Shown here: one piece after another, positions 1 through 64,000 of the stretch | Position numbering within the stretch: the first letter of the stretch is position 1 | Layout: each line of letters begins with the position of its first letter | Origin: Gaetbulibacter sp. 4G1 | GTDB lineage: Bacteria > Bacteroidota > Bacteroidia > Flavobacteriales > Flavobacteriaceae | Assembly (NCBI RefSeq): GCF_002741945.1 | Contig: NZ_MDVN01000022.1 | Span: 62,001 to 126,000, forward strand | DNA length: 64,000 nucleotides | Direction: 5' to 3' | Made by a program: the position numbers and the translations under genes | Notes under the pieces: model-generated | The model's database searches: none | The model's input: only the letters and a program-made list of their open reading frames with translations | What the model was told of the DNA's origin: nothing

Positions 1-31
1 ATTAAATTACAACAACGAATACAACAATTAA

Positions 32-844
32 ATGATTAAACACATAAACGAAACTGTTGAATACTTACAAAGTAAAGGTTTTGAAAACCCAGAAGTAGGT
101 ATCATATTAGGTACAGGGCTAGGAAAACTTATAGAAGAAATAGAAGTTTTAATTGAAGTGAGTTACAACCACATTCCAAATTTCCCAACTGCTACTGTCG
201 AATTTCATAAAGGCAAGCTTGTTTATGGTAATCTTGAAGGAAAAAAAGTAATGGTAATGCAAGGTCGTTTTCATTTATATGAAGGCTACACTTTGCAAGA
301 TGTTACATATCCAGTACGCATTATGGAAAAACTAGGTATTAAAACTTTATTAGTATCTAATGCAGCTGGAGCCATAAATTTAGGTTTCAAAAAAGGCGAA
401 TTAATGCTTATTGAAGATCATATAAATCTGCAAGGTAGCTCTCCATTAGCATTTAAAGGTGTTGAAAAATTAGGCGAACGCTTTACTGATATGAGTGCAC
501 CGTATGATAGTGGCATTAATTCAACATTCAAAACCATTGCTAAAAATAATAATATAAAACTTCACGAAGGCGTTTACGCTAGTGTTGTTGGACCACAACT
601 AGAAACTCGAGCAGAATACAGAATGCTTAAAATTATTGGCGCAGATGCAGTTGGTATGAGTACCGTTCCAGAAATTATAGTGGCAAATCATTTAAAATTA
701 AAGGTAGCGGCAGTGTCAGTTTTAACCGATGAATGCGACCCAGATAATCTAAAACCTGTAGATATTTCAGAAATTATTGCCATGGCTACAAAAGCAGAGC
801 CCGATATGATAACATTATTTAAAGAATTAATAAAAACGATATAA
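32..844 (+). CDS. Purine nucleoside phosphorylase, trimeric type (arsenosugar cluster)
   Basis: Phosphorolysis of purine nucleosides to free base and (deoxy)ribose-1-phosphate in the cytoplasm. The 270-aa length is normal for the trimeric family. Visible motifs are the phosphate loop GTGLG (27-31), AAGAIN (111-116), GPQLETRAE (187-195, with the base-binding Glu191) and MSTVPEIIVANH (209-220). In the motif LTDEC the residue aligned with human PNP Asn243 is Asp233; in the human enzyme an Asp there favours 6-aminopurines. It sits 44 bp upstream of arsM and is first in the visible part of an arsenosugar cluster, so its substrate may be the adenine-bearing arsenic nucleoside rather than ordinary purine salvage (inference). 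Only 31 bp upstream is visible, so its operon start is unknown. Confidence 0.9.
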   Translation: MIKHINETVEYLQSKGFENPEVGIILGTGLGKLIEEIEVLIEVSYNHIPNFPTATVEFHKGKLVYGNLEGKKVMVMQGRFHLYEGYTLQDVTYPVRIMEKLGIKTLLVSNAAGAINLGFKKGELMLIEDHINLQGSSPLAFKGVEKLGERFTDMSAPYDSGINSTFKTIAKNNNIKLHEGVYASVVGPQLETRAEYRMLKIIGADAVGMSTVPEIIVANHLKLKVAAVSVLTDECDPDNLKPVDISEIIAMATKAEPDMITLFKELIKTI

Positions 845-849
845 TAATC

Positions 850-883
850 AGTCTTTAGTTTACAGCCAATTTAACTGAAGACT
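850..883 (+). promoter_or_regulatory. Hairpin between PNP and arsM genes
   Basis: An 11-bp stem with one mismatch (850-860 against 873-883) and a 12-nt loop lies in the 44-bp gap, ending 5 nt before the arsM ATG. It could act as an RNA-processing or translation-control hairpin; there is no U-tract, so it is not a standard terminator. Function is inference. Confidence 0.4.
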
Positions 884-888
884 AAAGA

Positions 889-1872
889 ATGAAGAATGCA
901 ATTATGAGCTACCTAGAAACCACTCACGACGTATATAAAGAAGCAGCATTAACTCCTGATGTTGGCTTATGTTGTACTACAAACCCAATATGGGAATTAC
1001 CAGGATTAAAAATCCCTAAAATTATGCAAGAGATGAATTACGGCTGTGGTTCAACTGTGCATGCACGCGATTTAACCAACAATCCAAAAATGCTTTACGT
1101 AGGTGTTGGAGGCGGTATGGAATTATTACAATTCGCCTACTTTAATCGCCAAAAAGGAGGTGTAGTTGGTATAGATGTTGTCGATGAAATGCTGGAGGCC
1201 TCGCGTAAAAATTTTAAAGAAGCTGAAGCACAAAATCCTTGGTTTAAAAGTGAATTTGTTGATCTTAAAAAGGGCGATGCAATGCATCTTCCTGTTGAAG
1301 ATAATAGTATTGATGTCGCAGCACAAAACTGCTTATTTAACATTTTTAAAGCTGATGATTTAAAGAAAGCTATCGCTGAAATGTATCGTGTTTTAAAGCC
1401 TCATGGCCGTTTAGTAATGAGTGATCCAACTTGCGAACAGCCTATGAATGAAGAATTACGTAACGACGAACGTTTACGAGCTTTATGCTTAAGTGGTAGT
1501 TTACCCATTGCTGAATATGTAAAAGCTTTAACTGATGCTGGTTTTGGAACTATTGAAATTCGTGCACGTAAACCTTATAGAATTTTAGACCCTAAAAATT
1601 ACCCAACGGATGAGTTAATTTATATAGAATCTATTGAGGTAGCTGCAATTAAAGATCCGATGCCAGAAGACGGTCCATGTGTCTTTACAGGTAAAGCTGC
1701 AATTTATTATGGGGACGAAGATTATTTTGATGATAAAGCAGGACATATTTTATTAAAAAACCAACCTTTAGCTATTTGCGATAAAACTGCTGGAGCATTA
1801 CAAGCTATAGGTAGAGACGATATTTATTTTTCAGAATCTACTTTTCATTACGATGGTGGGGGTTGTTGCTAA
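889..1872 (+). CDS. arsM: Arsenosugar biosynthesis arsenite methyltransferase ArsM
   Basis: SAM-dependent methylation of trivalent arsenic, giving the dimethylarsenic that ArsS later adenosylates. The 327-aa protein has the Rossmann SAM loop VGVGGG (71-76), acidic strand end GIDVVDE (94-100) and a post-motif segment MSDPTCEQP (177-185). Candidate arsenic-binding cysteines are C28/C29 (GLCC), C53 (YGCGST), C148 and C182, and the protein ends GGGCC. The Cys pattern and the N-terminal block MSYLETTHDVYKEAALTPD identify the arsenosugar-type ArsM rather than the generic ArsM. An in-frame ATG at 904 gives exactly that N-terminus and may be the true start. A strong terminator follows, so PNP-arsM is likely one transcript. 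Confidence 0.9.
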   Translation: MKNAIMSYLETTHDVYKEAALTPDVGLCCTTNPIWELPGLKIPKIMQEMNYGCGSTVHARDLTNNPKMLYVGVGGGMELLQFAYFNRQKGGVVGIDVVDEMLEASRKNFKEAEAQNPWFKSEFVDLKKGDAMHLPVEDNSIDVAAQNCLFNIFKADDLKKAIAEMYRVLKPHGRLVMSDPTCEQPMNEELRNDERLRALCLSGSLPIAEYVKALTDAGFGTIEIRARKPYRILDPKNYPTDELIYIESIEVAAIKDPMPEDGPCVFTGKAAIYYGDEDYFDDKAGHILLKNQPLAICDKTAGALQAIGRDDIYFSESTFHYDGGGCC

Positions 1873-1893
1873 ACAACTTATTATAAAACAATT

Positions 1894-1923
1894 AAAAAGA
1901 GCGACTAATTAGTCGCTCTTTTT
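1894..1923. terminator. Rho-independent terminator after arsM
   Basis: A perfect 15-bp inverted repeat centred at 1908/1909 (core GCGACTAATTAGTCGC) flanked by A- and T-runs, 25 bp after the arsM stop. It would end the PNP-arsM transcript and separate it from the phosphate transporter gene. Confidence 0.9.
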
Positions 1924-2000
1924 TTAACATCTAAATTCTTTAAAGCAAAAGTAAGCTATCATAGATATTATCGTCAAAAAACTAAGTAAAATAATTTTCT

Positions 2001-3113
2001 ATGATTCTTGTACTTTTATTCCTTTCTGCATGTTTTTTAGCCTATAGTAATGGTGCTAATGATAATTTTAAAGGAGTTGCCACACTTTTTGGCAGTGGAA
2101 CTACCAATTACAAAAAAGCCATTAATTGGGCAACCATAACTACATTTTCAGGATCTGTTGCAGCCATCTTTTTAGCCAATGAATTAGTAAAGAATTTTTC
2201 GGGAAAAGGATTAGTTCCTAATGAACTTATTACCATGCCTATTTTTGCTATTGCTATTGCTTTTGGTGCAGCTCTAACTGTTTTTATTGCAACTAAAATA
2301 GGGATGCCAATTTCTACAACGCATAGCTTAGTTGGTGGTTTATTTGGTGCCGGAGTCATGGCAGTAGGTTCTCAATTTAATTTTGAAAAACTTGGAAGCA
2401 CATTCTTAATGCCTTTAATAGTTAGCCCTTTAATGGCTGCTATATTAAGTTTAATCGCATATCTTATTTTTAAGTTTTTCAGAAAACAACTGGGAGTTAC
2501 TAAAAAAACAAACTTAAGTATTCATAAAAAACAGACTATAAATATCGCATCTGTAAATATGGATAACTCTTCAACGTTAAAATCAAACACCTCTTTAAAA
2601 GCTACAATAAATGATAAAGTAGAAACTTATGAAGGTGAAATTTTAGGGTTAAGTTCACAAAAAGCTTTAGATAGTTTACATTATTTAAGTGCTGGAGTTG
2701 TTAGTTTTGCTAGAGGTTTAAATGATACCCCAAAAATAGTTGGGCTACTTTTAATTATTAATACTATTGATATTAAATGGAGTATGATTATTATTGCTAT
2801 TGTTATGGCTATTGGTGGATTACTTAATGCTAAAAAAGTAGGTGTAACTATGAGCAAAAAAATCACACCTATGAATTCCGGTCAAGGCTTTACCGCCAAT
2901 TTAATTACAGGTTTATTAGTAACAACAGCTAGTGTTCATGGATTACCAGTTTCTACAACTCACGTATCAGTAGGTTCTATTTTCGGTATAGGTACGGCTA
3001 CTAAAAAAGCCGATTACAAAATGATAAGTAAAATATTATTATCTTGGTTATTAACACTACCAATGGCAGCAATTATTAGTGGTATACTCTTTAAATTATT
3101 AGAGAATCTATAA
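2001..3113 (+). CDS. PiT-family inorganic phosphate transporter
   Basis: Integral membrane phosphate:cation symporter of 370 aa. The duplicated PiT signature is visible: GANDNFKGVATL near residue 18 and GLNDTPKIVGLL near residue 240, each followed by GMPISTTHSLVGG-like / GLPVSTTHVSVG segments. A hydrophilic loop (about 165-225) separates two halves of about five membrane helices each. The DUF547 lipoprotein starts 5 bp downstream, so the two are co-transcribed. Next to arsenic genes it could supply phosphate or admit arsenate, which enters through phosphate transporters (family knowledge; the arsenate role is inference). Homologues with this spacing occur in arsenosugar loci of Bacteroidota. 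Confidence 0.9.
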   Translation: MILVLLFLSACFLAYSNGANDNFKGVATLFGSGTTNYKKAINWATITTFSGSVAAIFLANELVKNFSGKGLVPNELITMPIFAIAIAFGAALTVFIATKIGMPISTTHSLVGGLFGAGVMAVGSQFNFEKLGSTFLMPLIVSPLMAAILSLIAYLIFKFFRKQLGVTKKTNLSIHKKQTINIASVNMDNSSTLKSNTSLKATINDKVETYEGEILGLSSQKALDSLHYLSAGVVSFARGLNDTPKIVGLLLIINTIDIKWSMIIIAIVMAIGGLLNAKKVGVTMSKKITPMNSGQGFTANLITGLLVTTASVHGLPVSTTHVSVGSIFGIGTATKKADYKMISKILLSWLLTLPMAAIISGILFKLLENL

Positions 3114-3118
3114 AGAAA

Positions 3119-4018
3119 ATGAAGTACACAATATCTATATTTTTAGTTATTATTTTATCTGGTTGCTCTGGGACAAAGCGGGTTGTTGAAACTCAAAAAC
3201 CAAAAGAGCAAACAGAAATAATAGTGAAGACTAAAGATTCAATCATTCAAGAAAAGCTTATAACTATTATAAATGATTCTGTAATTGTAAATAAAGACAA
3301 AACAGTTAAGCGTGAAGAAGAAATAGAAAAAGGCAATGATTTTAATCAAATTGTTACCAAACGATTCATTACAACACATCAATTATGGGATGAATTATTG
3401 AGCAAGCACATTTCAGATAAAGGAAATGTAAACTACAAATCGTTTAAAAACGAACATAAAAAATTACTCGATTATATCAATGTTTTAAACTTAACATTTT
3501 CAAGCGATGATTTTAGGACATTCTCTAAAGAAGATAAACTAGCCTATTGGATAAATGCTTACAACGCTATGACTATTGATTTAATTCTACGCAATTACCC
3601 AATAAAAAGCATAAAAGACATTGATAAACCTTGGGATAAACGCTTTTGGAAATTAGGTGAAAAATGGTATAATTTAAACGATATTGAACATCAAATTTTA
3701 CGAAAAATGGATGAGCCTCGTATTCATTTTGCCATTGTTTGTGCATCGATTTCATGCCCTAAGCTACTAAACGAAGCTTATAATGCCTTAAATTTAAATG
3801 AACAACTAACCAATGTTACCAAAGAGTTTCTTTCAGACACCTCAAAAAACAACATCTCAGAAAACAAAATTGAACTATCTAAAATTTTCCAGTGGTTTAC
3901 CAAAGATTTTAAACAAAATGGGAGTTTAATTGATTTTTTAAATCAATACTCGAACATCAAAATTTCAGCGAAAGCGAAAAAAAGTTTTAAAACCTATAAT
4001 TGGAATTTGAATGATTAA
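3119..4018 (+). CDS. DUF547 lipoprotein
   Basis: A 299-aa lipoprotein: signal peptide with lipobox LSGC (Cys about 16), a charged linker to about residue 80, then a DUF547 domain with the hallmark WINAYNAMTIDL, YNLNDIEHQILR and RIHFAIVCASISCP blocks. The conserved Asn, His and Cys residues in these blocks suggest a papain-like fold, but no reaction is established. It lies 5 bp behind the phosphate transporter and before the TIGR04283 glycosyltransferase. A second DUF547 protein is encoded at 11093-11815, and DUF547 genes recur in arsenosugar loci, so an accessory role at the cell envelope is possible (inference). Confidence 0.8.
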   Translation: MKYTISIFLVIILSGCSGTKRVVETQKPKEQTEIIVKTKDSIIQEKLITIINDSVIVNKDKTVKREEEIEKGNDFNQIVTKRFITTHQLWDELLSKHISDKGNVNYKSFKNEHKKLLDYINVLNLTFSSDDFRTFSKEDKLAYWINAYNAMTIDLILRNYPIKSIKDIDKPWDKRFWKLGEKWYNLNDIEHQILRKMDEPRIHFAIVCASISCPKLLNEAYNALNLNEQLTNVTKEFLSDTSKNNISENKIELSKIFQWFTKDFKQNGSLIDFLNQYSNIKISAKAKKSFKTYNWNLND

Positions 4019-4050
4019 ATAAAGCTTTAGCTCCATTTGAAGAGCAAAAT

Positions 4051-4755
4051 ATGAAACACCAAATCTCCATAATAATACCTATATTAAATGAAGCAGATAA
4101 TATTTACCATTTGCTAAATCATCTTTTAGGAAACTCATCAAAAGAAAATGTTTTAGAGATTATTATTGTTGATGGTGGAAGTACAGATGGCTCTCAAAAT
4201 ATTGTTTCAAAATTCAATAACATTGCGCTTCTTCATTCAAAAAAAGGTCGTGCAAAACAAATGAATTTAGGTACAAAAAAAGCTAAAGGAAGTATTCTTT
4301 ATTTTTTACATGCTGACTCTATTCCTCCTAAAAATTTTGACAAACACATTATTGAACAAGTTAAAAAAAACAACGATGCTGGTTGCTTCATAATGAAGTT
4401 TAATAGTAAACACTGGTGGTTAAAACTTGCAGGACAACTAACACGATTACCTTTTAGATTTTGCCGTGGTGGTGACCAAAGTTTATTTATTACAAAATTA
4501 CTTTTCAATAGCATTGGCGGATATGACGAAAACTTTAAAATATATGAAGACAATGATTTAATTGGTAAGCTTTACGCTCGTAAACAATTTGTAGTTATTC
4601 AAAAATGGCTAACTACATCACCAAGATGTTATTCTACAAATGGTATTTGGCGCTTGCAGTTTCACTATTGGACTATTCATTTAAAAAAATGGTTTGGTGC
4701 TTCGCCTGAAAAACTGAATCAATATTATTTAAAATATGTAAGTGTTAAAAAATGA
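4051..4755 (+). CDS. TIGR04283-type arsenosugar biosynthesis glycosyltransferase (GT2)
   Basis: A 234-aa GT2 enzyme with no membrane anchor. It has the N-terminal ISIIIPILNEADNI block, IIVDGGSTDGS (nucleotide-binding Asp), GRAKQMNLGTKKAKG, the DXD-like FLHADS, GGDQSLFI and the YEDNDLIGKL acidic catalytic segment. This motif combination (GRAKQMN, HADS, RGGDQ, TSPRCY) is that of the TIGR04283 subfamily, which co-occurs with ArsM and ArsS. It would transfer a sugar to the arsenoriboside intermediate. The paired TIGR04282 transferase is not in the window. The start follows the DUF547 gene by 32 bp, consistent with the same transcript. Confidence 0.88.
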   Translation: MKHQISIIIPILNEADNIYHLLNHLLGNSSKENVLEIIIVDGGSTDGSQNIVSKFNNIALLHSKKGRAKQMNLGTKKAKGSILYFLHADSIPPKNFDKHIIEQVKKNNDAGCFIMKFNSKHWWLKLAGQLTRLPFRFCRGGDQSLFITKLLFNSIGGYDENFKIYEDNDLIGKLYARKQFVVIQKWLTTSPRCYSTNGIWRLQFHYWTIHLKKWFGASPEKLNQYYLKYVSVKK

Positions 4756-4833
4756 TAAAATACACTTAATGAAACACTAAATGTTACAATTAGGTTATAT
4801 AATCGTCTACTTTTATAGCAAACAGATTTTTAT

Positions 4834-6360
4834 ATGAAACCAAATTTACATCTTATCTTAATCACCCTCATTTTTTCTCAATTAATTCAAAGTCAAGAGT
4901 CTATACATGCTAAACTTATTGATTCTACTACTCAAAAGCCCATCCCGTTTGCTACCGTTGAGCTTAATAAAAAGTCTGGTGTTATTACTAATGGGAATGG
5001 TATTTTTCATATGCATTTAAATAGAAAATCTACAAAAAAAGACTCTCTTTTTATTAACTGTTTAGGTTACGAAACTAAACGTATTGCTATTCAAAAATTT
5101 ACGGACAGCATTATAGTTTTAAGCCAAAAATCCATTGAGTTAGATGAAGTTTTAGTTTCAAACAAAAACTATACTATTGAAGAAATTTTAGAAAAGATAA
5201 GTCAAAACTTAGCCAATAATTACGACTTTGATTTCACAAAAAGTAAATTGTTTTATAGAGAATCTTATTTAACCAATATTTTGAAAAACAATATTGATAT
5301 AAAAAAATCTACTATTCCTGAATTTAGTCAAAAATTCGTTGATAGCATACTAAATATTATGCCTAAAAGCTCTGATAATTACACCGAAATTTTAGGAAAT
5401 TTATATGAAAAGCCTATTCCAAATAATGCTCAAAAGTTAGATATTATAAAAGCTTCTAATCTTTATGATAAAAACAACGAAATTACTTTTGAAGGCTTAG
5501 AAGAAAAATTTAATGCTATTTTTAGAAAGCATGTAAAAAGAGACTCCTATTTTAAAATAAAATCTGGATGGTTTGGCACTAAAGAAGAAATTGATTCTTC
5601 GCTTTTTGGAGACGAAAAAGAAACTAAAGAGGTGGAACAAACAAAAGAGCTTATAGAAGCGCAAAAAAAGAAAGAGCGTGAAAGAAAAAAGAATTTTTTA
5701 AGATATAGAAAAGGCTCTATTACCAATTTAGAGTATAGTAGTTTTATATACGAAGACTCTCATTTAAATTTTTTAGAAAAATCTAGACGTTATGATTTTG
5801 AGCTTTTAGACTATATTTTCTTAAACGGCAATTTTGTTTATAAAATAACATTTACACCTAAAAGAAAAGAGGACTTTAAAGGGACTATTTATGTGAATAC
5901 CGATGATTTTGCGATAGTTCGTGTGGATTATGAAAATGTAAAATCTTTAAAAAAGTTTAGACTTTTAGGTATTTCATTAAATGAATATTTAAAAAAGGGA
6001 ACTTTTATTTACTCGAAAAATAATGCTGACAAATATGCCCTTAAATATGCAGAAGTAGAGATGGGTAGTAAATTTGGAATTAAAAGGCCTTTGAAAATCA
6101 TTGAAAAAAATAAGAACACAAAAGGGAGAAGAAAGCAAAATGAAATTTCGACTGATATTCATTTTATAGTATCAAATATTACAAAAAAAGAATTGGTTGT
6201 TTTTGAAAACGAAAGTATTACCGAAGCTTCGTTTAATAGCTATACAGAAAAAGCAAAAGTAAACCCTACATATTTACCAAAATACGATCCAGAATTCTGG
6301 AAAGGGTATAATGTTATTGAACCTAATCAGGCTATAAAAGATTTTAAAAGTATTGAGTAG
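4834..6360 (+). CDS. Secreted protein with carboxypeptidase-like regulatory domain
   Basis: A 508-aa exported protein: signal peptide of about 20 aa (ILITLIFSQLIQSQES), then a carboxypeptidase-D regulatory-like beta-sandwich (about 22-110; ARLIDSTTQKPIPFATVELN type segment ending in SIELDEVLVS). The remaining 400 residues are charged and beta-rich and resemble the large Bacteroidota family of such proteins without known activity. The sequence contains a Lys/Glu/Arg-rich stretch near 270-290. It is 78 bp downstream of the glycosyltransferase gene and convergent with the phosphoesterase at 6363, with stop codons only 2 bp apart. No function can be assigned; a periplasmic or outer-membrane role is likely. 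Confidence 0.75.
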   Translation: MKPNLHLILITLIFSQLIQSQESIHAKLIDSTTQKPIPFATVELNKKSGVITNGNGIFHMHLNRKSTKKDSLFINCLGYETKRIAIQKFTDSIIVLSQKSIELDEVLVSNKNYTIEEILEKISQNLANNYDFDFTKSKLFYRESYLTNILKNNIDIKKSTIPEFSQKFVDSILNIMPKSSDNYTEILGNLYEKPIPNNAQKLDIIKASNLYDKNNEITFEGLEEKFNAIFRKHVKRDSYFKIKSGWFGTKEEIDSSLFGDEKETKEVEQTKELIEAQKKKERERKKNFLRYRKGSITNLEYSSFIYEDSHLNFLEKSRRYDFELLDYIFLNGNFVYKITFTPKRKEDFKGTIYVNTDDFAIVRVDYENVKSLKKFRLLGISLNEYLKKGTFIYSKNNADKYALKYAEVEMGSKFGIKRPLKIIEKNKNTKGRRKQNEISTDIHFIVSNITKKELVVFENESITEASFNSYTEKAKVNPTYLPKYDPEFWKGYNVIEPNQAIKDFKSIE

Positions 6361-6362
6361 TT

Positions 6363-7094
6363 TTAACCTTTATTCCTACCTTTTTCATTTGGGTATAAAG
6401 ACGGTAAATCATCACTTTGAAAAAACTCTTTTGTAATAATATTAATAGCTGACAATTTTCCTGTAAAGGCAGCTCCAGTATCAATATTCCATATATTTAC
6501 CGCTTGCATTGGAATATCAACATTAAAATTAATTGTTGGCGTATGTCCAATATAAATTTCGTTATAATACTTTAATCGTTTTGGATACAATTCTGAATCT
6601 TTTTCAATACGCTTATCCATTGTCAATGCCATCTCAAAAAGTGTTCTGTCAAAGTAAAGGCTCGCTTTAAAAACTTCTTTTTTTACACCGTGCATTGATG
6701 TAAACCCAGCATGAACAAACAACCTGTTTTCATTATCAATAAAATAAAGGGGCATATTTTCGAAAAACGCTAAGTGCTTCTTTTTTTTATCTTCTGAAAA
6801 ACCTTCATAACTATCAATAGTTTCTTTACCACCATGCATATACCAGGTTGGGTTAACCTCATCATTTTTTAACCAGTTTTCACACCAAACATCATGATTT
6901 CCTTTGATGAAAACACAATTTATTTTCTCAGAAAGCTCAATTAAAAATTGAATAACTTGTGCAGATTCACTCCAACCATCTACATAATCGCCAACAAAAA
7001 TGAGTGTGTCTTCGTCTTTAACCTCTAACTTATTTAACAGCTGAATTAAAGCTTTTAAACCACCATGAATATCTCCTATTGCAAATGTTTTCAT
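6363..7094 (-). CDS. Metallophosphoesterase, PPP-type serine/threonine phosphatase-like
   Basis: A 243-aa cytoplasmic calcineurin-like phosphoesterase. All metal-binding blocks are present: GDIHG (7-11), GDYVDG (35-40), GNHD (65-68) and, further on, an HAGF and GHTPT segment. This arrangement matches bacterial PPP-type phosphatases and diadenosine-tetraphosphatase (ApaH-like) proteins; the exact substrate cannot be read from sequence. It is a single gene, 60 bp downstream in transcription order from nothing obvious, and convergent with the preceding + strand gene. Confidence 0.85.
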   Translation of the reverse strand: MKTFAIGDIHGGLKALIQLLNKLEVKDEDTLIFVGDYVDGWSESAQVIQFLIELSEKINCVFIKGNHDVWCENWLKNDEVNPTWYMHGGKETIDSYEGFSEDKKKKHLAFFENMPLYFIDNENRLFVHAGFTSMHGVKKEVFKASLYFDRTLFEMALTMDKRIEKDSELYPKRLKYYNEIYIGHTPTINFNVDIPMQAVNIWNIDTGAAFTGKLSAINIITKEFFQSDDLPSLYPNEKGRNKG

Positions 7095-7154
7095 TAATTA
7101 AATTTTCGATCAAAAATAGGGGATTCTTTTTATAACTATTAAAAGAATATTAAA

Positions 7155-8417
7155 TTAAAAATACTGCCCAATCCCAAATACAAATCCTTTAGTAGAGTTT
7201 TTAGTTATACCGTGCCCGTAGTCTATCCTAAAAATAGCATTATATATTTTTTTATGGATAAAACGAAGCCCTAAACCTGGGTATACTTTAATATTTTCGT
7301 TTTTGCTAAAGTCGCCAAAATCTCCTCCTGGATTCCGCCAAGAACCGGCATCAACAAAAGCATTACCTTGTAAAACAAACCAATTTTTTTCATAAATTGT
7401 ATGGCGAAACTCGGTATTAAGAACTATAACACCAGTTCCTCTATCAATAGTATTTCCAACACCGCGAACGTTTAAATTATTATCTACAGAAAAAGGAGCA
7501 AATGGTGTTTTATCATTTTTTGACAAACCTAATCGTAACCTATTAGCCCAATTACTTCGTGAGCCAAAGCGTTTAAAATAGAAAAAGTCATTCCATGCTA
7601 TAAAAAAGTCTGGTAATGCATCGTCTGTAGAAGTAACATACTGAAAGTTAAATTGATTTTTTACTCCAGATACATACTGATAAGAATAATCTAAATTATT
7701 ATATTCATAAATACTTTTTAATAACCATTTATGCACATTTAATTCTTGAGGAACCATAGGGTTAGTTGCTCCAAATTTATATGCATAATCTTCAACAAAA
7801 TAGTTTATACCTAACTCTATTTTATTATTAAAATTAAACTCATATAAACCCAAAACTTCTATGGATTGATTATTATACTTATAATCAGCGGTTGTTCCAT
7901 CAAAAAAAACAGGCTCTTGCGTTGTTAAATTTTGAAAGTTTACTGCCAATCCTAGCTTATTCGAAAACAAATAAGGTGCTCTAAAATTTATAGCGTAACT
8001 ACTGTAAATATCTTTTTGATAAAAGCCTCCAAAGCCAATGTTTCTTCCAAACAAGTTAAATTCGTGTAACCCTAGTCGATAAGCAAATTCATCATTATTT
8101 GTAGTATAAATATTTGCAGATGGGATTAAAGTGAAATTTTCCTCAATATTATAAAACACGTTATATTGCCCGTCTTCAGAATGAAACACTTGATAGTATG
8201 CATGGGATATAGATGGCAAACGCTTTAAGCGTTTTATATCTTGCTCAATAACTAACGTATCTAACTTCTCTCCTGCTTTAATAGTAGAAATGTTTTTTAT
8301 AAAAGATGATTTTAATCTTTTATTACCTTGAATCTTTAAATCGGCAACTATATGATTTTGCGAAAACAAACTCACACTAAATAAACTTGCGAATATGATG
8401 ATTAGAGTTTTATTCAT
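7155..8417 (-). CDS. POTRA plus beta-barrel outer membrane protein (BamA/TamA superfamily)
   Basis: A 420-aa outer-membrane protein with a signal peptide (IIFASLFSVSLFSQNH), one POTRA-like domain (about 22-95; LKIQGNKRLKSSFIKN, then an IKRLKRLPSISHAY segment) and a C-terminal barrel ending in Phe (GFVFGIGQYF), as expected for Omp85-like proteins. The short length with a single POTRA is well below BamA and nearer to two-partner secretion or TamA-like short members. Its start overlaps the stop of the upstream lipoprotein gene by 4 bp, so it is translationally coupled to it and to the GH113 gene. Confidence 0.8.
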   Translation of the reverse strand: MNKTLIIIFASLFSVSLFSQNHIVADLKIQGNKRLKSSFIKNISTIKAGEKLDTLVIEQDIKRLKRLPSISHAYYQVFHSEDGQYNVFYNIEENFTLIPSANIYTTNNDEFAYRLGLHEFNLFGRNIGFGGFYQKDIYSSYAINFRAPYLFSNKLGLAVNFQNLTTQEPVFFDGTTADYKYNNQSIEVLGLYEFNFNNKIELGINYFVEDYAYKFGATNPMVPQELNVHKWLLKSIYEYNNLDYSYQYVSGVKNQFNFQYVTSTDDALPDFFIAWNDFFYFKRFGSRSNWANRLRLGLSKNDKTPFAPFSVDNNLNVRGVGNTIDRGTGVIVLNTEFRHTIYEKNWFVLQGNAFVDAGSWRNPGGDFGDFSKNENIKVYPGLGLRFIHKKIYNAIFRIDYGHGITKNSTKGFVFGIGQYF

Positions 8418-9148
8418 TGCGCCTCAAATGTTTTTAGAACCACCCAATTCACCCAGTTATCTTCGCTAACATCCATCAAAGTAAAATGATAATTGTTACC
8501 TGCAATTAGTAATGGGGGCATTTGCGTAGTTATATTTAAAACTACATTTGATGTGTTGTAATACTGAAAATGATTATCGTAAGTATAAGTGCCTGAAAGT
8601 AAATTATCTTGAATATCTGAGACAACTTCAAAATAAATAGCATTATCGCCTAAAGGATTATCTGTCCATGTAAAATTTGGCATTCCTGCTTCATCCTGAT
8701 TTATTGAAACATTGTCATTCCAAGCGGTTGGTTTTGTAATTTGTTTAGATCGAATAGGGTTTGATATTTTTATCTCATCATCCAATTCATAAGTAACTAT
8801 AATCCATTTTTCAACGGCAGTAGTTTGAGTAAACTTTCCTAAATATCCATTAAAAAAAGGATCGCTTGTAATGGTTATTTGCTTATAATTCGAAAAATCA
8901 TTTTTATCAACTTGGGCTGTTTCAGTTTCATAAAGCCGAATATTGGTTGCTCCTGTTTTTGGGTAAAAGAAAGTTAAAACATCATTAGTATCTACATCAC
9001 TAGCAGAACACGCTATTACAGCGCCCTTCTCAACAGGTTTATTTAAAACATAAGCCGCTAAAGTATCAAGTAATAAATCATCATCATTATCTTTTAAACA
9101 AGATGTAAAAACCAAAAGGCCTAAAATTATGTACTTAAATTTATTCAT
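8414..9148 (-). CDS. Fibronectin-like lipoprotein of unknown function
   Basis: A 244-aa lipoprotein (lipobox FTSC, Cys17) with an Asp-rich start (DNDDD) followed by two beta-sandwich-like segments; the WTDNPLGDNAIYFEVVSD stretch resembles fibronectin-type strands. I do not recognise a named family. It overlaps both neighbours by 4 bp (ATGA-type junctions with the GH113 gene upstream and the POTRA-barrel gene downstream), so the three products are made together and probably act together at the cell surface. Confidence 0.75.
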   Translation of the reverse strand: MNKFKYIILGLLVFTSCLKDNDDDLLLDTLAAYVLNKPVEKGAVIACSASDVDTNDVLTFFYPKTGATNIRLYETETAQVDKNDFSNYKQITITSDPFFNGYLGKFTQTTAVEKWIIVTYELDDEIKISNPIRSKQITKPTAWNDNVSINQDEAGMPNFTWTDNPLGDNAIYFEVVSDIQDNLLSGTYTYDNHFQYYNTSNVVLNITTQMPPLLIAGNNYHFTLMDVSEDNWVNWVVLKTFEAQ

Positions 9149-10155
9149 TTAGAATACTCTATATACTGCTTGCGCAATAAATCTTCTACAGGTTTATTTT
9201 GTGGTGTAAAAAACGCATCTTTAACTCCACCACTGTCTTCATGTTTATGAAACCATTTCCAAATAAAACCTCCTGCAAACCAATCTTCATTCCAAAAGGT
9301 TTCAAATAACGCTTGAGTTGTATTGGTTTGAGCTTCTAAATTAACTACATTCATGCTTCTATCACTTTTCCATGGCTCTTTCCCTGAATAATCTACACTT
9401 CTATAGCCAAATTCAGTAAACAAAACGGGTTTATTGTATGTCTCTGAATACTTTTTTATAACAGCTTTATGTGGTAACCACCCTACTTTTAACTGATTAA
9501 TAGTAGGTGTTTTTTCTTCACTTACAGGAAAATAAGCATCAACTCCAATAAAATCTAAATCGTCCCAAAATGGTGTGCGTTTAAATTCATCCCAATTTGC
9601 CGCATAAGTTAATTTCCCTTTGTAAATATTCTTTATTTCTACTATTAGGCTATTCCAATACTTAGGCCTGTTTTCTATAAATTTTTCAAGTTCTGTACCA
9701 ATACAAAATAGCTCTGCTTTTACATCTTGAGCTAGTTGAGCATGCTCTAAAATAAATTTTGAATATGAATTTTCTAAGGCTTTCCAATTAGCTTCAGAAT
9801 TCATTTCAATATATCCAGTAAACTCACCATGCCAAACCCAAATTTGAGGTTTCAACATAATTTTAATATGCTTTTTTCTGAGCTCTAAAATATACTGTTT
9901 CGCTCCTGCTTTTGTTTCTCCATACCATTGTCTTTGGGTATTAAATACAATTTCTGGGTGCTCTAAATTCCTTATAAAACCAAAAGGCATGATTGCAGCA
10001 TAATTTGCGTTTACGTTAACAACAGGTTTTACATGGCTTTCATTAATGGCTTCAGCTGAAGCCACAAAACTCACTCCATTAATTTTTTTGCTTTGTGAAG
10101 TACAACCTTGAATTGTTATAAATAAAAAGACAATTAGGAGCTTACAAACTTTCAT
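9145..10155 (-). CDS. GH113-family lipoprotein, putative beta-mannanase
   Basis: A 336-aa surface or periplasmic lipoprotein (lipobox IQGC, Cys18) with a TIM-barrel glycoside hydrolase of the GH113 type. The acid/base Glu is in CIGTELEKF (E155) and the nucleophile Glu in LFTEFGYRS (E248); the segments LKPQIWVWHGEFTG and DFIGVDAYFP are also typical. GH113 members cleave beta-mannans, but related proteins in Bacteroidota are not all characterised, so the substrate is uncertain. It is the first gene of a tightly overlapping operon with a lipoprotein and a POTRA-barrel protein, an unusual setting for a polysaccharide hydrolase, which normally sits with SusC/SusD. Confidence 0.82.
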   Translation of the reverse strand: MKVCKLLIVFLFITIQGCTSQSKKINGVSFVASAEAINESHVKPVVNVNANYAAIMPFGFIRNLEHPEIVFNTQRQWYGETKAGAKQYILELRKKHIKIMLKPQIWVWHGEFTGYIEMNSEANWKALENSYSKFILEHAQLAQDVKAELFCIGTELEKFIENRPKYWNSLIVEIKNIYKGKLTYAANWDEFKRTPFWDDLDFIGVDAYFPVSEEKTPTINQLKVGWLPHKAVIKKYSETYNKPVLFTEFGYRSVDYSGKEPWKSDRSMNVVNLEAQTNTTQALFETFWNEDWFAGGFIWKWFHKHEDSGGVKDAFFTPQNKPVEDLLRKQYIEYSK

Positions 10156-10192
10156 AAAATTTGATTTAAACCCCTAATTTACTTATTAATCA

Positions 10193-11077
10193 TTAAAATA
10201 ATGCTCTTAAGCCCAGATTAAATGATTGTCCTAGACCAGAATTGCTTCCTCTAACAAAATTACTATAAAGTACTTCTAAGTTTAAAGTTTTACTTAATTG
10301 GTACTTTCCTCCAAGTCCTAAAGCTGTGAAATCTTGTTCAAAATCTCCAACACGTTGTTGGTGCTGAACAAATCCTAAAATGGTGAATTCTTGGTTTGGA
10401 AAATAGCTTAAAAATACGCCAGGAGCTAAAACAAATGTTTTATCGGCAAAACTAGTTTTCTCTCCAAAGTTATATTCGGTATTTAATTCTGTAAACAATT
10501 GCCAGTCTCCACTTGGGAAAGTATAATCGTAGAAAAATCTATTTTGAAATGTATAAGCTGTTTGATCTAAAAACACACCATCTTCAACTTCATTATCTAC
10601 TAAAGGAATATGAAACGCAGTTTGAATAGTAAAATTATTCACATTTTTAAGCGGATTGAATTTAATAGCTGGTGCAATTGATGTAACTCCTGAACGTGCA
10701 GTTCCTCGCTCTCCATCAAATTTAAAAATATCAAAAGCTTTTCTATTCCCAACCACATTTGATCGCATTTCAATTAATAATCCAACATTTAATTTGCTGT
10801 TTTCTGAAACTCCTGTAAAAACATCAATAGTTGATGTAAAATAGGTTTCTCTTGGCTGATTTTTAGAAACATCACCACTACTATTTGCTACTTTAGTTTG
10901 TGTATATAGGTTATTAAAAAACTTAATATCCCATTGTCCTTTTTTAAGTAACTTAGATGGTGTATATGTTTGAATATTACTTTTTGCTTGATCATCGTTA
11001 TCTTCGTCTTGCGAAAAACCTGTGAAGGTTATTGCAGAAAAGATTAGTAGTGCTATAATTTTTTTCATTTTATTCAT
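10193..11077 (-). CDS. Outer-membrane beta-barrel protein, transporter-like
   Basis: A 294-aa exported protein: signal peptide (IIALLIFSAITFTGFSQ), then alternating amphipathic strands to a C-terminal Phe (FNLGLRALF), as in outer-membrane barrels. Phrases such as SKLNVGLLIEMRSN and TPSKLLKKGQWDIKFFNNLYTQ resemble the putative-transporter barrel proteins common in Flavobacteriaceae. No substrate can be assigned. The upstream DUF547 gene ends 15 bp before its start region, so the two are probably co-transcribed. A second Met at residue 4 is an alternative start. Confidence 0.75.
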   Translation of the reverse strand: MNKMKKIIALLIFSAITFTGFSQDEDNDDQAKSNIQTYTPSKLLKKGQWDIKFFNNLYTQTKVANSSGDVSKNQPRETYFTSTIDVFTGVSENSKLNVGLLIEMRSNVVGNRKAFDIFKFDGERGTARSGVTSIAPAIKFNPLKNVNNFTIQTAFHIPLVDNEVEDGVFLDQTAYTFQNRFFYDYTFPSGDWQLFTELNTEYNFGEKTSFADKTFVLAPGVFLSYFPNQEFTILGFVQHQQRVGDFEQDFTALGLGGKYQLSKTLNLEVLYSNFVRGSNSGLGQSFNLGLRALF

Positions 11078-11092
11078 TCTTAATTTACTTTT

Positions 11093-11815
11093 TTATTGTT
11101 TGTTTAATTTCCAATCATATGGAAAATAGCTTAGTTTATACTTTCCTTCTAATTTTTCAGTTCTGTATTTATTAATAAAATCGATTTCAGATTCACCCTT
11201 CATAGTAAAATCACCTTTATACCATTCCATAATTTGTGAAGCTTGAACACGCTTCTTTTTAGTGTTTACTCTTAAAAAATCTCCGTTAATAGCTTTTTTA
11301 GTTTGCGTCTCTAATTGCGCATCTAACGTATCTGGTAAATAAGCTTTATTTATTAATGGAGGGCACCCAACTGCGCCACAAACTAATACAAAATGAAAAC
11401 GTGCATCATTAAACTGAGCTCTTAATAATTTATGCTCAATATCATTTAGTGTGATATTTTTTCCTGCTAAACTATACTTAGTTTTATCAAAAAAACCAGC
11501 ATTATCTAATGGAGAATTAGTTGGATAATTTTCGATAATTCCTTTTATGACAGATAAGTTATAAGCATTAATCCAAAAAGCTTGATAATTTTTTGCATCA
11601 TTCTTTGAAACCGAAATAGCTTCAGCAAGATTTAACAACTCATTTAAACCTTCTTGGTTTTCATAAACTTTAGAATAAGCGACTTTACCATTACTAACAT
11701 AAGTTTCAAAAAAAGTATTAGTTTTATTGAAAAAGACATTCACATCTTGCGAAAACCCTTTAGTGCTAACTAAAATTATTACTAATATTATTATTTGTTT
11801 TTTCATTTGATTCAA
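11093..11815 (-). CDS. DUF547 exported protein
   Basis: A 240-aa protein with a cleavable signal peptide (IIILVIILVSTKGFSQ) and a DUF547 domain: FWINAYNLSVIKGI, ITLNDIEHKLLR and RFHFVLVCGAVGCPPL. It is a paralogue of the lipoprotein at 3119-4018 but shorter and without the lipobox or linker. No enzymatic activity is established for the family. It precedes the outer-membrane barrel gene by 15 bp. The divergent gene at 12013 starts a different operon, so the 197-bp gap holds promoters for both; I found no clean TAnnTTTG match there. Confidence 0.8.
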   Translation of the reverse strand: MNQMKKQIIILVIILVSTKGFSQDVNVFFNKTNTFFETYVSNGKVAYSKVYENQEGLNELLNLAEAISVSKNDAKNYQAFWINAYNLSVIKGIIENYPTNSPLDNAGFFDKTKYSLAGKNITLNDIEHKLLRAQFNDARFHFVLVCGAVGCPPLINKAYLPDTLDAQLETQTKKAINGDFLRVNTKKKRVQASQIMEWYKGDFTMKGESEIDFINKYRTEKLEGKYKLSYFPYDWKLNKQ

Positions 11816-12012
11816 TTTATCATTTGCAAAGTAATAACTCCTAGGTCGTATAAAATGTTAGATAGCTTACATTGATAAAAAAAAGTTTTTGACGTCTTTA
11901 AAATCTTTAAATCCTTACAATACAATTTCAATTTATAGCTATTCTAAATTAATAAGCTTAAGTTAAGTTATTATCTTTAACTTCGACCTAATACAGCATA
12001 ACTAACAAAATC

Positions 12013-13356
12013 ATGGAACACATTGTTATTATAGGAAACGGAATTTCTGGTGTTACAACAGCAAGGCATATAAGAAAACTTTCTGATAAAAAAATTACCA
12101 TAGTATCTGCAGAAACCGATTATTTCTTTTCTCGAACGGCACTTATGTATGTATACATGGGTCATATGAAGTTTGAACACACGCAACCTTACGAGTCTTG
12201 GTTCTGGAAAAAAAACAGAATAGAGCTCAAAAAAGGCTATGTAAAGACTGTTGAAACTAAAAGTAAAACCTTGCATTTTGCAAATGGAGACGCATTACAA
12301 TACGATAAATTAGTAATTGCTACTGGAAGTAAACCAAATAAATTTGGATGGCCAGGTCAAGATTTAAATGGTGTTATGGGTATGTACCACAAACAAGATT
12401 TGGATAATCTCGAAGAATATGCTCCTAATAATAAAGTGTGTAAACGTGCAGTAATTGTTGGTGGTGGCTTAATTGGTATTGAATTAGCAGAAATGTTACA
12501 TTCTCGTCATATCCCAGTTACTTTTTTAGTTAGAGAATCTAGCTTTTGGAATGGTGTTTTACCTGAAGGAGAAAGTGCTATGATTAACAGAGAAATATTA
12601 GAAAATGGTATTGATTTACGATTAGGTGTTAATTTAAAAGAAATTAAAGCAGATAAAAACGGCAAAGTTAAATCTATAATTATTGCAGAAACTGGCGAAG
12701 AAATTGAATGTAGTGTAGTTGGATTAACAGCTGGAGTTTCTCCAAATATCGATTTTATTAAAGATTCTGAAATTGATACTAATCGCGGTGTAAAAGTAAA
12801 TCGCTTTTTAGAAACTAACATTCCTGACATTTATGCTATTGGTGATTGTGCAGAACAGCATGAGGCAATAGACCAACGCAGACCCATTGAAGCTGTTTGG
12901 TATACCGGAAGGATGATGGGAGAAACTGTTGCTCAAACCATTTGTGACAATCGTATCGAATACAAGCCTGGGCATTGGTTTAACTCAGCAAAATTTATAG
13001 ATATTGAATATCAAACCTATGGTTGGGTTTGGGCACAACCAAAAGATAATGAAGCTCGCTTTTATTGGGAGCACGAAGATGGGAAAAAGTGTATTCACAT
13101 AAACTACGATAAAAATACACGAGAGTTTATAGGTATCAATAATTTCGGAATTAGAATGCGTCATGAGTTTTTTGACAAAGTTTTAACCGAAAAACGCTCA
13201 ATAAATTATGTTTTAGAACATCTATCAGATGCTAATTTTGACCCTGAATTTTATAAGCTTTACGAGCCTGAAATCGTTGCCAAATTCAATCAAGAAAACA
13301 ACACTAATATTCAACTTAAAAAGAAAAGTTGGAAACGTATTTTCCAAACTTCATAG
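12013..13356 (+). CDS. NAD(P)/FAD-dependent pyridine nucleotide-disulfide type oxidoreductase
   Basis: A 447-aa flavoprotein with two nucleotide-binding folds: FAD-binding GNGISGVTTARHI near the N-terminus, NAD(P)-binding VIVGGGLIGIELAEML (about 148-163), and the FAD C-terminal signature IYAIGDCAEQ (about 273-282). There is no redox-active CxxC near the flavin, so it is more like a ferredoxin or rubredoxin reductase or NADH:acceptor reductase than a disulfide reductase. The 4Fe-4S membrane protein begins 18 bp after its stop, suggesting an electron chain from NAD(P)H through FAD to the iron-sulfur protein. The electron acceptor is unknown; a link to arsenosugar chemistry is only a positional inference. 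Confidence 0.85.
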   Translation: MEHIVIIGNGISGVTTARHIRKLSDKKITIVSAETDYFFSRTALMYVYMGHMKFEHTQPYESWFWKKNRIELKKGYVKTVETKSKTLHFANGDALQYDKLVIATGSKPNKFGWPGQDLNGVMGMYHKQDLDNLEEYAPNNKVCKRAVIVGGGLIGIELAEMLHSRHIPVTFLVRESSFWNGVLPEGESAMINREILENGIDLRLGVNLKEIKADKNGKVKSIIIAETGEEIECSVVGLTAGVSPNIDFIKDSEIDTNRGVKVNRFLETNIPDIYAIGDCAEQHEAIDQRRPIEAVWYTGRMMGETVAQTICDNRIEYKPGHWFNSAKFIDIEYQTYGWVWAQPKDNEARFYWEHEDGKKCIHINYDKNTREFIGINNFGIRMRHEFFDKVLTEKRSINYVLEHLSDANFDPEFYKLYEPEIVAKFNQENNTNIQLKKKSWKRIFQTS

Positions 13357-13374
13357 TAACTTATAGCATAAGCA

Positions 13375-14997
13375 ATGAAAACAATAAAATATACAGGGTT
13401 ATTTATTTTCCTTATCGGTCTAGCTATTTTTACGGCAAGTATTTTTACAGGATCTTTTAGTTTAAATGAATCAGAACTAAATGCTTTTATAAGTTCTAAA
13501 GGCTATAAAAGTGAAATTATAAAAGATGAACTTAAAAAAGCCGTTGTAAATAATAAAGGGTTAAATATTTTCGAATTCTCAAGTGGAATACGTAATGCTT
13601 ACCAAGCTTCTAATAATTATTATGATGGTTTAATAGCAAAGTATGATGCAGAAAAGAATTGGGATAAAAAAGGAGAGCAATTTCAATATAAAATTTATGG
13701 TAAACCACATACATTAAGTTACGAAATTGCAAAAAAAGCAGGCTCAGGTTTTGTTAAAGACAATGCAGGTATTATGTGGTGGCTTACTTTTGGTTTAGCA
13801 ATACTAGGAGCATTATTATTTATTCTTCCAAACTTCATATTACTTGGTAATAAGGGTATAAAAAACAATGGTATTTATTTAGAAGCGAGTACTAATCGAG
13901 GCTGGATAGCTTGGTTGGTATTAATATACCTCGTTTCGTTTTATTTGCTATTATATTTCTTACCAGATTATGTGGTTAACTGGACCTATATTTTAGATCC
14001 AATAAGTGAATTTTTAAATGGAGGCGCCGCAAGTCAGTGGTTCGTTTATGGTTTCTTGTATTGTGTAATCATGCTTGTTATGGCAATTCGTATGTATATT
14101 AAGTACCGTCATAACAAATATCAAGTAATACGTACAACCTCGGTGCTATTCTTTCAAATTGTATTTGCTTTTTTAATTCCAGAAATTATGACAAGTCTAA
14201 ATATGCCTGGATACGATTTTAAAAATGCATTTCCTTTAGATTATGACTTTTTCTTTGAATGGAATTTAGATAGTTTAAAAAACAGTGGAGCTGTTGGTTT
14301 ATTTATTTTAGTTTGGGGTATTGTATTAACCTTAATTATTGTACCTATTATGGTATATTTTTTTGGAAAACGATGGTACTGCTCGTGGGTTTGTGGCTGT
14401 GGCGGTTTAGCCGAAACTTTAGGAGACCCATATAGACAACACTCAGACAAAAGTCTTAATGCATGGAAATTAGAACGCTGGTTAATACATTCTGTATTAG
14501 TGTTCTCTTTAGTTATGACTTTAGTAACACTATACTGTTACTTTACTGGAGCACAATCATTTTTAGGGATAAATTCGCAATGGATTAAAGATACTTATAG
14601 CTTTTTAATAGGAGCTTGGTTTGCTGGGGTAATCGGAACTGGTTTTTATCCTATTTTCGGAAATCGGGTATGGTGTCGTTTTGGCTGTCCTTTAGCTGCT
14701 TACATGGGGCTTGTTCAACGCTTTAAATCACGATTTAGAATCACAACTAATGGCGGACAATGTATTTCTTGTGGAAATTGCTCTACCTATTGTGAACAAG
14801 GAATCGACGTGAGAGCCTATGCTCAAAAAGGCGAAAACATAGTAAGAGCAAGTTGTGTAGGGTGCGGTATTTGTTCTGCAGTTTGCCCAAGAGGTGTTTT
14901 AAAATTAGAAAACGGACCAGAAAAAGGACGTATTAATCCTACTGATGTTTTATTGGGTAATGATGTTAACTTAATGGATTTGGTAAATCAAAAATAA
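13375..14997 (+). CDS. Membrane-bound 4Fe-4S ferredoxin-type protein
   Basis: A 540-aa polytopic membrane protein with several helices and iron-sulfur motifs. Cysteine sites: WYCSWVCGCGGLAETLGDP (NapH/CcoG-like), WCRFGCPLAAYMG, then two 4Fe-4S ferredoxin clusters CISCGNCSTYCEQGID and CVGCGICSAVCPRG. The N-terminal helices (about 8-28, then 130-150 onward) flank a periplasmic segment of about 100 residues. It follows the FAD oxidoreductase by 18 bp and its TAA overlaps the next ATG (TAATG), so it is translationally coupled to the MORN-like gene. It probably moves electrons from the cytoplasmic flavoprotein to an acceptor at the membrane; the acceptor is not identifiable. Confidence 0.82.
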   Translation: MKTIKYTGLFIFLIGLAIFTASIFTGSFSLNESELNAFISSKGYKSEIIKDELKKAVVNNKGLNIFEFSSGIRNAYQASNNYYDGLIAKYDAEKNWDKKGEQFQYKIYGKPHTLSYEIAKKAGSGFVKDNAGIMWWLTFGLAILGALLFILPNFILLGNKGIKNNGIYLEASTNRGWIAWLVLIYLVSFYLLLYFLPDYVVNWTYILDPISEFLNGGAASQWFVYGFLYCVIMLVMAIRMYIKYRHNKYQVIRTTSVLFFQIVFAFLIPEIMTSLNMPGYDFKNAFPLDYDFFFEWNLDSLKNSGAVGLFILVWGIVLTLIIVPIMVYFFGKRWYCSWVCGCGGLAETLGDPYRQHSDKSLNAWKLERWLIHSVLVFSLVMTLVTLYCYFTGAQSFLGINSQWIKDTYSFLIGAWFAGVIGTGFYPIFGNRVWCRFGCPLAAYMGLVQRFKSRFRITTNGGQCISCGNCSTYCEQGIDVRAYAQKGENIVRASCVGCGICSAVCPRGVLKLENGPEKGRINPTDVLLGNDVNLMDLVNQK

Positions 14998-15467
14998 TGC
15001 GCTATTTAATTGTATTCTTATTGTTTTCCTCGCTTTCCTATGGTCAAAAAAGTTATCAAAAAACTTATTTTGATAATGATAATCTAAAATCCGAAGGTTG
15101 GATAAAAAATAATCAAAAAACAGGTTACTGGAAATTCTATTACAAAAATGGACTTATCAAAAAAGAAGGGCATTATTCAACAAATAAACCTATAAAATAT
15201 TGGTATTTTTACTCCGCAAATGGTACTAAAAAAAGTGAAGGGCATTTTAAAAAAGGTGAAAAGTCAAATTGGTGGTTATTCTATGATGATATGGAAAAAG
15301 TTAATCACAAATGCCAACTTAAACACAATCAGAAAAATGGTTATTGTTTAATGTACAAAAATGAAAAACTTATTTCAGCAGCTAAATTTAAAGCAGGAAA
15401 AAAAATTAAAGAATGGACAGATTTAAAAACATTCAAAAAAGAAAATAATTTATTAGACCTACAATGA
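14997..15467 (+). CDS. MORN/YwqK-like repeat protein
   Basis: A 156-aa exported protein with a short signal peptide (LIVFLLFSSLSYGQ) and repeats of the YwqK/MORN type: GYWKFYYKNGLIKKEG, KYWYFYSANGTKKSEG and NWWLFYDDME (about residues 40-105). Family members are often annotated as antitoxins or membrane-associated repeat proteins without proof. It overlaps the preceding gene by one base and the next (GT2) by 4 bp, so it is part of the FAD / Fe-S / glycosyltransferase operon. Function unknown. Confidence 0.7.
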   Translation: MRYLIVFLLFSSLSYGQKSYQKTYFDNDNLKSEGWIKNNQKTGYWKFYYKNGLIKKEGHYSTNKPIKYWYFYSANGTKKSEGHFKKGEKSNWWLFYDDMEKVNHKCQLKHNQKNGYCLMYKNEKLISAAKFKAGKKIKEWTDLKTFKKENNLLDLQ

Positions 15468-16156
15468 CACATATAAAAGTCATAATCCCTGCTTATAATG
15501 AAGCGGACTCCATTACGCATGTAATTAATGATATTCCAAATATAGTTGATGAAGTTATTGTAGTTAGTAACAACTCATCTGATGATACCGAAATGAATGC
15601 AAAAAAAGCGGGAGCTACAGTATTATTAGAAACAAGAAAAGGTTATGGGTATGCTTGTTTAAAAGGGATGGATTACATTGCAAATCAAAATGAAAAACCA
15701 GACATTATTGTATTTTTAGATGGGGATTATAGTGATTATCCTGAAGAATTAACCAAAATTGTAAATCCAATTATTAAAGATAATATAGATTTTGTAATAG
15801 GAGCTCGAGTTAAGCGACTTAGAGAACAAGGTTCTATGACGTTTCCTCAAATTTTTGGAAATTGGCTAGCAACTACTTTAATGACTTTATTTTTTAGAGC
15901 GAAATTCACCGATCTTGGCCCGTTTAGAGCTATTAAATATAATAAGCTTTTGGCTTTAAACATGGAAGACAAAACCTATGGTTGGACGGTAGAAATGCAA
16001 CTAAAAGCATTAAAACAAAAACTTACATATATCGAAATACCAGTAAATTACAGAAACAGAATTGGTGTCTCAAAAGTATCTGGTACGGTAAAAGGTGCTA
16101 TATTTGCAGGCTTAAAAATTTTAGGTTGGATTTTTAAATACAGTATTAAAAAATGA
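15464..16156 (+). CDS. GT2 family glycosyltransferase, dolichyl-phosphate-mannose-synthase-like
   Basis: A 230-aa cytoplasmic GT2 enzyme with no C-terminal membrane helices. VIIPAYNEADSI (N-terminal), VVSNNSSDDT, the DXD-type FLDGDYSDY and the DLGPFRAI catalytic segment are visible, as is the acceptor-loop PVNYRNRIGVSKVSG. This combination is that of the dolichyl/polyprenyl-phosphate sugar synthase subfamily, which makes a lipid-linked sugar donor. It overlaps both neighbours by 4 bp (ATGA). A GT-C mannosyltransferase-like protein encoded at 20925 could use such a donor (inference). Confidence 0.85.
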   Translation: MTHIKVIIPAYNEADSITHVINDIPNIVDEVIVVSNNSSDDTEMNAKKAGATVLLETRKGYGYACLKGMDYIANQNEKPDIIVFLDGDYSDYPEELTKIVNPIIKDNIDFVIGARVKRLREQGSMTFPQIFGNWLATTLMTLFFRAKFTDLGPFRAIKYNKLLALNMEDKTYGWTVEMQLKALKQKLTYIEIPVNYRNRIGVSKVSGTVKGAIFAGLKILGWIFKYSIKK

Positions 16157-17643
16157 TTCTAGACACAATAATCATAGTAGTATACACTATAGCGCTATTA
16201 CTTATATTTATGTATGCGTTGGCGCAGCTAAACTTACTATTCAATTATTTATCTTCTAAAAAAAACAACGCTTCTTGTGAGTCTTACGATTTATCAAATC
16301 CAGACGAAATCCCTTTTGTAACTATACAATTACCTGTTTACAATGAAATGTATGTTATGGAGCGTTTGCTTGATAATATTGCTAAAATAGATTATCCAAA
16401 AAGCAAATTAGAAATTCAAGTTTTAGATGACTCAACTGATGAAACAGTTGAAACGACTAAGAGGCATATCAATAGGCTTCAAACCAAAGGTTTAGACATA
16501 CAACATATTACTAGAGCTGATAGAAAAGGGTTTAAAGCTGGAGCACTTAAAGAAGGTTTAAAAACTGCAAAGGGGGAGTTTATTGCTATTTTCGATTCAG
16601 ATTTTTTACCAAAAAAAGATTGGCTAAAACGTACCGTCCCATATTTTAAAGACGAAAACATAGGTGTTGTACAAACACGGTGGGGTCACATCAACCGTAA
16701 CTATTCAGTATTAACTAAAATTCAAGCATTTGCTTTAGATGCGCATTTTACGCTTGAACAAGTAGGTAGAAATAGCAAAGGTCATTTTATCAACTTTAAC
16801 GGAACTGCAGGGGTTTGGAGAAAGACCTGTATTATTGATGCTGGGAATTGGGAAGGAGACACTCTAACTGAAGATTTAGATTTAAGTTACCGTGCACAAT
16901 TAAAAAACTGGAAATTTAAGTATCTTGAAGATGTTGAAACTCCAGCAGAACTTCCTATAGTTATAAGTGCAGCACGTTCGCAACAATTTAGATGGAATAA
17001 AGGTGGCGCAGAAAACTTTAGAAAGATGATGTGGAAAGTATTAAAAAATAAAAACATTTCATCTAAAACAAAAGTTCATGGTTTACTTCATTTATTAAAC
17101 AGCACTATGTTTTTAAACATCCTTATTGTTGCTGTATTAAGTATCCCAATGTTGTACATTAAAAACGAGTATGCTCATTTAAAACTCTATTTTTATGTCA
17201 TGAGCTTTTTTGTAATAAGCACCTTAATATTTTTTATATGCTATTGGATCATGTACAGAAAAATGTATGGTGGTGGTATTAAAAATTTTATGAATTATAT
17301 AGGGATGTTTTTTGTGTTTTTCTCAATAGCCATGGGTTTTTCATTGCACAATTCCATTGCTGTTTTAGAAGGCCATCTGGGGAAGAAAAGTGAATTTGTA
17401 CGTACACCTAAATTTAATATTAGTACTATAAAAGATGGTTGGAAAAAGAATAAATACCTAAAAAAAACAGTTTCTATACACGTTATTTTTGAAGGTCTTT
17501 TAATGCTTTATTTCGCCTTTGGTATGTATAGCGCATTTGTAGTAGGCGACCAAGGTGGTGATTTTGGATTGTTCCCTTTTCACCTCATGCTATTTTTAGG
17601 CTTTGGTTATGTTTTTATTAAATCGCTAACTTCTAAAGTTTAA
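16153..17643 (+). CDS. Cellulose-synthase-like processive GT2 glycosyltransferase
   Basis: A 496-aa membrane glycosyltransferase with an N-terminal helix, a GT-A domain and at least four C-terminal helices. The D,D,D,Q(Q/R)xRW signature of processive beta-glycosyltransferases is complete: [26 protein letters not shown] and QQFRWNKG. It differs from cellulose synthases in lacking a PilZ domain. It overlaps the GT2 gene by 4 bp and ends the operon; its TAA overlaps by 4 bp the stop of the convergent sulfatase gene. The polymer or glycolipid made is not known. Similar genes lie near arsenosugar loci, so a role in arsenolipid glycan synthesis is one option (inference). Confidence 0.85.
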
Positions 17644-19085
17644 ATCTCCTTGGTTTTTTTATCTAATTTAATCTGTAGCTCTTGTTTTAATTTCTCAACT
17701 AATTCTGGGTAATCATAAGCTATATTGTTAGTTTCTTTTTCATTCGTAGAATGATCATATAATTCCACAAAGCCGTCTTTATGAAGCACCAATCTATGTG
17801 TTGAGGTTCTTAAAGTGGCTGCATAATTGTTATATGCTAAGGCAATATGACCAACTGAATCTTTCTCTTCTAAAACTTTTTTTAACGAAACACCTTGGAT
17901 GAAATTAGGTATGTCTAATCCGGTTAGCTCACATAAAGTTGGAAAAACATCAAGGGTTTCTACAATAGCATTGGTTTTAAAACCTTTCTTTTTAATTCTA
18001 GGATCATGAATTATCAAAGGAGCATGCAACGACTCCTCAAACAAGCTATGCTTACCCCATATAGCATGCTCACCTAAATGCCATCCATGGTCGCCCCAAA
18101 GAATAACTATAGTATTTTTATCTGCTCCAGTTCGTTTTAATTCTTCAAGAACTTTTCCAACTTGGGCATCGGCGTAACTAACACAAGCTGCATAATGCCG
18201 TCTAACCACATCAGCAAATAGACCATCATTATTTGGGTCTTTCCCCCATCTATTATATTGCTTAAATTCTCCTGAATTATGCCATGTAGTCTTTCCTATT
18301 GGTTTATTAGAATGTTTTATATCAGGAAATTCAGTATCTTCATATTTGTCTAAATAAGCTTTGGGAGCTCCAAAGGGTAAATGTGGTTTAATAAAGCCTA
18401 CTGCAAGAAAAAATGGTTTTTCATCATTAGTTGTAAGCCTTTTTAATTGCTTTAATGCCTCTTCAGTAATGGCACCATCAGGGTAGATATTATCATCACC
18501 ATCTACGGATTGAAAAACATCCATTTCACTAGACTTTACGCGAATTTCTCCATGAGCTAGCCCGTGCATCATTCCCCGTGGATGCTCCCATTCTGCAACT
18601 GGCATAATATGCTTATCCCAGCCATTAGGTATTTCAATAATAGTACTATCATTCCAATTCACTCCCCCTCTTCCTCCTGGGTGATGAGATACTTTTCCAA
18701 CTGATATTGTTGTATATCCTTGATTTTTAAACCATTCTGGCATACTTGGGTCAACCTGTTCTCCTTTTAATATTTTTTTTGAGCGTAAAAAAAGAGCATT
18801 GTTACCCGAAGCTCCATATTTACCAGTTAATAATGTATAACGCGATGGTCCACAACTTGGCGAATTAACATAATGTCTTTGAAAGGAAACTCCTTTGTCT
18901 GCAAGCTTATCAATGTTTGGGGATATTATATATTCTGCACCAAAGCTCTTTAACTCTGGACGAAGATCATCAACACAAATTAAAAGTATGTTTGGTTTTT
19001 TTTCAACTAATGCTTTCTTACAACTTGATATTAGTAGGATTGGTATAACCAAACAAATAATCAATAATGATTTACTTCTCTTCAT
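17640..19085 (-). CDS. Sulfatase (type I, formylglycine-dependent)
   Basis: A 481-aa exported sulfatase, probably a lipoprotein (lipobox SSC, Cys22). The active-site Cys is in [17 protein letters not shown] (C78; CxPSR form, to be converted to formylglycine), with metal-binding residues VDDLRP (38-43), [17 protein letters not shown] and [13 protein letters not shown]. It resembles iduronate-2-sulfatase-like members in the [12 protein letters not shown] start. It needs a formylglycine-generating enzyme encoded elsewhere. The adjacent GH20 gene on the same strand suggests stepwise degradation of a sulfated hexosamine-containing glycan, although no SusC/SusD pair is nearby. Confidence 0.88.
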
Positions 19086-19172
19086 TATATTAATACTTTT
19101 AATTTATAGAAGTATTTACAGCATAGAAACTAAACTAACCCAAAAAGACTTAATTTCTATCGAATTAGCTTA

Positions 19173-20795
19173 TCAATCCTTGTCGATTTTTTTGTATTTA
19201 TTTTTGCTTTTCTTCCAATCAATAAGTTTAGATGGGTAGTACTTAACATTCATACGGTCTAAAAATGGTGTTTGATTTGCTAATCGCACTTTGTAATTTT
19301 CCCAATCTCGATTCTCTTGAGTCGTCCAACTAAGCTCAGAGTAACCAATAGCTCTTGGAAAAGCCAAATATTCGAGTTCTTCAATGTTACTAATAGTTTC
19401 AGACCAAAGTGGTGCTTCTAACCCCAAAATATTTTTTATTGGTATGCCTTCATAAGATTCTGGTGTCCATATATATGCAGTATCTACAGGAATATAAGCT
19501 GCCCAATGTAAACCGTGTTTGGAAAGTGTATCATATTTCATATCTAAATACGCTTTTTTAGCAGGCGACATAATTATCTTCATTCCCTTATCTACAGCAG
19601 CTTGAGCGTTTTTTTTGCTAGCCCAAAATTGAGCAATTGAGGTTGAATCTATATCTGCAGTTGCAACCTCATCCCATCCAATCATACGTTTGTTGTATTT
19701 TTGAACAATCTTCTCAACTTTATTTACAAAATATATATAGTCAGGTTTTTTAGTTACATGACTCTCGTCCCCTCCAATATGAATATACGGTCCAGGAGTA
19801 AGCGCTGCTATTTCACGAATTACATCATCAATAAAATTATAAACAGTGTCTTTACGCGTATTGAACGTACTAAAGCCAACCTCTGTGCCTTGATACAATT
19901 CTAGTTTTCTTCCATTTCCGTTTAAAATCGGGTAAGAAACTGAAGCTGCATTAGTGTGCCCAGGCATATCAATTTCTGGTATAACTGTAATATGATGCTT
20001 TGCTGCATAATCAATAATTTCGGTATAATCTTCTTGACTATAAAATCCTCCTGATTCTCCACCTACTTCTGTACTTCCTCCTATTTCAGTTAGTTTAGGC
20101 CATGATTTAATTTCGAGACGCCAACCTTGATCATCTGAAAGGTGCAAATGCAATACATTGTACTTATAGTATGCCAAAATATCAATATATTTTTTTACAT
20201 CTTCTACACTAAAAAAATGACGCGCCACATCCAACATGCTTCCTCTATATTCAAACTGAGGGTTATCAATAATTTTCCCTGTTGGGATAGTCCATATTTT
20301 AGTTCCAGCTACCAGCGTATCATTACTTGTTTCAGGAATAATCTGTCTTAAAGTTTGAATGCCTCTAAAACTACCTGCTGCTGTATTTGAATTTAGAATT
20401 ATTGAGTCTTGAGTAATGTGCAATTGATACCCTTCTTTACCTCCAACATTAATACTATCAGATTGATTAATATAAATAACGGTTTCAATACTTGGTAGAT
20501 CATTTACATTTACCTGCACATCTAAATTTGTTTTTGCTTTAATCTTTTTTGCTAAAAACTTACCAACCTCATCAAAACCTTCTACATTTTTAGAAGTATA
20601 TATGGCAGTATATTTATCAAGTGCAAACCCGTTATTAGATGGAATTACTTGTAAAGGTTTTGGGATAAAGTTTTCTAAAGATAAATCAGTTTTCGGAAAG
20701 TTAATTACCCGCTCCTTTTTTTGCTTTGAACAAGCCATAAAAATAATTACAAAAAATAAAGTTACTAAGGTTCTAATTGCTCTTGATCTTACCAT
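19173..20795 (-). CDS. Beta-N-acetylhexosaminidase, GH20
   Basis: A 540-aa lipoprotein (Cys22 in FMACSK) with the GH20b N-terminal domain (about 45-170) and a catalytic TIM barrel. The catalytic Asp-Glu pair is in HIGGDESHVT and the substrate-binding segments HLHLSDDQGWRLEIKSWPKL, FYSQEDYTEIIDYA, IPEIDMPGHT and GWDEVA are all present. It removes terminal beta-linked GlcNAc or GalNAc. It lies upstream of the sulfatase on the same strand with an 87-bp gap, so they may share a transcript. The 129-bp gap to the divergent GT-C gene should hold promoters. Confidence 0.92.
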   Translation of the reverse strand: MVRSRAIRTLVTLFFVIIFMACSKQKKERVINFPKTDLSLENFIPKPLQVIPSNNGFALDKYTAIYTSKNVEGFDEVGKFLAKKIKAKTNLDVQVNVNDLPSIETVIYINQSDSINVGGKEGYQLHITQDSIILNSNTAAGSFRGIQTLRQIIPETSNDTLVAGTKIWTIPTGKIIDNPQFEYRGSMLDVARHFFSVEDVKKYIDILAYYKYNVLHLHLSDDQGWRLEIKSWPKLTEIGGSTEVGGESGGFYSQEDYTEIIDYAAKHHITVIPEIDMPGHTNAASVSYPILNGNGRKLELYQGTEVGFSTFNTRKDTVYNFIDDVIREIAALTPGPYIHIGGDESHVTKKPDYIYFVNKVEKIVQKYNKRMIGWDEVATADIDSTSIAQFWASKKNAQAAVDKGMKIIMSPAKKAYLDMKYDTLSKHGLHWAAYIPVDTAYIWTPESYEGIPIKNILGLEAPLWSETISNIEELEYLAFPRAIGYSELSWTTQENRDWENYKVRLANQTPFLDRMNVKYYPSKLIDWKKSKNKYKKIDKD

Positions 20796-20924
20796 AATTT
20801 AAATTGAAACTAACTATATTATACATTACATAAACAAGCTAACGAAGTTATCTAATTTCTCTCATAAAATCAAGTAAGTGTATCTATATAAAAACCGACA
20901 AACAATTAATATTATATTTACTGT

Positions 20925-22295
20925 ATGCTTTTAAACCCTGTCTTTTTTAAATTAAACAAAACACCACTACTTTTAGCGTTAGTAAGCTTACTACTATACA
21001 TTTCTTTTGCTTATGATTTGATTCGTACAGATTATATAAAACTGGTTATGCTATATGGTGCTTTATGGTTTTTGTTTTACAAATTGGTACAATTTTTAAA
21101 AACTAACATTAAACTTTTAACTTGGTTAGCATTTGGACTTAGAGCCATATTTATTTTGGCTATACCAAATCTATCTCAAGATTTTTATCGTTTTATTTGG
21201 GATGGCAGAATGCTTTTAGAAGGTTTTAACCCTTATTTATTTACAGTAGAGTCTTTTATTAGTAAAGGTGAGTTTCCTGTGGCTCAAGCACAAGAATTAT
21301 ACAATGGCATGGGCACTTTAAATGCTAGCCATTTTACTAACTATCCTCCTATTAATCAACTTTGTTTTGTTATTGCTGGGTTGTTTACAGGAAAAAGTAT
21401 TTTAGGATCAGTAGTTATAATGCGTCTCTTGATTATTATTGCAGATTTTGGGACGCTATACTTTGGTAAAAAATTGCTCACAAAGCTAAAAATTCCTGCA
21501 TATAATATCTTTTGGTATATTTTAAACCCATTTATAATCATTGAATTGACTGGAAATCTTCATTTTGAAGGTGTTATGATTTTCTTTTTAGTTTGGAGTT
21601 TATACTTATTGCATATTGGTAAATGGCAATTTGCTGCTATTGTTTTGGCTTTATCAGTTTCTGTTAAATTAATTCCACTGATATTTTTACCTTTATTATT
21701 TCAAAAGCTTGATTGGAAAAAAAGCATCGGGTTTTACTTAATCTTAGGCTCTATAACCTTATTACTTTTTGCTCCATTTTACGCTTCTGAATTTATAAAT
21801 AACTATACTGAAACAGTTGCTTTATGGTTTCAAAATTTCGAGTTTAATGCAAGTATTTATTATATAGCTAGAGAAATTGGTTACTCATTTAGAGGCTATA
21901 ATGAAATTGCAATTATTGGAAAAATGACGCCAATAGTAGTCATCTTTTTTGTTTTAATAATTACTTTTTTTAGAAAAAACAAAACAACGATTCAATTAAT
22001 AACAGCAATGCTATTGGTTTTATCTTTTTACTATTTCACAACCACAACTGTACATCCATGGTACATTGCTACTCTTCTAATATTATCAGTATTTACTAAA
22101 TATAAATTCCCGTTAGTATGGAGTATAGCAATTATACTTAGCTATTTGGCTTATATAAATGTTGATAAAGCCGATAAGTCTGAAAATCTATGGGTTATTG
22201 CTTTAGAATACTTAATTGTTTATAGTGTATTCGTCTGGGAAGTTTTTTTAAATAAAAAAAAGGAGGTTAAAAAACCTCCTTTAGAAAAAATTTAA
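20925..22295 (+). CDS. GT-C (GT87-like) polyprenol-phosphate mannosyltransferase-like membrane protein
   Basis: A 456-aa polytopic protein with about 11-12 hydrophobic helices. The acidic loop LSQDFYRFIWDGRMLLEGFNPYLF (about 85-108) between helices is the GT-C catalytic signature, and the later FNPFIIIELTGNLHFEGVMIFF and STTTVHPWYIATLLIL segments match GT87/DUF2029 proteins. It would transfer a sugar from a polyprenyl-phosphate donor in the periplasm. The first residues are very hydrophobic; the ATG at 20925 gives a complete first helix. A terminator hairpin lies inside its last codons, and it overlaps the convergent gene by 4 bp. Confidence 0.82.
   Translation: MLLNPVFFKLNKTPLLLALVSLLLYISFAYDLIRTDYIKLVMLYGALWFLFYKLVQFLKTNIKLLTWLAFGLRAIFILAIPNLSQDFYRFIWDGRMLLEGFNPYLFTVESFISKGEFPVAQAQELYNGMGTLNASHFTNYPPINQLCFVIAGLFTGKSILGSVVIMRLLIIIADFGTLYFGKKLLTKLKIPAYNIFWYILNPFIIIELTGNLHFEGVMIFFLVWSLYLLHIGKWQFAAIVLALSVSVKLIPLIFLPLLFQKLDWKKSIGFYLILGSITLLLFAPFYASEFINNYTETVALWFQNFEFNASIYYIAREIGYSFRGYNEIAIIGKMTPIVVIFFVLIITFFRKNKTTIQLITAMLLVLSFYYFTTTTVHPWYIATLLILSVFTKYKFPLVWSIAIILSYLAYINVDKADKSENLWVIALEYLIVYSVFVWEVFLNKKKEVKKPPLEKI
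22258..22283 (+). terminator. Terminator embedded in the 3' end of the GT-C coding region
   Basis: A 10-bp stem (AAAGGAGGTT against AACCTCCTTT, 22258-22267 with 22274-22283) around a 6-nt A-rich loop, followed by TAGAAAAAATTT. It lies 12 bp before the stop of the GT-C gene and encodes its KKPP tail, so it acts inside the reading frame. The opposite strand has an A-run, so it may also serve the convergent gene at 22292. Confidence 0.75.
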
Positions 22296-22621
22296 TAGGC
22301 TACTCGCCTAATAGTTTTTAAAACATAAACCTCAGCACCATCACCTGCTTTGGTTTTTGCCGTAACTGCGTATGTTATTGAAAAAATTTCACCATTAAAG
22401 GTATCTGACTTTAAATCAAATTGTTCTAAAATTTCAGCGCTTATATCGCTAAACTCTATTGTTTTGGCATCTTCATTTCCATTAGCTATTGTAGTAAAAG
22501 AGTAAGTTTCACCATCAAATCCATTGAAAGTAGCATTGGTAGCTATTTCATCTTGTGCATTAGTGGCTGTAGTAAAGCTTAATGTAAAAATGCTTACTAG
22601 CACTAAAAGATAATTTCTCAT
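22292..22621 (-). CDS. Small secreted protein of unknown function
   Basis: With the ATG at 22621 it is a 109-aa protein with signal peptide LLVLVSIFTLSFTTATNAQ. A start further up at 22681 is possible, but it would place 20 aa before the signal sequence, and that extra stretch overlaps a 9-bp inverted repeat. The mature part (about 85 aa) has the layout FxGFDGETYSFTTI, IEFSDIS, LEQFDLKSDTFNGEIFSITY and EVYVLKTI. The neighbouring protein at 22883 shares this layout but has no signal peptide. No family recognised. Confidence 0.65.
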   Translation of the reverse strand: MRNYLLVLVSIFTLSFTTATNAQDEIATNATFNGFDGETYSFTTIANGNEDAKTIEFSDISAEILEQFDLKSDTFNGEIFSITYAVTAKTKAGDGAEVYVLKTIRRVAY

Positions 22622-22658
22622 AATTAAAAGTATTTTAATGTTTATAAATGATTTGGGT

Positions 22659-22678
22659 AATAGGAGTGAACTCCTATT
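22659..22678. promoter_or_regulatory. 9-bp inverted repeat in 5' leader of the secreted small protein
   Basis: AATAGGAGT, GA, ACTCCTATT: a 9-bp perfect inverted repeat with a 2-nt loop, 37 bp upstream of the preferred ATG at 22621. It could be an operator or a leader hairpin; no T-run follows in either direction. Confidence 0.45.
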
Positions 22679-22882
22679 CAATTTTTAATAACTTTTGCGC
22701 AAAATGTTATCCTTAATTATTTAGATATACGCACATAAAAACCAATTGGTTTTTAAACATATAAACATTAACACGTCATTAAGACAAACATCGATAAACA
22801 ACATACTTTGTTAAGGTTTCATGTGTTGTTACAAGATATAGAATTGTTTTCAGTTTACTTAAAAAAAGGATTTTTAAAAAAT

Positions 22883-23113
22883 CTAAATCAATTTAAGACT
22901 ATCTATTCTGTAAATAAAAACATCATTTTCTTTACTATCTAATACTTCAGAAAATGTTAGTTTAAATGATTTATCTATAAAGGAATCATCTTCTTTTAAA
23001 TTGTATTTGTATAATGCCTTGGGATGAATTTCTTCAAAATCTATTAGTAAACCATCTTCAAATAGAAATGAATAAAAATTGTTTTTATTGTTTTTAAAAA
23101 CTGCCGTTTTCAT
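22883..23113 (-). CDS. Small cytoplasmic protein, relative of the 22292 product
   Basis: A 76-aa protein with start at 23113 (an upstream ATG at 23131 would add 6 residues). Its layout FYSFLFEDG, IDFEEIHPKAL, YNLKEDDSFIDKSFKLTF and VFIYRIDSL aligns with the mature region of the 22292 product (YSFTTI...DG, FSDIS, LKSD.F...F.ITY, VYVLKTI). It lacks a signal peptide and so would be cytoplasmic. No named family recognised. The similarity rests on eye alignment of short motifs and is not strong. Confidence 0.6.
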   Translation of the reverse strand: MKTAVFKNNKNNFYSFLFEDGLLIDFEEIHPKALYKYNLKEDDSFIDKSFKLTFSEVLDSKENDVFIYRIDSLKLI

Positions 23114-23195
23114 AATAATATGTGTAATCACTTATTTAGACAAGCAAATGAAACGCATATATTTTAACAGAAAGTTTTCTAAATATTAAATAAAG

Positions 23196-24038
23196 TTAAA
23201 GCATTTTAAGCATATTTAACTCTTGCTCGGTTAAATGCTTCCAACTACCACGCGGAATATCTTTTTTAGTCAAATGCCCAATAGCCACACAATCTAAACT
23301 TTCTATCTCATACTTTAAATAATCAAAAATAGTACGGATAATGGTATTGCCCGTATTTTTGATTTTTAAACCTATTTCTTTTTTCGAAGCACCATCAATA
23401 TAGCTAATCTCCTCAACAGCAATCAGTTTTCCTTGAACTTTAAAACCTTCTTGAACTTTTTTTAAATCTTCAAGTCTTAAATTTTTATTTAATTCAATAT
23501 GAAACAAACGTGCAACGCCATTTTTAGAATTAGTAAATTTATCGACTATAACATCATCATTTGTAAATAACAACAAGCCTTTTGAGTTTCTCCCCAAACG
23601 CCCAATAGGTTTAATACGTGAGGCTGTCGCATTTGCCACCAAATCCATTACAGTACGTCCTTTTCCTTCGCTAGTTGTAGTAGCAAACCCTTTAGGCTTA
23701 TTAAGTAAAACGTAAGCTTTCTTTTCTGGATTAATTCGAGCTCCATCATAGCGAACTTCATCTCCAATTTTTACTTTGTAACCCATTTCTGTAATTACCT
23801 TTCCGTTTACAGAAACCAATCCTGTAGCTATATGAACATCCGCTTCACGACGTGAACACATACCAGAATTAGCAACATATTTGTTTAAACGAATCTCATT
23901 CGGGTTAGATGGCTTTTTAGGTTTAGGGTCAGTTCTTTTAAAAGTTGCATTACCTTTAGCATAACTCTTTTTAAAGTTCTTTTTAGAACCTTCTACTTGA
24001 GTTTTTCCTTTTCTTTGTCCACCTTGTTGTTTACTCAT
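23196..24038 (-). CDS. RluB/RsuA-family pseudouridine synthase homologue, catalytic Asp replaced
   Basis: A 280-aa homologue of 23S/16S rRNA pseudouridine synthases. Order: a basic, disordered N-terminal tail (about 1-48), an S4 RNA-binding domain (RLNKYVANSGMCSRREAD, about 50-100) and a TruA-like catalytic domain (LLNKPKGFATTTS). The invariant GRLD catalytic motif reads GRLGRNSKGLL here, with Gly149 in place of Asp; the codon is GGG in the DNA. The later EGRNRxVRR loop is also degraded to NTGNTIIRTIF. It may be a non-catalytic RNA-binding paralogue. Single gene; the nitrilase gene lies upstream by 67 bp. Confidence 0.8.
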   Translation of the reverse strand: MSKQQGGQRKGKTQVEGSKKNFKKSYAKGNATFKRTDPKPKKPSNPNEIRLNKYVANSGMCSRREADVHIATGLVSVNGKVITEMGYKVKIGDEVRYDGARINPEKKAYVLLNKPKGFATTTSEGKGRTVMDLVANATASRIKPIGRLGRNSKGLLLFTNDDVIVDKFTNSKNGVARLFHIELNKNLRLEDLKKVQEGFKVQGKLIAVEEISYIDGASKKEIGLKIKNTGNTIIRTIFDYLKYEIESLDCVAIGHLTKKDIPRGSWKHLTEQELNMLKML

Positions 24039-24105
24039 TACTTTAATTTTGCTGCAAAGATATAGCTAAAATTACTATTGACGATTTAAGAATGAAGAAT
24101 TGTTT

Positions 24106-25059
24106 TTAATCGTTAAACTTAACCGTAGATTGTCGTTCTCTATTCACAGATAACTTAGTTACATCTGGACGTGAGTAATGACCAACTGGGTCAAAATTTT
24201 GGCGCTCTTGCAGCACCCTATTAAAATCAATAGTTTCAATTATCAAACCTTCTTTATTTAAAACAGGTTCTATAACCCATTCGCCGTCAGGTCCTGCAAT
24301 ACAACTGCCTCCATTAGCCAAAATATTTGGAGCATTTTCTAGAATCTTATTTAAGTGTGGTGTATCTTCAGGAAAATCATTTTTGTTCATTAAGCTAGAA
24401 ACCGAAATAACAAAAGATCGCGATTCTCTTGCAATAAATCGTGTTATATCTTTGGTATTATGGTCACTCCCCGGCCATACGGCAATATGCAAATTTTCTC
24501 CTAAGCCATACAAAGCTGCTCGTGGTAAAGGCATCCAATTTTCCCAACAGTTAAGTCCTCCTACCGTAAATTCTTTAAGCGAATGTACTTGCAACCCATT
24601 ACCATCACCAGGTGACCATGTTAAGCGTTCATCGTAAGTGGGTTGTAATTTTCTATGCACAGATTCAATACTTCCTTCTTGATTTATATACACTAGTGAA
24701 GCATAAATACTGTGCCCTCCTCTATCTAAAGGCCTCTCAATTACACCTAAATAAACTGCTATTTTATGTTGCCTTGCTAATTGAGAAACCACATCTAAAT
24801 CGCCTTTTTCAATTGTAATAGAATTAGATACGTAATGAGCGTGCAATTCTTTATTTACTTTTTTATTCCATTCTGCTCCTCCAGTTAATGCTAACCAAAA
24901 AGGATAACCAGGAACTAAACCTTCTCCAAAAACAATAAGCTCCACGTCACTTTTAGAGGCTTCAATAATTGAATTTTCAACTTTTTTTAATGTCTCTAAT
25001 TTATTCAACCAAACTGGTGAAATTTGAGCTAAAGCTACTTTAAGCATGTCTTTCTTCAT
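24106..25059 (-). CDS. Nitrilase-superfamily carbon-nitrogen hydrolase
   Basis: A 317-aa cytoplasmic nitrilase-branch enzyme with a complete catalytic triad: Glu46 (VFGEGLVPG), Lys137 (HRKLQPTYDERLTW) and Cys171 (GGLNCWENWMPL). The CWENWMPLPR form is typical of true nitrilases and cyanide-hydratase relatives, which turn nitriles to acids or amides, rather than of omega-amidases. It starts one base after the UbiA gene's stop region (25060), so it is co-transcribed with the isoprenoid genes although no link of function is evident. Confidence 0.88.
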   Translation of the reverse strand: MKKDMLKVALAQISPVWLNKLETLKKVENSIIEASKSDVELIVFGEGLVPGYPFWLALTGGAEWNKKVNKELHAHYVSNSITIEKGDLDVVSQLARQHKIAVYLGVIERPLDRGGHSIYASLVYINQEGSIESVHRKLQPTYDERLTWSPGDGNGLQVHSLKEFTVGGLNCWENWMPLPRAALYGLGENLHIAVWPGSDHNTKDITRFIARESRSFVISVSSLMNKNDFPEDTPHLNKILENAPNILANGGSCIAGPDGEWVIEPVLNKEGLIIETIDFNRVLQERQNFDPVGHYSRPDVTKLSVNRERQSTVKFND

Positions 25060-25962
25060 TTAAATTCTGTTTAATACTAAATCAACATTAATTAAAACAA
25101 TACTAAAAACACCAGCTAAAATGATGAATTTTAAAATATTATGTAGTATTAAATAATGTGTTTTTGTTTTTGATATCCATAGTAACAATAAAAACCCAAA
25201 AAGCAATACAATACATAAATAAAAATAGATGTACATATAACCAATTTCAAAATGGTACACCAATAAATATATAGGAACTAAAGTTAGTACAGCCAGTATA
25301 GTTAGCATTACTTTTGATACTTTTTCGCCATAAGCAATTGGTATTGTTTTATAATTTAAAAGTAAATCACCTTTTATATTTTCTAAGTCTTTGGTGAGCT
25401 CACGCATAGACACAATTAAAAATAGAAACAGAGCATGTACAAAAATGACTGTTTCAAAATTTTTATAATACATAAAAATGGCAAAAAAAGGTGTAATGGT
25501 TAAAACAGCTGATGTTAAATTACCTATAAATGGGAGTTTTTTTAATTTATGTGAATAAAACCAAATACCAAATATATAAACTGAAAAGAATATAACAGGT
25601 TTAAACGACACGTAACTTGCCATAATAACCGCAATAAAATTCAATACAAAATAGAATGACAATTTTGTGTTTTGGCTTACCAACCTATCTAATTTTGATT
25701 TTTGCGGACGATTAATTAAATCCTTTTCTGAATCGTAAAAATTATTGATAATATAGCCTCCTGCAATAGTAGCAGCTGATGCTAAAACAAGCATAAACAG
25801 GTTAATATCAAAAAGAATACCTTTAAGAGGCTTATCGTGTGCAAGAATATATATGGCCGCTAAATATTGAGCAATAATAATTACCAAAATATTGTAACCA
25901 CGAACCACAGAAAACATGCTAAAGAATTTTAGCAATACATGTTTTTGTTTTCGAGAAAGCAT
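25060..25962 (-). CDS. UbiA-type prenyltransferase, probably geranylgeranylglyceryl-phosphate class
   Basis: A 300-aa membrane protein with about eight helices and both Mg-binding motifs of the UbiA family: NNFYDSEKDLINRP (NxxxDxxxD, about 88-96) and RELTKDLENIKGD (DxxxD, about 190-202). The layout and the location beside mevalonate pathway genes match the bacterial family annotated as geranylgeranylglycerol-phosphate geranylgeranyltransferase (archaeal-type ether lipid enzyme); a menaquinone or heme-O enzyme is less likely from context. The exact acceptor cannot be read from the sequence. It follows the mevalonate kinase gene by 8 bp. Confidence 0.82.
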   Translation of the reverse strand: MLSRKQKHVLLKFFSMFSVVRGYNILVIIIAQYLAAIYILAHDKPLKGILFDINLFMLVLASAATIAGGYIINNFYDSEKDLINRPQKSKLDRLVSQNTKLSFYFVLNFIAVIMASYVSFKPVIFFSVYIFGIWFYSHKLKKLPFIGNLTSAVLTITPFFAIFMYYKNFETVIFVHALFLFLIVSMRELTKDLENIKGDLLLNYKTIPIAYGEKVSKVMLTILAVLTLVPIYLLVYHFEIGYMYIYFYLCIVLLFGFLLLLWISKTKTHYLILHNILKFIILAGVFSIVLINVDLVLNRI

Positions 25963-25970
25963 AATGTAAG

Positions 25971-26900
25971 TTAGAAGTTGTAAACTACCTCTAATTTATA
26001 ATCTTTAAGCGTTTTCTGAGCAACATCAATATTTTCGGTAAAACCTAAAATATATCCACCTCCGCCAGAACCACAAAGTTTCAAATAGTATTCATTTGTT
26101 TCTATACCCTTTTTCCAAAGTTCATGAAACTGCTTTGGTATCATAGGTTTAAAGTGATTTAAAACTACTTTTGATAATTGCTTAGTATTACTAAATAATG
26201 ATTTAATATCCCCTTTAAGAAAATCATCAACACAAGCATCAGTATGCTTAATAAACTGATCTTTAAGCATTTTTCTAAAACCTTCTTGTTTCATATTCTC
26301 CATAAAAATATGAACCATAGGAGCAGTCTCTCCAATTATTCCTGAATCTAATAAAAACACAGCACCTTTACCTTCACTTTTTTGGGAAGGAATTCCAGTA
26401 GCCTCAATGTTATCTTTAGAGTTAATAAGAATTGGAATACTTAAATAGCTATTTAAAGGGTCTAAACCTGAAGATTTTCCATGAAAAAAGGACTCCATTT
26501 CAGAAAAAACAGATTTTAGCTTAAGTAATTTTTCTCTTGTTAAATTCTCTAAAACTGTAATTTTATCTTGAGCGTATTTGTCGTAAATCGCAGCTACTAA
26601 TGCACCACTACTACCTACACCATAACCTTGTGGGATTGACGAATCAAAATACATCCCTTTATCTACATGCTTCTGAAGTGTATCGATATCAAAGGTTACT
26701 AATTCTGCATCAATGTTACTTAAATAACTAACAAAACTCTTTAAACTTCTATTAGATTCTATAGCTTCTTCAGATGGGTTTTCGTCCATCTTTAACGCGC
26801 CATTATAAAAATTATATGGAATAGACAGTCCTTTAGAATCTTTAATGATTCCATACTCCCCAAAGAGTAATATTTTTGAGTAAAAAAGAGGTCCTTTCAT
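25971..26900 (-). CDS. Mevalonate kinase, GHMP family
   Basis: A 309-aa GHMP kinase: the N-terminal ATP-binding KILLFGEYGIIKDSKG segment, the GHMP signature PQGYGVGSSGALVAAIYDKY (about 103-122) and the C-terminal glycine-rich LCGSGGGGYILGF (about 278-290). It phosphorylates mevalonate to 5-phosphomevalonate in the cytoplasm. Between UbiA and diphosphomevalonate decarboxylase genes on the same strand with gaps of 8 and 30 bp, it forms part of a compact mevalonate operon; the phosphomevalonate kinase step is not encoded in the window. Confidence 0.88.
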   Translation of the reverse strand: MKGPLFYSKILLFGEYGIIKDSKGLSIPYNFYNGALKMDENPSEEAIESNRSLKSFVSYLSNIDAELVTFDIDTLQKHVDKGMYFDSSIPQGYGVGSSGALVAAIYDKYAQDKITVLENLTREKLLKLKSVFSEMESFFHGKSSGLDPLNSYLSIPILINSKDNIEATGIPSQKSEGKGAVFLLDSGIIGETAPMVHIFMENMKQEGFRKMLKDQFIKHTDACVDDFLKGDIKSLFSNTKQLSKVVLNHFKPMIPKQFHELWKKGIETNEYYLKLCGSGGGGYILGFTENIDVAQKTLKDYKLEVVYNF

Positions 26901-26930
26901 TTAGCAATTTTTTGATTCGGTTTTGCAAAA

Positions 26931-28016
26931 TTACAACAGTTTCGCCCCAAATCCAATTCTATCACTAATATAGTGACCATTTTGGCAATATGCAACTAAT
27001 TCATTTTTAATGAATTCGTTAACTAATTCCGATTCAGCTTCTGGGAATAATACATGGACATTAGCTCCTGCATCTAAAGTAAAACAAACATTAGAATTAG
27101 TTTTTTCTCTAAACGTCCATATTTTATTGATAATTTCCAAAGTATTAGGTTTCATCAAAATAAAATACGGCATGCTAGTCATCATCATTGCATGCAACGT
27201 TAGGGCTTCGCTTTCAACAATATCAATAAAAGCCTTTAAATCTCCATTTTTTAATACACCTATAAGGCTAGAAAGGTTTTTATACGCTTGCTTAAATCGT
27301 TCTTCGGCAAATGGGTGATTATACATTAAGTTATGTCCTATCGTACTACTCACTTGCTTTTCGCCTTTATCTACTAATAAAATAGTGTCTTGATAGTTTT
27401 TAAAGTTTTGATGAACTTCAAAAGGGTATTTTACTCCAAAAAGGTCTGAACTTTCAGCAATATCTTGATGTTTACCCCAAACTACTAAATCACCTTCAAG
27501 ACTTCTACTAGCACTTCCAGAACCTAATCGTGCTAAAAAGGATGCTTTTTGAATAAAATATTCATCTGTCACTTTGACTCCGCTCAATGACCGTTCAACA
27601 CTCATTAAACAAGAAGCTAAAGCACTCATTCCTGATGCTGATGAGGCGATACCAGAACTATGCGGGAATGTATTTGAGGTTTCTATTTTAAAATGGTAGT
27701 CTTTTAAAAATGGTAAATAAACTTCAATACGTTTAAAAAAAGTTTCAATTTTTGGTTTAAAATCGTCTTTATTTTCTCCATCTAAATATACTTCAAAAGA
27801 AAAATCATCATTGTTTTCTTTTTTAGAAAAGCTAAGCGTGGTAACTGTTTTACAATTATTTAGCGTAAAACTAATGGATGGGTTTTCAGGAATTTGATGT
27901 TCCTTTTTCCCCCAATACTTTACTAAAGCTATATTACTTGGAGAGGACCATGTATAACTTCCATTTTCTAGTGTTTTTGAATATGATTTTAAAATAAAGT
28001 CTTGTTCTACCATCAA
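26931..28016 (-). CDS. mvaD: Diphosphomevalonate decarboxylase
   Basis: A 361-aa GHMP-fold enzyme that converts mevalonate diphosphate to isopentenyl diphosphate with ATP. The N-terminal SSPSNIALVKYWGK block and the GIASSASGMSALASC phosphate-binding loop are diagnostic of the family, and the catalytic Asp is in CFTLDAGANVHVLFP. It heads the mvaD, mevalonate kinase, UbiA, nitrilase series on the - strand. A second Met follows the first (MMVEQ), so the start may be off by one codon. Confidence 0.93.
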   Translation of the reverse strand: MMVEQDFILKSYSKTLENGSYTWSSPSNIALVKYWGKKEHQIPENPSISFTLNNCKTVTTLSFSKKENNDDFSFEVYLDGENKDDFKPKIETFFKRIEVYLPFLKDYHFKIETSNTFPHSSGIASSASGMSALASCLMSVERSLSGVKVTDEYFIQKASFLARLGSGSASRSLEGDLVVWGKHQDIAESSDLFGVKYPFEVHQNFKNYQDTILLVDKGEKQVSSTIGHNLMYNHPFAEERFKQAYKNLSSLIGVLKNGDLKAFIDIVESEALTLHAMMMTSMPYFILMKPNTLEIINKIWTFREKTNSNVCFTLDAGANVHVLFPEAESELVNEFIKNELVAYCQNGHYISDRIGFGAKLL

Positions 28017-28090
28017 TCAATTTTATTCCGACAAAGACTGTCTAAAGACAGGATATTTTATCTTATATTTTCAGCAAAAATAAGTAAAAT

Positions 28091-28639
28091 CTAATCGCCT
28101 TTTTCATTTTCCAAAGACATTGCTAGTAATTTTACCATTGTATTATAATTTCTAGCAGTCCCAATTGTTTTGAGTTTTCGTTCAAAAAAATTCATGTTGA
28201 ATTTGGCTTTACCATATCCTTTTTCGCAATAAAAATAAATGCAATCATTAATGATGTAATATTCTTCACCTTCATAAACTTTTTCTGAAGCGATCTTTAC
28301 CAATTCTTCTTCTGGTACATTATGCAACATCGTAAAGTAACTTTTCATTTTTTTTTCTTCAGAAAATGGACAATTATTAAAAATAGTCTGTAGATGTTTT
28401 CTTGTTCTAACTAAAACAGAAACCTCAAAATCAAAATGCGAGATAATTGCATTTTGCATCATTTTTTCAATGTTTTGAGTGCTTGTATCTGAAGATTGGA
28501 AAACTACATTACCGCTTTGTATGTATGTTTTTATATTTTTCAATCCTGATATGGCAAGCAACTCTCGTAACTCTTCCATCGGCACCTTTTTGTGCCCACC
28601 AACATTAATTCCTTTTAATAAAGCAATATAAGTATTCAT
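28091..28639 (-). CDS. DUF1697 family protein
   Basis: A 182-aa cytoplasmic protein with the DUF1697 hallmarks: YIALLKGINVGGHKKVPMEEL at the start, YIQSGNVVF near residue 42 and NYNTMVKLLAM near the C-terminus. The family has no established biochemical role. Its start abuts the stop codon of the HI0933-type flavoprotein gene (no gap), so they are co-transcribed. Confidence 0.85.
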   Translation of the reverse strand: MNTYIALLKGINVGGHKKVPMEELRELLAISGLKNIKTYIQSGNVVFQSSDTSTQNIEKMMQNAIISHFDFEVSVLVRTRKHLQTIFNNCPFSEEKKMKSYFTMLHNVPEEELVKIASEKVYEGEEYYIINDCIYFYCEKGYGKAKFNMNFFERKLKTIGTARNYNTMVKLLAMSLENEKGD

Positions 28640-29851
28640 TTATTTTGATATAGATTTTGCTGCAATGTAAGCTCCTGTCCATGCGTTTTGAAAATTAAAC
28701 CCTCCAGTTATAGCATCAATATTTAATACTTCTCCAGCAAAATACAAGTTTTTGTGCAACTTACTTTCAAATGTTTTAAAGTTTACCTCCTTTAAGTTTA
28801 TACCTCCTGCTGTTACAAATTCTTCTTTAAAAGTACTTTTGCCGTCAACTTTAAAAACCGCTTTAGTTAATTGCATTGCCAAATCTTCCAATTGCTGTTT
28901 ATTAATTTCTGCCCAAGTTTTGGTTTCATGAATATGGGCTGCTAAAACTAATTGTTGCCATAGTCGTTTTGGTAAATCAAATTGCGAAAATTTAAACACT
29001 GTTTTCTTATTTAAATCTTGTTTTAATTGTTTTAGAATAGCTAAACAATCTTCAAACGGTTGTTCAATAAAGTTAACTTCAATAGAAAATTTATAATCGC
29101 GTTTAGCCAATTCTAATGCTCCAAAAGCAGATAATTTTAAAATGGCTGGAGCACTCATTCCAACATGAGTTATAAGTAATGGCCCTTCTGATTCTAAATT
29201 AGACTTTACAACTTTTACCTTTGTATTTTGCGCAACAACTCCAGGAATATTTTTGATGCGCTTGTCTTTTATATTGAATGTAAATAATGATGGAATTGGT
29301 TTTGAAATGGTATGATTTAATTGCTCAAGCAACTTCCACATTTTTGGATTACTTCCTGTTGCTATCAGTACCTTTTCTGAAGTAAAATCACCTTGATTGG
29401 TTTCCAACAACCAGCTTTTAGTATTATTTTGAATAGATTTAACCGAATGGTTATACAAAACATCAACATGATTCTTTTTAACTTGATTTAAAAAGCAGTC
29501 GATAATGGTTTGTGAAGAATTTGAAACTGGAAACATCCGTCCATCCTCTTCAATTTTTAATTCAACGCCTTTTTTCTCAAACCACTCAATAGTATCTCCA
29601 GTCATAAATTGATGAAATGGCCCTAGCAATTCTCTTTCTCCTCTTGGGTAATTTTTTGTTAATTCTGAAGGGATAAATTCGGCATGTGTTACATTACAAC
29701 GCCCACCACCAGAAATTTTAACTTTCTGTAAACCTTCTTTTCCACGTTCAAGAATAGCAACTTTTAAACTTGAATTTTGTTCAGCAATATTTATGGCTGC
29801 AAAAAAACCCGCGGCTCCTCCTCCTATAATAATAACATTGTATGCTTTCAT
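28640..29851 (-). CDS. HI0933/YhiN-family NAD(P)/FAD-dependent oxidoreductase
   Basis: A 403-aa flavoprotein with the FAD motif IIIGGGAAGFFAAIN at the N-terminus, the family marker KISGGGRCNVTHAEF (about 45-59) and the C-terminal FAD site NLYFAGEVLNIDAITGGFNFQNAWTGAYIA. Members are annotated as aminoacetone-oxidase-like or BaiN-like flavoproteins; the physiological substrate is unknown. It is the first gene of a pair with DUF1697 and divergent from the lipoprotein at 29900, with only 48 bp between start codons. Confidence 0.88.
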   Translation of the reverse strand: MKAYNVIIIGGGAAGFFAAINIAEQNSSLKVAILERGKEGLQKVKISGGGRCNVTHAEFIPSELTKNYPRGERELLGPFHQFMTGDTIEWFEKKGVELKIEEDGRMFPVSNSSQTIIDCFLNQVKKNHVDVLYNHSVKSIQNNTKSWLLETNQGDFTSEKVLIATGSNPKMWKLLEQLNHTISKPIPSLFTFNIKDKRIKNIPGVVAQNTKVKVVKSNLESEGPLLITHVGMSAPAILKLSAFGALELAKRDYKFSIEVNFIEQPFEDCLAILKQLKQDLNKKTVFKFSQFDLPKRLWQQLVLAAHIHETKTWAEINKQQLEDLAMQLTKAVFKVDGKSTFKEEFVTAGGINLKEVNFKTFESKLHKNLYFAGEVLNIDAITGGFNFQNAWTGAYIAAKSISK

Positions 29852-29899
29852 AAGTTTTAAAAACGGTGTAAATTTAGCATTATAAATTATCTCTACTAA

Positions 29900-30742
29900 A
29901 TGAATAAGTTTCTTTTATCTTTTATACTACTTACATCTTCTTGCAGTACAGGAAACTTAAAAGTTATTGCTGATTTACCTAAAGCCTTAAACGAAGCTTC
30001 TGGGATTGAAACTAATAATCATTCTGATTTAATATGGATGGTAAATGATGGTGGAAATGCATCTAAATTATTTGGGCTTTCAAGTGATGGAAAAATAAAA
30101 AAAGCATTAAAAATAAATGCCAAAAATAACGACTGGGAAGACTTAGCGTCTGACAAGGAGGGAAACATATATATTGGTGATTTTGGAAATAATGCTAACA
30201 AACGTAAAAATTTAGCCATTTTAAAAGTCAGTGTCGATTCTTTAAACAATAAAGGCAAAATTAATATAGAACGTATTTCATTTAACTATCCTAATCAAAA
30301 TAAATTCCCACCGAAAAAGAAACATTTATATTTTGATTCTGAAGCATTTTTTCATTTTAATGATAGCTTGTACATATTTACTAAAAGCCGTGTAAAAGGT
30401 GATTTTGGTAAAACTGATTTGTACAGAATCCCTGCAAAACAGGGCAAACATATTGCCGAACATGTATCTTCTTTTAATTCCTGCCCAGAAATAGATTGTT
30501 GGATTACTTCTGCAGATATTAGCGATGATGGTAAAAAAATAGTGCTTTTAAACTCAAAATCTGTATGGGTCTTTATCGATTTTAAAGAAACTGATTTTTT
30601 TAGCGGAAAGGCAATAGAATTCCCGTTAAACCACAATTCGCAAAAGGAAAGTATTTGCTTTAAAAATAAAAATACACTTTATATTTCAGATGAAAAGGCA
30701 CATGGAGTTGATGGTAATTTATATAAGCTTGAAATAAATTAA
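29900..30742 (+). CDS. Lipoprotein with beta-propeller-like repeats, unknown function
   Basis: A 280-aa lipoprotein (lipobox TSSC, Cys15). The body has repeated short beta segments: DLIWMVNDGGNASKLFGL, NDWEDLASDKEGNIYIGDFGNNANKRKNL, FDSEAFFHFNDSLYIFTKSR and ADISDDGKKIVLLNSK, which suggest a beta-propeller; the GDFGNN phrase recurs in other Bacteroidota proteins. No named family recognised. It lies just left of the cassette array: 16 bp after its stop the degenerate boundary element begins. Confidence 0.7.
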   Translation: MNKFLLSFILLTSSCSTGNLKVIADLPKALNEASGIETNNHSDLIWMVNDGGNASKLFGLSSDGKIKKALKINAKNNDWEDLASDKEGNIYIGDFGNNANKRKNLAILKVSVDSLNNKGKINIERISFNYPNQNKFPPKKKHLYFDSEAFFHFNDSLYIFTKSRVKGDFGKTDLYRIPAKQGKHIAEHVSSFNSCPEIDCWITSADISDDGKKIVLLNSKSVWVFIDFKETDFFSGKAIEFPLNHNSQKESICFKNKNTLYISDEKAHGVDGNLYKLEIN

Positions 30743-30757
30743 CCCACTATTTCTTAT

Positions 30758-30909
30758 TATATAAAATTATGATTACCTTTATTTAATAAGAATTTTCTAT
30801 CATTTTTTATGGAAACTCAAGAACATAAAAATCATCAAAACTTCCGCATAGCATCCAAAAAAGACCGGATAAAAGGATAAAAGTTCTTTATATAAACAAG
30901 TTGTGTAAC
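30758..30909 (+). repeat. Degenerate left-boundary cassette element
   Basis: Right arm TTTATATAAACAAGTT (30887-30902) resembles the right arms of the other elements (consensus CATAYA CRANNA CGTT), with TAAACA at the 6-nt extra segment and AGTT for CGTT. TATATAAA at 30758-30765 pairs with TTTATATA at 30887-30894. The rest is not clear, so it could be a decayed element or an attI-like boundary. GTTGTGTAAC at 30900 starts the first cassette. Confidence 0.45.
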
Positions 30910-30998
30910 ATTATGAAAAACAGAAACCAATATAGTAATCTAATCAAAATTCGTTTTTTCAAAGGAAAAATGTAACTTTAATCAAATTTATAGAAGTT

Positions 30999-31493
30999 AT
31001 GAAAGTATCTAAATTAATTTCCCCAATCTTCCTTTTAGCGTTTATTATAATATATAGTTGTGGTAGTACAGGAGGTTATTTTAGTAAATCAAAATGTGGT
31101 ATGACATTGATAAATCCTAAAAAGAATTATAAGCAGACCGATTCTATTGTAAAAAGAGGAAGAATAGGTCTAGGAGTTTTAAATGTATTTGAAAAAGTCA
31201 GTGGACTAAAAGATAGTTCTGCAGTTTATGATTTTTATAATAAAAAGATAAGAGAAACAGCAAATTATACACCTCGCGAAGTAGTAGATGCACTGAATTT
31301 TAGAATTGAGAGCTTTTGTTTTAAGCACAAACAATTGGACAAAGACAGGAGAGATTCACAACTACCTCAGTCGAGTAGAAAAAAAGCTGATAGTCTTTAT
31401 TTTGTGAACTTAGATAATATTGAGACTTTTAATAAAATATTACAGGGACAAATATCTAATCCTTTAGACAGTATTGTAAAAAAAAAACCTTAG
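30999..31493 (+). pseudogene. Lipoprotein of unknown function, 5' part of a frameshifted gene
   Basis: The reading frame encodes 164 aa: signal peptide with lipobox IIIYSCGS (Cys about 22), then a helical, charged body. It stops at TAG 31491-31493 right after a run of ten A (31478-31487) encoding KKK. The frame of the next segment is open from 31460 and continues to 32254. Adding one A to the run gives a single 418-aa lipoprotein. No family is recognised. It is the 5' part of the first cassette gene. The shift may be a sequencing error, a true mutation or a slippage switch. Confidence 0.7.
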
Positions 31494-32254
31494 CCCCAAT
31501 TATTAATGGCGCATTTAAGAAAATAGAAATTAAAGATATTCCATATAATTTTTCTTCCGACGAACTTTTAGCTCTTGAAAATTATGTGCCGTTTTTTTGT
31601 AAAATAGAAATTAAAAATGATAATAACCATACTGATTTAAAGTTTCATAACATAGTGATAAATCACGAGGTTCCTAATAGTAAGAAACTAAATAATGATG
31701 ATGAAGATTCTGATTTTGAAAGATGGATGCCATATAATTTAGGGGCTACCTGTTCTTTTGAATATTCAAATCATTTTGATGATGAATCTACTGATGTAAA
31801 TCTATTGGCAGCACAACTGCAGAAAAAGTTGACTAAAGAACAATCTATTAAAATTCAAAATGATATAAATAGAGCAGTCATTCAATCATCAAAAAAAAAG
31901 GATATAATAGAATTAGGTGTATACTTTAAAAACTATTTCTCAAAAGAGTTCAAACTTAACTATGAAAGTTTCCATATTTCATTTAATGACCCTGAAATAT
32001 TTTCATTTTATTTCTTTATTAGAGAGGAAGTGATTGACAATTACTCAAATTTAAGTGTGTTACCAACAGAATCTTACTACGAAGAGTTAGGAAGTCAAAG
32101 CATAAGATTAAAATCTATTAAACCTGATACCGAGGAAATTACGAATAAACTTGTTGATTTAGAAAAACTAAGGGTTTGCATTGAGATTAACACCTCTTCG
32201 ACTAATACTAGTGAGACCTTTTTGAGTAAAAAATGTTTTGAATATAATCTATAG
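31460..32254 (+). pseudogene. 3' part of the frameshifted cassette lipoprotein gene
   Basis: No ATG starts this frame near its beginning; it is open from 31460, and the first usable alternative start is a GTG at 31586. The translation (TLAPIINGAFKKIEIKDIPY, then FCKIEIKNDNNH and so on) is acidic, with many Asp, Glu and Asn, and has no recognised domain. It lies -1 relative to the upstream frame, and the A10 run falls inside the 31460-31490 overlap, which supports one former gene. Whether it is translated alone is doubtful. Confidence 0.65.
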
Positions 32255-32288
32255 AGTTTATTGAGCTCTTTAAAAATATGCTAATAAC

Positions 32289-32424
32289 GTTACACAACAA
32301 CGTGTATAATTAATTGCTCGAGTTTCTCTCTGCCAATCGGAAAATTCTCTGAATTTTCCTCAGTCCAAAACCTTTTGCTAACTTAGTTGCTAATCGCAAC
32401 TAATCATACACAAACACGTTGTAC
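32289..32424 (+). repeat. attC-like cassette element A (126-bp palindromic core)
   Basis: Outer ACAACG (32297-32302) pairs with CGTTGT (32417-32422). Left arm TGTATAATTAATTGC pairs with the right arm, which carries the extra TGTTTG (as reverse complement) between AACG and the paired segment. Central perfect hairpin GGAAAATTC / GAATTTTCC (32339-32347, 32351-32359). Upstream, GTTACACAAC (32289-32298) is the end of the first cassette. Confidence 0.85.
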
Positions 32425-32431
32425 TTAATTT

Positions 32432-33343
32432 ATGTCGAAAAGCAAACCTGGAATCGAATTTGAAAAATTAGCTGAGTCAATATTCAAAAAGTTGATTCGT
32501 GACGACCGATTTGAATCTGTAGAACATAATGTACAACTAATGGGTCAAGATGGTCTTAGGCAAATTGATGTATTAGTGAAAACTAAATCAATAGGCATGG
32601 AATTTAATACCATAATTGAGTGCAAAGATTACAAAAGAAAACTTTCAATAATTTATGTAGATAGCTTCCATTCTAAACTTCTTGATGTAAATGCAAGTAA
32701 AGGCATTCTGGTTTCAAGAAATGGATTTTCTACAAAGGCTATTTCCAAAGCGAAAAGATTGGGTATTACTTTGTGTACAGCTGACGAGGCATCAGATCCA
32801 AACTGGAAATTAAAAGTAGATATTCCAATTGTTTTAGAAGAAATTCAACCAGTTCATTTTAGGTTTACTGGTGAGTTTAACACGCAAGAAATGATTAATA
32901 TTCCTCATGAGAATCTTCCAGTAATAAATGACATTGACCTCACTAAATTCGTAAACGACGGCTGGAAAAATGGAAGTTTACCTTTCAAAAAAACTAAGAA
33001 ACCGCAAAAAGTAACAATTGATAGTTTATCTCCTCCTTATTATATCAAAGCTGAAAATGGAGTTCTTGTAGAAATGAAAAATTTTGAAGTTACTTTCTCA
33101 TTAGAAATTCGATATTATATTTCTAATCTAAATGAATTGAAAAATACTCAAATTTTGAATAATATAACGTCTAGCAGTACCACTATATTCTTCGATGTTA
33201 ACTCTATTACTGATTTGAATTTTAATCCTAAAATAATCCCTAAAACACATTTAAAAAACTACAAAGGATTAACTTTATCTATCAAAATACTAACAGATAT
33301 GGATGATGATTATAAAAAAGTTCAATTTTTTAAAATAAACTAA
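32432..33343 (+). CDS. Mrr-like restriction endonuclease-fold protein (cassette 1)
   Basis: A 303-aa protein with an N-terminal PD-(D/E)XK nuclease fold of the Mrr_cat type: FEKLAESIF helix (10-18), Asp46 in QIDVLVK and Glu63-x-Lys65 in IIECKDYKRK, followed by SKGILVSRNGFSTKA. A DNA-cleaving or defence-related role is likely from the fold. The C-terminal 180 residues are beta-rich and unrecognised (VKVDIPIVLEEIQPVHFRFTGEF onward). It starts 14 bp after the cassette's left end, and its stop TAA (33341) is inside the terminal repeat of the next element. No methyltransferase partner is present, so it is not a classical type II system. Confidence 0.78.
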   Translation: MSKSKPGIEFEKLAESIFKKLIRDDRFESVEHNVQLMGQDGLRQIDVLVKTKSIGMEFNTIIECKDYKRKLSIIYVDSFHSKLLDVNASKGILVSRNGFSTKAISKAKRLGITLCTADEASDPNWKLKVDIPIVLEEIQPVHFRFTGEFNTQEMINIPHENLPVINDIDLTKFVNDGWKNGSLPFKKTKKPQKVTIDSLSPPYYIKAENGVLVEMKNFEVTFSLEIRYYISNLNELKNTQILNNITSSSTTIFFDVNSITDLNFNPKIIPKTHLKNYKGLTLSIKILTDMDDDYKKVQFFKIN

Positions 33344-33479
33344 ATACAACAACGTGTATAGTCAATTGCTTGATTATCGCCTACTTGGAAATTCCTTCGG
33401 AATTTCCTCTGGTTCGTTTTTGTTTACTAACTTAGTCCTAGCCTACGCAACTGAACCATACACGAACACGTTACCACAC
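33341..33479 (+). repeat. attC-like cassette element B (126-bp core)
   Basis: ACAACG (33349-33354) opens the core, which ends CGTTAC (33469-33474). The right arm, as reverse complement, reads TAACG, TGTTCG, TGTATGGTTCAGTTGC, against left TGTATAGTCAATTGC. Central perfect hairpin GGAAATTCC / GGAATTTCC (33387-33395, 33399-33407) with loop TTC. TAAATACAAC (33341-33350) ends cassette 1; GTTACCACAC (33470-33479) starts cassette 2. Confidence 0.85.
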
Positions 33480-33481
33480 AT

Positions 33482-34114
33482 TTGATAAAAATCGAACGTT
33501 CATATAATCCAGAAGAAATTAAACTGTTGAAAAGCAGGAAAAATTCGCTTTGGGACCACTTTGAGAATTTTGGACTAAAATTTATTGGAGTAACATTTGT
33601 ACTTCTTGCACCTCTATTACTTTATGATAAGTTTATTAGTAAAGTCTCGTCTGAAACGCAACTTCTGATTTTAATTCCTTTACTTATAATTTCAATTGGA
33701 ACTGTAATTTATTGGATGAATAAAAACGGAGAAATAGGCTGGAATAAAAAAGTGGAAAACGAAATAAAAAATGGACAAGCTCAAGTTCTGAAAATACAAA
33801 CGGGCAAAGTATTTAAGCGAAAGCAAACTTGGGATTTAGGCTCTGGTTTTTATTTAAAAATATCAGATAATCAGACCCTGTTTTTGCAAGGACAATATTT
33901 TGACGAATTACAATATGGACGGAAATTTCCAAATACTGACTTTGAGATTGTGAGAACCAAACTGACTTTTAACGAATTGATTGACATAAAATCTTTTGGA
34001 AAATACTTAAAACCTGAAAAGAAATTAAAAGCATTTACTAAAGAACAATTTGACAAAAACGAAGTTCATTGGGATGGAGATTTATTGGAAATTCCAATTG
34101 AACAAATAAAATAA
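33482..34114 (+). CDS. Two-helix membrane protein of unknown function (cassette 2)
   Basis: A 210-aa protein with two hydrophobic helices (about 33-52 and 63-81: FIGVTFVLLAPLLLY and LLILIPLLIISIGTVIYW) and a C-terminal soluble domain of about 120 aa (TGKVFKRKQTWDLGSGFYLKI...). I do not recognise the family. No ATG fits the start; TTG at 33482 is the first possible start and lies 2 bp after the cassette's left terminus, so the true start may be a nearby non-ATG codon. It ends 4 bp before the right terminal repeat of its cassette. Confidence 0.6.
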   Translation: MIKIERSYNPEEIKLLKSRKNSLWDHFENFGLKFIGVTFVLLAPLLLYDKFISKVSSETQLLILIPLLIISIGTVIYWMNKNGEIGWNKKVENEIKNGQAQVLKIQTGKVFKRKQTWDLGSGFYLKISDNQTLFLQGQYFDELQYGRKFPNTDFEIVRTKLTFNELIDIKSFGKYLKPEKKLKAFTKEQFDKNEVHWDGDLLEIPIEQIK

Positions 34115-34118
34115 AAAC

Positions 34119-34256
34119 GTGTGGTAACAATGTGTATCATTCATTGCTAGTAAAGGCTTACTTACGAAAATCCTCGCGGATTTTCTATTCGGTTTGTATT
34201 TGCTAAATTAGGTGTTTAAAACACGTAACAAACCATATACAACCACGTTGTATTTA
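34119..34256 (+). repeat. attC-like cassette element C (125-bp core)
   Basis: ACAATG (34127-34132) opens and CGTTGT (34246-34251) closes the core. The right arm reads, as reverse complement, AACG, TGGTTG, TATATGG; left arm TGTATCATTCATTGC. Central hairpin GAAAATCC / GGATTTTC (34166-34173, 34178-34185) with 4-nt loop TCGC. GTGTGGTAAC (34119-34128) ends cassette 2; GTTGTATTTA (34247-34256) starts cassette 3. Confidence 0.85.
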
Positions 34257-34296
34257 ATACCAGAACAAATTAACGTTCCTCTTTTATATTAAAAAA

Positions 34297-34347
34297 TTGT
34301 AGTATTTAAAATATTATATATATTTGCACTGACTATACGGTCAGTCA
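34297..34347 (+). promoter_or_regulatory. Promoter and TetR operator inside cassette 3
   Basis: TTG (34297-34299), 19 nt, TATATTTG (34319-34326) fits the Bacteroidota -33/-7 pattern TTG, 19-20 nt, TAnnTTTG. Directly downstream lies TGACT, ATACGGTC, AGTCA (34330-34347), an inverted repeat where the transcript would begin, 10 bp before the TetR ATG. This suggests an autoregulated promoter driving TetR, GNAT and RsgA. Confidence 0.8.
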
Positions 34348-34357
34348 ATTTAATTTT

Positions 34358-34894
34358 ATGGATAAAAAAGAACAAATAATAGAAATCGCAACCAAACTAT
34401 TTTCTGAAAATGGATTTGAAAACACACCTATTTCAAAAATATGCGAGGAAAGTAATGTTTCCAAAGGATTAGTTTTTCATCATTTCAAATCTAAAGATGA
34501 ATTGTTAAGGGAAATATTTTCAAGCACTACAGAAACAATAATTAAATTAAATGAATCTGTTAACAAAGAACAATCTCCAATCAAACAATTGTTGGATTTA
34601 ATCAATTCATTCTTTTCGCAAATAGAAAAGGATAAATTATTTTTTCAATTGAATTTAAACATTATGATTCAACCAAAAACAAGGGTGCTATTAAACGATT
34701 TAATAAAAGAAAGAAGTGCTTTTATCTTAAATTCTGTAACACAACTTTTTGAACAAATAGATACAGAAAGTGCAGAGATTAAAAGTTATTTATTTATAGC
34801 AGAACTAGATGGTATTGCACTTAACTATTTAGGAATTTTTGATGATTACCCATTAGATAAAATCAAAAACCAACTAATAAAAAAATATACTTAA
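34358..34894 (+). CDS. TetR family transcriptional regulator (cassette 3)
   Basis: A 178-aa TetR repressor: N-terminal HTH KEQIIEIATKLFSENGFENT, ISKICEESNVSKGLVFHHFKSKDELL (about 8-48), then an alpha-helical ligand/dimer domain with no clear signature. It binds DNA as a dimer and is released by a small ligand. Its operator-like inverted repeat overlaps the promoter at 34319-34347, so it probably represses its own operon, which continues with the GNAT gene 1 bp further on and then rsgA. The ligand is not predictable. Confidence 0.88.
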   Translation: MDKKEQIIEIATKLFSENGFENTPISKICEESNVSKGLVFHHFKSKDELLREIFSSTTETIIKLNESVNKEQSPIKQLLDLINSFFSQIEKDKLFFQLNLNIMIQPKTRVLLNDLIKERSAFILNSVTQLFEQIDTESAEIKSYLFIAELDGIALNYLGIFDDYPLDKIKNQLIKKYT

Positions 34895-34895
34895 A

Positions 34896-35678
34896 ATGGA
34901 ATTTAAAATAACACAAGACACGAATAAAATTAACGAATTAAGAGCACAGTTATATTCAAAATTAACAGCTCCTATTGATGCAATGTGGGAGTTATTATAC
35001 ATAGCATCAGCTAAAAACTATCTAATTTATAGTGAAGAAAAAAATATAGGATATTGCTCCATTGACAACAATCATAGCCTTCTGCAACTATTTTTTTTAG
35101 ATGGTTTTAAAGCTAAAATGAAAACTGTAGTTGAATCTCTTATTGAGCAAAAATTAATAGTTTCAGCAAGTTTAAGTTCAAACGAACCAATAGCATTTAA
35201 CACTTGTTTATCACTTTCAAAATCAATCAAGCCAAATACGTTTTGCTTTCAGCATACAAATTCAGAAGTTGATGAAAATTCATCTTTAAATCTTGAATTA
35301 GTATCAGAAACTGATATTCCAGAAATCAAATCGTTTTTAAAAGAACAAATTGGAATGGATGATACCTTTGGCTATACTGAAAACTTGGTAAGCAGAAAAG
35401 AAATTTACTTTATAAAAGAAGGCAATAAAATTATTACTACTAGTGAATGTAGATGGAGTGATACACAGCCAGAAATAGCCGATTTGGGAATTATTGTAAA
35501 TAAAAATCAGCAAGGAAAAGGAATTGCTACTCAAGTTCTGAAATTGCAAGCAAACAGAGTGATACAAGCAAACAGAAAACCAATTTGCTCAACAACAATT
35601 GACAATATTGGTTCACAAAAAGCAATTGAAAGAGCTGGTTTTTATTGTTCAAATATCATTTTTGATATTCAATTTTAA
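34896..35678 (+). CDS. GNAT family N-acetyltransferase (cassette 3)
   Basis: A 260-aa protein whose C-terminal half (about 135-260) is a GNAT domain: the acetyl-CoA binding LGIIVNKNQQGKGIATQVLK (Q-x-x-G-x-A form) and the C-terminal TTIDNIGSQKAIERAGFY are present. The N-terminal half is unlike GNAT at sequence level but has a similar length, so it may be a degenerate duplicate. The substrate is unknown. One base after the TetR stop and 10 bp before the RsgA ATG, it is in the same operon, so the TetR ligand may be linked to it. Confidence 0.8.
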   Translation: MEFKITQDTNKINELRAQLYSKLTAPIDAMWELLYIASAKNYLIYSEEKNIGYCSIDNNHSLLQLFFLDGFKAKMKTVVESLIEQKLIVSASLSSNEPIAFNTCLSLSKSIKPNTFCFQHTNSEVDENSSLNLELVSETDIPEIKSFLKEQIGMDDTFGYTENLVSRKEIYFIKEGNKIITTSECRWSDTQPEIADLGIIVNKNQQGKGIATQVLKLQANRVIQANRKPICSTTIDNIGSQKAIERAGFYCSNIIFDIQF

Positions 35679-35688
35679 AGTTAGAAAA

Positions 35689-36753
35689 ATGACAATAAAC
35701 GATTTAGGTTTTTATAAACAATTAGAAATATATCGACAAGAACATCAATTGGACTCTTTTGAAGTTGCTCGTGTAGTTTCTGAACATAAAGATAGATACA
35801 CAATTAAAACCGTTTCTAACGAATTGGAGGCTGAACTTATTGGAAATTTAAGATTTACAGCAGAATTCAAATACGATTTACCTGTTGTCGGAGATTGGGT
35901 AGCTATTAATGAATATGATGACAATAAGGCGTTAATCCATTTTGTATATCCAAGAACGTCTATATTAGCAAGAAAAGCAGTTGGTAAACTTGGTAAAACT
36001 CAAATAATTGCAACTAATATTGATCTTGGCTTAATTGTTCAATCAGTAAATCGAGATTTTAATTTAAACCGAATTGAACGCTATTTAACTATTTGTAATT
36101 CGGCTAATATTAGACCTATTGTTATTATTAGTAAGATTGATCTAATCCAAACATCAGAATTAAATGAAATTTTAAATAAGACTAAAGAACGAATTAAAGG
36201 CGTTTTAATAATTGCAATTAGCAATCAATCAAAAGATGGGATTAGTGAAATAAAACAACAATTAACAAAAGGAAAAACGTATTGTTTGTTAGGTTCTTCG
36301 GGAGTTGGAAAATCAACGCTAATAAATACCTTAATTGGAAAAAATATTATGAATACTGGAAATATTAGTGAAAGTATTGATAGAGGAAAGCACGTTACAA
36401 CTCGCAGAGAATTAATTGTTACAGAAAATGGAATTTTAATTGATAATCCTGGAATGAGAGAAGTTGGAATAACTGACAATTCCAAAGGTCTTGAATTGAC
36501 TTTTGATGAAGTTTCCAATTTAACATTCGACTGTAAATTTAATAACTGTACACATACAAATGAAAAAGGTTGTGCTATTATAAATGCTTTGGAAAACGGA
36601 GAATTAGATTTGGAATCATATCAAAATTTTCGAAAAATGGAACGAGAACGACTATTTTTCGACTCGAGTTCAGAGGAACGTAAAAAGAAAGATAAAGATT
36701 TAGGAAAATTGATTAAAAATGTAGTTAAAGAAAGAAAAAGAAACAAGTACTAA
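35689..36753 (+). CDS. rsgA: RsgA-like ribosome small-subunit GTPase (cassette 3)
   Basis: A 354-aa circularly permuted GTPase. An OB-like N-terminal domain (about 20-90), then G4 SKID (148-151), G1 GSSGVGKST (202-210), G3 DNPG (252-255) and a zinc site C282, C287, H289, C295 (C-x4-C-x-H-x5-C) match RsgA/YjeQ, which checks late 30S maturation. The start at 35689 fits the OB fold; an earlier in-frame ATG at 35599 would overlap the GNAT gene and add 30 aa with no homology. A cassette-borne RsgA is unusual; the chromosomal copy would be expected elsewhere in the genome. Stop at 36753 is inside the cassette's end repeat. Confidence 0.88.
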   Translation: MTINDLGFYKQLEIYRQEHQLDSFEVARVVSEHKDRYTIKTVSNELEAELIGNLRFTAEFKYDLPVVGDWVAINEYDDNKALIHFVYPRTSILARKAVGKLGKTQIIATNIDLGLIVQSVNRDFNLNRIERYLTICNSANIRPIVIISKIDLIQTSELNEILNKTKERIKGVLIIAISNQSKDGISEIKQQLTKGKTYCLLGSSGVGKSTLINTLIGKNIMNTGNISESIDRGKHVTTRRELIVTENGILIDNPGMREVGITDNSKGLELTFDEVSNLTFDCKFNNCTHTNEKGCAIINALENGELDLESYQNFRKMERERLFFDSSSEERKKKDKDLGKLIKNVVKERKRNKY

Positions 36754-36889
36754 ATACAACAACGTATATAAAAAATAGCGGCTTTAATGCTTAAACGAAA
36801 ATGAATTTTATAAATTTAAGGTCAGTTATAATCTGAAAAATTAGTGCGTAAAAATCCGCTACTTTTCATATACAAGAACGTTGTAACAC
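36747..36889 (+). repeat. attC-like cassette element D (126-bp core)
   Basis: ACAACG (36759-36764) and CGTTGT (36879-36884) enclose the core. Left arm TATATAAAAAATAGCGG pairs with right arm TATATGAAAAGTAGCGG (15 of 17) after the extra TTCTTG in the right arm. The central hairpin is weak here (5 bp). TAAATACAAC (36751-36760) ends cassette 3; GTTGTAACAC (36880-36889) starts cassette 4. Confidence 0.83.
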
Positions 36890-36890
36890 A

Positions 36891-37520
36891 TTACTCAAAA
36901 AACTCTGGCAATAAATTTTGAAATTCCTTTTTTCCTTTAGAAGTAAGAAAAGGGAATAATATACTTAAGAATGTATTTACGTGATAATCTATATTTCCTG
37001 TATTCAATTTATTCGAATAAAGATGACTAGAATATAACCAAGTATTACCATAATCAATCATTCTTTCCGCTAGAAAATTATATTCTAATTCAAAAGATGA
37101 TTCTTTCATCAAATCTTTTACTTTCATTTTTTTAAATAACAAGAAACACCCCTCAATTCTTTTTTTATATACCTGTTGAAAATGTTTTTGTACTGTACTA
37201 TTTATACAAATAAGATTATATAAGTCAGTCCAAAAAAAATTATAATCTAACATTCTCCTCATACTTCTCTCAATATCAATTTTAACTTGTTCAATTGAGA
37301 CTTCAACATTAGCTAACAGATCAATTCTTTCGTCAAATTCTGAAACCATTTCAAAATACAAGGCCTCAAAAATATCTTCTCGTTTTTTGTAATGATAATT
37401 TAAATTTCCCGGACTCATATTCATTTTTAAGGCTATCATTCTTATAGTTACATTGTGATATCCTTTTTCATTGAATAAAGTCTTAGCTGCTTCTAAAATT
37501 AGTTTCTTTTTTTTGCTCAT
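36891..37520 (-). CDS. TetR family transcriptional regulator (cassette 4)
   Basis: A 209-aa TetR regulator with HTH KLILEAAKTLFNEKGYHNVTIRMIALKMNMSPGNLNYHYKKREDIFEAL (about 5-52) and a helical C-terminal domain. It is divergent from the hydrolase gene; two direct repeats of TTAGTAAACTTGTCCTAAA (37520-37538 and 37549-37567) fill the shared 54-bp gap and are the likely operators for both genes. This is the only cassette gene on the - strand. The ligand is unknown. Its C-terminal FFE is near the cassette's left end. Confidence 0.86.
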   Translation of the reverse strand: MSKKKKLILEAAKTLFNEKGYHNVTIRMIALKMNMSPGNLNYHYKKREDIFEALYFEMVSEFDERIDLLANVEVSIEQVKIDIERSMRRMLDYNFFWTDLYNLICINSTVQKHFQQVYKKRIEGCFLLFKKMKVKDLMKESSFELEYNFLAERMIDYGNTWLYSSHLYSNKLNTGNIDYHVNTFLSILFPFLTSKGKKEFQNLLPEFFE

Positions 37521-37567
37521 TAGTAAACTTGTCCTAAATAAATATTTTTAGTAAACTTGTCCTAAAA
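37520..37567. promoter_or_regulatory. Two direct operator repeats between divergent cassette-4 genes
   Basis: TTAGTAAACTTGTCCTAAA occurs at 37520-37538 and 37549-37567 (19 bp, 29-bp spacing). Each is a partial inverted repeat (TTAG...CTAA). The first covers a TTG at 37529-37531 and the second covers TAAACTTG at 37552-37559, 20 nt later, fitting the -33/-7 spacing with one -7 mismatch. Likely TetR binding sites that block the hydrolase promoter. Confidence 0.72.
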
Positions 37568-37574
37568 ATACAAA

Positions 37575-38432
37575 ATGAAATCATTATATAAATCACAAAT
37601 TGGAAAAAAAGAGATTATAAGTCTTTATGATCAAAAATTAAAGGACTTAAATATTGATTATAAATACAAACTCATCAATACGAGTTTTGGAAAAACCAAT
37701 ATTATCGTGATTGGAGATTCCTCGAAACCACCAATATTAATAATCCACGGTTCAAATGGATGTGCTCCAATTTCATTAGAAACCTATCCAAATCTTTACA
37801 AAGATTTTCAAGTATTTGCAATAGATGCTCTTGCGCAACCCAATAAAAGTGCGGAAAACAGGTTGAGTATGAAAGACGACAGTTATGGTTTTTGGATGAA
37901 TGAAATTATAAATAAACTAAGCCTAACCGATGTAACTATGGCTGGTTTTTCGTTTGGAGGACTAATTATACTCAAAACATTAATTCAAGATGAAAAAAAC
38001 ATTAAAGAAGTGTTTTTATCTGCTCCTGCTTTTATTGTAAATGGTAATCCTATAGTTTTATTATTTAAGGTTTTTATTCCTATGAAGCTCTATATGAAAA
38101 CTAAAAAATCAAAGTATCTTGAAAAATTTTTAAACACTCTTTTTACAGAACCAGATACATTCGCTCTTGAGTATTTATCAAAAGTGTTTTTATATTTTAA
38201 TATGGACTTCACACCAGTTCCTGTAATAAAAGATTCTGAAGCCAAATTGATAACCACTCCAATAAATATATTTGCCGCAAAAAAAGATATTATGTTTCCT
38301 GGAATAAAAATGCTTAAACGTGCTAGCAAAATTTTTCCATCTTTAAACAATACTATTTTATTAGAAAACTCTAAACACGTCCAAAACAGAATTGATAATA
38401 ATAAAATAGAAAAAATAATATCGAGAAAATAA
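37575..38432 (+). CDS. Alpha/beta-hydrolase (cassette 4)
   Basis: A 285-aa cytoplasmic alpha/beta-hydrolase. The oxyanion-hole segment IIHGSNGC (about 53-60), nucleophile elbow MAGFSFGGLIIL (Ser about 121) and a C-terminal KHVQ (His about 270) fit a Ser-Asp-His triad; the Asp in NIFAAKKDIMFPG is the likely acid. Substrate is unknown; hydrolase plus TetR pairs often handle a small ester or lactone that is also the inducer (inference). Start is the ATG 10 bp after the second operator repeat, and the stop is 2 bp before the cassette's right end. Confidence 0.84.
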   Translation: MKSLYKSQIGKKEIISLYDQKLKDLNIDYKYKLINTSFGKTNIIVIGDSSKPPILIIHGSNGCAPISLETYPNLYKDFQVFAIDALAQPNKSAENRLSMKDDSYGFWMNEIINKLSLTDVTMAGFSFGGLIILKTLIQDEKNIKEVFLSAPAFIVNGNPIVLLFKVFIPMKLYMKTKKSKYLEKFLNTLFTEPDTFALEYLSKVFLYFNMDFTPVPVIKDSEAKLITTPINIFAAKKDIMFPGIKMLKRASKIFPSLNNTILLENSKHVQNRIDNNKIEKIISRK

Positions 38433-38512
38433 CGTATTACAAGAAAGGCTAAAAAAACAGAACCTAACCTACCAAACCGATTTTCCGTATTTTAGCTGGA
38501 ACGTTAGGTGTA
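38426..38512 (+). repeat. Short variant cassette element E
   Basis: Between cassettes 4 and 5. The end of cassette 4 (AATAACGTATTACAAG, 38428-38443) is the reverse complement of its start at 36880 with 12 of 16 matches. GGCTAAAA and TTTTAGCT form the paired arms, with the extra TTCC in the right arm before CGTTAGG (38502-38508). Shorter (about 75-80 bp) than the others. ACCTAAC (38462-38468) also pairs exactly with GTTAGGT (38503-38509), which fits the canonical integron R''/R' consensus. Confidence 0.6.
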
Positions 38513-38531
38513 ATTTGACCAAGCCTTGAAA

Positions 38532-39077
38532 ATGATATTAAAACATGAAAATTTCGTAATCGAAATAACAGATGAATCTGATTTGGATTCAGCAAAATTT
38601 AAGAAACAATATCCAGCCGATTTAGGTCATAAAATAGAATATCAACCTTCCTCTAAACATGGAATTCGAGTAATAGAAAGCGGAATTGAAAAATGTAGCG
38701 CAATATTATTGGAAAATGGAGGCGCAACTAGAATTTCCGAAAACTCATTCCTTATAAAAAAGGACAGAATCTATATCTGCTGTTCTGACAAAGTTTATTG
38801 TTTAAATATAACGGATTTATCTGCTAACTGGAGAAAACAATTTGACATTGCAACCTGTTTTGGAATTTACGAATTTGAAGATGACTTTGTTATACACGGA
38901 GAACTTCAGATTAGCCGAATCGACAAAAACGGAAACGAAAAATGGACTTTCGGAGCCAAAGATATTTTTGTGAATCCAGATGGAAAAAAAGAATTTAAAA
39001 TTAATGGCGACAGAATTGAATTGACAGATTGGGATGGGACGAAATACGAATTAAACTCTGACGGAATTGAAATGTAA
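38532..39077 (+). CDS. Beta-rich protein of unknown function (cassette 5)
   Basis: A 181-aa protein with start ATG at 38532 (TTG at 38526 adds two residues). It has short repeated strands: ILLENGGATRISENSFLI, IYICCSDKVYCLNI, GIYEFEDDFVIHGELQISRIDKNGNEKWTFGAKDIFV and YELNSDGIEM. The GxxIWxF...DIFV pattern resembles small hypothetical proteins found singly in many bacteria; the repeat of bladelike strands suggests a beta-propeller or lipocalin-like fold. No function known. It sits in a cassette whose start (GTTAGGTGTA, 38503) matches its end (TACACCTA-GCAAC, 39084-39096). Confidence 0.65.
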   Translation: MILKHENFVIEITDESDLDSAKFKKQYPADLGHKIEYQPSSKHGIRVIESGIEKCSAILLENGGATRISENSFLIKKDRIYICCSDKVYCLNITDLSANWRKQFDIATCFGIYEFEDDFVIHGELQISRIDKNGNEKWTFGAKDIFVNPDGKKEFKINGDRIELTDWDGTKYELNSDGIEM

Positions 39078-39080
39078 AAA

Positions 39081-39222
39081 AACTACACCTAGCAACGTGT
39101 ATAATTCATTGTTCATTCTATGAGCTTTTGGAAAATCATACGGATTTTCCTATGTTGTGCTTTTGTTTACTTGTTTAGTTCCTAAACAACATAACGAAAT
39201 CTCACACGAATACGTTGGCATG
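39081..39222 (+). repeat. attC-like cassette element F (127-bp core)
   Basis: GCAACG (39092-39097) and CGTTGG (39213-39218) enclose the core. Left arm TGTATAATTCATTG pairs with right arm TGTGAGATTTCGTTATG after the extra TATTCG. Central hairpin GGAAAATC / GATTTTCC (39130-39137, 39143-39150), 5-nt loop. TACACCTA-GCAAC (39084-39096) ends cassette 5. Confidence 0.82.
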
Positions 39223-39276
39223 TATTTGCGAGAAAGACATACGTTACTATTATAAAAATTATTGGATAAAAAAATC

Positions 39277-39906
39277 ATGACTGTAATAAATCAACTTTCA
39301 TCATCATTAGGACATAAAGGGAATGATGCGAATATAGCTTTAGCTAAGGAACTTGCTGAAACTGAAAATAGTGATGCTATTAAAGAACTTGTTGAGAATC
39401 TAAAAAACAAGGATAAAAAAATACAAGCTGATTGTATAAAAACACTTTATGAAGTTGCCTATATAAAACCAGATTTGATTGCGAGTTACTATTCAGAATT
39501 TTTAGAATTATTATCAAACAAAAACAATAGATTGGTTTGGGGTGGAATGATTGCCTTAATGACAATTACAGATTTGAAAAGTAAGGAATTATTTGAATCA
39601 TTAGATTTGATTTCAGATACGGTAAATCAAGGTTCCATTATAACGATTGATTCAGGAGTTGAGATTTACGCAAAGCTTAATAAATACTCGGAATATCAAG
39701 ACAAAGTAGAAAATTTGTTGATTGACCAATTATGGAAATGCCCGATAAAACAATTGCCTAAGTATATGGAAAAATCAATTATTTCGATAACTAAATGGAA
39801 TAAGGAGATTTATAAAAAAATAATTAATGAACGAAAACCGGAATGTGAAAAAGACTCTCAAGTAAAAAGACTTGATAAAGTGTTGAAACAGATTGATAAG
39901 ATATAA
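39277..39906 (+). CDS. HEAT-like helical protein (cassette 6)
   Basis: A 209-aa all-helical protein: the segment KELVENLKNKDKKIQADCIKTLYEVAYIKPDLIASY and NNRLVWGGMIALMTITDLKSKELFES (about 45-110) read as HEAT/armadillo-type repeats, suggesting a protein- or nucleic-acid-binding scaffold. ATG at 39277 gives a clean N-terminus; TTG at 39262 would add five residues. It is last in the array and no right terminal element follows it within the window (I looked for ACATGCCAAC and found none), so its cassette end has been lost or is too decayed. Confidence 0.65.
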   Translation: MTVINQLSSSLGHKGNDANIALAKELAETENSDAIKELVENLKNKDKKIQADCIKTLYEVAYIKPDLIASYYSEFLELLSNKNNRLVWGGMIALMTITDLKSKELFESLDLISDTVNQGSIITIDSGVEIYAKLNKYSEYQDKVENLLIDQLWKCPIKQLPKYMEKSIISITKWNKEIYKKIINERKPECEKDSQVKRLDKVLKQIDKI

Positions 39907-39930
39907 AACGCATTATGAGAATTAGTATAG

Positions 39931-40602
39931 CTAATCTTTAGTAGAATGCTGAATGTATTTACCAACTACAATAGCAGTAACAATTACTAAATAAAACTGC
40001 CCCATTAAACCTGTTATAATAGCTGCTTTTTGAGATAAAGGAGTAGTAGGAACAATATCGCCGTAACCAATAGTCATTAAGGTTATGTAAGAATAATACA
40101 TAATAGAATCTAAGCCTAAAACGACTTTACTGCCATCTATTACAATTCCTTTAAACGAATTAGGCTCTAATAATTCTATAGTAGCAAATAGAAAAAAAGC
40201 AATAAACCCTAAAGAAATATAACCACACATTAAACCAATAACTACAGTATTATTAACCCGTTTAGCTTTCCATATTTGCATGATAATTTGGTGGGTAACT
40301 ATGATATAAAAAATAAAATAAACACTTAATCTTATTAAAAAATTATCTTGAAAATCTGTATCTCTACTTATCATACTACTACCAAAAACAAATAAAGAAA
40401 TGGTAAATAGTATAATTAAAAACCACATCAATTTTTTCTTTTTAGAAATAAGCAAAATTCCTGCTATTGTATTGACTAAAAATAAAATTGGGGTTAAAAC
40501 ATTTTCAAAAAATTCACTAGGAAACAGTAAAGACCCAAACAATATAAATAATTGTGTAGCGAAAAAAATCTCAAATCTATGTTTATATAAATCCTTAATC
40601 AT
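39931..40602 (-). CDS. Potassium-channel-like ion channel protein
   Basis: A 223-aa membrane protein of about six hydrophobic segments with the K+ selectivity filter MTIGYGDIVPTTPLSQKA near residue 180, followed by a final helix (AIITGLMGQFYLVIVTAIVV). The Ion_trans_2 type pore (2-TM) is clear; there is no RCK domain. The start overlaps the last 8 bp of the RND pump gene, so it is translated after the pump in the same transcript. Its physiological role next to an efflux operon is not known. Confidence 0.85.
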   Translation of the reverse strand: MIKDLYKHRFEIFFATQLFILFGSLLFPSEFFENVLTPILFLVNTIAGILLISKKKKLMWFLIILFTISLFVFGSSMISRDTDFQDNFLIRLSVYFIFYIIVTHQIIMQIWKAKRVNNTVVIGLMCGYISLGFIAFFLFATIELLEPNSFKGIVIDGSKVVLGLDSIMYYSYITLMTIGYGDIVPTTPLSQKAAIITGLMGQFYLVIVTAIVVGKYIQHSTKD

Positions 40603-43600
40603 TCAATAGGGTTTCATTGAACTCATAATCTTTATAATTCACCTTAAAAAAGGCACTGTATAATGAAGGTATAAATAACAGTGTAATTACTGTACCAAAT
40701 AATAACCCAACCATTATGCCTATAGCCATGCCTTCCCACATTTCACCTCCAGAAATATATAATGGTATTAAGCCTAAAACGGTAGTAAATGTAGCCAGAA
40801 GTATGGGGCGAAAGCGTTGTAAACAGGCTGCTATAACTGCATCCTGTTCTGTTCTACCTAAATCTCGTTCTTCTATTTCCATACGGTCAATAAGTACGAT
40901 AGCATTATTAATTACAATTCCTGCTAAAGAGATTACTCCTAAAAACGGCATAAACCCAAACGCTTCTCTAAAAATTAACAACCCAATTACTACACCAATA
41001 ATTCCTAAAGGAATAGTTAACACTACCATGGTCATTTTTCTGAAAGAATTAAACTGAATAATTAAAAGTAAAACAATAATAAACCCAGAAACAGGCAAGT
41101 ACCCAATTACTGAGCCCATACTTTCTGCTGTTTGTTTGGCATCACCTCCAAACTCATAGCGATAGTCTTGTGGCCAATTTTGCTGTTGTTCTTCTAACCA
41201 AGGTGTTATCACTTTGGTGATTTCAGATGCATTCCCACTTGCTCTTAATTCACTAGTTACATTTATAGTTCTACGTAAATCAAAACGTTTAATTTTAGAA
41301 TATTGCCACTGAGGAACTATAGAAGCCACTTGTAATAATGGAACACTCGCTCCTGAGTTTTGCGAATAAATATTTAAAGTTTCTAATGACGCCAAAGATT
41401 GCTGTTGATTATCATCACTGCGCATTAGTATTGGAATCGATTTATCATCTTCACGATATTCACCTGTTTGAAAACCGTCTAAAACTGTCCGTAGAGACGT
41501 TGCGATATCTTCACTACTAACACCAGCGGTTTGCGCTCTGTTTTGATCTATTTCTATTAAGAATTTTTTACTTTTTGGCCCCCAGTCATCCTTAACATTT
41601 TTGGTTCCTGAAATACTTGATAGTTTTAATTTAACAGCTTCAGCTATTTGAGATAACTCATCTGGATTCTGACCTGAGACTTTAATTTCTATCGGCGTTC
41701 CTCCTCCTCCAGCGCCTAAAGCACCTACTTTAATATCTGCATTTGGAAAACTATTAAACGTAAACTTATCTAGTTTCGCAACCATTTTATTGTTTTCATT
41801 AAAAGATGAGGTGTTCACTAAAATGTGTGCGTAATTAGAATTTGCTTCATCTGGCGAATACCCTAAATCATACGACTCTGGTCCTTCTCCTATGTATGAT
41901 GACCAATCTGAAATTCCAGTAGTTCTACTATCATTAACCTGCAACGAATCTGCCATAAATTGCTCAATACGTTTTACAACTTCTGTAGTACGCTCTATTT
42001 TGTTTCCTTCTGGAAGATTAATGTTTATAGTAATCATATTACGATCGCTATCTGGAAAGAAAATAAATGGAATTTTGGTAAAACCATACAAAGAGGCAAA
42101 GAAAATAAGGAAAATGCCAATAATCACTTTCCACTTATTTAACAATGCCAGCAGAATAAGGTCTTTATAATACACTTTAAGTTTATTAATAATTCTATCA
42201 ATAAAGCTTGGTTTCTTTTCCCCTTTAGGGGCTACTTTTAAAAACAGGTAACAGAATAATGTAATAACTGTTAATGCTATTATCCAAGATGATAGTAATG
42301 CAATTGTTATCACAACAAAAATAGGTCCTACAATGTCTCCCATTGTTGTAGGTGATAAAAAGAATGCTAAAAAGGCGGCAGACGTGGTTAAAGTAGAAAT
42401 GAGTAATGGCATCCATAATTCAGAAAAAGCTTCCAACGCTGCTTGCTTTTTGTCTATGCCTTGTTCCATTTTAACCATAATAGTCTCGGCGACCACAATG
42501 GCATTATCCACTAACATTCCTAAAGCCATAATCAAGGCTGCTAACGTCACTTGATTTAATCCTATATTTATAATTCCCATAATCATTAAAGTCATAATGG
42601 TTACAATAGGAATCAAACTGGCAATAACAAAGCCTGTTCTAAAACCCAGAAAGATTAACATAACTAATAATACAATACCTATAGATTGCATAAGGTTTAC
42701 AATAAAGTCGCCAACTTTAACATCTATGTATGTATCTAAAGAAGATACTCTGGTAAGCTCTAGTCCTATTGGTAATTTTTGTTGCCATTCGTTTACAACT
42801 TTATTTACTTCTTCTCCTAGTGTAATTACATTAGCATTTTCTTTTAAGTTAACATGTAATGAAATAGCATCTTTCCCATTAATTCTTACTTTTTGAGTTG
42901 GTGGGTCTATATAAGCCTTTCTTATAGTTGTGATATCTCCTAATTTTACCAATTGCGAGCCATTGCTATTACCAACAGATATAAGCATGTTTCTTATATC
43001 TTCAACCGAATTAAAATTTCCAGTAGGCTCCAATATAATACGCTCATCTCCTAAATTAATTTGCCCGCCAGAATTTAAAATATTAGTAGAAGCTATAGAT
43101 TGTTGTAGTTTAGAAGCAGAGAGCCCATATTCTTTTAACCTCGTATTGTCAAACTCAACAAAAATGCGCTCTTCTTGTTCTCCTCCCATTTCAACTTTTG
43201 CAGCATCAGGTATTTTGATAAGTGCATCTTTTATATCATCTGCATATGTTTTCATTTCTGCATAGGAATAACCGTCAGAAGTTAGGCCAACTACAATACC
43301 ATACACATCTCCTACACCATCATCGTTTAAAGAAGGGTTTACACCCTGAGGTAATCCTTGTAATGCATTTAATTTTCTACGAAGTCGATCCCAAACACCT
43401 TGCATTTTTCCTGATGCTACTTCATCTTTTAAGGTTACGGTAACCACAGACAAGCCTGTTCTAGAAGTACTAGAAACTTCTTTTAATTCAGGGAGTTCTT
43501 GGGCTACTTTTTCTATTTTATCGGTTACTAATTGCTCAACACGTTCTGGTCCAGCGCCTGGAAATTGAGATACTACCGTAGCAACTCTTACCGTATAGGG

Positions 43601-43714
43601 AGGCATACTATCTCGAGACAAACCAGAATACATAGTTAAGCCCATAAGTATTATGGTACCTAGCACCATAAATGTAATTCTGTTTTTATCTATTGAAAAT
43701 TGTGCTAAATTCAT
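40595..43714 (-). CDS. RND-family efflux permease (inner-membrane pump)
   Basis: A 1039-aa polytopic RND permease of the hydrophobe/amphiphile type. The N-terminal FMVLGTIILMGLTMYSGL helix, the porter loop with PPYTVRVATVVSQFPGAGPERVE and the TM4 motif GMLVDNAIVVAETI are recognisable, with the usual two repeats of six helices. It exports substrates with proton drive through a membrane-fusion protein and outer-membrane channel encoded upstream in the same operon. The gap to the adaptor gene is 17 bp. No regulator gene is adjacent. Confidence 0.92.
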   Translation of the reverse strand: MNLAQFSIDKNRITFMVLGTIILMGLTMYSGLSRDSMPPYTVRVATVVSQFPGAGPERVEQLVTDKIEKVAQELPELKEVSSTSRTGLSVVTVTLKDEVASGKMQGVWDRLRRKLNALQGLPQGVNPSLNDDGVGDVYGIVVGLTSDGYSYAEMKTYADDIKDALIKIPDAAKVEMGGEQEERIFVEFDNTRLKEYGLSASKLQQSIASTNILNSGGQINLGDERIILEPTGNFNSVEDIRNMLISVGNSNGSQLVKLGDITTIRKAYIDPPTQKVRINGKDAISLHVNLKENANVITLGEEVNKVVNEWQQKLPIGLELTRVSSLDTYIDVKVGDFIVNLMQSIGIVLLVMLIFLGFRTGFVIASLIPIVTIMTLMIMGIINIGLNQVTLAALIMALGMLVDNAIVVAETIMVKMEQGIDKKQAALEAFSELWMPLLISTLTTSAAFLAFFLSPTTMGDIVGPIFVVITIALLSSWIIALTVITLFCYLFLKVAPKGEKKPSFIDRIINKLKVYYKDLILLALLNKWKVIIGIFLIFFASLYGFTKIPFIFFPDSDRNMITININLPEGNKIERTTEVVKRIEQFMADSLQVNDSRTTGISDWSSYIGEGPESYDLGYSPDEANSNYAHILVNTSSFNENNKMVAKLDKFTFNSFPNADIKVGALGAGGGGTPIEIKVSGQNPDELSQIAEAVKLKLSSISGTKNVKDDWGPKSKKFLIEIDQNRAQTAGVSSEDIATSLRTVLDGFQTGEYREDDKSIPILMRSDDNQQQSLASLETLNIYSQNSGASVPLLQVASIVPQWQYSKIKRFDLRRTINVTSELRASGNASEITKVITPWLEEQQQNWPQDYRYEFGGDAKQTAESMGSVIGYLPVSGFIIVLLLIIQFNSFRKMTMVVLTIPLGIIGVVIGLLIFREAFGFMPFLGVISLAGIVINNAIVLIDRMEIEERDLGRTEQDAVIAACLQRFRPILLATFTTVLGLIPLYISGGEMWEGMAIGIMVGLLFGTVITLLFIPSLYSAFFKVNYKDYEFNETLLND

Positions 43715-43731
43715 TGGTTGGTTGTTTAGAA

Positions 43732-44811
43732 TTATTGAAGCCTTACTTCTTGTCCATCTAATAATGTTTGTAAGCCAGCAGTAGCAATTTTTTGTCCCGC
43801 TTTTAATCCAGATTTTATCTCAAACCCTTCATTAGTTAAATCACCAATAGTAATTTGTTGTTTCTTAACTTTAGTAATCTCTCCTGCTTCTTCTACAAGA
43901 AATACAAAACGCCCATTACTATCTTCTCCAACAGCATTTGCTGGTACAACTAAAATAGTTTTATCATTTTTACTATCTCCAAAATCGAAAGTGATATTAG
44001 CTGCCATACCACTTTTAATTTCATCACTAGGGTTTACTATAGTAACACGCACTGGATAAGTAGATGTATTGGCATCAACTGCAGGTGCTATTTCGGTTAC
44101 TTTAGCTTTAAATTTTTTATTAGGTAGAGAAGAAAAGTCTACATCTACCACCATATCTTGTTTTACACCATTAATAACACTTTCAGGAATTCCTAAAGTA
44201 ATCTCCATATCTCTTCCTGCATTAAGTGTCGCTACAGGGTCACCAGGGTTAACATTTTCATCAACTTCAGAATTTACAGCAGCAATAACACCATCTTCTG
44301 GTGCGTAGAGGTATCCAAAACGAATTTGTTCTTGCTGAATTGATACGCCTCGTTTAGCAGATTCATGACTTTGTTGCGCAGTTTTATATGCGTTTTTTGC
44401 TGCTTCAAAATCACTTAATGATGAGCTTCCTTTTTCGTATAGTGAACGCACTCTATTTAAACTCAACTTAGCTGTGTTCATTTGAGAAGCAGCACTATTC
44501 AAGTCTGTTAAGGATTGCTCATAAGATAAGCGAGACTGAACATTATCTAGTTTAGATAACAACTGTCCTTTTTTTACTTTCTGTCCTAATTTGATATCAT
44601 ATTGAGTAATGATTCCTGTATTTCTAAAACTTAATTTAATAATTTTATCTGTTTGAGCTGTTCCGCTAAATGTTCTTATTTTTCCTCCTCCTAAATAATT
44701 AACTTCTTGATATTTAACAGGGCGCACAAACTTTTCTACAGTCTTTTTCTCTTCAGCACAAGAAAACACTACTAAAAGGATTATGATACAAAGGTTGGTT
44801 ATATTCTTCAT
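43732..44811 (-). CDS. Membrane-fusion (HlyD-type) adaptor of the RND pump
   Basis: A 359-aa lipoprotein (lipobox FSC, Cys18). Order: biotinyl-lipoyl-like half (FRNTGIITQYDIKLGQKVKKGQLLSKLD), a helical hairpin (about 85-155), second lipoyl half (YLYAPEDGVIAAVNSEVDENVNPGDPVATL) and beta-barrel. The C-terminal GLKAGQKIATAGLQTLLDGQEVRLQ is typical of periplasmic adaptors. It links the permease to the channel. Co-transcribed between the outer-membrane factor and the pump with 10- and 17-bp gaps. Confidence 0.92.
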   Translation of the reverse strand: MKNITNLCIIILLVVFSCAEEKKTVEKFVRPVKYQEVNYLGGGKIRTFSGTAQTDKIIKLSFRNTGIITQYDIKLGQKVKKGQLLSKLDNVQSRLSYEQSLTDLNSAASQMNTAKLSLNRVRSLYEKGSSSLSDFEAAKNAYKTAQQSHESAKRGVSIQQEQIRFGYLYAPEDGVIAAVNSEVDENVNPGDPVATLNAGRDMEITLGIPESVINGVKQDMVVDVDFSSLPNKKFKAKVTEIAPAVDANTSTYPVRVTIVNPSDEIKSGMAANITFDFGDSKNDKTILVVPANAVGEDSNGRFVFLVEEAGEITKVKKQQITIGDLTNEGFEIKSGLKAGQKIATAGLQTLLDGQEVRLQ

Positions 44812-44821
44812 AATTATATTT

Positions 44822-47161
44822 TTAATTTCTATTATTCAAAAATTCAATAAATCGTTGGTTAAAATTTGCGTTATCTGCTTCACTATTAAGTAAAAAATAA
44901 TACCCTAAATAACGTTCTAACTGCAATGCATTAATCATATAGTTATACACTGCACTTACTCTTGCTATCTGAGCATTTAGATAATTGTTTTGAGCATCAA
45001 TTAACTGAACAATATTTACTGCTCCGTTAGAATAAGAGGCTTGAGTTAATTCAAGGGCTTCATTCGCAGTTTCTTCAGAAACTTTAGATAATTCAATATT
45101 GGATATTTGATTAATAACATCTAAAACAATGTTTCTAATGTTTACTGCAATATTTAATTCAGTATTCTCCTTATTAATATTTAGTTGATCTTTTTGAATT
45201 AATGCCGTTTGACGATTTATATTAGTTTGGTTGCTATTAAGTATAGGAATAGAAACATTTAAACCAATATTGTAATTGCTATCTAAAAAGCTAGAGCCTG
45301 CTGGTGCAGTACTGCCTACACCACTTCTATCAAAAACCCTATTGTATTGTCCTTGTAACGCTACTGTTGGCAAAAAACGTCCAGAGCCATTTAATTTGAT
45401 ATTCCGATTTGTGGCCTCTAAGTTATAACCTAAAGCTTTTAATTCAGGTGCGTTTACTTTAGACTCTTGAATCAAAAATTCTATAAATGGTTCTCTTAAA
45501 GTAGGGTCGTCCAACATCTCTATAAAATTGTCATAGTTATAACGCTTTAATAACTCACTGGTTAAATCAACATCTTCTATACTAATCTCTCTATTTATGG
45601 GATTATTAAGCAGTTGATTTATAACTACAAGGCTTTGTTCAAATTGATTAATTGCTTCAACCAAAGATTGTGTGTTTTGTGCCATTTGACTACGAAAACG
45701 AAGTAGATCTGATTTACCTGATTCACCAGCTTTAAAATTCTGTTCGGCTATTTGCAAATTACGTTTGGTAAGGTCTAAATTTCTTGCCTGTATCTGTAAG
45801 TTGGCTTTTAGTATGAGGACATTAAAATAAGCGTTTGAAGCATTAAAAATAGTATTAAGCTGTTCTATATTGAAGCTTTCTTGTTGTACTTTCTGCAAGC
45901 TTTTTTGAATAGAGATATTAGCATTTGCTGCCTCTGAAAAAACCGTTTGCTGTAAGGTTATATTTCCTGCTGTTTGAAATTCTGGATTTTGGCCACTACT
46001 AATTTCTGCTAAATTAGGATCTGTATACGTTCCATTAGCAGATGCCGTTACATTGGGCAAATAATTACTCTTTGCCAACTTTACATCTTGCTCACTTAAC
46101 ACCACATCTTTTTGAACAGATTGCAAGGATAAATTCTGATTAAGTACAGTATTAATTACTTCTAATAAATTGTATTGTTTCTCTGAGATTGCATTCTTAA
46201 AGTCTCCAACAAAATCTGTGTCATTAATTAAGCTATATTTTATAGGAACACCAACCAATTCGGCAGTATTAAAATTCATGGTTAAACGACTGCTATAGTC
46301 AATAAAAACTGGCATATTAGATAACAACTCTCCGTTTATATATCCTTCTATAGAAAGCGCAACACGACGGATAAACTGATCGAAATTATCTTCTGGCTGA
46401 TTAGTTGCCATAATGCCTAATTTCACTTGTTTAATACTATTATTGGTAAACGATGGTAACTGCTTACTAATAAAAGTTTGTGCTAATATATTTACCTCGC
46501 TATCCTTTAAGAAAAAACCGCTAGCTAAATATACCGCATCAACTCCTTCTAGGTTTGAAGTAATATCTGATACTGTTTCAAAAGGAATGAGCTTGTAATC
46601 TGCATCTATGTCTTCAAACTCTTTATCAAATGTTTCTTTTATAGGTAAAAGATCTATAATATGGTTTTCAATTAAGATGCCTAGTTTTTTATAATTAGTA
46701 AGTTCTTTAAACTTGATAAAGTCTTCTTGATAAGACTCCGATTCTACTAAATAAGTAAAATTATTTATACCAGATGTTGCTTTAGTAAAATCAATTGTGC
46801 TAAAATCTCGGTTAACAGCTCCAAACAAAATAGTTGGTTTTTTATAAACCGTTTGCTTACTAACTATTTCGTTGTTTATTATACCAAACGCAAGAATTAT
46901 GTCTGTATCATTATTGATAAGCTTATTATAATCTTCTTCAGCCTTTTTAAGATTATAGTTGTTTACAAGAATATTACTTTCAGAAAAACTAACCGTAGCA
47001 TCTTCTCCTACTACTGCAATAATTTGGTCTTGCATTGTTTTTAGTAGTGGATTGACTTCTTCTGTTCTATTATCTAGAAGAATTCCTATGTTATATATTT
47101 TTTTTTGTGCAAAGACGAATGATACTGAGAGTACCATAAGGATGGTTAATAGCTTTTTCAT
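44822..47161 (-). CDS. Outer-membrane factor fused to an ABC-substrate-binding-like domain
   Basis: A 779-aa exported protein. Residues about 20-320 read as a two-lobed periplasmic-binding fold (NIGILLDNRTEEVNP start, ILAFGIINNEIVS, KLGILIENHIIDLLPI, AVYLASGFFLKDSEV), the ABC_sub_bind type; residues about 330-775 are a TolC/OEP channel with two repeats (LEVINTVLNQNLSLQSVQKDV, NLDLTKRNLQIAEQNFKAGESGKSDLLRFRSQ and IELSKVSEETANEALELTQASYSNGAVNIVQLIDAQ). TolC proteins are usually 430-500 aa, so the extra domain is striking. It is first in the operon ahead of adaptor, pump and channel. Confidence 0.85.
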   Translation of the reverse strand: MKKLLTILMVLSVSFVFAQKKIYNIGILLDNRTEEVNPLLKTMQDQIIAVVGEDATVSFSESNILVNNYNLKKAEEDYNKLINNDTDIILAFGIINNEIVSKQTVYKKPTILFGAVNRDFSTIDFTKATSGINNFTYLVESESYQEDFIKFKELTNYKKLGILIENHIIDLLPIKETFDKEFEDIDADYKLIPFETVSDITSNLEGVDAVYLASGFFLKDSEVNILAQTFISKQLPSFTNNSIKQVKLGIMATNQPEDNFDQFIRRVALSIEGYINGELLSNMPVFIDYSSRLTMNFNTAELVGVPIKYSLINDTDFVGDFKNAISEKQYNLLEVINTVLNQNLSLQSVQKDVVLSEQDVKLAKSNYLPNVTASANGTYTDPNLAEISSGQNPEFQTAGNITLQQTVFSEAANANISIQKSLQKVQQESFNIEQLNTIFNASNAYFNVLILKANLQIQARNLDLTKRNLQIAEQNFKAGESGKSDLLRFRSQMAQNTQSLVEAINQFEQSLVVINQLLNNPINREISIEDVDLTSELLKRYNYDNFIEMLDDPTLREPFIEFLIQESKVNAPELKALGYNLEATNRNIKLNGSGRFLPTVALQGQYNRVFDRSGVGSTAPAGSSFLDSNYNIGLNVSIPILNSNQTNINRQTALIQKDQLNINKENTELNIAVNIRNIVLDVINQISNIELSKVSEETANEALELTQASYSNGAVNIVQLIDAQNNYLNAQIARVSAVYNYMINALQLERYLGYYFLLNSEADNANFNQRFIEFLNNRN

Positions 47162-47268
47162 TTACCATAAAGTTAGTTAGCTTCAATTTACGAAAAAAAA
47201 ACATCTATCCTAATTTATAAAAAATAAGGCTATTAACTTTTTTATGAAAAAAATAACTTGAAAGAAGT

Positions 47269-50200
47269 TTAAAAACCAAACCCAATTTTGAAGGCTAAAC
47301 GCAAACCATCATCGCTATTAAATGCTGAGATATTAGCAGTAAACATATCTGCAGCATTGGCAAATATTCCACCACCAAATGATGTATTCCAAGTATTGGA
47401 ATGGTACATAGGGCTTAACAACAAACTGTCGTCAACCCAAACACGTCCATAATCAAAACCTCCATAAAATCCTATATTTAAAGGCATTAATCCTGTTTTT
47501 ACCTTACGAAGATTTAATCGTATATCTGTACTCTGCGCAAAGGCACTTTTACCTGTAAAACGTTCATTTCTATAACCTCGCAGTCCATTATTAGCACCAA
47601 TATTTGCGCCTTGATAAAACTCAAAATCATCTCCTAAATTAAAATGCCCTTTAAATTTTGTAGCTAAAACTAGTTGGCCACTTGGCTCCAGCTTATAATC
47701 GAAGCTCAATTCTGGGATAACATACCCAAAACCTTTAGATTCACTAACATTATTTTTATAACCTGTTTGGATTGCAAATAGCATCCCTAAGGTTGGAAAC
47801 GCTTTATTATCAGAATTTGCAAATTGATACTTTGCATGAATGCCATAAAAATCATCATTAACATCAACATTATCTCCAATAAATTCATCATTTATAAATC
47901 GTCCTTCAGTTTCTTCAACCTCAATAGATTCGTAGGATACTCCAACCTCAAAACTAGCGCCTAAGCGACCTCTCCATACTAAGGTAGGATAAAACTCTAA
48001 AGTCCTTAATTTTACTCGATTATAGTCTAAATCTACATCAAGGCCATCATTTTCATCAGCCTCTGGGTTGGGTGTTGCATTACCATAACCAAAAAAGTTT
48101 ACAGCATAATTCGGACTAGTAAACTTAGCATTTATACCTAAATTCATATTTCCAACCACATTTGCAAATTCTCCTTTGTAACCTAAATCAAATCCTTGAG
48201 TAGCAAAATAATATGCTGCAGACATGGTATGCTGAGAAGTAAATGGATTACGTTCAAAACCATAATGAGTTAGGGTATTAGAAAAGCCTATTTTAAAACC
48301 ATCATCTGGGTTAGACCCTATAGTTGGCACAAATTGATTGCTACTATTTTTTAGTTTCTTATAATCATATACATTTGTTTCGTAATCATCTGTTAGTTTT
48401 CTACTTCCTTTATTGGTTTTAAACTCGCTTTTTTTAGATTTATAATCATATATTTTTACACGTTTCCCATTCTGAACATCATAAACATCTTTGTTTTGAC
48501 CTCCTATTAAGCGGAGTTTAATTAACTGATCACCTACTCCAGATACTTTAAACATATCGTCATCATCTAAACCATAAATCCAGATTTCTTTGGTGTCATG
48601 GCAAGTATAAATACGTTGATGAAAAACATCTGCTTTTTTTCCTTTTTTAATACGATAGGCTGTTACTTTTGTATCTCCTTTTGGCATACGTTCAACCTCA
48701 AACCAATCGTCTTTATCTGTTCCTTTTATAATTGCAAACTCATTAATATGATTATAATATTGATCTGATATTTTTTGAAGATTGCTGCGCCTACCTTGTA
48801 ACTTTCTTTTAATATCTTGTATTGTTTCTTGATTTACTTTTGAAGGAAAATAAGTAAAGGCTTCATCAATAATACCATCTGTTAAATTCTCGACAATATG
48901 CTTTACTTGAGCATTCCAAACACTTCGATTAGATTGATTTATCAAGGCCATATCTAACGGGTAAGGTTCTAAATTAAACCATTTTGGACTTTTTAAATCT
49001 TCATCATAACTTTTCATTAAACGGAGCGATGGTAAAACCGTTGTTGCAAAACTTAGCAAAGCGCCATCGGCCATAATTGAAAACGCTTGATCGCGATCTC
49101 TAGGCACAGGGCGATATACTGTTTTTTTATTTTCTTTAAACTTTGCCCAACGCCATTGGTCTTCATGTCTATCCCAGTCTCCAATAAGCATATCAAATAA
49201 ACGTGCTCTTACATAAGCTTCTTCATCTAAAATGATGTCTTCATCTTTATTTAATTCTTTAAGTAAATCGTCTGTACTAATTAACTCATTTGAAAAACCA
49301 AAGCTAGCCTTGTCTCCATGACCATCAGAAGCACGTTCTTCTATCATATATAACTCATCTCCAAATTCATCATTAAATTCACCTAAAGCTTTTTGTTTAG
49401 GAATATAATACAATACAGGGTTGGTATGATAAACACCCACAGCATTTGACAATGTTGCTATTGTGAAAGGCGCATAAGGATGAGACCCTGTAAAAACATC
49501 TAGCAATAGTTTTTCGGTATAAGTATCATTAAACTGTCCTTCAATATATTGGTCTTTAAAAGCTACCGCTTGTAAATACTGAAGTGCATTTTTACGAAGT
49601 GCACGCATTACATATTCTCTGCCTTGTTTATCTTGCAAACGAACAGATTTAGACTGATGCCCACCTCCTTTTCTTACTGGGGTTAACCCTCCGAGTAAAG
49701 TGTCAAGATTAACTGTTGGAACTGTTACTTTTTTACTAAATTCTTCACGATAACGCTCTCCCCAAAGTGCTTTATAAATACCGCCTTTAGTGGTTTCTTT
49801 TTCTGAATAAATTGAAGCCGTTTTTTGCTTAACTAAATTCTCACTGTATTTAATGCTTGGTACCGTTTTTTCTGGAGCAATAACTTCTGTTTGAAATACA
49901 ACGTTATTTACTTCTGTAGAATAAAAACGAACATGAGATGAACCATCTTTAAACACATCTAATCTAGCATATCCTGGCGTACCGTAAGAGAATTTTCCGT
50001 TTTCAACATTTCGCGTTGCCATAGATTTGGATCCCGATCCGCTAACAATTTGTGGTAAGTTATCTTGAACAATATACTGTAAATTATGATCGTGCCCTGA
50101 AACAAAAATGGTTTTATCATTTTCTTGAGATAATGTTATAATACGTTTTCTAAAATCATTATAGAGGCTATTTTGAATATCGACTGTAGTTACTCCTCCT

Positions 50201-50973
50201 GTTTTGCGAAGCACATTTTTTAATGTTCCTAAAACAGGAATAGGAGACATATGACTGCCAAAAGAATATTGCCCACCATGAGAACCATTAGTAAACATAG
50301 GGTGATGCAATGCTACAATTGTTGTTTTCCCTCTAGCTTTCTTTATTAAACTTTCAAATTCTTCAAAAAACTTAGCTCGTGTTTTAATCTCGCAATCATC
50401 ATTTATAGTTGGATGTTTATCCCAATCGGTTAAATACCATTCCGAATCAACAACTAACATAACAACCTCATCAGATATATTTACCTTTTCAATTGGGCAT
50501 CCGTTTTCTGGCAAAAATGTATTCTTGCCTAATGCATTTTCAATGTACTTTTCTTGACGTTTAAGCCCTTCTAGACCATTGCTATACCAATCATGATTAC
50601 CTGGAATAAAAATAGCTTCTCCTTTAAAATCCTTAACTGCATTGGTTTGAATTTTTAATTGATGTTCTGCAAAATCATACCCTTCATCTCCTTTATTTGG
50701 CAACCCGTTTGGGTAAATATTATCTCCTAAAAAAATAGCCGTACTATTTTTTGAAGCTTTACTCAATTCAGTTTTAAACGCTAGTAATGCCTCCGAAGAT
50801 GAACCTATAGGCGAATTTCCAGCATCGCCTATTAAGTAAAAAGAATGCTCTATCTCTTTATTAGGGAAAACAGAATTGGTATTTTGATTTTTATATTGTG
50901 GCTGATAAGTTGCGCATGCATTAAGTATAAAAAAGATACCTGTAATGAAAACGATTTTGGTTAGCTTATACAT
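47269..50973 (-). CDS. Metallophosphoesterase / kinase-like / outer-membrane barrel fusion protein
   Basis: A 1234-aa lipoprotein (Cys19 in ILNACAT). Part 1 (about 45-330): calcineurin-like phosphoesterase with DAGNS, GDNIYP, GNHDWYS, HHPMF and GHDHNLQY. Part 2 (about 430-720): segment IGDWDRHEDQW followed by PVPRDRDQAFS, resembling the catalytic loop and metal Asp of CotH/HipA-type kinase folds. Part 3 (about 880-1234): beta-barrel ending in GFGF, BamA-like (GANNGLRGYRNERFTGKSAF is the characteristic VRGY/GLRGY-type barrel turn). The domain calls for parts 2 and 3 are by motif only. Single gene, with a 145-bp gap before the hydrolase/OsmC gene. Confidence 0.75.
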   Translation of the reverse strand: MYKLTKIVFITGIFFILNACATYQPQYKNQNTNSVFPNKEIEHSFYLIGDAGNSPIGSSSEALLAFKTELSKASKNSTAIFLGDNIYPNGLPNKGDEGYDFAEHQLKIQTNAVKDFKGEAIFIPGNHDWYSNGLEGLKRQEKYIENALGKNTFLPENGCPIEKVNISDEVVMLVVDSEWYLTDWDKHPTINDDCEIKTRAKFFEEFESLIKKARGKTTIVALHHPMFTNGSHGGQYSFGSHMSPIPVLGTLKNVLRKTGGVTTVDIQNSLYNDFRKRIITLSQENDKTIFVSGHDHNLQYIVQDNLPQIVSGSGSKSMATRNVENGKFSYGTPGYARLDVFKDGSSHVRFYSTEVNNVVFQTEVIAPEKTVPSIKYSENLVKQKTASIYSEKETTKGGIYKALWGERYREEFSKKVTVPTVNLDTLLGGLTPVRKGGGHQSKSVRLQDKQGREYVMRALRKNALQYLQAVAFKDQYIEGQFNDTYTEKLLLDVFTGSHPYAPFTIATLSNAVGVYHTNPVLYYIPKQKALGEFNDEFGDELYMIEERASDGHGDKASFGFSNELISTDDLLKELNKDEDIILDEEAYVRARLFDMLIGDWDRHEDQWRWAKFKENKKTVYRPVPRDRDQAFSIMADGALLSFATTVLPSLRLMKSYDEDLKSPKWFNLEPYPLDMALINQSNRSVWNAQVKHIVENLTDGIIDEAFTYFPSKVNQETIQDIKRKLQGRRSNLQKISDQYYNHINEFAIIKGTDKDDWFEVERMPKGDTKVTAYRIKKGKKADVFHQRIYTCHDTKEIWIYGLDDDDMFKVSGVGDQLIKLRLIGGQNKDVYDVQNGKRVKIYDYKSKKSEFKTNKGSRKLTDDYETNVYDYKKLKNSSNQFVPTIGSNPDDGFKIGFSNTLTHYGFERNPFTSQHTMSAAYYFATQGFDLGYKGEFANVVGNMNLGINAKFTSPNYAVNFFGYGNATPNPEADENDGLDVDLDYNRVKLRTLEFYPTLVWRGRLGASFEVGVSYESIEVEETEGRFINDEFIGDNVDVNDDFYGIHAKYQFANSDNKAFPTLGMLFAIQTGYKNNVSESKGFGYVIPELSFDYKLEPSGQLVLATKFKGHFNLGDDFEFYQGANIGANNGLRGYRNERFTGKSAFAQSTDIRLNLRKVKTGLMPLNIGFYGGFDYGRVWVDDSLLLSPMYHSNTWNTSFGGGIFANAADMFTANISAFNSDDGLRLAFKIGFGF

Positions 50974-51118
50974 TTTTGGTTGTTTAATTGTTTAAATTTA
51001 ATCAAATCTAAAGTAACTTTAACATAACAAGTGGAATATTACTTTGGAAGACAGATTTTGAATTTTACTGCAATTACTTGTTTTCACAATTTTATGCATC
51101 CAAATACGAATACAAATT

Positions 51119-52336
51119 TTAAATTATTGATGTGTCAAACACTACTTTACTTGCAATAGTTTTATGTACTGGGCAGCGTGATGCAATTTCTTTTAAACGC
51201 TGTTTTTGCGAGGCATCTAAATTACCAACAAATTTTAATTTCTTACTAATATGATCCAAATACCCTGGTTCTTCTATATCTAGTTCCAACTCATCGCTAT
51301 GCTTTTTAGAATGCGATATATAAACAAATACTTCTTGTAAATCCCATTGTTTACGTTGTGCATACATTTTTAAAGTCATAACTGTACAGGCCGCTAAACC
51401 CGCATTTAGATACTCGTAAGGTGAAGGTCCAAAATCATCTCCTCCAACTGATGTCGGTTCATCTGCAATTATACTATGCTTTTTGGTTTGTATAGAGGTT
51501 GTAAAGTTATCTTCAATTAAATTTAAATGCCCTACTAATTGCTCTCCTTGCGTTTCCAGCATCGTATTTTCTTTAGGCTCAAAGTAACGCTGCACCCAAG
51601 TTCCAATTACATTTCCAACATAATTACTATCATTAGAATTAGTTAATAAGTGATCTGCATTATCAAGTGTAACAAAACTTTTTGGATGATGCGCATTATG
51701 ATACAATTGTTCAGCATTTTTAATACCAACAATAGCATCAGTTGGAGAATGCATTATTAACAGCGGTTTACGTAAGTTTTTCACAACTGAAGGCAAATTG
51801 GTTTTATCAAAATCTGAAACAAATTCAGGGTTTATTTTAAATGGTCGCCCACCAATATTTACTTCGGTTAACTCGCCTTCTCTTATTGAATCGATATCAT
51901 GAGAGAATAAATGCTTAACATGACTTACCGTTGCTGGAGCACCAATTGTTGCTACTGCTTTAATGTTTTCTAGTTTTGAAGCTGCGCTAATTACAGCTGC
52001 GCCACCAAGCGAATGACCAACAAGTAATGCTGGTGCTTTATAATTGTTACCCATGAAATTATTTACCGCAATTAAGTCTCCTACATTTCCTGAAAAATGA
52101 CTTTCGGCAAACTCGCCTTCACTTTTGCCTAAGCCTGTAAAATCAAAACGAACCACTCCAAATCCGTAATTGGTTAATGCGCGACTAATATTTTTTACAG
52201 CACTTAAAGAACTTGTACATGTAAAACAATGTGCAAAAATAGCATATCGATTAGGTTTTTGATTTGCTGGCAATTCTAAATACGCTTGCAAAGCCAAGCC
52301 TTTATCGTTTTCTATATTTAATTTTGTACTCTTCAT
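51119..52336 (-). CDS. Bifunctional alpha/beta-hydrolase and OsmC-family protein
   Basis: A 405-aa cytoplasmic fusion. Residues 1-250 are an alpha/beta-hydrolase: FAHCFTCT (oxyanion), GLGKSEG, nucleophile elbow [11 protein letters not shown] (Ser about 109), and Asp and His in the C-terminal part ([17 protein letters not shown]). Residues about 255-405 are an OsmC domain with the two peroxidatic-type cysteines in [13 protein letters not shown] and SRCPVHKTI. Such fusions are known and are thought to reduce organic hydroperoxides or act with thiol chemistry. It ends the msr/redoxin operon, 4 bp downstream of the MsrA-like gene. Confidence 0.88.
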
Positions 52337-52340
52337 TTTT

Positions 52341-52862
52341 CTAAATTGATATTATTAAATGTTCAACTTTCTTATCATCAACATAATTAGAAAACTTATC
52401 TAGCAAAAGTTGTAATTTAGGATTGATAAATGTTTCGCAAAAAGGCTTATTTGGGTTTTTCTGATAATAGTTTTGAATGGCTTCTCGTGAGGCTTTAAAT
52501 TCTAAAAAAGGAAATACTTTAGTTATAATCTTATCATCAAAACCCTTTTGAAGATTTTCAATTATCTTTTTAGAATTATTTTCTTGCTCACTTGAAAACG
52601 TATAAACTGCCGAACGATATTTATTCCTCATAGAATGATTACTATTGCTTTTATGCGTATGTAAATGAATCTCTATTAATGTTTCTAATGTAATTTCTTC
52701 GGTATTAAAATGTACAACAACAGCTTCTGAAAACTCTTGGTTTTCTCCAACTGAAGACACATAACCTTGCTCAACTTTTTCAACACCTTTCAAAGATTGA
52801 AAAACGGCTTCGGTACACCAATGGCATCCACCTCCTAACGCAACTTTTGTTTTTCTATCCAT
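52341..52862 (-). CDS. Divergent MsrA-family peptide methionine-(S)-sulfoxide reductase
   Basis: A 173-aa MsrA-fold protein. The active-site motif is GGCHWCTEA (Cys13), with His instead of the usual Phe of GCFWCTE; the downstream YRSAVYTF is conserved but the THDPTTLNRQGADRG stretch that binds substrate in the neighbour is replaced by [12 protein letters not shown]. It may therefore reduce another substrate or be inactive. It overlaps the glutaredoxin-like gene by 28 bp and precedes the hydrolase/OsmC gene by 4 bp. Compare the full-length MsrA at 53602. Confidence 0.8.
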
Positions 52863-53083
52863 TTATTTAGCTCTTTATCTGATGGGTTTCTCAGCTTCTT
52901 TTCATCAATAGTTATAGTCGGAAAATTAAGCTTTCTGTTTTTATAAAGACCACGCAATTCCTCTGCGTAGTCTTTATTTTCTTCTACATCAAGAAATGTA
53001 TAACTTAAACTATGTGTTTCAAAAAATGCTTTATAATACTGCGTTTTGTGACACCTTTCCGCTCCATAAAGTTTAATTTGCAT
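52835..53083 (-). CDS. Glutaredoxin-like protein with single-Cys active site
   Basis: An 82-aa thioredoxin-fold protein: KLYGAERCHKTQYY start with the CxxT form (C-H-K-T) instead of CPYC, then FLDVEENKDYAEEL and the cis-Pro loop LNFPTITID. A single cysteine points to a monothiol reaction or a glutaredoxin-like reductant of the neighbouring Msr proteins (inference). It overlaps its neighbours on both sides (28 bp and 11 bp), so it is translationally coupled in the operon. Confidence 0.78.
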   Translation of the reverse strand: MQIKLYGAERCHKTQYYKAFFETHSLSYTFLDVEENKDYAEELRGLYKNRKLNFPTITIDEKKLRNPSDKELNKWIEKQKLR

Positions 53084-53576
53084 TTTGGTTTAGGCTTTTA
53101 AAAAAGGTAATCGCTGCATCTGGGTTTAAGTGAAAATCTGAAAACACAACATTATCATTTTTATCAATAAAAATAAACCAAGGTGTGCCTCCCGTTTTAT
53201 AATTTCTCATAATATTTGAATGCGATTTACCATCATCTCCAGCATCATGTCCAAATGGTATTTTCAAATTATATTGCTTTTGAGTTTCCACAATCTTTTC
53301 ATAAGTATTAGAATCATGACCTTCAAAAACAGTTTGTATTGCCAAAAAAACAATCTTATTGTTATCTTTTAAAGCCTCTACCATTTTCTTCAAATCTGGC
53401 AACCCTTTGCTGTGGCAACCAGGACACCAATGCTGAAAACAATACACCACTTTAAACTTTCCTCTAAAATCTGAAAGTTTGATAGATTCTGTTTTCTTTC
53501 CGTTGGCGTTAATCCAATCATTAACTAGAAATTCGGGAGCTTTAAATACTTGGGCTTCCTCTGCTTTATTTGACAT
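53073..53576 (-). CDS. TlpA/AhpC-type thiol-disulfide redoxin
   Basis: A 167-aa thioredoxin-fold protein with FRGKFKVVYCFQHWCPGCHSKGLPDL, giving a CPGC active site near residue 50-53, then PWFIFIDKNDNVV with the cis-Pro loop. No signal peptide, so it is probably cytoplasmic. It lies between msrA and the glutaredoxin-like gene and is likely to supply reducing equivalents. The start shown gives a short lead before the fold. Confidence 0.82.
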   Translation of the reverse strand: MSNKAEEAQVFKAPEFLVNDWINANGKKTESIKLSDFRGKFKVVYCFQHWCPGCHSKGLPDLKKMVEALKDNNKIVFLAIQTVFEGHDSNTYEKIVETQKQYNLKIPFGHDAGDDGKSHSNIMRNYKTGGTPWFIFIDKNDNVVFSDFHLNPDAAITFFKSLNQNAN

Positions 53577-53601
53577 TATAATTGTCCTTTCTTTTTTAAG
53601 G

Positions 53602-54141
53602 TTATTTTAATTTATCAGCATGGAGTTTTCTCAGTTTTGCCAATTTAGGTGTAATTACAAAACTGCAATACCCTTGCTTTTGATTATTTCTATAGTAATC
53701 TTGATGTTCTTTTTCTGCTTCATAAAAAACATCTAAAGGCGATATTTCTGTTACTACAGGGTTTTCATAATAAGGTGATATTTCTTTTGAAACAATTTCA
53801 GCAATTTCCTTTTGCGTATCATCATGATAATAAATTACCGAACGATATTGTGTGCCTCGATCTGCCCCTTGACGATTCAAAGTTGTTGGATCATGAGTTG
53901 TCATAAAAATGACTAAAATGTCTTCATAAGAAATTATACTTGCATCAAAAGTAACCTGTACAACTTCGGCGTGTCCAGTTAAACCTGAACAAATCTCTCT
54001 GTACGTTGGATGCCCTGGAACATTCCCTCCAGAATATCCAGACACTACTTTTTCTACACCTTTAACCTCTTGAAAAACAGCTTCTGTACACCAAAAACAA
54101 CCACCACCAAAGGTAGCTATTTGTGAATTCTTATTTCCCAT
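53602..54141 (-). CDS. msrA: Peptide methionine-(S)-S-oxide reductase
   Basis: A 179-aa MsrA with the catalytic Cys15 in GGGCFWCTEAVF, YSGG (SGYSGG) and the conserved THDPTTLNRQGADRGTQYRS stretch, so the active site is complete. It reduces the S-diastereomer of methionine sulfoxide in proteins. The start overlaps the MsrB gene by 11 bp, so the two are translationally coupled. A second, divergent MsrA-like gene is three genes further along the same transcript. Confidence 0.94.
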   Translation of the reverse strand: MGNKNSQIATFGGGCFWCTEAVFQEVKGVEKVVSGYSGGNVPGHPTYREICSGLTGHAEVVQVTFDASIISYEDILVIFMTTHDPTTLNRQGADRGTQYRSVIYYHDDTQKEIAEIVSKEISPYYENPVVTEISPLDVFYEAEKEHQDYYRNNQKQGYCSFVITPKLAKLRKLHADKLK

Positions 54142-54592
54142 TAGCTGTCTCCTTACTTAAAGTCATTGATTCTGAATTGATGCAATAGCGTAGTCCACTT
54201 GGCTCAGGTCCATCAGGAAAAACATGTCCTAAGTGACCATCGCAAGTATTGCACATCACCTCTACACGAACCATCCCAAACGCCGTATCTCTTTCATATT
54301 TAATGGCATTGTCTTTAATAGGCTGTGTAAAACTAGGCCAACCTGTACCTGAACTAAATTTAATAGTAGAATCAAACAAAGGTGTGTTACAACACACACA
54401 ATTGTATTTACCTTCATCATGAATACTACAAAGTGCTCCACTATGAGGCCTTTCGGTTCCTTTTTGTCTTGTGATTCTAAATTGCTCTGGAGTTAATTGA
54501 GCTTTCCATTCAACCTCTGTTTTTTTAACACGTCTGTCTGGAATTGGGTTTCCTTTTACGGAAAAGTTGATTACTTCTTTCCAAGTTAGCAT
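54131..54592 (-). CDS. msrB: Peptide methionine-(R)-S-oxide reductase
   Basis: A 153-aa MsrB with Zn-binding cysteines C65/C68 and C114/C117 (NCVCC and CNTC), GTGWPSF (82-88), HLGHVF (120-125) and the catalytic Cys137 in RYCINS. It reduces the R-diastereomer of methionine sulfoxide, the complement of the coupled MsrA. It is first in the operon that continues through msrA, redoxin, glutaredoxin-like, MsrA-like and hydrolase/OsmC genes, making a compact methionine repair and peroxide defence unit. Confidence 0.95.
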   Translation of the reverse strand: MLTWKEVINFSVKGNPIPDRRVKKTEVEWKAQLTPEQFRITRQKGTERPHSGALCSIHDEGKYNCVCCNTPLFDSTIKFSSGTGWPSFTQPIKDNAIKYERDTAFGMVRVEVMCNTCDGHLGHVFPDGPEPSGLRYCINSESMTLSKETANGK

Positions 54593-54689
54593 ACTGTTGG
54601 TTCCTTTCTTTTTTAATTAATAATATGCTTTTTTCAACTTAAATATAGTCGAATTATTGTTTAAAAACTTACAGTTATAATTTAAAGAG

Positions 54690-54727
54690 AAAAGCACATC
54701 AATTACTACCTGTATCGATGTGCTTTT
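54690..54727 (-). terminator. Terminator after the YHS gene
   Basis: An 11-bp stem (AAAAGCACATC against GATGTGCTTTT, 54690-54700 and 54717-54727) with a 16-nt loop. Read on the - strand it follows the YHS gene stop at 54748 and is followed by TTTTCTCTTT, so it would end the transcript from the AraC/YHS side before the msrB promoter. Confidence 0.75.
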
Positions 54728-54747
54728 TTCAATATTCTAAGTGAGCT

Positions 54748-55221
54748 CTAATTATAAGTATTACTTAGGTTTTTCCAATTTTTGTCGGCTATAGAAACGA
54801 GTTTATTATGATTTTTTTCAGCCAACCATAATTGCTGAGCATCCAATTCTAGATTATATAAATATAAGAAATACTTACCATCTTTAACTATAAACTTGTT
54901 TGGGTCTGGTCTAAATTTTGCTCCTGCATAAGCTCCAAAAGCACAAAACCCACCGTATTGAGGTTCATATTTTGCAGGGTTTTTATCGAAACTAGCTTTT
55001 TGCTCTGCTGATGTGAAGTAGTAAACTACTTTCTTGTATTCTGATTTATATTTTTTTAAGCCTTTTTGAGCGATTCCTAAATTTAAATATGATACTGGGC
55101 TATACCCTTGTAAAGCAATATTACTATTGTCTATGTTATTTGCTTTTTTATCCTGAGCAAATGATACTGTAGTCATTAAAAATGTTATGACTAAGGCTGA
55201 TGTTTTTATTAAGTTTTTCAT
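54748..55221 (-). CDS. Exported YHS-domain protein
   Basis: A 157-aa secreted protein: signal peptide (LIKTSALVITFLMTTVSFAQ) and a YHS-type domain with NIALQGYSPVSYLNLG, YYFTSAEQKASFDKNPAKYEPQYGGFCAFGAYAG (about 73-107). The YHS pair of aromatic and Cys residues is thought to bind metal. Such domains appear in exported Bacteroidota proteins of unknown role. It follows the NTF2-like gene by 8 bp, so the pair is co-transcribed. Confidence 0.8.
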   Translation of the reverse strand: MKNLIKTSALVITFLMTTVSFAQDKKANNIDNSNIALQGYSPVSYLNLGIAQKGLKKYKSEYKKVVYYFTSAEQKASFDKNPAKYEPQYGGFCAFGAYAGAKFRPDPNKFIVKDGKYFLYLYNLELDAQQLWLAEKNHNKLVSIADKNWKNLSNTYN

Positions 55222-55229
55222 TTTATTAA

Positions 55230-55583
55230 TTATTGTGCATTAAAATATTCTTCTTGTATTACTCTACCTTCGTCATTCCAAATACGACGTATAATTTCGT
55301 GCCAGTAAATTTTAGTATTGTCTTTCATATTAAAATCGAAAGTAAACTCTGAAGCTGATACATTTCCATCAACAATTGTATGATGTAGAGTAATACCATT
55401 TACAGCAGCAATAGCTCCTGCAAAACCTTCCATTTTTTCAACCATTTGTACTTTATTGGTTGTTGCTAAACCATTATAATCTGACGTGGTTGCATTATCT
55501 GCAAAGAATTGTTTAACAGCATCTACAATTGCTCCTTGAGCTACGATGCCATCCATTTTTGACGCTTGTTCTTTAATATTCAT
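55230..55583 (-). CDS. NTF2/SnoaL-like protein
   Basis: A 117-aa protein with start at 55583 (the upstream ATG at 55607 adds 8 residues with a basic run). The cone-shaped NTF2 fold is indicated by the IVDAVKQFFADNATTSDYNGLAT helix, IHHTIVDGNV and YWHEIIRRIWNDEGRVIQEEYF. Family members act as small-molecule isomerases, hydrolases or binding proteins; none can be chosen here. It precedes the YHS gene by 8 bp and is close to the AraC-type regulator, which may control the pair. Confidence 0.78.
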   Translation of the reverse strand: MNIKEQASKMDGIVAQGAIVDAVKQFFADNATTSDYNGLATTNKVQMVEKMEGFAGAIAAVNGITLHHTIVDGNVSASEFTFDFNMKDNTKIYWHEIIRRIWNDEGRVIQEEYFNAQ

Positions 55584-55689
55584 TATTATTTTTTTAGTGA
55601 TTAACAAATTGTGTTTTGTAATTACACTGCAAATATGCGAATGAACTTAGATTAAGAACATATACAAAATACGCTAAAAATTGTACTTT

Positions 55690-56724
55690 TTATTTTTTGT
55701 AAACTGAAGGTGAAACACCAACATGATTTGTGAAGAACTTAGAAAAATGATTGGCTTCTTCGAAACCTAAAGCAAACGCAACATCTTTAACATTTTCATT
55801 TTGAGAAAGCATTATTTTTGCAGATTGAATAATTTGAGAGCGTATTAGCTGACCTAGAGAACAGTTCATTTTTTGTTTCACTTTTTTTGAGAGTGTTTTA
55901 ACACTAATATTCATTTTATCTGCATAAAACCCTAAGGCGTGCTCTTCTTTATGAAACAATTGAATTAGCTCAATAATGTTTTGAGAAAACATATCTCTAT
56001 CCTCATAATCAAACGTATTTCTAAACTGGTTTGGTGTTTGTCCTATAGTATCTTTAAACACTCGATTAAAATAAGCAGGATCTTTATAACCCTTTTCGTA
56101 GGCAATTTCTTGAATACTTTTATCTGTAAAAGCAATATCTTTTTTACTTTCTAAAAGCTGCTTTTTATGAATGAGTTTATTTATGGTAATACCTAATTTA
56201 TCTTTAATCAAATGCTGTACGTTATAATCATTATGCATATGATTCATAAAAGATTTCACATTAATTTTATTAGTAAATTCTTCGTCTATTATATCTTTTA
56301 CATCAAAAATAACTTGATACTCTTCTTTATTTGCTTGAAAAGGGTTTTGCCAATACCATTGTTTTGTAGAAACATCAATAAGGTTACTCATTTCATCATT
56401 AAAAACAGTCTTATTTAAAAAAGACTGACAATCTTCACATTCATTAAAGTTTATATAGCCTAAAGAAATAAGGTGTTTAAATAGAATACGAACATCTTTA
56501 GATTCAAATAATATTTTATCTGGAAATTCAATAAAACGAACCACAAAATCATCAGACATAAACTTTATATACTGTCCTTTTTCTAAAAAAATAGCTTTGT
56601 CTTTCCAATCATGATAGCTATTAAAATCTACTTGAATATTTCCAGTGCCATTAAGTATATGTATTAAAGTGTACTTATTAATAAAATATACTTTGTTTAT
56701 TTCAGCTTTAATTTTACTTACCAT
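55690..56724 (-). CDS. AraC-family regulator with two HTH_18 domains
   Basis: A 344-aa cytoplasmic regulator. A cupin-like N-terminal part (about 1-130) is followed by two separate AraC-type DNA-binding parts: IQEIAYEKGYKDPAYFNRVFKDTIGQTPNQFR (about 205-235) and VKDVAFALGFEEANHFSKFFTNHVGVSPSVYKK (about 313-344). Normal AraC proteins have one such domain (two helices-turn-helix in about 100 aa). It is divergent from the HD-PycTM gene and 83 bp downstream of the NTF2-like gene in the other direction, which it may control (inference). Confidence 0.85.
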   Translation of the reverse strand: MVSKIKAEINKVYFINKYTLIHILNGTGNIQVDFNSYHDWKDKAIFLEKGQYIKFMSDDFVVRFIEFPDKILFESKDVRILFKHLISLGYINFNECEDCQSFLNKTVFNDEMSNLIDVSTKQWYWQNPFQANKEEYQVIFDVKDIIDEEFTNKINVKSFMNHMHNDYNVQHLIKDKLGITINKLIHKKQLLESKKDIAFTDKSIQEIAYEKGYKDPAYFNRVFKDTIGQTPNQFRNTFDYEDRDMFSQNIIELIQLFHKEEHALGFYADKMNISVKTLSKKVKQKMNCSLGQLIRSQIIQSAKIMLSQNENVKDVAFALGFEEANHFSKFFTNHVGVSPSVYKK

Positions 56725-56878
56725 TAACTTTAAATAATTATGGTTATTTAGACGTATACAACTACTAAATACTACAATTTAATACGACTTGAAAGTAATA
56801 ACAAAATTTACGACAAATTATAGCGTTAATTTACATTAATAAAAGTTTAGTATTTTTACTAATAAATCATTGCTCTTT

Positions 56879-58069
56879 ATGAAAGACCTTATTGCAGAAG
56901 CTGAAAAACATGTCGTTCATCTATTAAATGAAAAACTTGACAATACATTTGTTTACCATAATTTGGGCCATACACAACTTGTGGTTGAAAAAGCAAAAGA
57001 ATTAGCAGATTTATCTAATTTAAATGATTCTGAAAAAACTGAATTAATTATTAGTGCTTGGTTTCATGACACGGGTTTCACCGAAAGTATTGAAGGTCAT
57101 GAGGAAAAAGGTGTAGAAATAGCTACAACCTTTTTAAAAAAACATAATGTTTCTGAAAAAGACATAAATAACATTTCTTCTTTAATACTAGCAACCAAAT
57201 TAGATTATAAACCGAAAACACTATCAGAAAAAATAATACGAGATGCTGATTGTGCTCATATTGGAAGTAAAAACTTTAGTGACATAACAGTATTACTTAG
57301 AAAAGAATGGGAGCTTAACTGTAATAAAACTTTAAATGATGATGAATGGTTAAATGAAAACATAAACTTTTTAACAAAAAAACATCGATTTTATAGCGAT
57401 GCTGCATCCTCTAGTTGGGATAAGGCTAAAAGTAAAAACATATCGCAGTTATTAAAAACTCAACAAAAACTGAATGAGAACACAAAAAAGGTAAAACAAA
57501 AAAAGGCTGAGTTAGACTTCAAAAAAAGTAAAATAGAATTACCTGAACGTGGTATTGAAACTATGTTTAGGGTGACATTAAAAAACCATATAACCCTTAG
57601 CAATATTGCCGACACTAAAGCCAATATTTTGCTTTCAGTTAATGCTATTATTGTTTCCTTGGTGCTATCTAACTTAGTTTCTAAATTAGACAACCCTTCT
57701 AATAGTTATTTAATAATTCCAACCGTTGTTTTTGTATTATTTACTGTAGCTTCAATTGTTTTATCCATTCTAGCTACTCGACCAAATGTAACGAGTGGTA
57801 AGTTTACTAAAGACGATGTTGCTAACAAAAAAGTAAACTTATTATTTTTTGGAAACTTCCATAAAATGAGCCTTAAAGATTTTGAATGGGCTATGGGAGA
57901 AATGATGCAAGACAGAGAGTACCTTTATTCTTCAATGAAAAAAGATTTGTATTTTCTTGGATTGGTTTTAGACAAAAAATATAAAATACTCAGACTTACT
58001 TATTCTGTTTTTATGGTTGGTATTATTGTAAGTGTTATTGCTTTTGCTGTAGCGTTTCAATATTCGTGA
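56879..58069 (+). CDS. HD phosphohydrolase domain fused to Pycsar-type transmembrane effector (DUF5706)
   Basis: A 396-aa protein; the ATG at 56879 is preferred to a TTG at 56870. Residues about 1-190: HD metal-dependent phosphohydrolase (H27, H31, H63-D64, H74, and D about 120 in IIRDADCAHIG). Then a coiled linker (about 185-215), and a DUF5706/PycTM-like module with three hydrophobic helices (ANILLSVNAIIVSLVLSNLV, YLIIPTVVFVLFTVASIVLSILA, and the C-terminal FMVGIIVSVIAFAVAF). In Pycsar systems this module is the effector activated by cUMP or cCMP; here no cyclase is near. The HD domain could degrade the signal nucleotide. Confidence 0.83.
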   Translation: MKDLIAEAEKHVVHLLNEKLDNTFVYHNLGHTQLVVEKAKELADLSNLNDSEKTELIISAWFHDTGFTESIEGHEEKGVEIATTFLKKHNVSEKDINNISSLILATKLDYKPKTLSEKIIRDADCAHIGSKNFSDITVLLRKEWELNCNKTLNDDEWLNENINFLTKKHRFYSDAASSSWDKAKSKNISQLLKTQQKLNENTKKVKQKKAELDFKKSKIELPERGIETMFRVTLKNHITLSNIADTKANILLSVNAIIVSLVLSNLVSKLDNPSNSYLIIPTVVFVLFTVASIVLSILATRPNVTSGKFTKDDVANKKVNLLFFGNFHKMSLKDFEWAMGEMMQDREYLYSSMKKDLYFLGLVLDKKYKILRLTYSVFMVGIIVSVIAFAVAFQYS

Positions 58070-58070
58070 G

Positions 58071-60467
58071 TTAAGCCTTAATTTCTTTCATTAAGTCATT
58101 ATATGTGTAAAAAGATTTATCTTCTTCACTTTTATGATACAACACACTTACCCTAATGGCTTTTAAGCCTGTTACTGCTTGTAAATCTTGCAATTCAACT
58201 ATTTCTATATCGGTATCTAAATAGTGTTTAGATTGTAAAAACTTAATATATCTTAAATACTCACGTTCGTCTTGTTTTTGAGAATAAACAATACTTATTT
58301 TCCCTTTTTGAGTTACACGTTCTTTTGTTCCTTTTATATAGGCTTTATCTACTCGTTTTTTTACAATTTCGTAACGTGCGTTATAAGTACCATCAACATC
58401 AAATTGTTTTTCATCCATTCTAAAACTAATAGATAAAGGCTGATTAAATACTAAAATCATAGACGCCACATCTAACGCCACTGGAAACCCTGACTGCATT
58501 TGGTAATAAGAATTTTCCATTTCGCACATAACCTGTAACTGCCATAAACGTAAATTATATAAATAAATAGGGCTAAAACTTTCTTCTTTAGTAATAGATT
58601 CTCCTATGTACATATTATGCTCAACACCATCAGTTTTAAAGCGCTCAAAATAATGTGGATACATGGTTTGTGCTACTTCTTGTTTTTTATCTAAAAGAGA
58701 AGCCATTTCTTTATTAATCAAAGCAATAGTATCATCATAATCTTTTCTATGACGATACAAAACATCTACCTTATCATCAATACTATCAAAATAAGCATCA
58801 ATAGATTCTTTTAAGGTATCAATAGTATAAATGTGTTTAAGTGCTGGCTCAATTTCATCTTTAACAAATTCAGATATTTGTTGCTCGCTATCAACTTGAA
58901 AATGTGTATTTAAACCTTCTAAATACTCATTAATTTGATAAATAAATTGATCATAAATTGGTAAGGTTTCTATTTCTGAAGCTTTTTCAAAAATATCCAT
59001 AACTGCATTTAATTGAAGTGTTAAATCTAACCTTGTTGCTTTATTTCTAGCTTCTGAAGATCCTTTAATATCTATTTGTCCATAAAGTGGGTAAATATTA
59101 TCGAAAGCTATTTTTTTAAAAATAGCTTGTTCGCCATTAAATTCAGATTTTATAAAATCTTTAGCTTCTTTTTCAAAACGCCAATGTACACTCGGATGTA
59201 TAGAAGTACATTCTTTTTGAATTATAGCTTCAATTAAATTTTCTTCATCACTTTTAGAACGTTCTACAGCTGATACTATAAAAGGCATAACATCTATTAA
59301 CTTATTAGCATTAATACTATTAAGCACTTGTGGTTTATTAGACACTATTTCGATAATACCCATTAACCCACTTTCATTAGCTATAGGAGCAAAAATAGCG
59401 CTCTTAATGCCTTGTTCATGTAATGCTGTAATATGTGGTGCGCTATCTTTAGCCTTTTCCATGATTCTATCTACATCTGATACAGAAAAATATTTATTTT
59501 CATTTATCAGCCTATTATATGACCATGAACATAATGACCCTGAACAACTAGCGCTTTCTTTGTTTCCTAAAAGAAAACTATTCATCCCTACACCATATAC
59601 ACGTTCAAAAATACCTTCCTCTTTATTAAAGATTGAGAACCCTACCTTTAAATCGTTAATTCCAAAAAGAGACCTGAAAATTTCATGGAATCCTTCCATA
59701 AAATTCTCATCTTTTCTTTTATCATCTCCTATAAGGTTAGATTTTATATTAGATATTGATTGATCATCTGTTACATCAAAAATATTTGAAATAACAAAAC
59801 CTTTAAAAGTGTAACTGTTTGGTGGAAATTTTTCTTTCCATAGAACAATGTTTTCAAAATTATCTAACAATTCATCATAATCTTTTTGAGTAATTTTAGG
59901 TGCATTTTTATTTGGAATTATCTCAGTAAAATCTGCATTATATAATATCTTGTAATAATGTAGTATCCCATTTGCATCTGGTATTTCGTAATAAAATGGT
60001 CTTTTAAAATTTAAATTATACCCATAGCAAAAGTTTAAAATGATAGTACAAGCAATGATATACTTATCATCTTTAGGCATGTTTTTAATATCAAGCTCAA
60101 AATCATCACCAGCAATTTCTATTATATTTTTAAATCTTTCAGATGAATTAAAAATTAAATTGTGAAAAGGAACAGATGCCGTTTTAATTTCGTTTTTTGT
60201 TAAAACAGGACTAAAAGAATCTTGAAGAATAACACTAATTTCTTTTTCTCTTTCCTTTAATTTTGAAACATCACTAAATCCATCTCTTAACTCAGGAAAA
60301 TTATCAGCTGTTTTTAAAATACGCGTTGCCTTTTCTGCTACGAACTCATCATCGCTATTAGCCAAAGTCTCGTAGTGTTGAAGCAATTTGTTAAAACTAA
60401 CCTGTAGTCTTAAAGGTGATTCAATATTATCGTTAATATCCATGATATCAGATGTCTTATAATGCAA
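58071..60467 (-). CDS. GAF-domain protein
   Basis: A 798-aa cytoplasmic protein. A GAF domain is recognisable around residues 290-410 (GDDKRKDENFMEGFHEIFRSLFGI to MGIIEIVSNKPQVLNSI), with EQGIKSAIFAPIANESGLMGIIEI as its core. The N-terminal and C-terminal 300 residues each are helical or mixed and have no named domain I can see. It might be a sensor, but there is no kinase or cyclase domain. It is convergent with the HD-PycTM gene, 1 bp apart. The start could also be at 60443 (second Met). Confidence 0.72.
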   Translation of the reverse strand: MHYKTSDIMDINDNIESPLRLQVSFNKLLQHYETLANSDDEFVAEKATRILKTADNFPELRDGFSDVSKLKEREKEISVILQDSFSPVLTKNEIKTASVPFHNLIFNSSERFKNIIEIAGDDFELDIKNMPKDDKYIIACTIILNFCYGYNLNFKRPFYYEIPDANGILHYYKILYNADFTEIIPNKNAPKITQKDYDELLDNFENIVLWKEKFPPNSYTFKGFVISNIFDVTDDQSISNIKSNLIGDDKRKDENFMEGFHEIFRSLFGINDLKVGFSIFNKEEGIFERVYGVGMNSFLLGNKESASCSGSLCSWSYNRLINENKYFSVSDVDRIMEKAKDSAPHITALHEQGIKSAIFAPIANESGLMGIIEIVSNKPQVLNSINANKLIDVMPFIVSAVERSKSDEENLIEAIIQKECTSIHPSVHWRFEKEAKDFIKSEFNGEQAIFKKIAFDNIYPLYGQIDIKGSSEARNKATRLDLTLQLNAVMDIFEKASEIETLPIYDQFIYQINEYLEGLNTHFQVDSEQQISEFVKDEIEPALKHIYTIDTLKESIDAYFDSIDDKVDVLYRHRKDYDDTIALINKEMASLLDKKQEVAQTMYPHYFERFKTDGVEHNMYIGESITKEESFSPIYLYNLRLWQLQVMCEMENSYYQMQSGFPVALDVASMILVFNQPLSISFRMDEKQFDVDGTYNARYEIVKKRVDKAYIKGTKERVTQKGKISIVYSQKQDEREYLRYIKFLQSKHYLDTDIEIVELQDLQAVTGLKAIRVSVLYHKSEEDKSFYTYNDLMKEIKA

Positions 60468-60685
60468 AGTTACAAATTATTGGATTAGTCGGTATAAACT
60501 AGACTTTCTAACATTAAAAATGTTACAAGTTTATGTGTTAAATTTTCATGTTTTTAACACCTAAAAAGTAAAGATTATAAAGCTTTATTTTAATTGAATT
60601 TTAATCAACTATTTAACAGTAAAAATATGAATTTGATAATTTTATGTATTTTTAAACACACATTAACTAACTAATACTAATTATT

Positions 60686-61108
60686 ATGTTTTCAAAAACA
60701 AATTTAATTTCTACGCTTGTAACAGGTATTTGGGGCTTTTTTGGTGGCTGGATACTTTGGGGTATGATTGGAGACCCAATCTTGAAAGATCATGCTATTA
60801 CTTCTGGACTTATGAAAGAAATGCCAGATATGGCTATTCTTGCTATTGGATGCTTAATTGTAGGATTTGCTTTTTCAACCCTATATTCAAAATGGGCAAG
60901 AGGCACGCATGGTGTTTCTCATGGTGTACAATTTGGCATATGGCTAGGTGTTTTAATAGGTCTAGGTAGTGGTTTAATAGATCATTCTACTGCTAATATT
61001 TTAGATTTGACAGGAACTATTATTAATGCAGTAATTTACATTGTGCATTTTGGTATTATGGGCATTCTAGCAAGTCTAGTTTATGGAAAGTTTAGCTCCG
61101 CTGAATAG
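60686..61108 (+). CDS. Small membrane protein, four helices
   Basis: A 140-aa integral membrane protein with four hydrophobic helices: LISTLVTGIWGFFGGWILWGMIG (about 6-28), MAILAIGCLIVGFAFSTLY, GVQFGIWLGVLIGLGSGL and IINAVIYIVHFGIMGILASLVYG. The Gly-rich helices and paired GxxxG-like phrases (GFFGGW, GVSHGVQFG) suggest packing or channel-like roles. No named family recognised. It is divergent from the GAF gene and followed by a strong terminator. Confidence 0.7.
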   Translation: MFSKTNLISTLVTGIWGFFGGWILWGMIGDPILKDHAITSGLMKEMPDMAILAIGCLIVGFAFSTLYSKWARGTHGVSHGVQFGIWLGVLIGLGSGLIDHSTANILDLTGTIINAVIYIVHFGIMGILASLVYGKFSSAE

Positions 61109-61128
61109 GTAATAATAAGAACTAAATC

Positions 61129-61166
61129 AAACTAAAAAACTCCTCGTACGAGGAGTTTTTTAGTTT
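61129..61166. terminator. Bidirectional terminator between convergent genes
   Basis: A perfect 19-bp inverted repeat centred at 61147/61148 (CTCCTCGTACGAGGAG core with A and T runs), between the small membrane protein gene (+) and the aminotransferase gene (-). Works for both transcripts. Confidence 0.93.
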
Positions 61167-61192
61167 AATACTATTTGTGTTTAGCTCGTTTT

Positions 61193-62686
61193 CTATAATT
61201 TAAACCAATTTTGAGTAATTTCTTCTTCTATGTTGTAATTTCCTTTATGAATAAACTCGTTTTTAATAGCATTATATTCATAATCTTTACCCCATTCTTG
61301 AAAATTATTAGCAACTTCTTTTATAGAATCACATATGAAATGAATTTCTTCATTGGTCATCGTTGGGTGAATAGACATACGTATCCAACCTGGTCTTTCT
61401 ATTAAACAACCGTCAAGAATTTTTTTCTCTATAGATTTTGACGTAGGTTCATCTACATTTAATAAATAATGCCCATAAGTTCCAGCACAAGAGCACCCTC
61501 CACGCGTTTGAACGCCAAAACGATCATTCAAAAGTTTAACAATCAGGTTGTAATGAGCATCGTCAATATAAAATGAGAACACACCTAACCTATGAGTATG
61601 CTTTGGGGCCAAAATTTGTACATTGTCTATTTTAGAAAGCTTACTAAAAATAATATCGTTTAGCTCATGTTCTCTATCTAAAATATTTTGAACTCCCATC
61701 TGTTCTTTTAACTGAATGGACAATGCAATTTTTATAGCTTGTAAAAAACCTGGTGTACCACCATCTTCACGAGTTTCAATATCATCAATATAATCATGGT
61801 CTCCCCAAGGATTTGTATAACTAACCGTTCCTCCTCCTGGATTATCTGGCACTAAATTTTTATATAATTTTTTATTAAAAATTAATACCCCAGATGAGCC
61901 TGGACCTCCTAAAAATTTGTGTGGAGAAAAAGTGATCGCGTCTAAATACTCGTCTTCATTTTCGGGATGCATGTCAATATTGGTATATGGCGCAGAACAA
62001 GCAAAATCTACAAAACACAAACCATTATTTTGATGCATTATTCTTGCTACTTGATGATAATTAGTTCTAATACCAGTAACATTAGAGCAGCCTGTTACCG
62101 CTGCTATTTTTATTGGGCAGTCTCTATGTTTTTCAATAAGTTTCTCTAAATTTTCTAAACAAGGTAAGCCCTGACTATTAGAAGGTATTACTTCTACTCT
62201 TGCTATGGTTTCTAACCATGATGTTTGGTTAGAATGATGTTCCATATGAGACACAAAAATGATAGGCCGTTTTTCTTCAGGGATTTCTGTATGATCTTTT
62301 AAATTCTCATTAACTTTTAAACCTAAAATTCGTTGAAACTTATTTATAGCTCCTGTCATTCCTGTGCCAACTGTTATTAATACATCTTCTTTAGAGGCAT
62401 TAACGTGCTTTTTAATTATGTTTCTGGCATCATGATAAGCCAACGTCATTGCTGATCCTGTTATAGCAGTTTCTGTATGAGTATTAGCTACATATGGCCC
62501 AATCTCATTAAGCAGCTTTTCTTCTATAGGTCTATATAATCTTCCACTTGCTGTCCAATCTGCATAAATCACCTTTTTTCTGCCATAAGGAGAGTTGAAA
62601 TATTTATCAATTCCAATAATATTTTCCCTGAATGGCTTGAAATAATTTTCAAGATTCGTCGATTTTTTAATAGTTGGATTAATCAT
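61193..62686 (-). CDS. Class V aminotransferase, SufS/cysteine-desulfurase-like
   Basis: A 497-aa PLP enzyme. The PLP lysine is in ITFSPHKFLGGPGSSGVLIF (Lys about 253) and a Cys-containing C-terminal loop GGCSCAGTYGHYLLNVD (about 400-415) suggests a sulfur-accepting role. It is longer than SufS, with an N-terminal extension of about 30 aa and a C-terminal addition. The specific substrate is unknown; sulfur transfer to a partner is possible. It is convergent with the membrane gene and precedes the DsbD-like gene on the same strand by 17 bp. Confidence 0.8.
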   Translation of the reverse strand: MINPTIKKSTNLENYFKPFRENIIGIDKYFNSPYGRKKVIYADWTASGRLYRPIEEKLLNEIGPYVANTHTETAITGSAMTLAYHDARNIIKKHVNASKEDVLITVGTGMTGAINKFQRILGLKVNENLKDHTEIPEEKRPIIFVSHMEHHSNQTSWLETIARVEVIPSNSQGLPCLENLEKLIEKHRDCPIKIAAVTGCSNVTGIRTNYHQVARIMHQNNGLCFVDFACSAPYTNIDMHPENEDEYLDAITFSPHKFLGGPGSSGVLIFNKKLYKNLVPDNPGGGTVSYTNPWGDHDYIDDIETREDGGTPGFLQAIKIALSIQLKEQMGVQNILDREHELNDIIFSKLSKIDNVQILAPKHTHRLGVFSFYIDDAHYNLIVKLLNDRFGVQTRGGCSCAGTYGHYLLNVDEPTSKSIEKKILDGCLIERPGWIRMSIHPTMTNEEIHFICDSIKEVANNFQEWGKDYEYNAIKNEFIHKGNYNIEEEITQNWFKL

Positions 62687-62703
62687 AGTAGAATATAATT
62701 AAG

Positions 62704-64000
62704 TTAGTTTTGTTTGTTAAAAGCGTCCAAGCCTTTTTGCAAGAATTGAGCATATTCGTCTTCATCTGGCGTATACCCGACTGGTTCATTTAAAACCTCG
62801 TTATTGTTAGGGTTAAATAAAACGTAATAAGGTTGAGAATTTGATTTAAAGAATTGTGTTTGAAAATTAGCCCATTTATGCCCATAATTTTTAAGTAACC
62901 TTGTACCTCCATTAACTCTGTTAACTTCAACTTTCTGGCTATCTGGAAGGTCTTTTTTATCATCAACATATAAAGAGATTAACACATAATCATTTCTCAA
63001 ATAACTATCTATTTTTTCTAATGGCCATATATGCTCTTCCATTTTTCTACAATTTACACAGGCATACCCAGTAAAATCAATCATGATGGGTTTATTGACT
63101 TGTTTTGCATAAGCAATTCCTTCTTTTAAATCTTTAAAAGTTTTTAAATTATTGGTAGTATTACTAGGTAAAAACCAACTATAGCCAACAGGAGGCGCCA
63201 AACCACTTAATAAAGTTAATGAGGTAAATGTATTAGTCTCTTTATTAACTCTAAATCCTGATGCTAAATATATAGCGAACGATGTTACCAGAATACCTCC
63301 GGCTATTCTTGAAAAAGAAAGCTTTTTAATAGGTGAATCGTGAGGAAATTTAATTTTTCCAAAAAGGTAAAGCGCTAAGCCTGCAAAAATGATAATCCAT
63401 ATCACCAAAAATGGTTCAATTTTTAAAATACCCCAGCGTTTTACTAAATCTGCATTTGATAAAAATTTAAAAGCTAATGCTAACTCCAAGAAACCTAATA
63501 TTACTTTTGTTGTATTTAGCCAACCACCAGATTTTGGTAGCGCATTCATCATATTAGGGAACATAGCAAATATTGCAAATGGAAGCCCTAATGATACACC
63601 AAATCCAGCCATACCCGCTGTAAGTTGCCATGCACCGCCATCGGCTGTAAGCGAACCTGCAAGTAATGATCCTAAAATAGGTCCTGTACATGAAAATGAT
63701 ACAATTGCTAATGTCAATGCCATAAAGAAAATACCAATTATACCACCTGCGTTCTCGCCTTGGGTAGTTTTTGTTGTCCAGCTTGAAGGAAGTGTTAATT
63801 CATAGTATCCAAAGAATGAAAATGCAAAAAACACAAATATGGCAAAGAAAATAATGTTCAACCATATATTGGTTGATATCTCATTTAAAATGTCTGGATT
63901 AACAGAGTCTAAAAGATGAAAAGGAATACTTAAAATTAAATAGACCATTAAAATGAAAAATCCATAAAGAATTGCTTTAGAAACGCCAGAACCTTTTCCT
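62704..64000 (-). CDS. DsbD/CcdA-type thioredoxin-linked membrane protein, C-terminal part (runs off window)
   Basis: The visible frame is open from the window edge (64000) to the stop at 62704, so the N-terminus is missing. It has six to eight helices (FAIFVFFAFSFFGYYELTLP, GIIGIFFMALTLAIVSFSCTGPILGSLLAGSL, GVSLGLPFAIFAMFPN, and others), then a thioredoxin-like domain with FTGYACVNCRKMEEHIWP (CxxC, about residue 300 of the visible part). Full-length DsbD carries electrons across the inner membrane to periplasmic disulfide partners. Visible length 432 codons; about 250 more at the N-terminus are expected. Confidence 0.85.
   Translation of the reverse strand, partial: GKGSGVSKAILYGFFILMVYLILSIPFHLLDSVNPDILNEISTNIWLNIIFFAIFVFFAFSFFGYYELTLPSSWTTKTTQGENAGGIIGIFFMALTLAIVSFSCTGPILGSLLAGSLTADGGAWQLTAGMAGFGVSLGLPFAIFAMFPNMMNALPKSGGWLNTTKVILGFLELALAFKFLSNADLVKRWGILKIEPFLVIWIIIFAGLALYLFGKIKFPHDSPIKKLSFSRIAGGILVTSFAIYLASGFRVNKETNTFTSLTLLSGLAPPVGYSWFLPSNTTNNLKTFKDLKEGIAYAKQVNKPIMIDFTGYACVNCRKMEEHIWPLEKIDSYLRNDYVLISLYVDDKKDLPDSQKVEVNRVNGGTRLLKNYGHKWANFQTQFFKSNSQPYYVLFNPNNNEVLNEPVGYTPDEDEYAQFLQKGLDAFNKQN

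Follow-up and report, generated by a model that had tools for sequence, protein, structure and literature searches.

Results

A cassette array in the window

The window, which means the whole stretch of 64,000 nucleotides of Gaetbulibacter sp. 4G1 DNA that was analysed, contains an array of gene cassettes, and this array very probably belongs to an integron-like cassette capture system of Bacteroidota with a tyrosine integrase that lacks helix I2. Judged from its sequence, the system would function like an integron, yet it falls outside the integrons by the IntI criterion. The sequence-only reading of the window had likened these units to attC cassettes in their behaviour and had raised the possibility of an undescribed cassette system, and both the terminus rule and the linked integrase described below support this.

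Six gene cassettes lie in tandem at window positions 30,901-39,214 and are separated by elements of about 126 bp and one short element. The bit scores below come from covariance model R1, which was built from five window elements; sites 1-4 and 6 are members of its own training set.

30781..30900 (+): attI-like copy, crossover G30900^T30901, placed by alignment to its counterparts on contig C23 of the same genome and in the genus mate G296
30901..32418 (+): cassette 1, ORFs 30999-31493 and 31586-32254, end pair 10/10
32286..32430 (+): attC-like site 1, R'' 32286-32298, R' from 32418, 134.5 bits
32419..33470 (+): cassette 2, gene 32432-33343 with Mrr_cat restriction endonuclease domain (PF04471, E=1e-11), end pair 9/10
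33338..33482 (+): attC-like site 2, 136.1 bits
33471..34247 (+): cassette 3, gene 33482-34114 without assigned function, end pair 10/10
34116..34259 (+): attC-like site 3, 119.6 bits
34248..36880 (+): cassette 4, TetR 34358-34894, GNAT 34896-35678 and RsgA-type GTPase 35689-36753 (Pfam), end pair 10/10
36748..36892 (+): attC-like site 4, 116.9 bits
36881..38503 (+): cassette 5, TetR 36891-37520 on the minus strand and alpha/beta hydrolase 37575-38432 (Pfam), end pair 8/10
38431..38515 (+): attC-like site 5, of a short type whose L stem differs (AGGCTAAAA / TTTTAGCT), read from the sequence, as the covariance model did not pick it up
38504..39214 (+): cassette 6, gene 38526-39077 without assigned function, end pair 9/10
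39081..39226 (+): attC-like site 6, 132.4 bits
39215..39931 (+): terminal remnant, gene 39262-39906, right edge set by the empty site in the genus mate G298

The Pfam search of cassette 1 gave no match; a poly-A run at about 31478 lies near the point where its two ORFs (window 30999-32254) are split, and they are probably one frameshifted gene. The covariance model found no attC behind the terminal gene, and an Rfam search returned no relevant family. Several 70-80% matches to the cassette stretch were seen on plasmids of Tenacibaculum, Persicobacter and Flagellimonas, and these are likely attC elements.

Each cassette is complementary to its own other end

The window cassettes had been described as having ends that are complementary within each unit, and this was borne out when all six pairs were re-measured. 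Over 10 nt, the start matched its own end at 10/10 (30900), 9/10 (32418), 10/10 (33470), 10/10 (34247), 8/10 (36880) and 9/10 (38503). The 13 nt that open each cassette are complementary to its own closing 13 nt and not to those of its neighbour, and ends that are neighbours in situ match at just 2-6 of 10 positions. The summed match of 56 was the maximum among all 720 re-pairings of the six window ends (mean 35), and it was reached by two re-pairings because two of the ends are identical. The 3-nt indel that had been assumed in the cassette starting at 38503 is not needed, as its end is at 39093 with one substitution.

In this genome and its relatives, the 7-nt core of 198 cassettes matched the cassette's own other end at 5.43 of 7 positions, compared with 2.62 ± 0.10 for shuffled partners, 3.17 ± 0.13 for partners shuffled within the locus and 2.74 when the two arms of a single site were compared in situ. 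Such own-end pairing is the outcome predicted by excision and circularisation through R' and R''. The one terminus rule that had been proposed as a check therefore held across related genomes: in these 198 cassettes R'' pairs with the cassette's own R' and the crossover is G^TT, as is expected of attC. The mismatch noted earlier at position 11 is present and could be refined to a constant A opposite C, which means a G.T pair on the bottom strand (own match 2% in the 198 cassettes). It is also mostly true that the termini do not fit the canonical R' consensus GTTRRRY, because position 5 was G or A in only 39% and position 6 was C in 47%. A position-weight finder located 282 sites in 50 loci, all on one strand per locus, and none in the same sequences read backwards.

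The L stems are alike between units, which would fit transposon or MITE ends with a single fixed terminal sequence, but 110 distinct 7-nt cores occur among the 198 cassettes and the match is lost when partners are shuffled, so that we give this explanation a negligible probability. The same numbers exclude both outcomes that had been named as refuting the cassette reading, namely fixed termini and a pairing that fails when more cassettes are included. As a known class, transposons with terminal inverted repeats were rejected for want of a fixed terminus.

The bottom strand is kept foldable

When sites were rebuilt with their own partner, the bottom-strand hairpin was the more stable one in 134 of 138 sites (mean 3.9 kcal/mol), and own partners gave hairpins more stable than random partners by about 5 kcal/mol. 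Mismatches that read A.C on the top strand, and hence G.T on the bottom strand, outnumbered the opposite kind by 143 to 1 in the R stem and by 435 to 31 in the L stem, or 578 to 32 for both stems together. As nearly all mismatches are bottom-strand G.T, the bottom strand is the strand that is kept foldable, and the bias may reflect selection for a bottom-strand hairpin with a built-in strand choice. Both the folding and the wobble bias thereby point to the bottom strand of attC as the putative recombining strand. The bulges were mostly on the R'-L' arm.

These results bear on the alternative that the same cassettes and integrase work through double-stranded sites like Xer/dif, with the hairpin serving, for example, transcription termination. 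The integrase is XerA/IntI-like and has no I2, the helix to which single-strand recombination is ascribed (PMC7790495), and attI is an ordinary double-stranded site, both of which would suit this alternative. But the 7 nt flanking the crossover are variable (110 kinds) and yet complementary within the cassette, and the mismatches are held as bottom-strand G.T; neither is explained by double-strand recognition, and we consider the alternative unlikely.

In the cassette capture system that we favour, the I2-less integrase, whose copy in this genome lies on C23, would act on the bottom strand of attC, folded as a single-stranded hairpin, and cut it at G^TT. The partner to which the cut attC is joined would be the double-stranded attI beside the integrase gene, a second attC or one of the landing pads that are dispersed and bear a promoter, and the cassette would go in so that its own R' and R'' come to lie at its two ends. 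The complementarity of own ends, the linkage of attI, array and integrase, the orientation of cassettes, the empty and filled sites, the bottom-strand folding bias and the absence of the I2 insert are all visible in the sequences. We infer that the integrase would be the catalyst of cassette recombination, that its substrate would be single-stranded and that the system would be active.

Integrase and attI in the host genome

The remark that no integrase is visible in the window was right, and one was found on another contig.

C23 61105-62214 (-): integrase, 370 aa, adjoins a tRNA-like gene

The stop codon of this integrase is followed by 135 bp and then by an array of 14 or more cassettes, every one of them on the integrase strand. 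Model R1 found dozens more elements in the genome, and their densest cluster (C23 48-60 kb) is the one headed by the integrase. The 135-bp stretch is an attI-like site: the attI-like copy in the window is 77% identical over 129 columns to this C23 region and 78% identical to that of G296, with an alignment score of 127, whereas none of 2000 random window pieces scored above 54. The integrase of G296 is 82% identical and has the same layout. An attI adjoining the integrase gene was found in 24 loci, and attI is conserved among C23, G296 and the window.

XerC and XerD are both encoded in the host genome, together with two further tyrosine recombinases, and could in principle move the cassettes, as with plasmid pdif modules. 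However, the hairpins of about 126 bp, the variable cores, the single orientation and the linked dedicated integrase all speak against XerC/XerD, which makes this an extremely unlikely explanation. The pdif modules themselves, with conserved 11+6+11 bp sites in alternating orientation, were rejected as a class; the sites here are one-way hairpins.

Sequence and structure of the integrase

The C23 integrase retains the tyrosine-recombinase catalytic residues, and its best matches by sequence and by fold were XerA and VchIntIA (the fold match was obtained with the predicted model of a relative). It lacks the IntI insert of about 41 residues with helix I2. The spacing from patch II to HxLRH was 65-66 aa in nearly all Bacteroidota integrases, compared with 106-107 in IntI1 and nine other IntI; the phmmer alignment to 2A3V jumps over residues 174-245, and the predicted structure of a relative has no helix in the I2 stretch. 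The IntI-specific domain with helix I2, which integron surveys required (PMC2426708), is therefore missing. Helix I2 is credited with single-strand recombination, and its acquisition is the accepted step to the use of single-stranded attC (PMC7790495). Many members have an N-terminal extension of about 90 aa without a Pfam match. In the tree, IntI formed one clade (100/100) without any Bacteroidota integrase, and the Bacteroidota integrases formed their own group (80/97); a sister relation between the two was not rejected (p-AU 0.298). NCBIfam scores were 212 bits to NF040815 (cut-off 220) and 196 bits to TIGR02249 (cut-off 265).

Linkage across genomes

Among 296 genomes of the order, 84 had an integrase homologue (threshold E<=1e-40), 63 had attC matches and 40 had both (Fisher 3e-11); an integrase was present in each of the 19 genomes that had at least ten attC. 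Integrase homologues without R2-type attC were found in 44 genomes and attC without an integrase at the threshold used in 23; other attC types, relics or divergent integrases could account for such genomes. Model R2 missed window site 5 and the 282-nt repeats of a Chryseobacterium plasmid, so the absence of an R2 match does not mean the absence of the system. On that plasmid (Chryseobacterium sp. SNU WT5, NZ_CP041688 13041-20867), a relative of the integrase is followed by codirectional genes between four copies of the 282-nt repeat, which is probably another attC type unseen by R2.

The linked integrase that had been proposed as a check was found heading arrays in this and related genomes. 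In 24 loci every same-strand cassette lies downstream of the integrase, and in 17 of them the first cassette begins 26-135 bp past the integrase stop with an 11-12/12 match to its own R''. In the named genomes, for example Algibacter onchidii, Winogradskyella ursingii, Seonamhaeicola aphaedonensis and Zunongwangia mangrovi, all 29 model matches were downstream on the integrase strand, and 43 non-Bacteroidota loci gave none. The named relatives also point to Flavobacteriaceae as the family of the host. The median cassette length was about 810 bp, and the longest ORF was codirectional in 131 of 144 cassettes. In three loci (L162, L191 and L196), C-terminal matches of other, repeated recombinases were seen inside the arrays on the strand opposite to attC, and these look like separate mobile elements.

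The array might also be a degraded canonical integron (CALIN), whose ordinary attC were formerly served by a classical IntI that has since been lost. The R''/R' logic, the G^TT crossover and the codirectional cassettes are the same in such an array, but the I2-less integrase heads arrays in about two dozen loci, the R stem is 13 nt long with a fixed wobble, and the bulges are mostly on the R'-L' arm. No protein in the 296 genomes exceeded the TIGR02249 cut-off, a weak negative because the control genomes also gave no match. We regard a degraded integron as very unlikely.

Empty sites and landing pads

In the genus mate G298 (90-94% identity), the window array locus is empty: this genome lacks everything from about 30,725 to 39,931, and window position 30,724 is joined straight to 39,932. 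The best reading of the window array is that of a cassette array that is led by attI and lacks an integrase of its own; it is possibly served in trans by the C23 integrase. Its origin may be either insertion together with attI or an old integron after integrase loss.

Elsewhere in the genome, cassettes occur singly in a repeated pad of about 105 bp, which consists of a promoter-like TTGACTTTG...TAACTTCG (TTG...TAACTTCG), then a hairpin and then A^TT. Matched pads numbered about 13 in G000 and 15 in G298. At one of the orthologous pads, G298 has no insert and G000 has a cassette of 814 bp whose junctions fall exactly at A^TT, and at other orthologous pads the inserts differ in length. Cassettes shared within and between genomes break at or just before G^TT, for example L187 17825-18742 and 1506-2437 (99.8%). 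About a dozen pads were seen in the own genome (such as C19:198853, C3:320849, C19:305194, C22:100932, C17:160700 and C21:852291), nearly all occupied by cassettes; the orthologous pads of G298 were empty or had different inserts (L016 vs L240).

Phage arrays

A search with the exact 33-nt attC pattern gave no match in viral contigs, but the integrase-led search did find arrays there (IMG/VR contigs L252-L331). Near the integrase relatives on these contigs, all 60 model matches were on the opposite strand at the 5' side of the integrase, which is a mirrored layout. For 49 of 59 phage sites the own start was found upstream at 11/12 or better, compared with 3 of 59 when the end of another contig was used. 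The longest ORF was opposite to attC in 49 of 49 phage cassettes, and the R-stem mismatch bias was 49:1. Where motifs could be placed, the phage integrases were mostly about 265 aa long with a spacing of 60-62, one having 65. The arrays are neighboured by an Erf-like annealing protein and an exonuclease. Two bacterial loci, L163 (G133) and L173 (G150), have the phage-like divergent layout with integrases of 272-275 aa and are possibly prophages.

Discussion

Cassettes appear to be collected by this bacterium, by many relatives and by some of their phages, much as in the integrons that spread resistance. We also think it probable that integron integrases have a second, independent lineage, spread over Bacteroidota chromosomes, plasmids and phages, which needs no I2 to recombine single-stranded attC hairpins, that the G.T/A.C asymmetry encodes the strand choice and that the host genome has a dozen dispersed, promoter-bearing docking sites. 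If the system works as we infer, a large reservoir of cassettes has been overlooked in Bacteroidota and in their phages, and the view of I2 as the key step (PMC7790495) would become directly testable with a natural I2-less integrase that still uses folded cassettes. Tools for cassette recombination could then also be built on a second design, and the system would be a clean marker with which to follow gene flow among phages, plasmids and hosts. Bacteroidota are listed among the integron-bearing phyla (PMC8618304), and the only complete Bacteroidetes integron reported by IntegronFinder 2.0 is that of Salinibacter (PMC9024848). No description of the present system was found in the published open-access literature on integrons of Bacteroidetes/Flavobacteria.

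Comparison with known systems

The system shares with integrons an integrase gene beside attI, tandem cassettes with mostly one gene, complementarity of own R' and R'', the G^TT crossover, the preference for a bottom-strand hairpin and insertion at secondary sites. It differs in its integrase, which is without the insert that bears I2 and falls outside the IntI clade, and in its R stem, which is 13 nt long and has a conserved G.T wobble, a bias that was measured in the sites of this system alone. The bulges here lie mainly on the R'-L' arm, whereas the R''-L'' arm is the one on which the classical extrahelical bases are defined (PMC2727003). Dispersed landing pads that bear a promoter and phage arrays whose genes are reversed relative to attC are further differences. 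With archaeal-type XerA (NF040815; PDB 5hxy, 4a8e) the integrase shares the best sequence and fold match and the lack of an I2 insert, but XerA has no cassette array, and the Bacteroidota integrase often has the N-terminal extension and scores below the NF040815 cut-off. In the accessible part of PMC9892861, phage integrons likewise combine cassette arrays and an integrase on phage genomes; those described there were detected by IntegronFinder/HattCI, and the complete ones have IntIA or IntI1. Compared with that part of the source, the phage arrays found here differ in an integrase of about 265 aa with no room for I2 and in having all genes opposite to attC.

Follow-up and report, generated by a model that had tools for sequence, protein, structure and literature searches.

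Integrons, with their integrase (IntI), attI and attC sites, are among the described systems closest to the locus presented here. IntI is recognised by an additional domain, which is used in surveys, and in the accessible parts of two papers this domain is held necessary for integron recombination (PMC2426708, PMC9668308). The accessible text of PMC8618304 describes cassettes as mostly carrying one ORF, some two, and some with promoters of their own. Within the Bacteroidetes/Chlorobi group, the complete integrons found by IntegronFinder 2 are those of Chlorobi, Ignavibacteriae and Salinibacter, as far as the accessible part of PMC9024848 goes. Among titles, beginnings of abstracts and open papers we found no literature describing the Flavobacteriaceae arrays discussed below, although a description may exist elsewhere.

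We analysed a 64,000-nucleotide stretch of the Gaetbulibacter sp. 4G1 genome (3.89 Mb, 25 contigs), positions 62001-126000 of contig C21 (genome G000), hereafter the window. It holds an array without a recombinase gene, in which an attI-like site is followed by at least five cassettes; the genome's other array, on contig C23, begins behind a tyrosine recombinase. In these arrays, as in integrons, an attI-like site lies downstream of the recombinase gene, the cassettes stand in tandem, all in one direction and each ending in an imperfect palindrome, the crossover triplet is GTT, cassette ends are complementary, and clusters without an integrase occur elsewhere in the genome. Unlike in integrons, the recombinase is without the additional IntI-specific domain and its gene is read towards the array, the right box after GTTR is free instead of following GTTRRRY, and the sites are of about 130 bp and belong to one sequence family.

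We consider it probable that the Flavobacteriaceae have an integron class of their own, in which the recombinase has lost the IntI-specific domain or was always without it, the attI core is ATATAAACAAGTT, the attC-like sites span about 130 bp, and large self-regulated cassettes circulate, such as one encoding TetR, GNAT and RsgA2 (an inducible second 30S-assembly factor plus an acetyltransferase). If the arrays work, a gene-capture system of most Flavobacteriaceae has so far been overlooked, and it becomes possible to test directly whether the extra domain is needed to recombine folded attC sites. As the trio suggests, an entire inducible operon, with a spare ribosome-assembly GTPase among its products, can be held in such a cassette, and expression would therefore be independent of place in the array.

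The window array and the operon in its fourth cassette

The attI-like region and the recombinase-less cassette array form an inserted block at 30725-39931 (+), delimited by flanks that align to the congener G240. The attI-like region lies at 30764-30909 (+), with the core ATATAAACAAGTTGTGTAAC at 30890-30909 and the G of the crossover GTT at 30900; window 30764-30927, which holds the class core given above, is 75% identical (123/164) to the sequence that directly follows the recombinase gene in the congener G006. A model, R1, was built on 22 attC-like sites, taken from this genome and a Psychroserpens locus (L051). It finds five sites in the window, all on the + strand: 32292-32424 (99.1 bits), 33344-33476 (112.1 bits), 34122-34253 (123.7 bits; DNA fold z -4.8), 36754-36886 (99.2 bits) and 39087-39220 (89.1 bits). 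The sites begin near AAC and finish with GTT, and as folded single-stranded DNA five of six strands reached z -3.3 to -4.8 against shuffles, and one -2.0. An Rfam search of window 31500-40000 returned no match.

The GTT positions divide the array into cassettes, all read on the + strand. Cassette 1 (30901-32418) has two ORFs with no Pfam match (30999-31493 and 31586-32254), and its two ends, GTTGTGTAAC at the start and GTTACACAAC at the finish, are reverse complements; the latter thereby also matches the attI-like region (GTTGTGTAAC). Cassette 2 (32419-33470) encodes a protein resembling restriction endonucleases (Mrr_cat in Pfam, 32432-33343), possibly a defence protein, and cassette 3 (33471-34247) a 210-aa ORF with no Pfam match (33482-34114). 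Cassette 4, of 2,633 bp (34248-36880), is the TetR-GNAT-RsgA cassette; the GTT of site 3 is its left end and site 4 holds its right end, and over a length of 10 nt GTTGTATTTA, at its start, agrees with the reverse complement of CTAAATACAAC, at its end (pair GTTGTATTTA / TAAATACAAC). Cassette 5 (36881-39214) contains a TetR gene on the - strand (36891-37520), an alpha/beta hydrolase gene named by eye (37575-38432) and an ORF at 38526-39077, as read from ORFs and Pfam matches. It is split by a divergent site-like stretch (38433-38510), and because TAGGTGTA behind the GTT recurs inverted before site 5 as ACTACACCTAGCAAC, it may be two cassettes. Window 36891-38432 also looks self-regulated, as its TetR and hydrolase genes point away from each other on either side of a spacer in which TAGTAAACTTGTCCTAAA stands twice in direct orientation.

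The original prediction had called the trio a cassette, and the R1 sites, the complementary ends and the attI-like region bear this out independently; we have little doubt about the anatomy and mobility of cassette 4. Its size is unusual: cassette bodies have a median of 676 bp, and 10 of 198 are longer than 2,300 bp. A single ORF of at least 80 aa was found in 161 of 219 cassettes and three or more in 10, a group from which the trio is absent, being scored as two ORFs (overlapping reading frames).

Cassette 4 carries a tight operon on the + strand, downstream of a promoter-like box and a palindrome. Its genes encode a TetR-family regulator (178 aa, 34358-34894), a two-domain GNAT acetyltransferase (260 aa, 34896-35678; Acetyltransf_19 PF18015, 2e-30, plus a GNAT match) and RsgA2, a second RsgA-type GTPase (354 aa, ATG at 35689, end at 36753; RsgA_GTPase PF03193, 3e-48; TIGR00157, 181 bits, cut-off 100). 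The gaps are 1 nt between TetR and GNAT and 10 nt between GNAT and RsgA2. The three closely spaced genes had been placed correctly. All three are under purifying selection, with dN/dS of about 0.07-0.31 against the Polaribacter locus L050, and lower against L051 and L052. The regulator belongs to the TetR family by its N-terminal TetR_N helix-turn-helix (PF00440, 8e-16) and by the palindrome statistics given below. For the acetyltransferase, the Pfam matches, an AlphaFold model (pLDDT 91.5) and a structure match all give a GNAT fold: the model resembles 3iwg, a function-unassigned GNAT of Colwellia psychrerythraea, over its whole length (TM 0.94, 26% identity), and distant tandem GNATs were the other structures found. 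Kasugamycin acetyltransferase was rejected as an identity, the match being weak (19 bits, cut-off 390).

The box consists of TTG at 34297-34299, 19 nt, and TATATTTG at 34319-34326 (+), an arrangement that we take to be a Bacteroidota-type promoter; its place is conserved in relatives. Behind it, over the expected transcription start, lies the palindrome ACTGACTATACGGTCAGT (34328-34345, no strand assigned), also conserved in relatives. Both elements can be read directly and are present as originally described, the inverted repeat before TetR falling at 34330-34334 (TGACT) and 34343-34347 (AGTCA). The claim that the operon has its own promoter and operator is supported by the conservation of box and palindrome, not by the promoter match alone: TTG-N18-20-TAnnTTTG occurs 7 times in the window versus 4-9 times in five shuffles, which is chance level and no evidence by itself. 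We compared 22 upstream regions, those of the window and of 21 TetR relatives across Bacteroidota. In 16 of the 22, the last 62 nt contain an inverted repeat whose 5-nt arms are perfect and include at least two G/C, versus 3.06 expected from dinucleotide shuffles, and these repeats mostly lie directly behind a TAnnTTTG-like box. The spacing varies: one form is ACTGAC-N6-GTCAGT, the other spans 22 bp and has CACGTG-like bases at its centre. From its place and conservation, we infer that the palindrome is a TetR operator covering the start site.

With its repressor gene first, a palindrome over the start site and an enzyme gene next, the trio resembles TetR-type autoregulated resistance or metabolism operons, and differs from them in being packed whole in a cassette and in having no efflux pump. 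TetR would repress its own operon by binding ACTGAC-N6-GTCAGT, the palindrome that covers the transcription start, a small ligand would release it, and the GNAT, of the small-molecule type, would acetylate a compound related to the ligand. Because it has its own promoter, the trio would need no array promoter and could work in fourth place. As an explanation of the whole, the best is that the trio is one mobile integron-type cassette carrying a complete self-regulated operon, and we think this likely.

RsgA2 and the possible working of the trio

RsgA2 resembles RsgA (YjeQ/EngC, small-subunit-dependent GTPase A) in its circularly permuted GTPase, its zinc finger (C-x4-C-x-H-x5-C) and its passing score with TIGR00157. 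In contrast to the usual RsgA it is an extra copy, predicted to be TetR-regulated, carried on a cassette, and with an SKxD form of G4. All G motifs are present, as had been predicted: G1 GSSGVGKS, G2 GKHVTT, G3 DNPG and G4 SKID, the last departing from NKxD. SKxD is the commonest G4 form in the RsgA2 clade (26 of 36 parsed relatives, 5 of 41 being unparsed), and the zinc finger CxnCxHxnC, here CKFNNCTHTNEKGC, is kept in 36/36 parsed relatives. Had this been the only rsgA of the genome, the original prediction would have failed; a housekeeping rsgA lies at C3:307307, its product 32% identical to RsgA2, and housekeeping RsgA is likewise present in 34/34 examined genomes that hold RsgA2.

Differing from the housekeeping protein at 68% of positions, with GTPase motifs and zinc finger intact, RsgA2 might add 30S-maturation capacity when housekeeping RsgA is limiting, under drug, salt or cold stress. 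Drugs that bind the 30S subunit have been reported to inhibit RsgA, and the drug link of the trio rests on these reports; we found no literature on RsgA and neomycin. The role first proposed for RsgA2, to protect ribosome assembly or adjust it in response to the TetR ligand, is plausible only.

At E up to 1e-60, RsgA2 is found in 30 of 299 family genomes, and the congeners G006 and G240 gave no match. There are 184 RsgA2-like plasmid records, all below 60% identity. Seen from the GNAT, TetR lies upstream in 21 of 28 loci (about 440 bp away in L057 and L058), full-length RsgA2 downstream in 12, and the full TetR-GNAT-RsgA order occurs in 10. Because RsgA2 is often alone and 16 of the 28 GNAT loci have no full-length RsgA2 adjoining, the three functions need not be coupled, and we give the functional coupling of GNAT with RsgA2 somewhat less than an even chance.

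In the likeliest alternative, the role of RsgA2 lies in general stress (cold, salt) or in dosage, unrelated to the GNAT substrate or to a drug. Most of the 30 family genomes with RsgA2 have it apart from TetR-GNAT, and the neighbourhoods of these stand-alone copies contain no recurring partner gene, as this alternative would have it. Against it, the 10 loci in full order show the three genes in company, and they were kept together when moved as a cassette; we regard general stress or dosage as a real possibility, if not the one that we favour. Alternatively, TetR-GNAT may be the working unit and RsgA2 a hitchhiker, since TetR-GNAT is commoner than the trio and in one locus (L054) is followed only by an RsgA2 remnant (residues 1-40). 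This is unlikely, as RsgA2 in the window is intact and under purifying selection (dN 0.019, dS 0.062 against L050). We return to the reading in which RsgA2 contributes a function: TetR-GNAT is more widespread than the trio and RsgA2 also occurs without the pair, so RsgA2 may have a rationale of its own.

The recombinase at the head of the arrays

The C23 array (locus L036) begins behind the gene of a 370-aa tyrosine recombinase (C23:61105-62214). The protein scores 212 bits with an archaeal XerA / integron integrase model (cut-off 220) and 196 bits with the integron integrase model TIGR02249 (cut-off 265), the latter match being broken at profile positions 180-238. The nearest model already bears the NCBI family name "site-specific tyrosine recombinase/integron integrase". 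Its nearest solved structure is XerA (5hxy), followed by IntI4 (2a3v). The distance from GLRxGE to HxLRH is 91-92 residues in 14/14 recombinases versus 133 in 6/6 IntI, and 96-98 in the genome's two Xer-like proteins; the recombinase thus lacks the IntI-specific insertion. R228, K253, H317, R320, H343 and Y352, which we take to be the catalytic residues, are invariant in 28/28 recombinases. In a tree of recombinases, IntI and Xer, which has long branches, the support of 40/38 is too low to decide whether the recombinases form one group next to IntI.

Of the 299 family genomes, 137 contain relatives of the recombinase (E up to 1e-70). An attI-like core stands behind the stop of 27 of 30 recombinase genes, 3 of the 30 having fewer than 150 bases left on the contig, and the end of the first cassette is complementary in 11 of 12 arrays. 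R1 sites were found in 16 of 20 further stretches downstream of a recombinase, with all 56 sites on the recombinase strand; the four site-less stretches are L190 and L192, of about 200 bases each, and L184 and L187. Arrays of this kind, with a tyrosine recombinase that lacks the IntI-specific domain at their head, seem to pervade the Flavobacteriaceae. The cassettes are probably moved by the C23 recombinase, which is co-oriented with its own array and would act in trans on the recombinase-less array of the window.

A canonical IntI from elsewhere could instead move the cassettes, the adjacent recombinase doing something else. This would fit with the IntI-specific domain being described as necessary, in the accessible parts of PMC9668308 and PMC2426708, and with the roughly 40 residues missing between GLRxGE and HxLRH in the flavobacterial protein. 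We find it improbable: IntI scored over the cut-off in 0 of 299 family genomes versus 84 of 296 genomes of a phylum sample, a positive control by which the search is able to detect IntI, whereas the recombinase without the domain is common in the family, keeps its catalytic residues, and is found with attI-like cores and co-oriented arrays. Recombination by this recombinase, without an IntI-specific domain, is quite likely; the signs of attI x attC recombination are indirect, namely the transferred trio and the empty site described below.

Two recombinase relatives, L125 (G007) and L128 (G241), have no array behind them (stretches L184 and L187) and no clear attI-like core, and may do another job. 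The first cassette of the C23 array (L036 16105-16941) encodes a 278-aa protein with a KKVFVVHGHDNELKE stretch, which to us looks like a TIR-like nucleotide-binding domain. In plasmid records of Acinetobacter and others (L162, L163, L165), a truncated relative of the recombinase (TnpF), 56% identical over residues 144-370, lies directly upstream of tet(X3)/tet(X5). Neither an attI core nor any site scoring more than 17.6 bits was found in these records, and the placing of tet(X), as if it had once been a first cassette, is suggestive only.

Mobility and spread of cassettes

The flanks of the window block align to G240 (locus L167) with 90.2% identity over 25001-30724 and 93.1% over 39932-46000. 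In G240 the two matches are separated by 20 bp, so 30725-39931 is an insertion that G240 does not have. We conclude that the window block is a recent insertion, with a clean empty site in this congener; the flank gene of the window was not obtained from the congener G006. The trio has also moved between species, since its three genes are 97.0-97.3% identical in DNA to those of Polaribacter L050, while the housekeeping RsgA proteins of that Polaribacter and of Gaetbulibacter sp. 4G1 are only 71% identical.

We compared the six bases after each GTT with the reverse complement of those before the next AAC in 198 neighbouring site pairs less than 4 kb apart, drawn from 243 sites in 21 loci. The bases were equal in 92-94% of cases versus 29-54% in 1000 shuffles, and 178 of the 198 pairs were exact over four bases, so that the cassettes are bounded by attC-like sites with complementary R'' and R'. 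The 15 arrays in this comparison were picked for strong sites or a nearby recombinase, and the window, L036 and L051 had helped to build R1.

Psychroserpens L051 has a site on either side of the trio (R1 91.0 and 108.2 bits); in Flavobacterium LMO8 (L063) the trio stands behind an upstream site of 46.6 bits, with the downstream end matched by eye. The trio loci L052 and L050 look decayed, and no sites were seen at the others. That there is no cassette at all, and the trio is an ordinary chromosomal operon flanked by unrelated repeats, as its chromosomal, site-less occurrence in seven loci (L060, L066, L069, L071, L073, L074 and L075) might suggest, is highly improbable given complementary ends here and in 177 other exact pairs, the block missing from G240, and the operon standing between sites in L051 and L063 too. 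In a GNAT tree the cassette-borne copies fall in two places, which may reflect one gain with losses.

Sites of this kind occur in 258 of 299 family genomes, with at most 11 scored per genome. In Gaetbulibacter sp. 4G1 itself, contigs C19 and C22 and other parts of C21 contain further sites, mostly single and far from both arrays, as if cassettes had been inserted outside arrays.

Follow-up and report, generated by a model that had tools for sequence, protein, structure and literature searches.

Element E5, the last but one site in an array of six cassettes, is best explained (at a probability of about 85%) as an attC-like site that belongs to cassette c5 and abuts, in the array, the first bases of cassette c6. 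On this reading E5 is a short representative of a hairpin-site family, and its heptamer ACCTAAC is loop sequence. The window, the whole 64,000-nt stretch of DNA that was analyzed and to whose positions the coordinates refer, holds the array at 30900-39093, with cassette starts at 30900, 32418, 33470, 34247, 36880, and 38503 (Table 1). Judged by its sequence, the array appears to be part of an integron-like gene-capture variant found in many flavobacteria; the bridge to known integrons that the original prediction had raised as one possibility found no support.

The leader in front of the first cassette resembles the stretch that, in a second array of this genome, separates the recombinase stop codon from the first cassette; its use as attI is putative. 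This second array (L006; contig 23 of G000, 1-12215) is a complete counterpart of the window array, and a tRNA-Ser gene lies ~190 bases from its recombinase gene. The window contains several attC-like sites and yielded no PF00589 tyrosine recombinase and no Rfam match. In a genome of the same genus (G240; locus L159), 13 bp separate the two flanking genes and no array stands between them; the whole window array is an insertion/deletion difference between congeners. Cassette c4 (34247-36758) is long and carries three genes, encoding a TetR-type regulator, a GNAT acetyltransferase, and an RsgA-type GTPase. The segment 39094-39930 contains E6 and the gene behind it (39262-39906); its start, GTTGGCATG, is present and a matching end was not seen in it.

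Table 1. Coordinates of the window array and of the parts of E5
Feature	Position	Strand	Remark
Whole array and one further gene	30743..39930	+	Missing between the same two flanking genes in congener G240
attI-like leader before the first cassette	30755..30902	+	72% over 182 bp against the leader of the second array, the first bases of the alignment falling in the end of the flanking gene
Cassette c1, start GTTGTGTAAC	30900..32298	+	Own end at 32287-32298
E1, long attC-like site, 125 bp	32296..32420	+	AAC to end of GTT
E2, long attC-like site, 125 bp	33348..33472	+	AAC to end of GTT
E3, long attC-like site, 124 bp	34126..34249	+	AAC to end of GTT
E4, long attC-like site, 125 bp	36758..36882	+	AAC to end of GTT
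Cassette c5, start GTTGTAACACAT, own end R''	36880..38443	+	
TetR-type regulator of c5	36891-37520	-	
Alpha/beta hydrolase of c5	37575-38432	+	
True R'' of E5, ACGTATTACAAG	38432..38443	+	8/9 with c5 start; aligned with the site of the c5 orthologue in L179
L'' arm GCTAAAA of E5	38448..38454	+	Predicted circle-form fold
ACCTAAC, R'' of the original prediction	38462..38468	+	Six of seven bases within the predicted 20-nt loop 38463-38482
L' arm TTTTAGC of E5	38490..38496	+	Predicted circle-form fold
GTTAGGTGTAAT, R' position of E5 and c6 start	38503..38514	+	8/9 with c6 end
c6 end (R''), ACTACACCTAGC	39082..39093	+	First part of E6

Integron R boxes follow the consensus RYYYAAC/GTTRRRY, and an integron cassette begins with bases that complement its own R''. 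ACCTAAC (38462-38468) and GTTAGGT (38503-38509) were found exactly where the original prediction had put them; both heptamers fit the consensus and they form seven exact pairs. E5 is also a real boundary of an integron-like array, as had been supposed, and it is indeed short: it spans 65 nt, counted from AAG (38441) through GTT (38505), compared with 124-125 nt for E1-E4 by the same measure. The assertion that the consensus is matched nowhere else is correct within the window array, where GTTRRRY occurs at one of the six cassette starts (38503), but does not extend to the genome, since a start in the second array reads GTTAGGC.

Which ends belong together was read from closure, the complementarity between the start of a cassette and an end. 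The preceding cassette had been said to match its own start at this place, and it does: the c5 start GTTGTAACACAT (36880) pairs with ACGTATTACAAG (38432-38443) at eight of nine bases (positions 2-10). Against the six window starts in order, this R'' scored 6, 6, 5, 6, 8, and 2 of 9, so that the c5 start is the best, although 3 of 111 unrelated cassette starts reach 8/9 as well. Cassettes c2, c3, and c4 close in the same manner, c2 by GTTGTACTT with AAATACAAC (8/9), c3 by GTTACCACA with TGTGGTAAC, and c4 by GTTGTATTT with AAATACAAC. The c6 start GTTAGGTGTAAT (38503) pairs 8/9 with ACTACACCTAGC (39082-39093), a score reached by 0 of 111 unrelated starts. In an orthologue of c5 (L179; 69% identical), the stop codon is followed by TAACGTGCTACAACAAT, a sequence that aligns with TAACGTATTACAAGAAA at E5; this alignment places the R'' of E5 by homology. 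The same locus provides an exception to closure, because the start before its module, GTTACCACCAAT, fails to match its own end.

In the R'' of E5, AAG replaces the AAC of the family and one more position differs from the c5 start, so E5 may be decayed. An ordinary attC site that died after the array lost its recombinase would show such an AAC-to-AAG change and the two departures from the c5 start, and no recombinase gene stands beside the window array. However, the arms and both closures of E5 are still readable, and the genome holds a recombinase with the same kind of array; we regard a dead site as possible but rather unlikely.

The proposal that ACCTAAC and GTTAGGT are the R'' and R' of one functional canonical site, which a standard IntI could use, fared much worse. 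ACCTAAC begins 18 bases beyond the end of the true R'' and matches the start of its own cassette, c5, at only 2 of 9 bases (6/9 with the c6 start); with its presence at the level of chance, it was rejected as the R''. Because the c6 start pairs with the c6 end and ACCTAAC reaches only 2/9 with c5, GTTAGGT is the tag of c6. The fallback of the original prediction, that the pair arose by chance, agrees with the numbers: ACCTAAC occurred within E5 in 911 of 100,000 mononucleotide shuffles, which corresponds to a chance of ~5% that one or more of the six elements would show such an event. Among 111 relatives, four were scored as having an interior complement of the following R' heptamer; 2/109 were real once L063 and L081, three-letter leftovers at contig ends and hence artefacts, had been excluded; the shuffle expectation was 2.56/111 with the two artefacts included. 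None of the intact short sites listed below precedes a GTTRRRY start, and the site of the c5 orthologue has no ACCTAAC. The predicted pairing of ACCTAAC with GTTAGGT at the array junction (-5.8) is nearly equal in stability to the L stem (-5.5), and IntI1 has been reported to recombine 5/6 attC sites from three phages, 2/6 from a Polaribacter phage (PMC9892861). These points favor use by IntI, as do the exact pairing and the fit to the consensus, but the partner of GTTAGGT is the c6 end and the genome itself lacks a canonical IntI. The pair looks like a coincidence, and we consider a bridge to canonical integrons very unlikely.

Independent evidence for the pairing of starts with their own ends came from relatives of the c6 protein, which a protein search detected in 12 of 299 family genomes, own genome included. 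This set was picked by protein and not by closure. All five relatives with both ends tabulated (L166, L168, L169, L170, and L176, the last two in one genome) close at 9/9, with three different tags; L165 had a start and no end in the 260 bases examined, L167 had neither, and the partial protein matches L171-L175 lie outside the tabulation. A start complementary to its own R'', as in integrons, was found in c5 and c6 (8/9) and in five c6 relatives (9/9), with L179 as the exception.

The wider site family was described from 111 high-confidence cassettes, defined by a closure of 9 or more and a stem of 8 or more. With loose settings the detector overlooked the window array but assembled spurious chains in control regions, and a stricter version still yields spurious sites, so only cassettes at these thresholds were counted. 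Selection by closure makes the agreement between own start and own end in this set (5.99 of 6 tag bases) circular, and for that reason the co-variation argument rests on the c6 relatives. The six tag bases agree at 2.15 of 6 on average between different cassettes. GTT stands at all 111 starts, position 4 is G or A in all, and positions 5-9 are variable. All starts have A at position 11, opposed by G in the complementary end of 97/111, a conserved mismatch that the way the cassettes were chosen did not favor and that could mark the strand. Only 1 of 111 starts fits GTTRRRY; R boxes in the site family of E5 are poorly predicted by the canonical consensus.

Short sites are a regular type of this hairpin-site family. 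Eight of the 111 sites are under 90 bp, one of which (L054) is a truncated long site and was dropped from the short-site count; the intact short sites, with those of L168 and L179 included and E5 apart, number nine, measure 52-61 bp, and come from seven loci. One of them belongs to this genome's second array (L006 6239-6179) and shares the arm GGCTAAAA with E5. The nine, with that of L179 entered one base short, aligned too loosely to support a covariance model. The existence of further E5-like sequences as a family was examined and rejected: 299 family genomes gave only E5 itself over most of the site, and the best other match spans 34 of 83 bases.

In integrons, the integrase recombines attC as a folded bottom strand. 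In the predicted bottom-strand fold of the c5 circle (c5 end joined to c5 start; -8.4), E5 has a long R stem, separated from a 7-bp L stem by a spacer of 7 + 5 bases; an inner stem of 6 bp and a loop of 20 nt (38463-38482) complete the structure. This fold is unexceptional when taken alone (z -1.31, with 58 of 500 shuffles as low), which counts against our reading. At least eight R-box pairs were predicted in 107/107 circles, a result that is true by selection, and in 21/107 array junctions; four of the 111 cassettes were left out for length or a contig end.

The genome encodes four PF00589 matches: XerD, an XerC-like protein, a 245-residue protein, and a 370-residue protein on contig 23. Behind the gene for this 370-residue protein, in the same orientation, come the attI-like leader of the second array and at least 10 cassettes with such sites. 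The best-scoring family model for this array recombinase was the XerA-type NF040815 (212 bits, cut-off 220), and its best solved relative was XerA (5hxy). A scan of genome contigs identified 80 loci with recombinase relatives, and cassette units were counted at 49 of these, the others having <1500 bases on one side. Among the 32 loci of the closer relatives (L038-L093) with at least 1500 bases on both sides, a cassette unit lay downstream of the recombinase gene in 26 and upstream in 4, linking the sites to this recombinase family; L094-L117, mostly recombinases without the extension, showed no association (downstream 3/17, upstream 6/17). The same count gave two units in the window array and six elsewhere in the window (five in 1-30742 and one in 39931-64000), and single units thus prove nothing. 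Those single closure-plus-stem units, together with the general frequency of short palindromes between genes, might suggest that the repeats are ordinary intergenic palindromes or terminators whose ends match by chance, but start and end co-vary in c6 relatives found by protein, the units lie downstream and not upstream of one recombinase family, and a congener lacks the whole array; we consider this explanation very unlikely.

Relatives of the array recombinase at E 1e-70 occur in 88 of 199 sampled family genomes. A Chryseobacterium plasmid (NZ_CP041688.1; L118) carries a recombinase relative with cassettes behind it at 11980-17000. In ten loci (L039, L040, L046, L058, L059, L068, L069, L077, L088, and L093), <260 bases follow the recombinase gene. 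Broken-off loci are expected if repeated sites break assemblies, and such arrays may be under-counted. A tRNA gene beside the recombinase was considered as a rule and rejected; among 29 loci, tRNA-Ser lies at ~190 bases in the second array and ~230 in L067, and tRNA-Met at ~410 in L064.

The array recombinase differs from IntI proteins in sequence. Between the motifs G[LMC]RxxE and Hx[LMF]RH, the spacing is 133 residues in 12/12 IntI rows (IntI1 and eleven others), 91 in the array recombinase, 90-94 in its relatives (97 in a second reading of L101), and 98 in the XerD of the same genome. The array recombinase shows a gap against IntI4 (2a3v), the 42-residue IntI-specific insertion is missing from it, and its score with TIGR02249 (196 bits) is below the cut-off of 265. 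PMC8138268 describes this insertion as essential for integron function, yet not fully conserved in an integron-like subgroup. In a tree of 47 rows, from which the XerC-like protein of the genome was left out, a 100/100 branch separates nine IntI rows from all others, with no array recombinase on the IntI side; the array-recombinase rows require three changes on the tree and are not one clean clade. Canonical IntI above the cut-off was found in 70 of 247 sampled phylum genomes; no genome of the window's family was among these matches, and none was found in the genome itself.

The system resembles integrons in having a recombinase gene adjoining an attI-like leader, cassettes that mostly hold one gene and all point in one direction, hairpin sites with R and L boxes, ends complementary to the starts of their cassettes, and GTT at the joint. 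It differs in a recombinase that lacks the IntI insertion, falls outside the IntI clade, and has an extra N-terminal stretch; in tags that are not GTTRRRY (1/111); and in the location of the array on the 3' side of the recombinase gene, in the same direction. A CALIN consists of two or more attC sites with no integron integrase nearby. The window array is like a CALIN as a cluster of sites without a recombinase gene, but its sites belong to a non-IntI family and it has kept an attI-like leader. By its best-scoring model and nearest solved structure the array recombinase is like Xer proteins (XerA/XerC/XerD), whereas its gene is additional to those for XerD and the XerC-like protein and is linked to cassette arrays.

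On the reading of E5 as the site of c5, the site would be complete only in the free c5 circle. In the folded bottom strand of the circle, the c5 end (R'') would pair with the c5 start (R'), followed by the unpaired spacer, the L stem, and the loop. A tyrosine recombinase like that of the second array, perhaps acting in trans on the window array, would cut at GTT and insert circles at the attI-like site or between cassettes, and the complementarity of ACCTAAC in the loop to the start of the neighboring cassette would be an accident. On balance, we favor the existence of a second integron-like system apart from IntI, in which an Xer-like recombinase without the IntI insertion captures cassettes whose ends bear a private six-base tag. 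Full pairing of the tag would be confined to the free circle, and each cassette would thus retain its tag from one exchange to the next.

A literature search whose scope excluded preprints and most subscription journals gave no account of this flavobacterial system and no paper on integrons or attC sites in Flavobacteriaceae, so the novelty of the system is provisional. For Bacteroidetes, the IntegronFinder 2.0 survey lists a single complete integron, in Salinibacter, besides isolated integrases (PMC9024848); related sources are a natural history of integrons (PMC8618304), a 2008 integron survey (PMC2426708), and a Flavobacterium genome (PMC4322650). If the recombinase does recombine these sites, cassette capture would not need the IntI insertion, and flavobacteria would hold a large cassette pool outside the canonical models.
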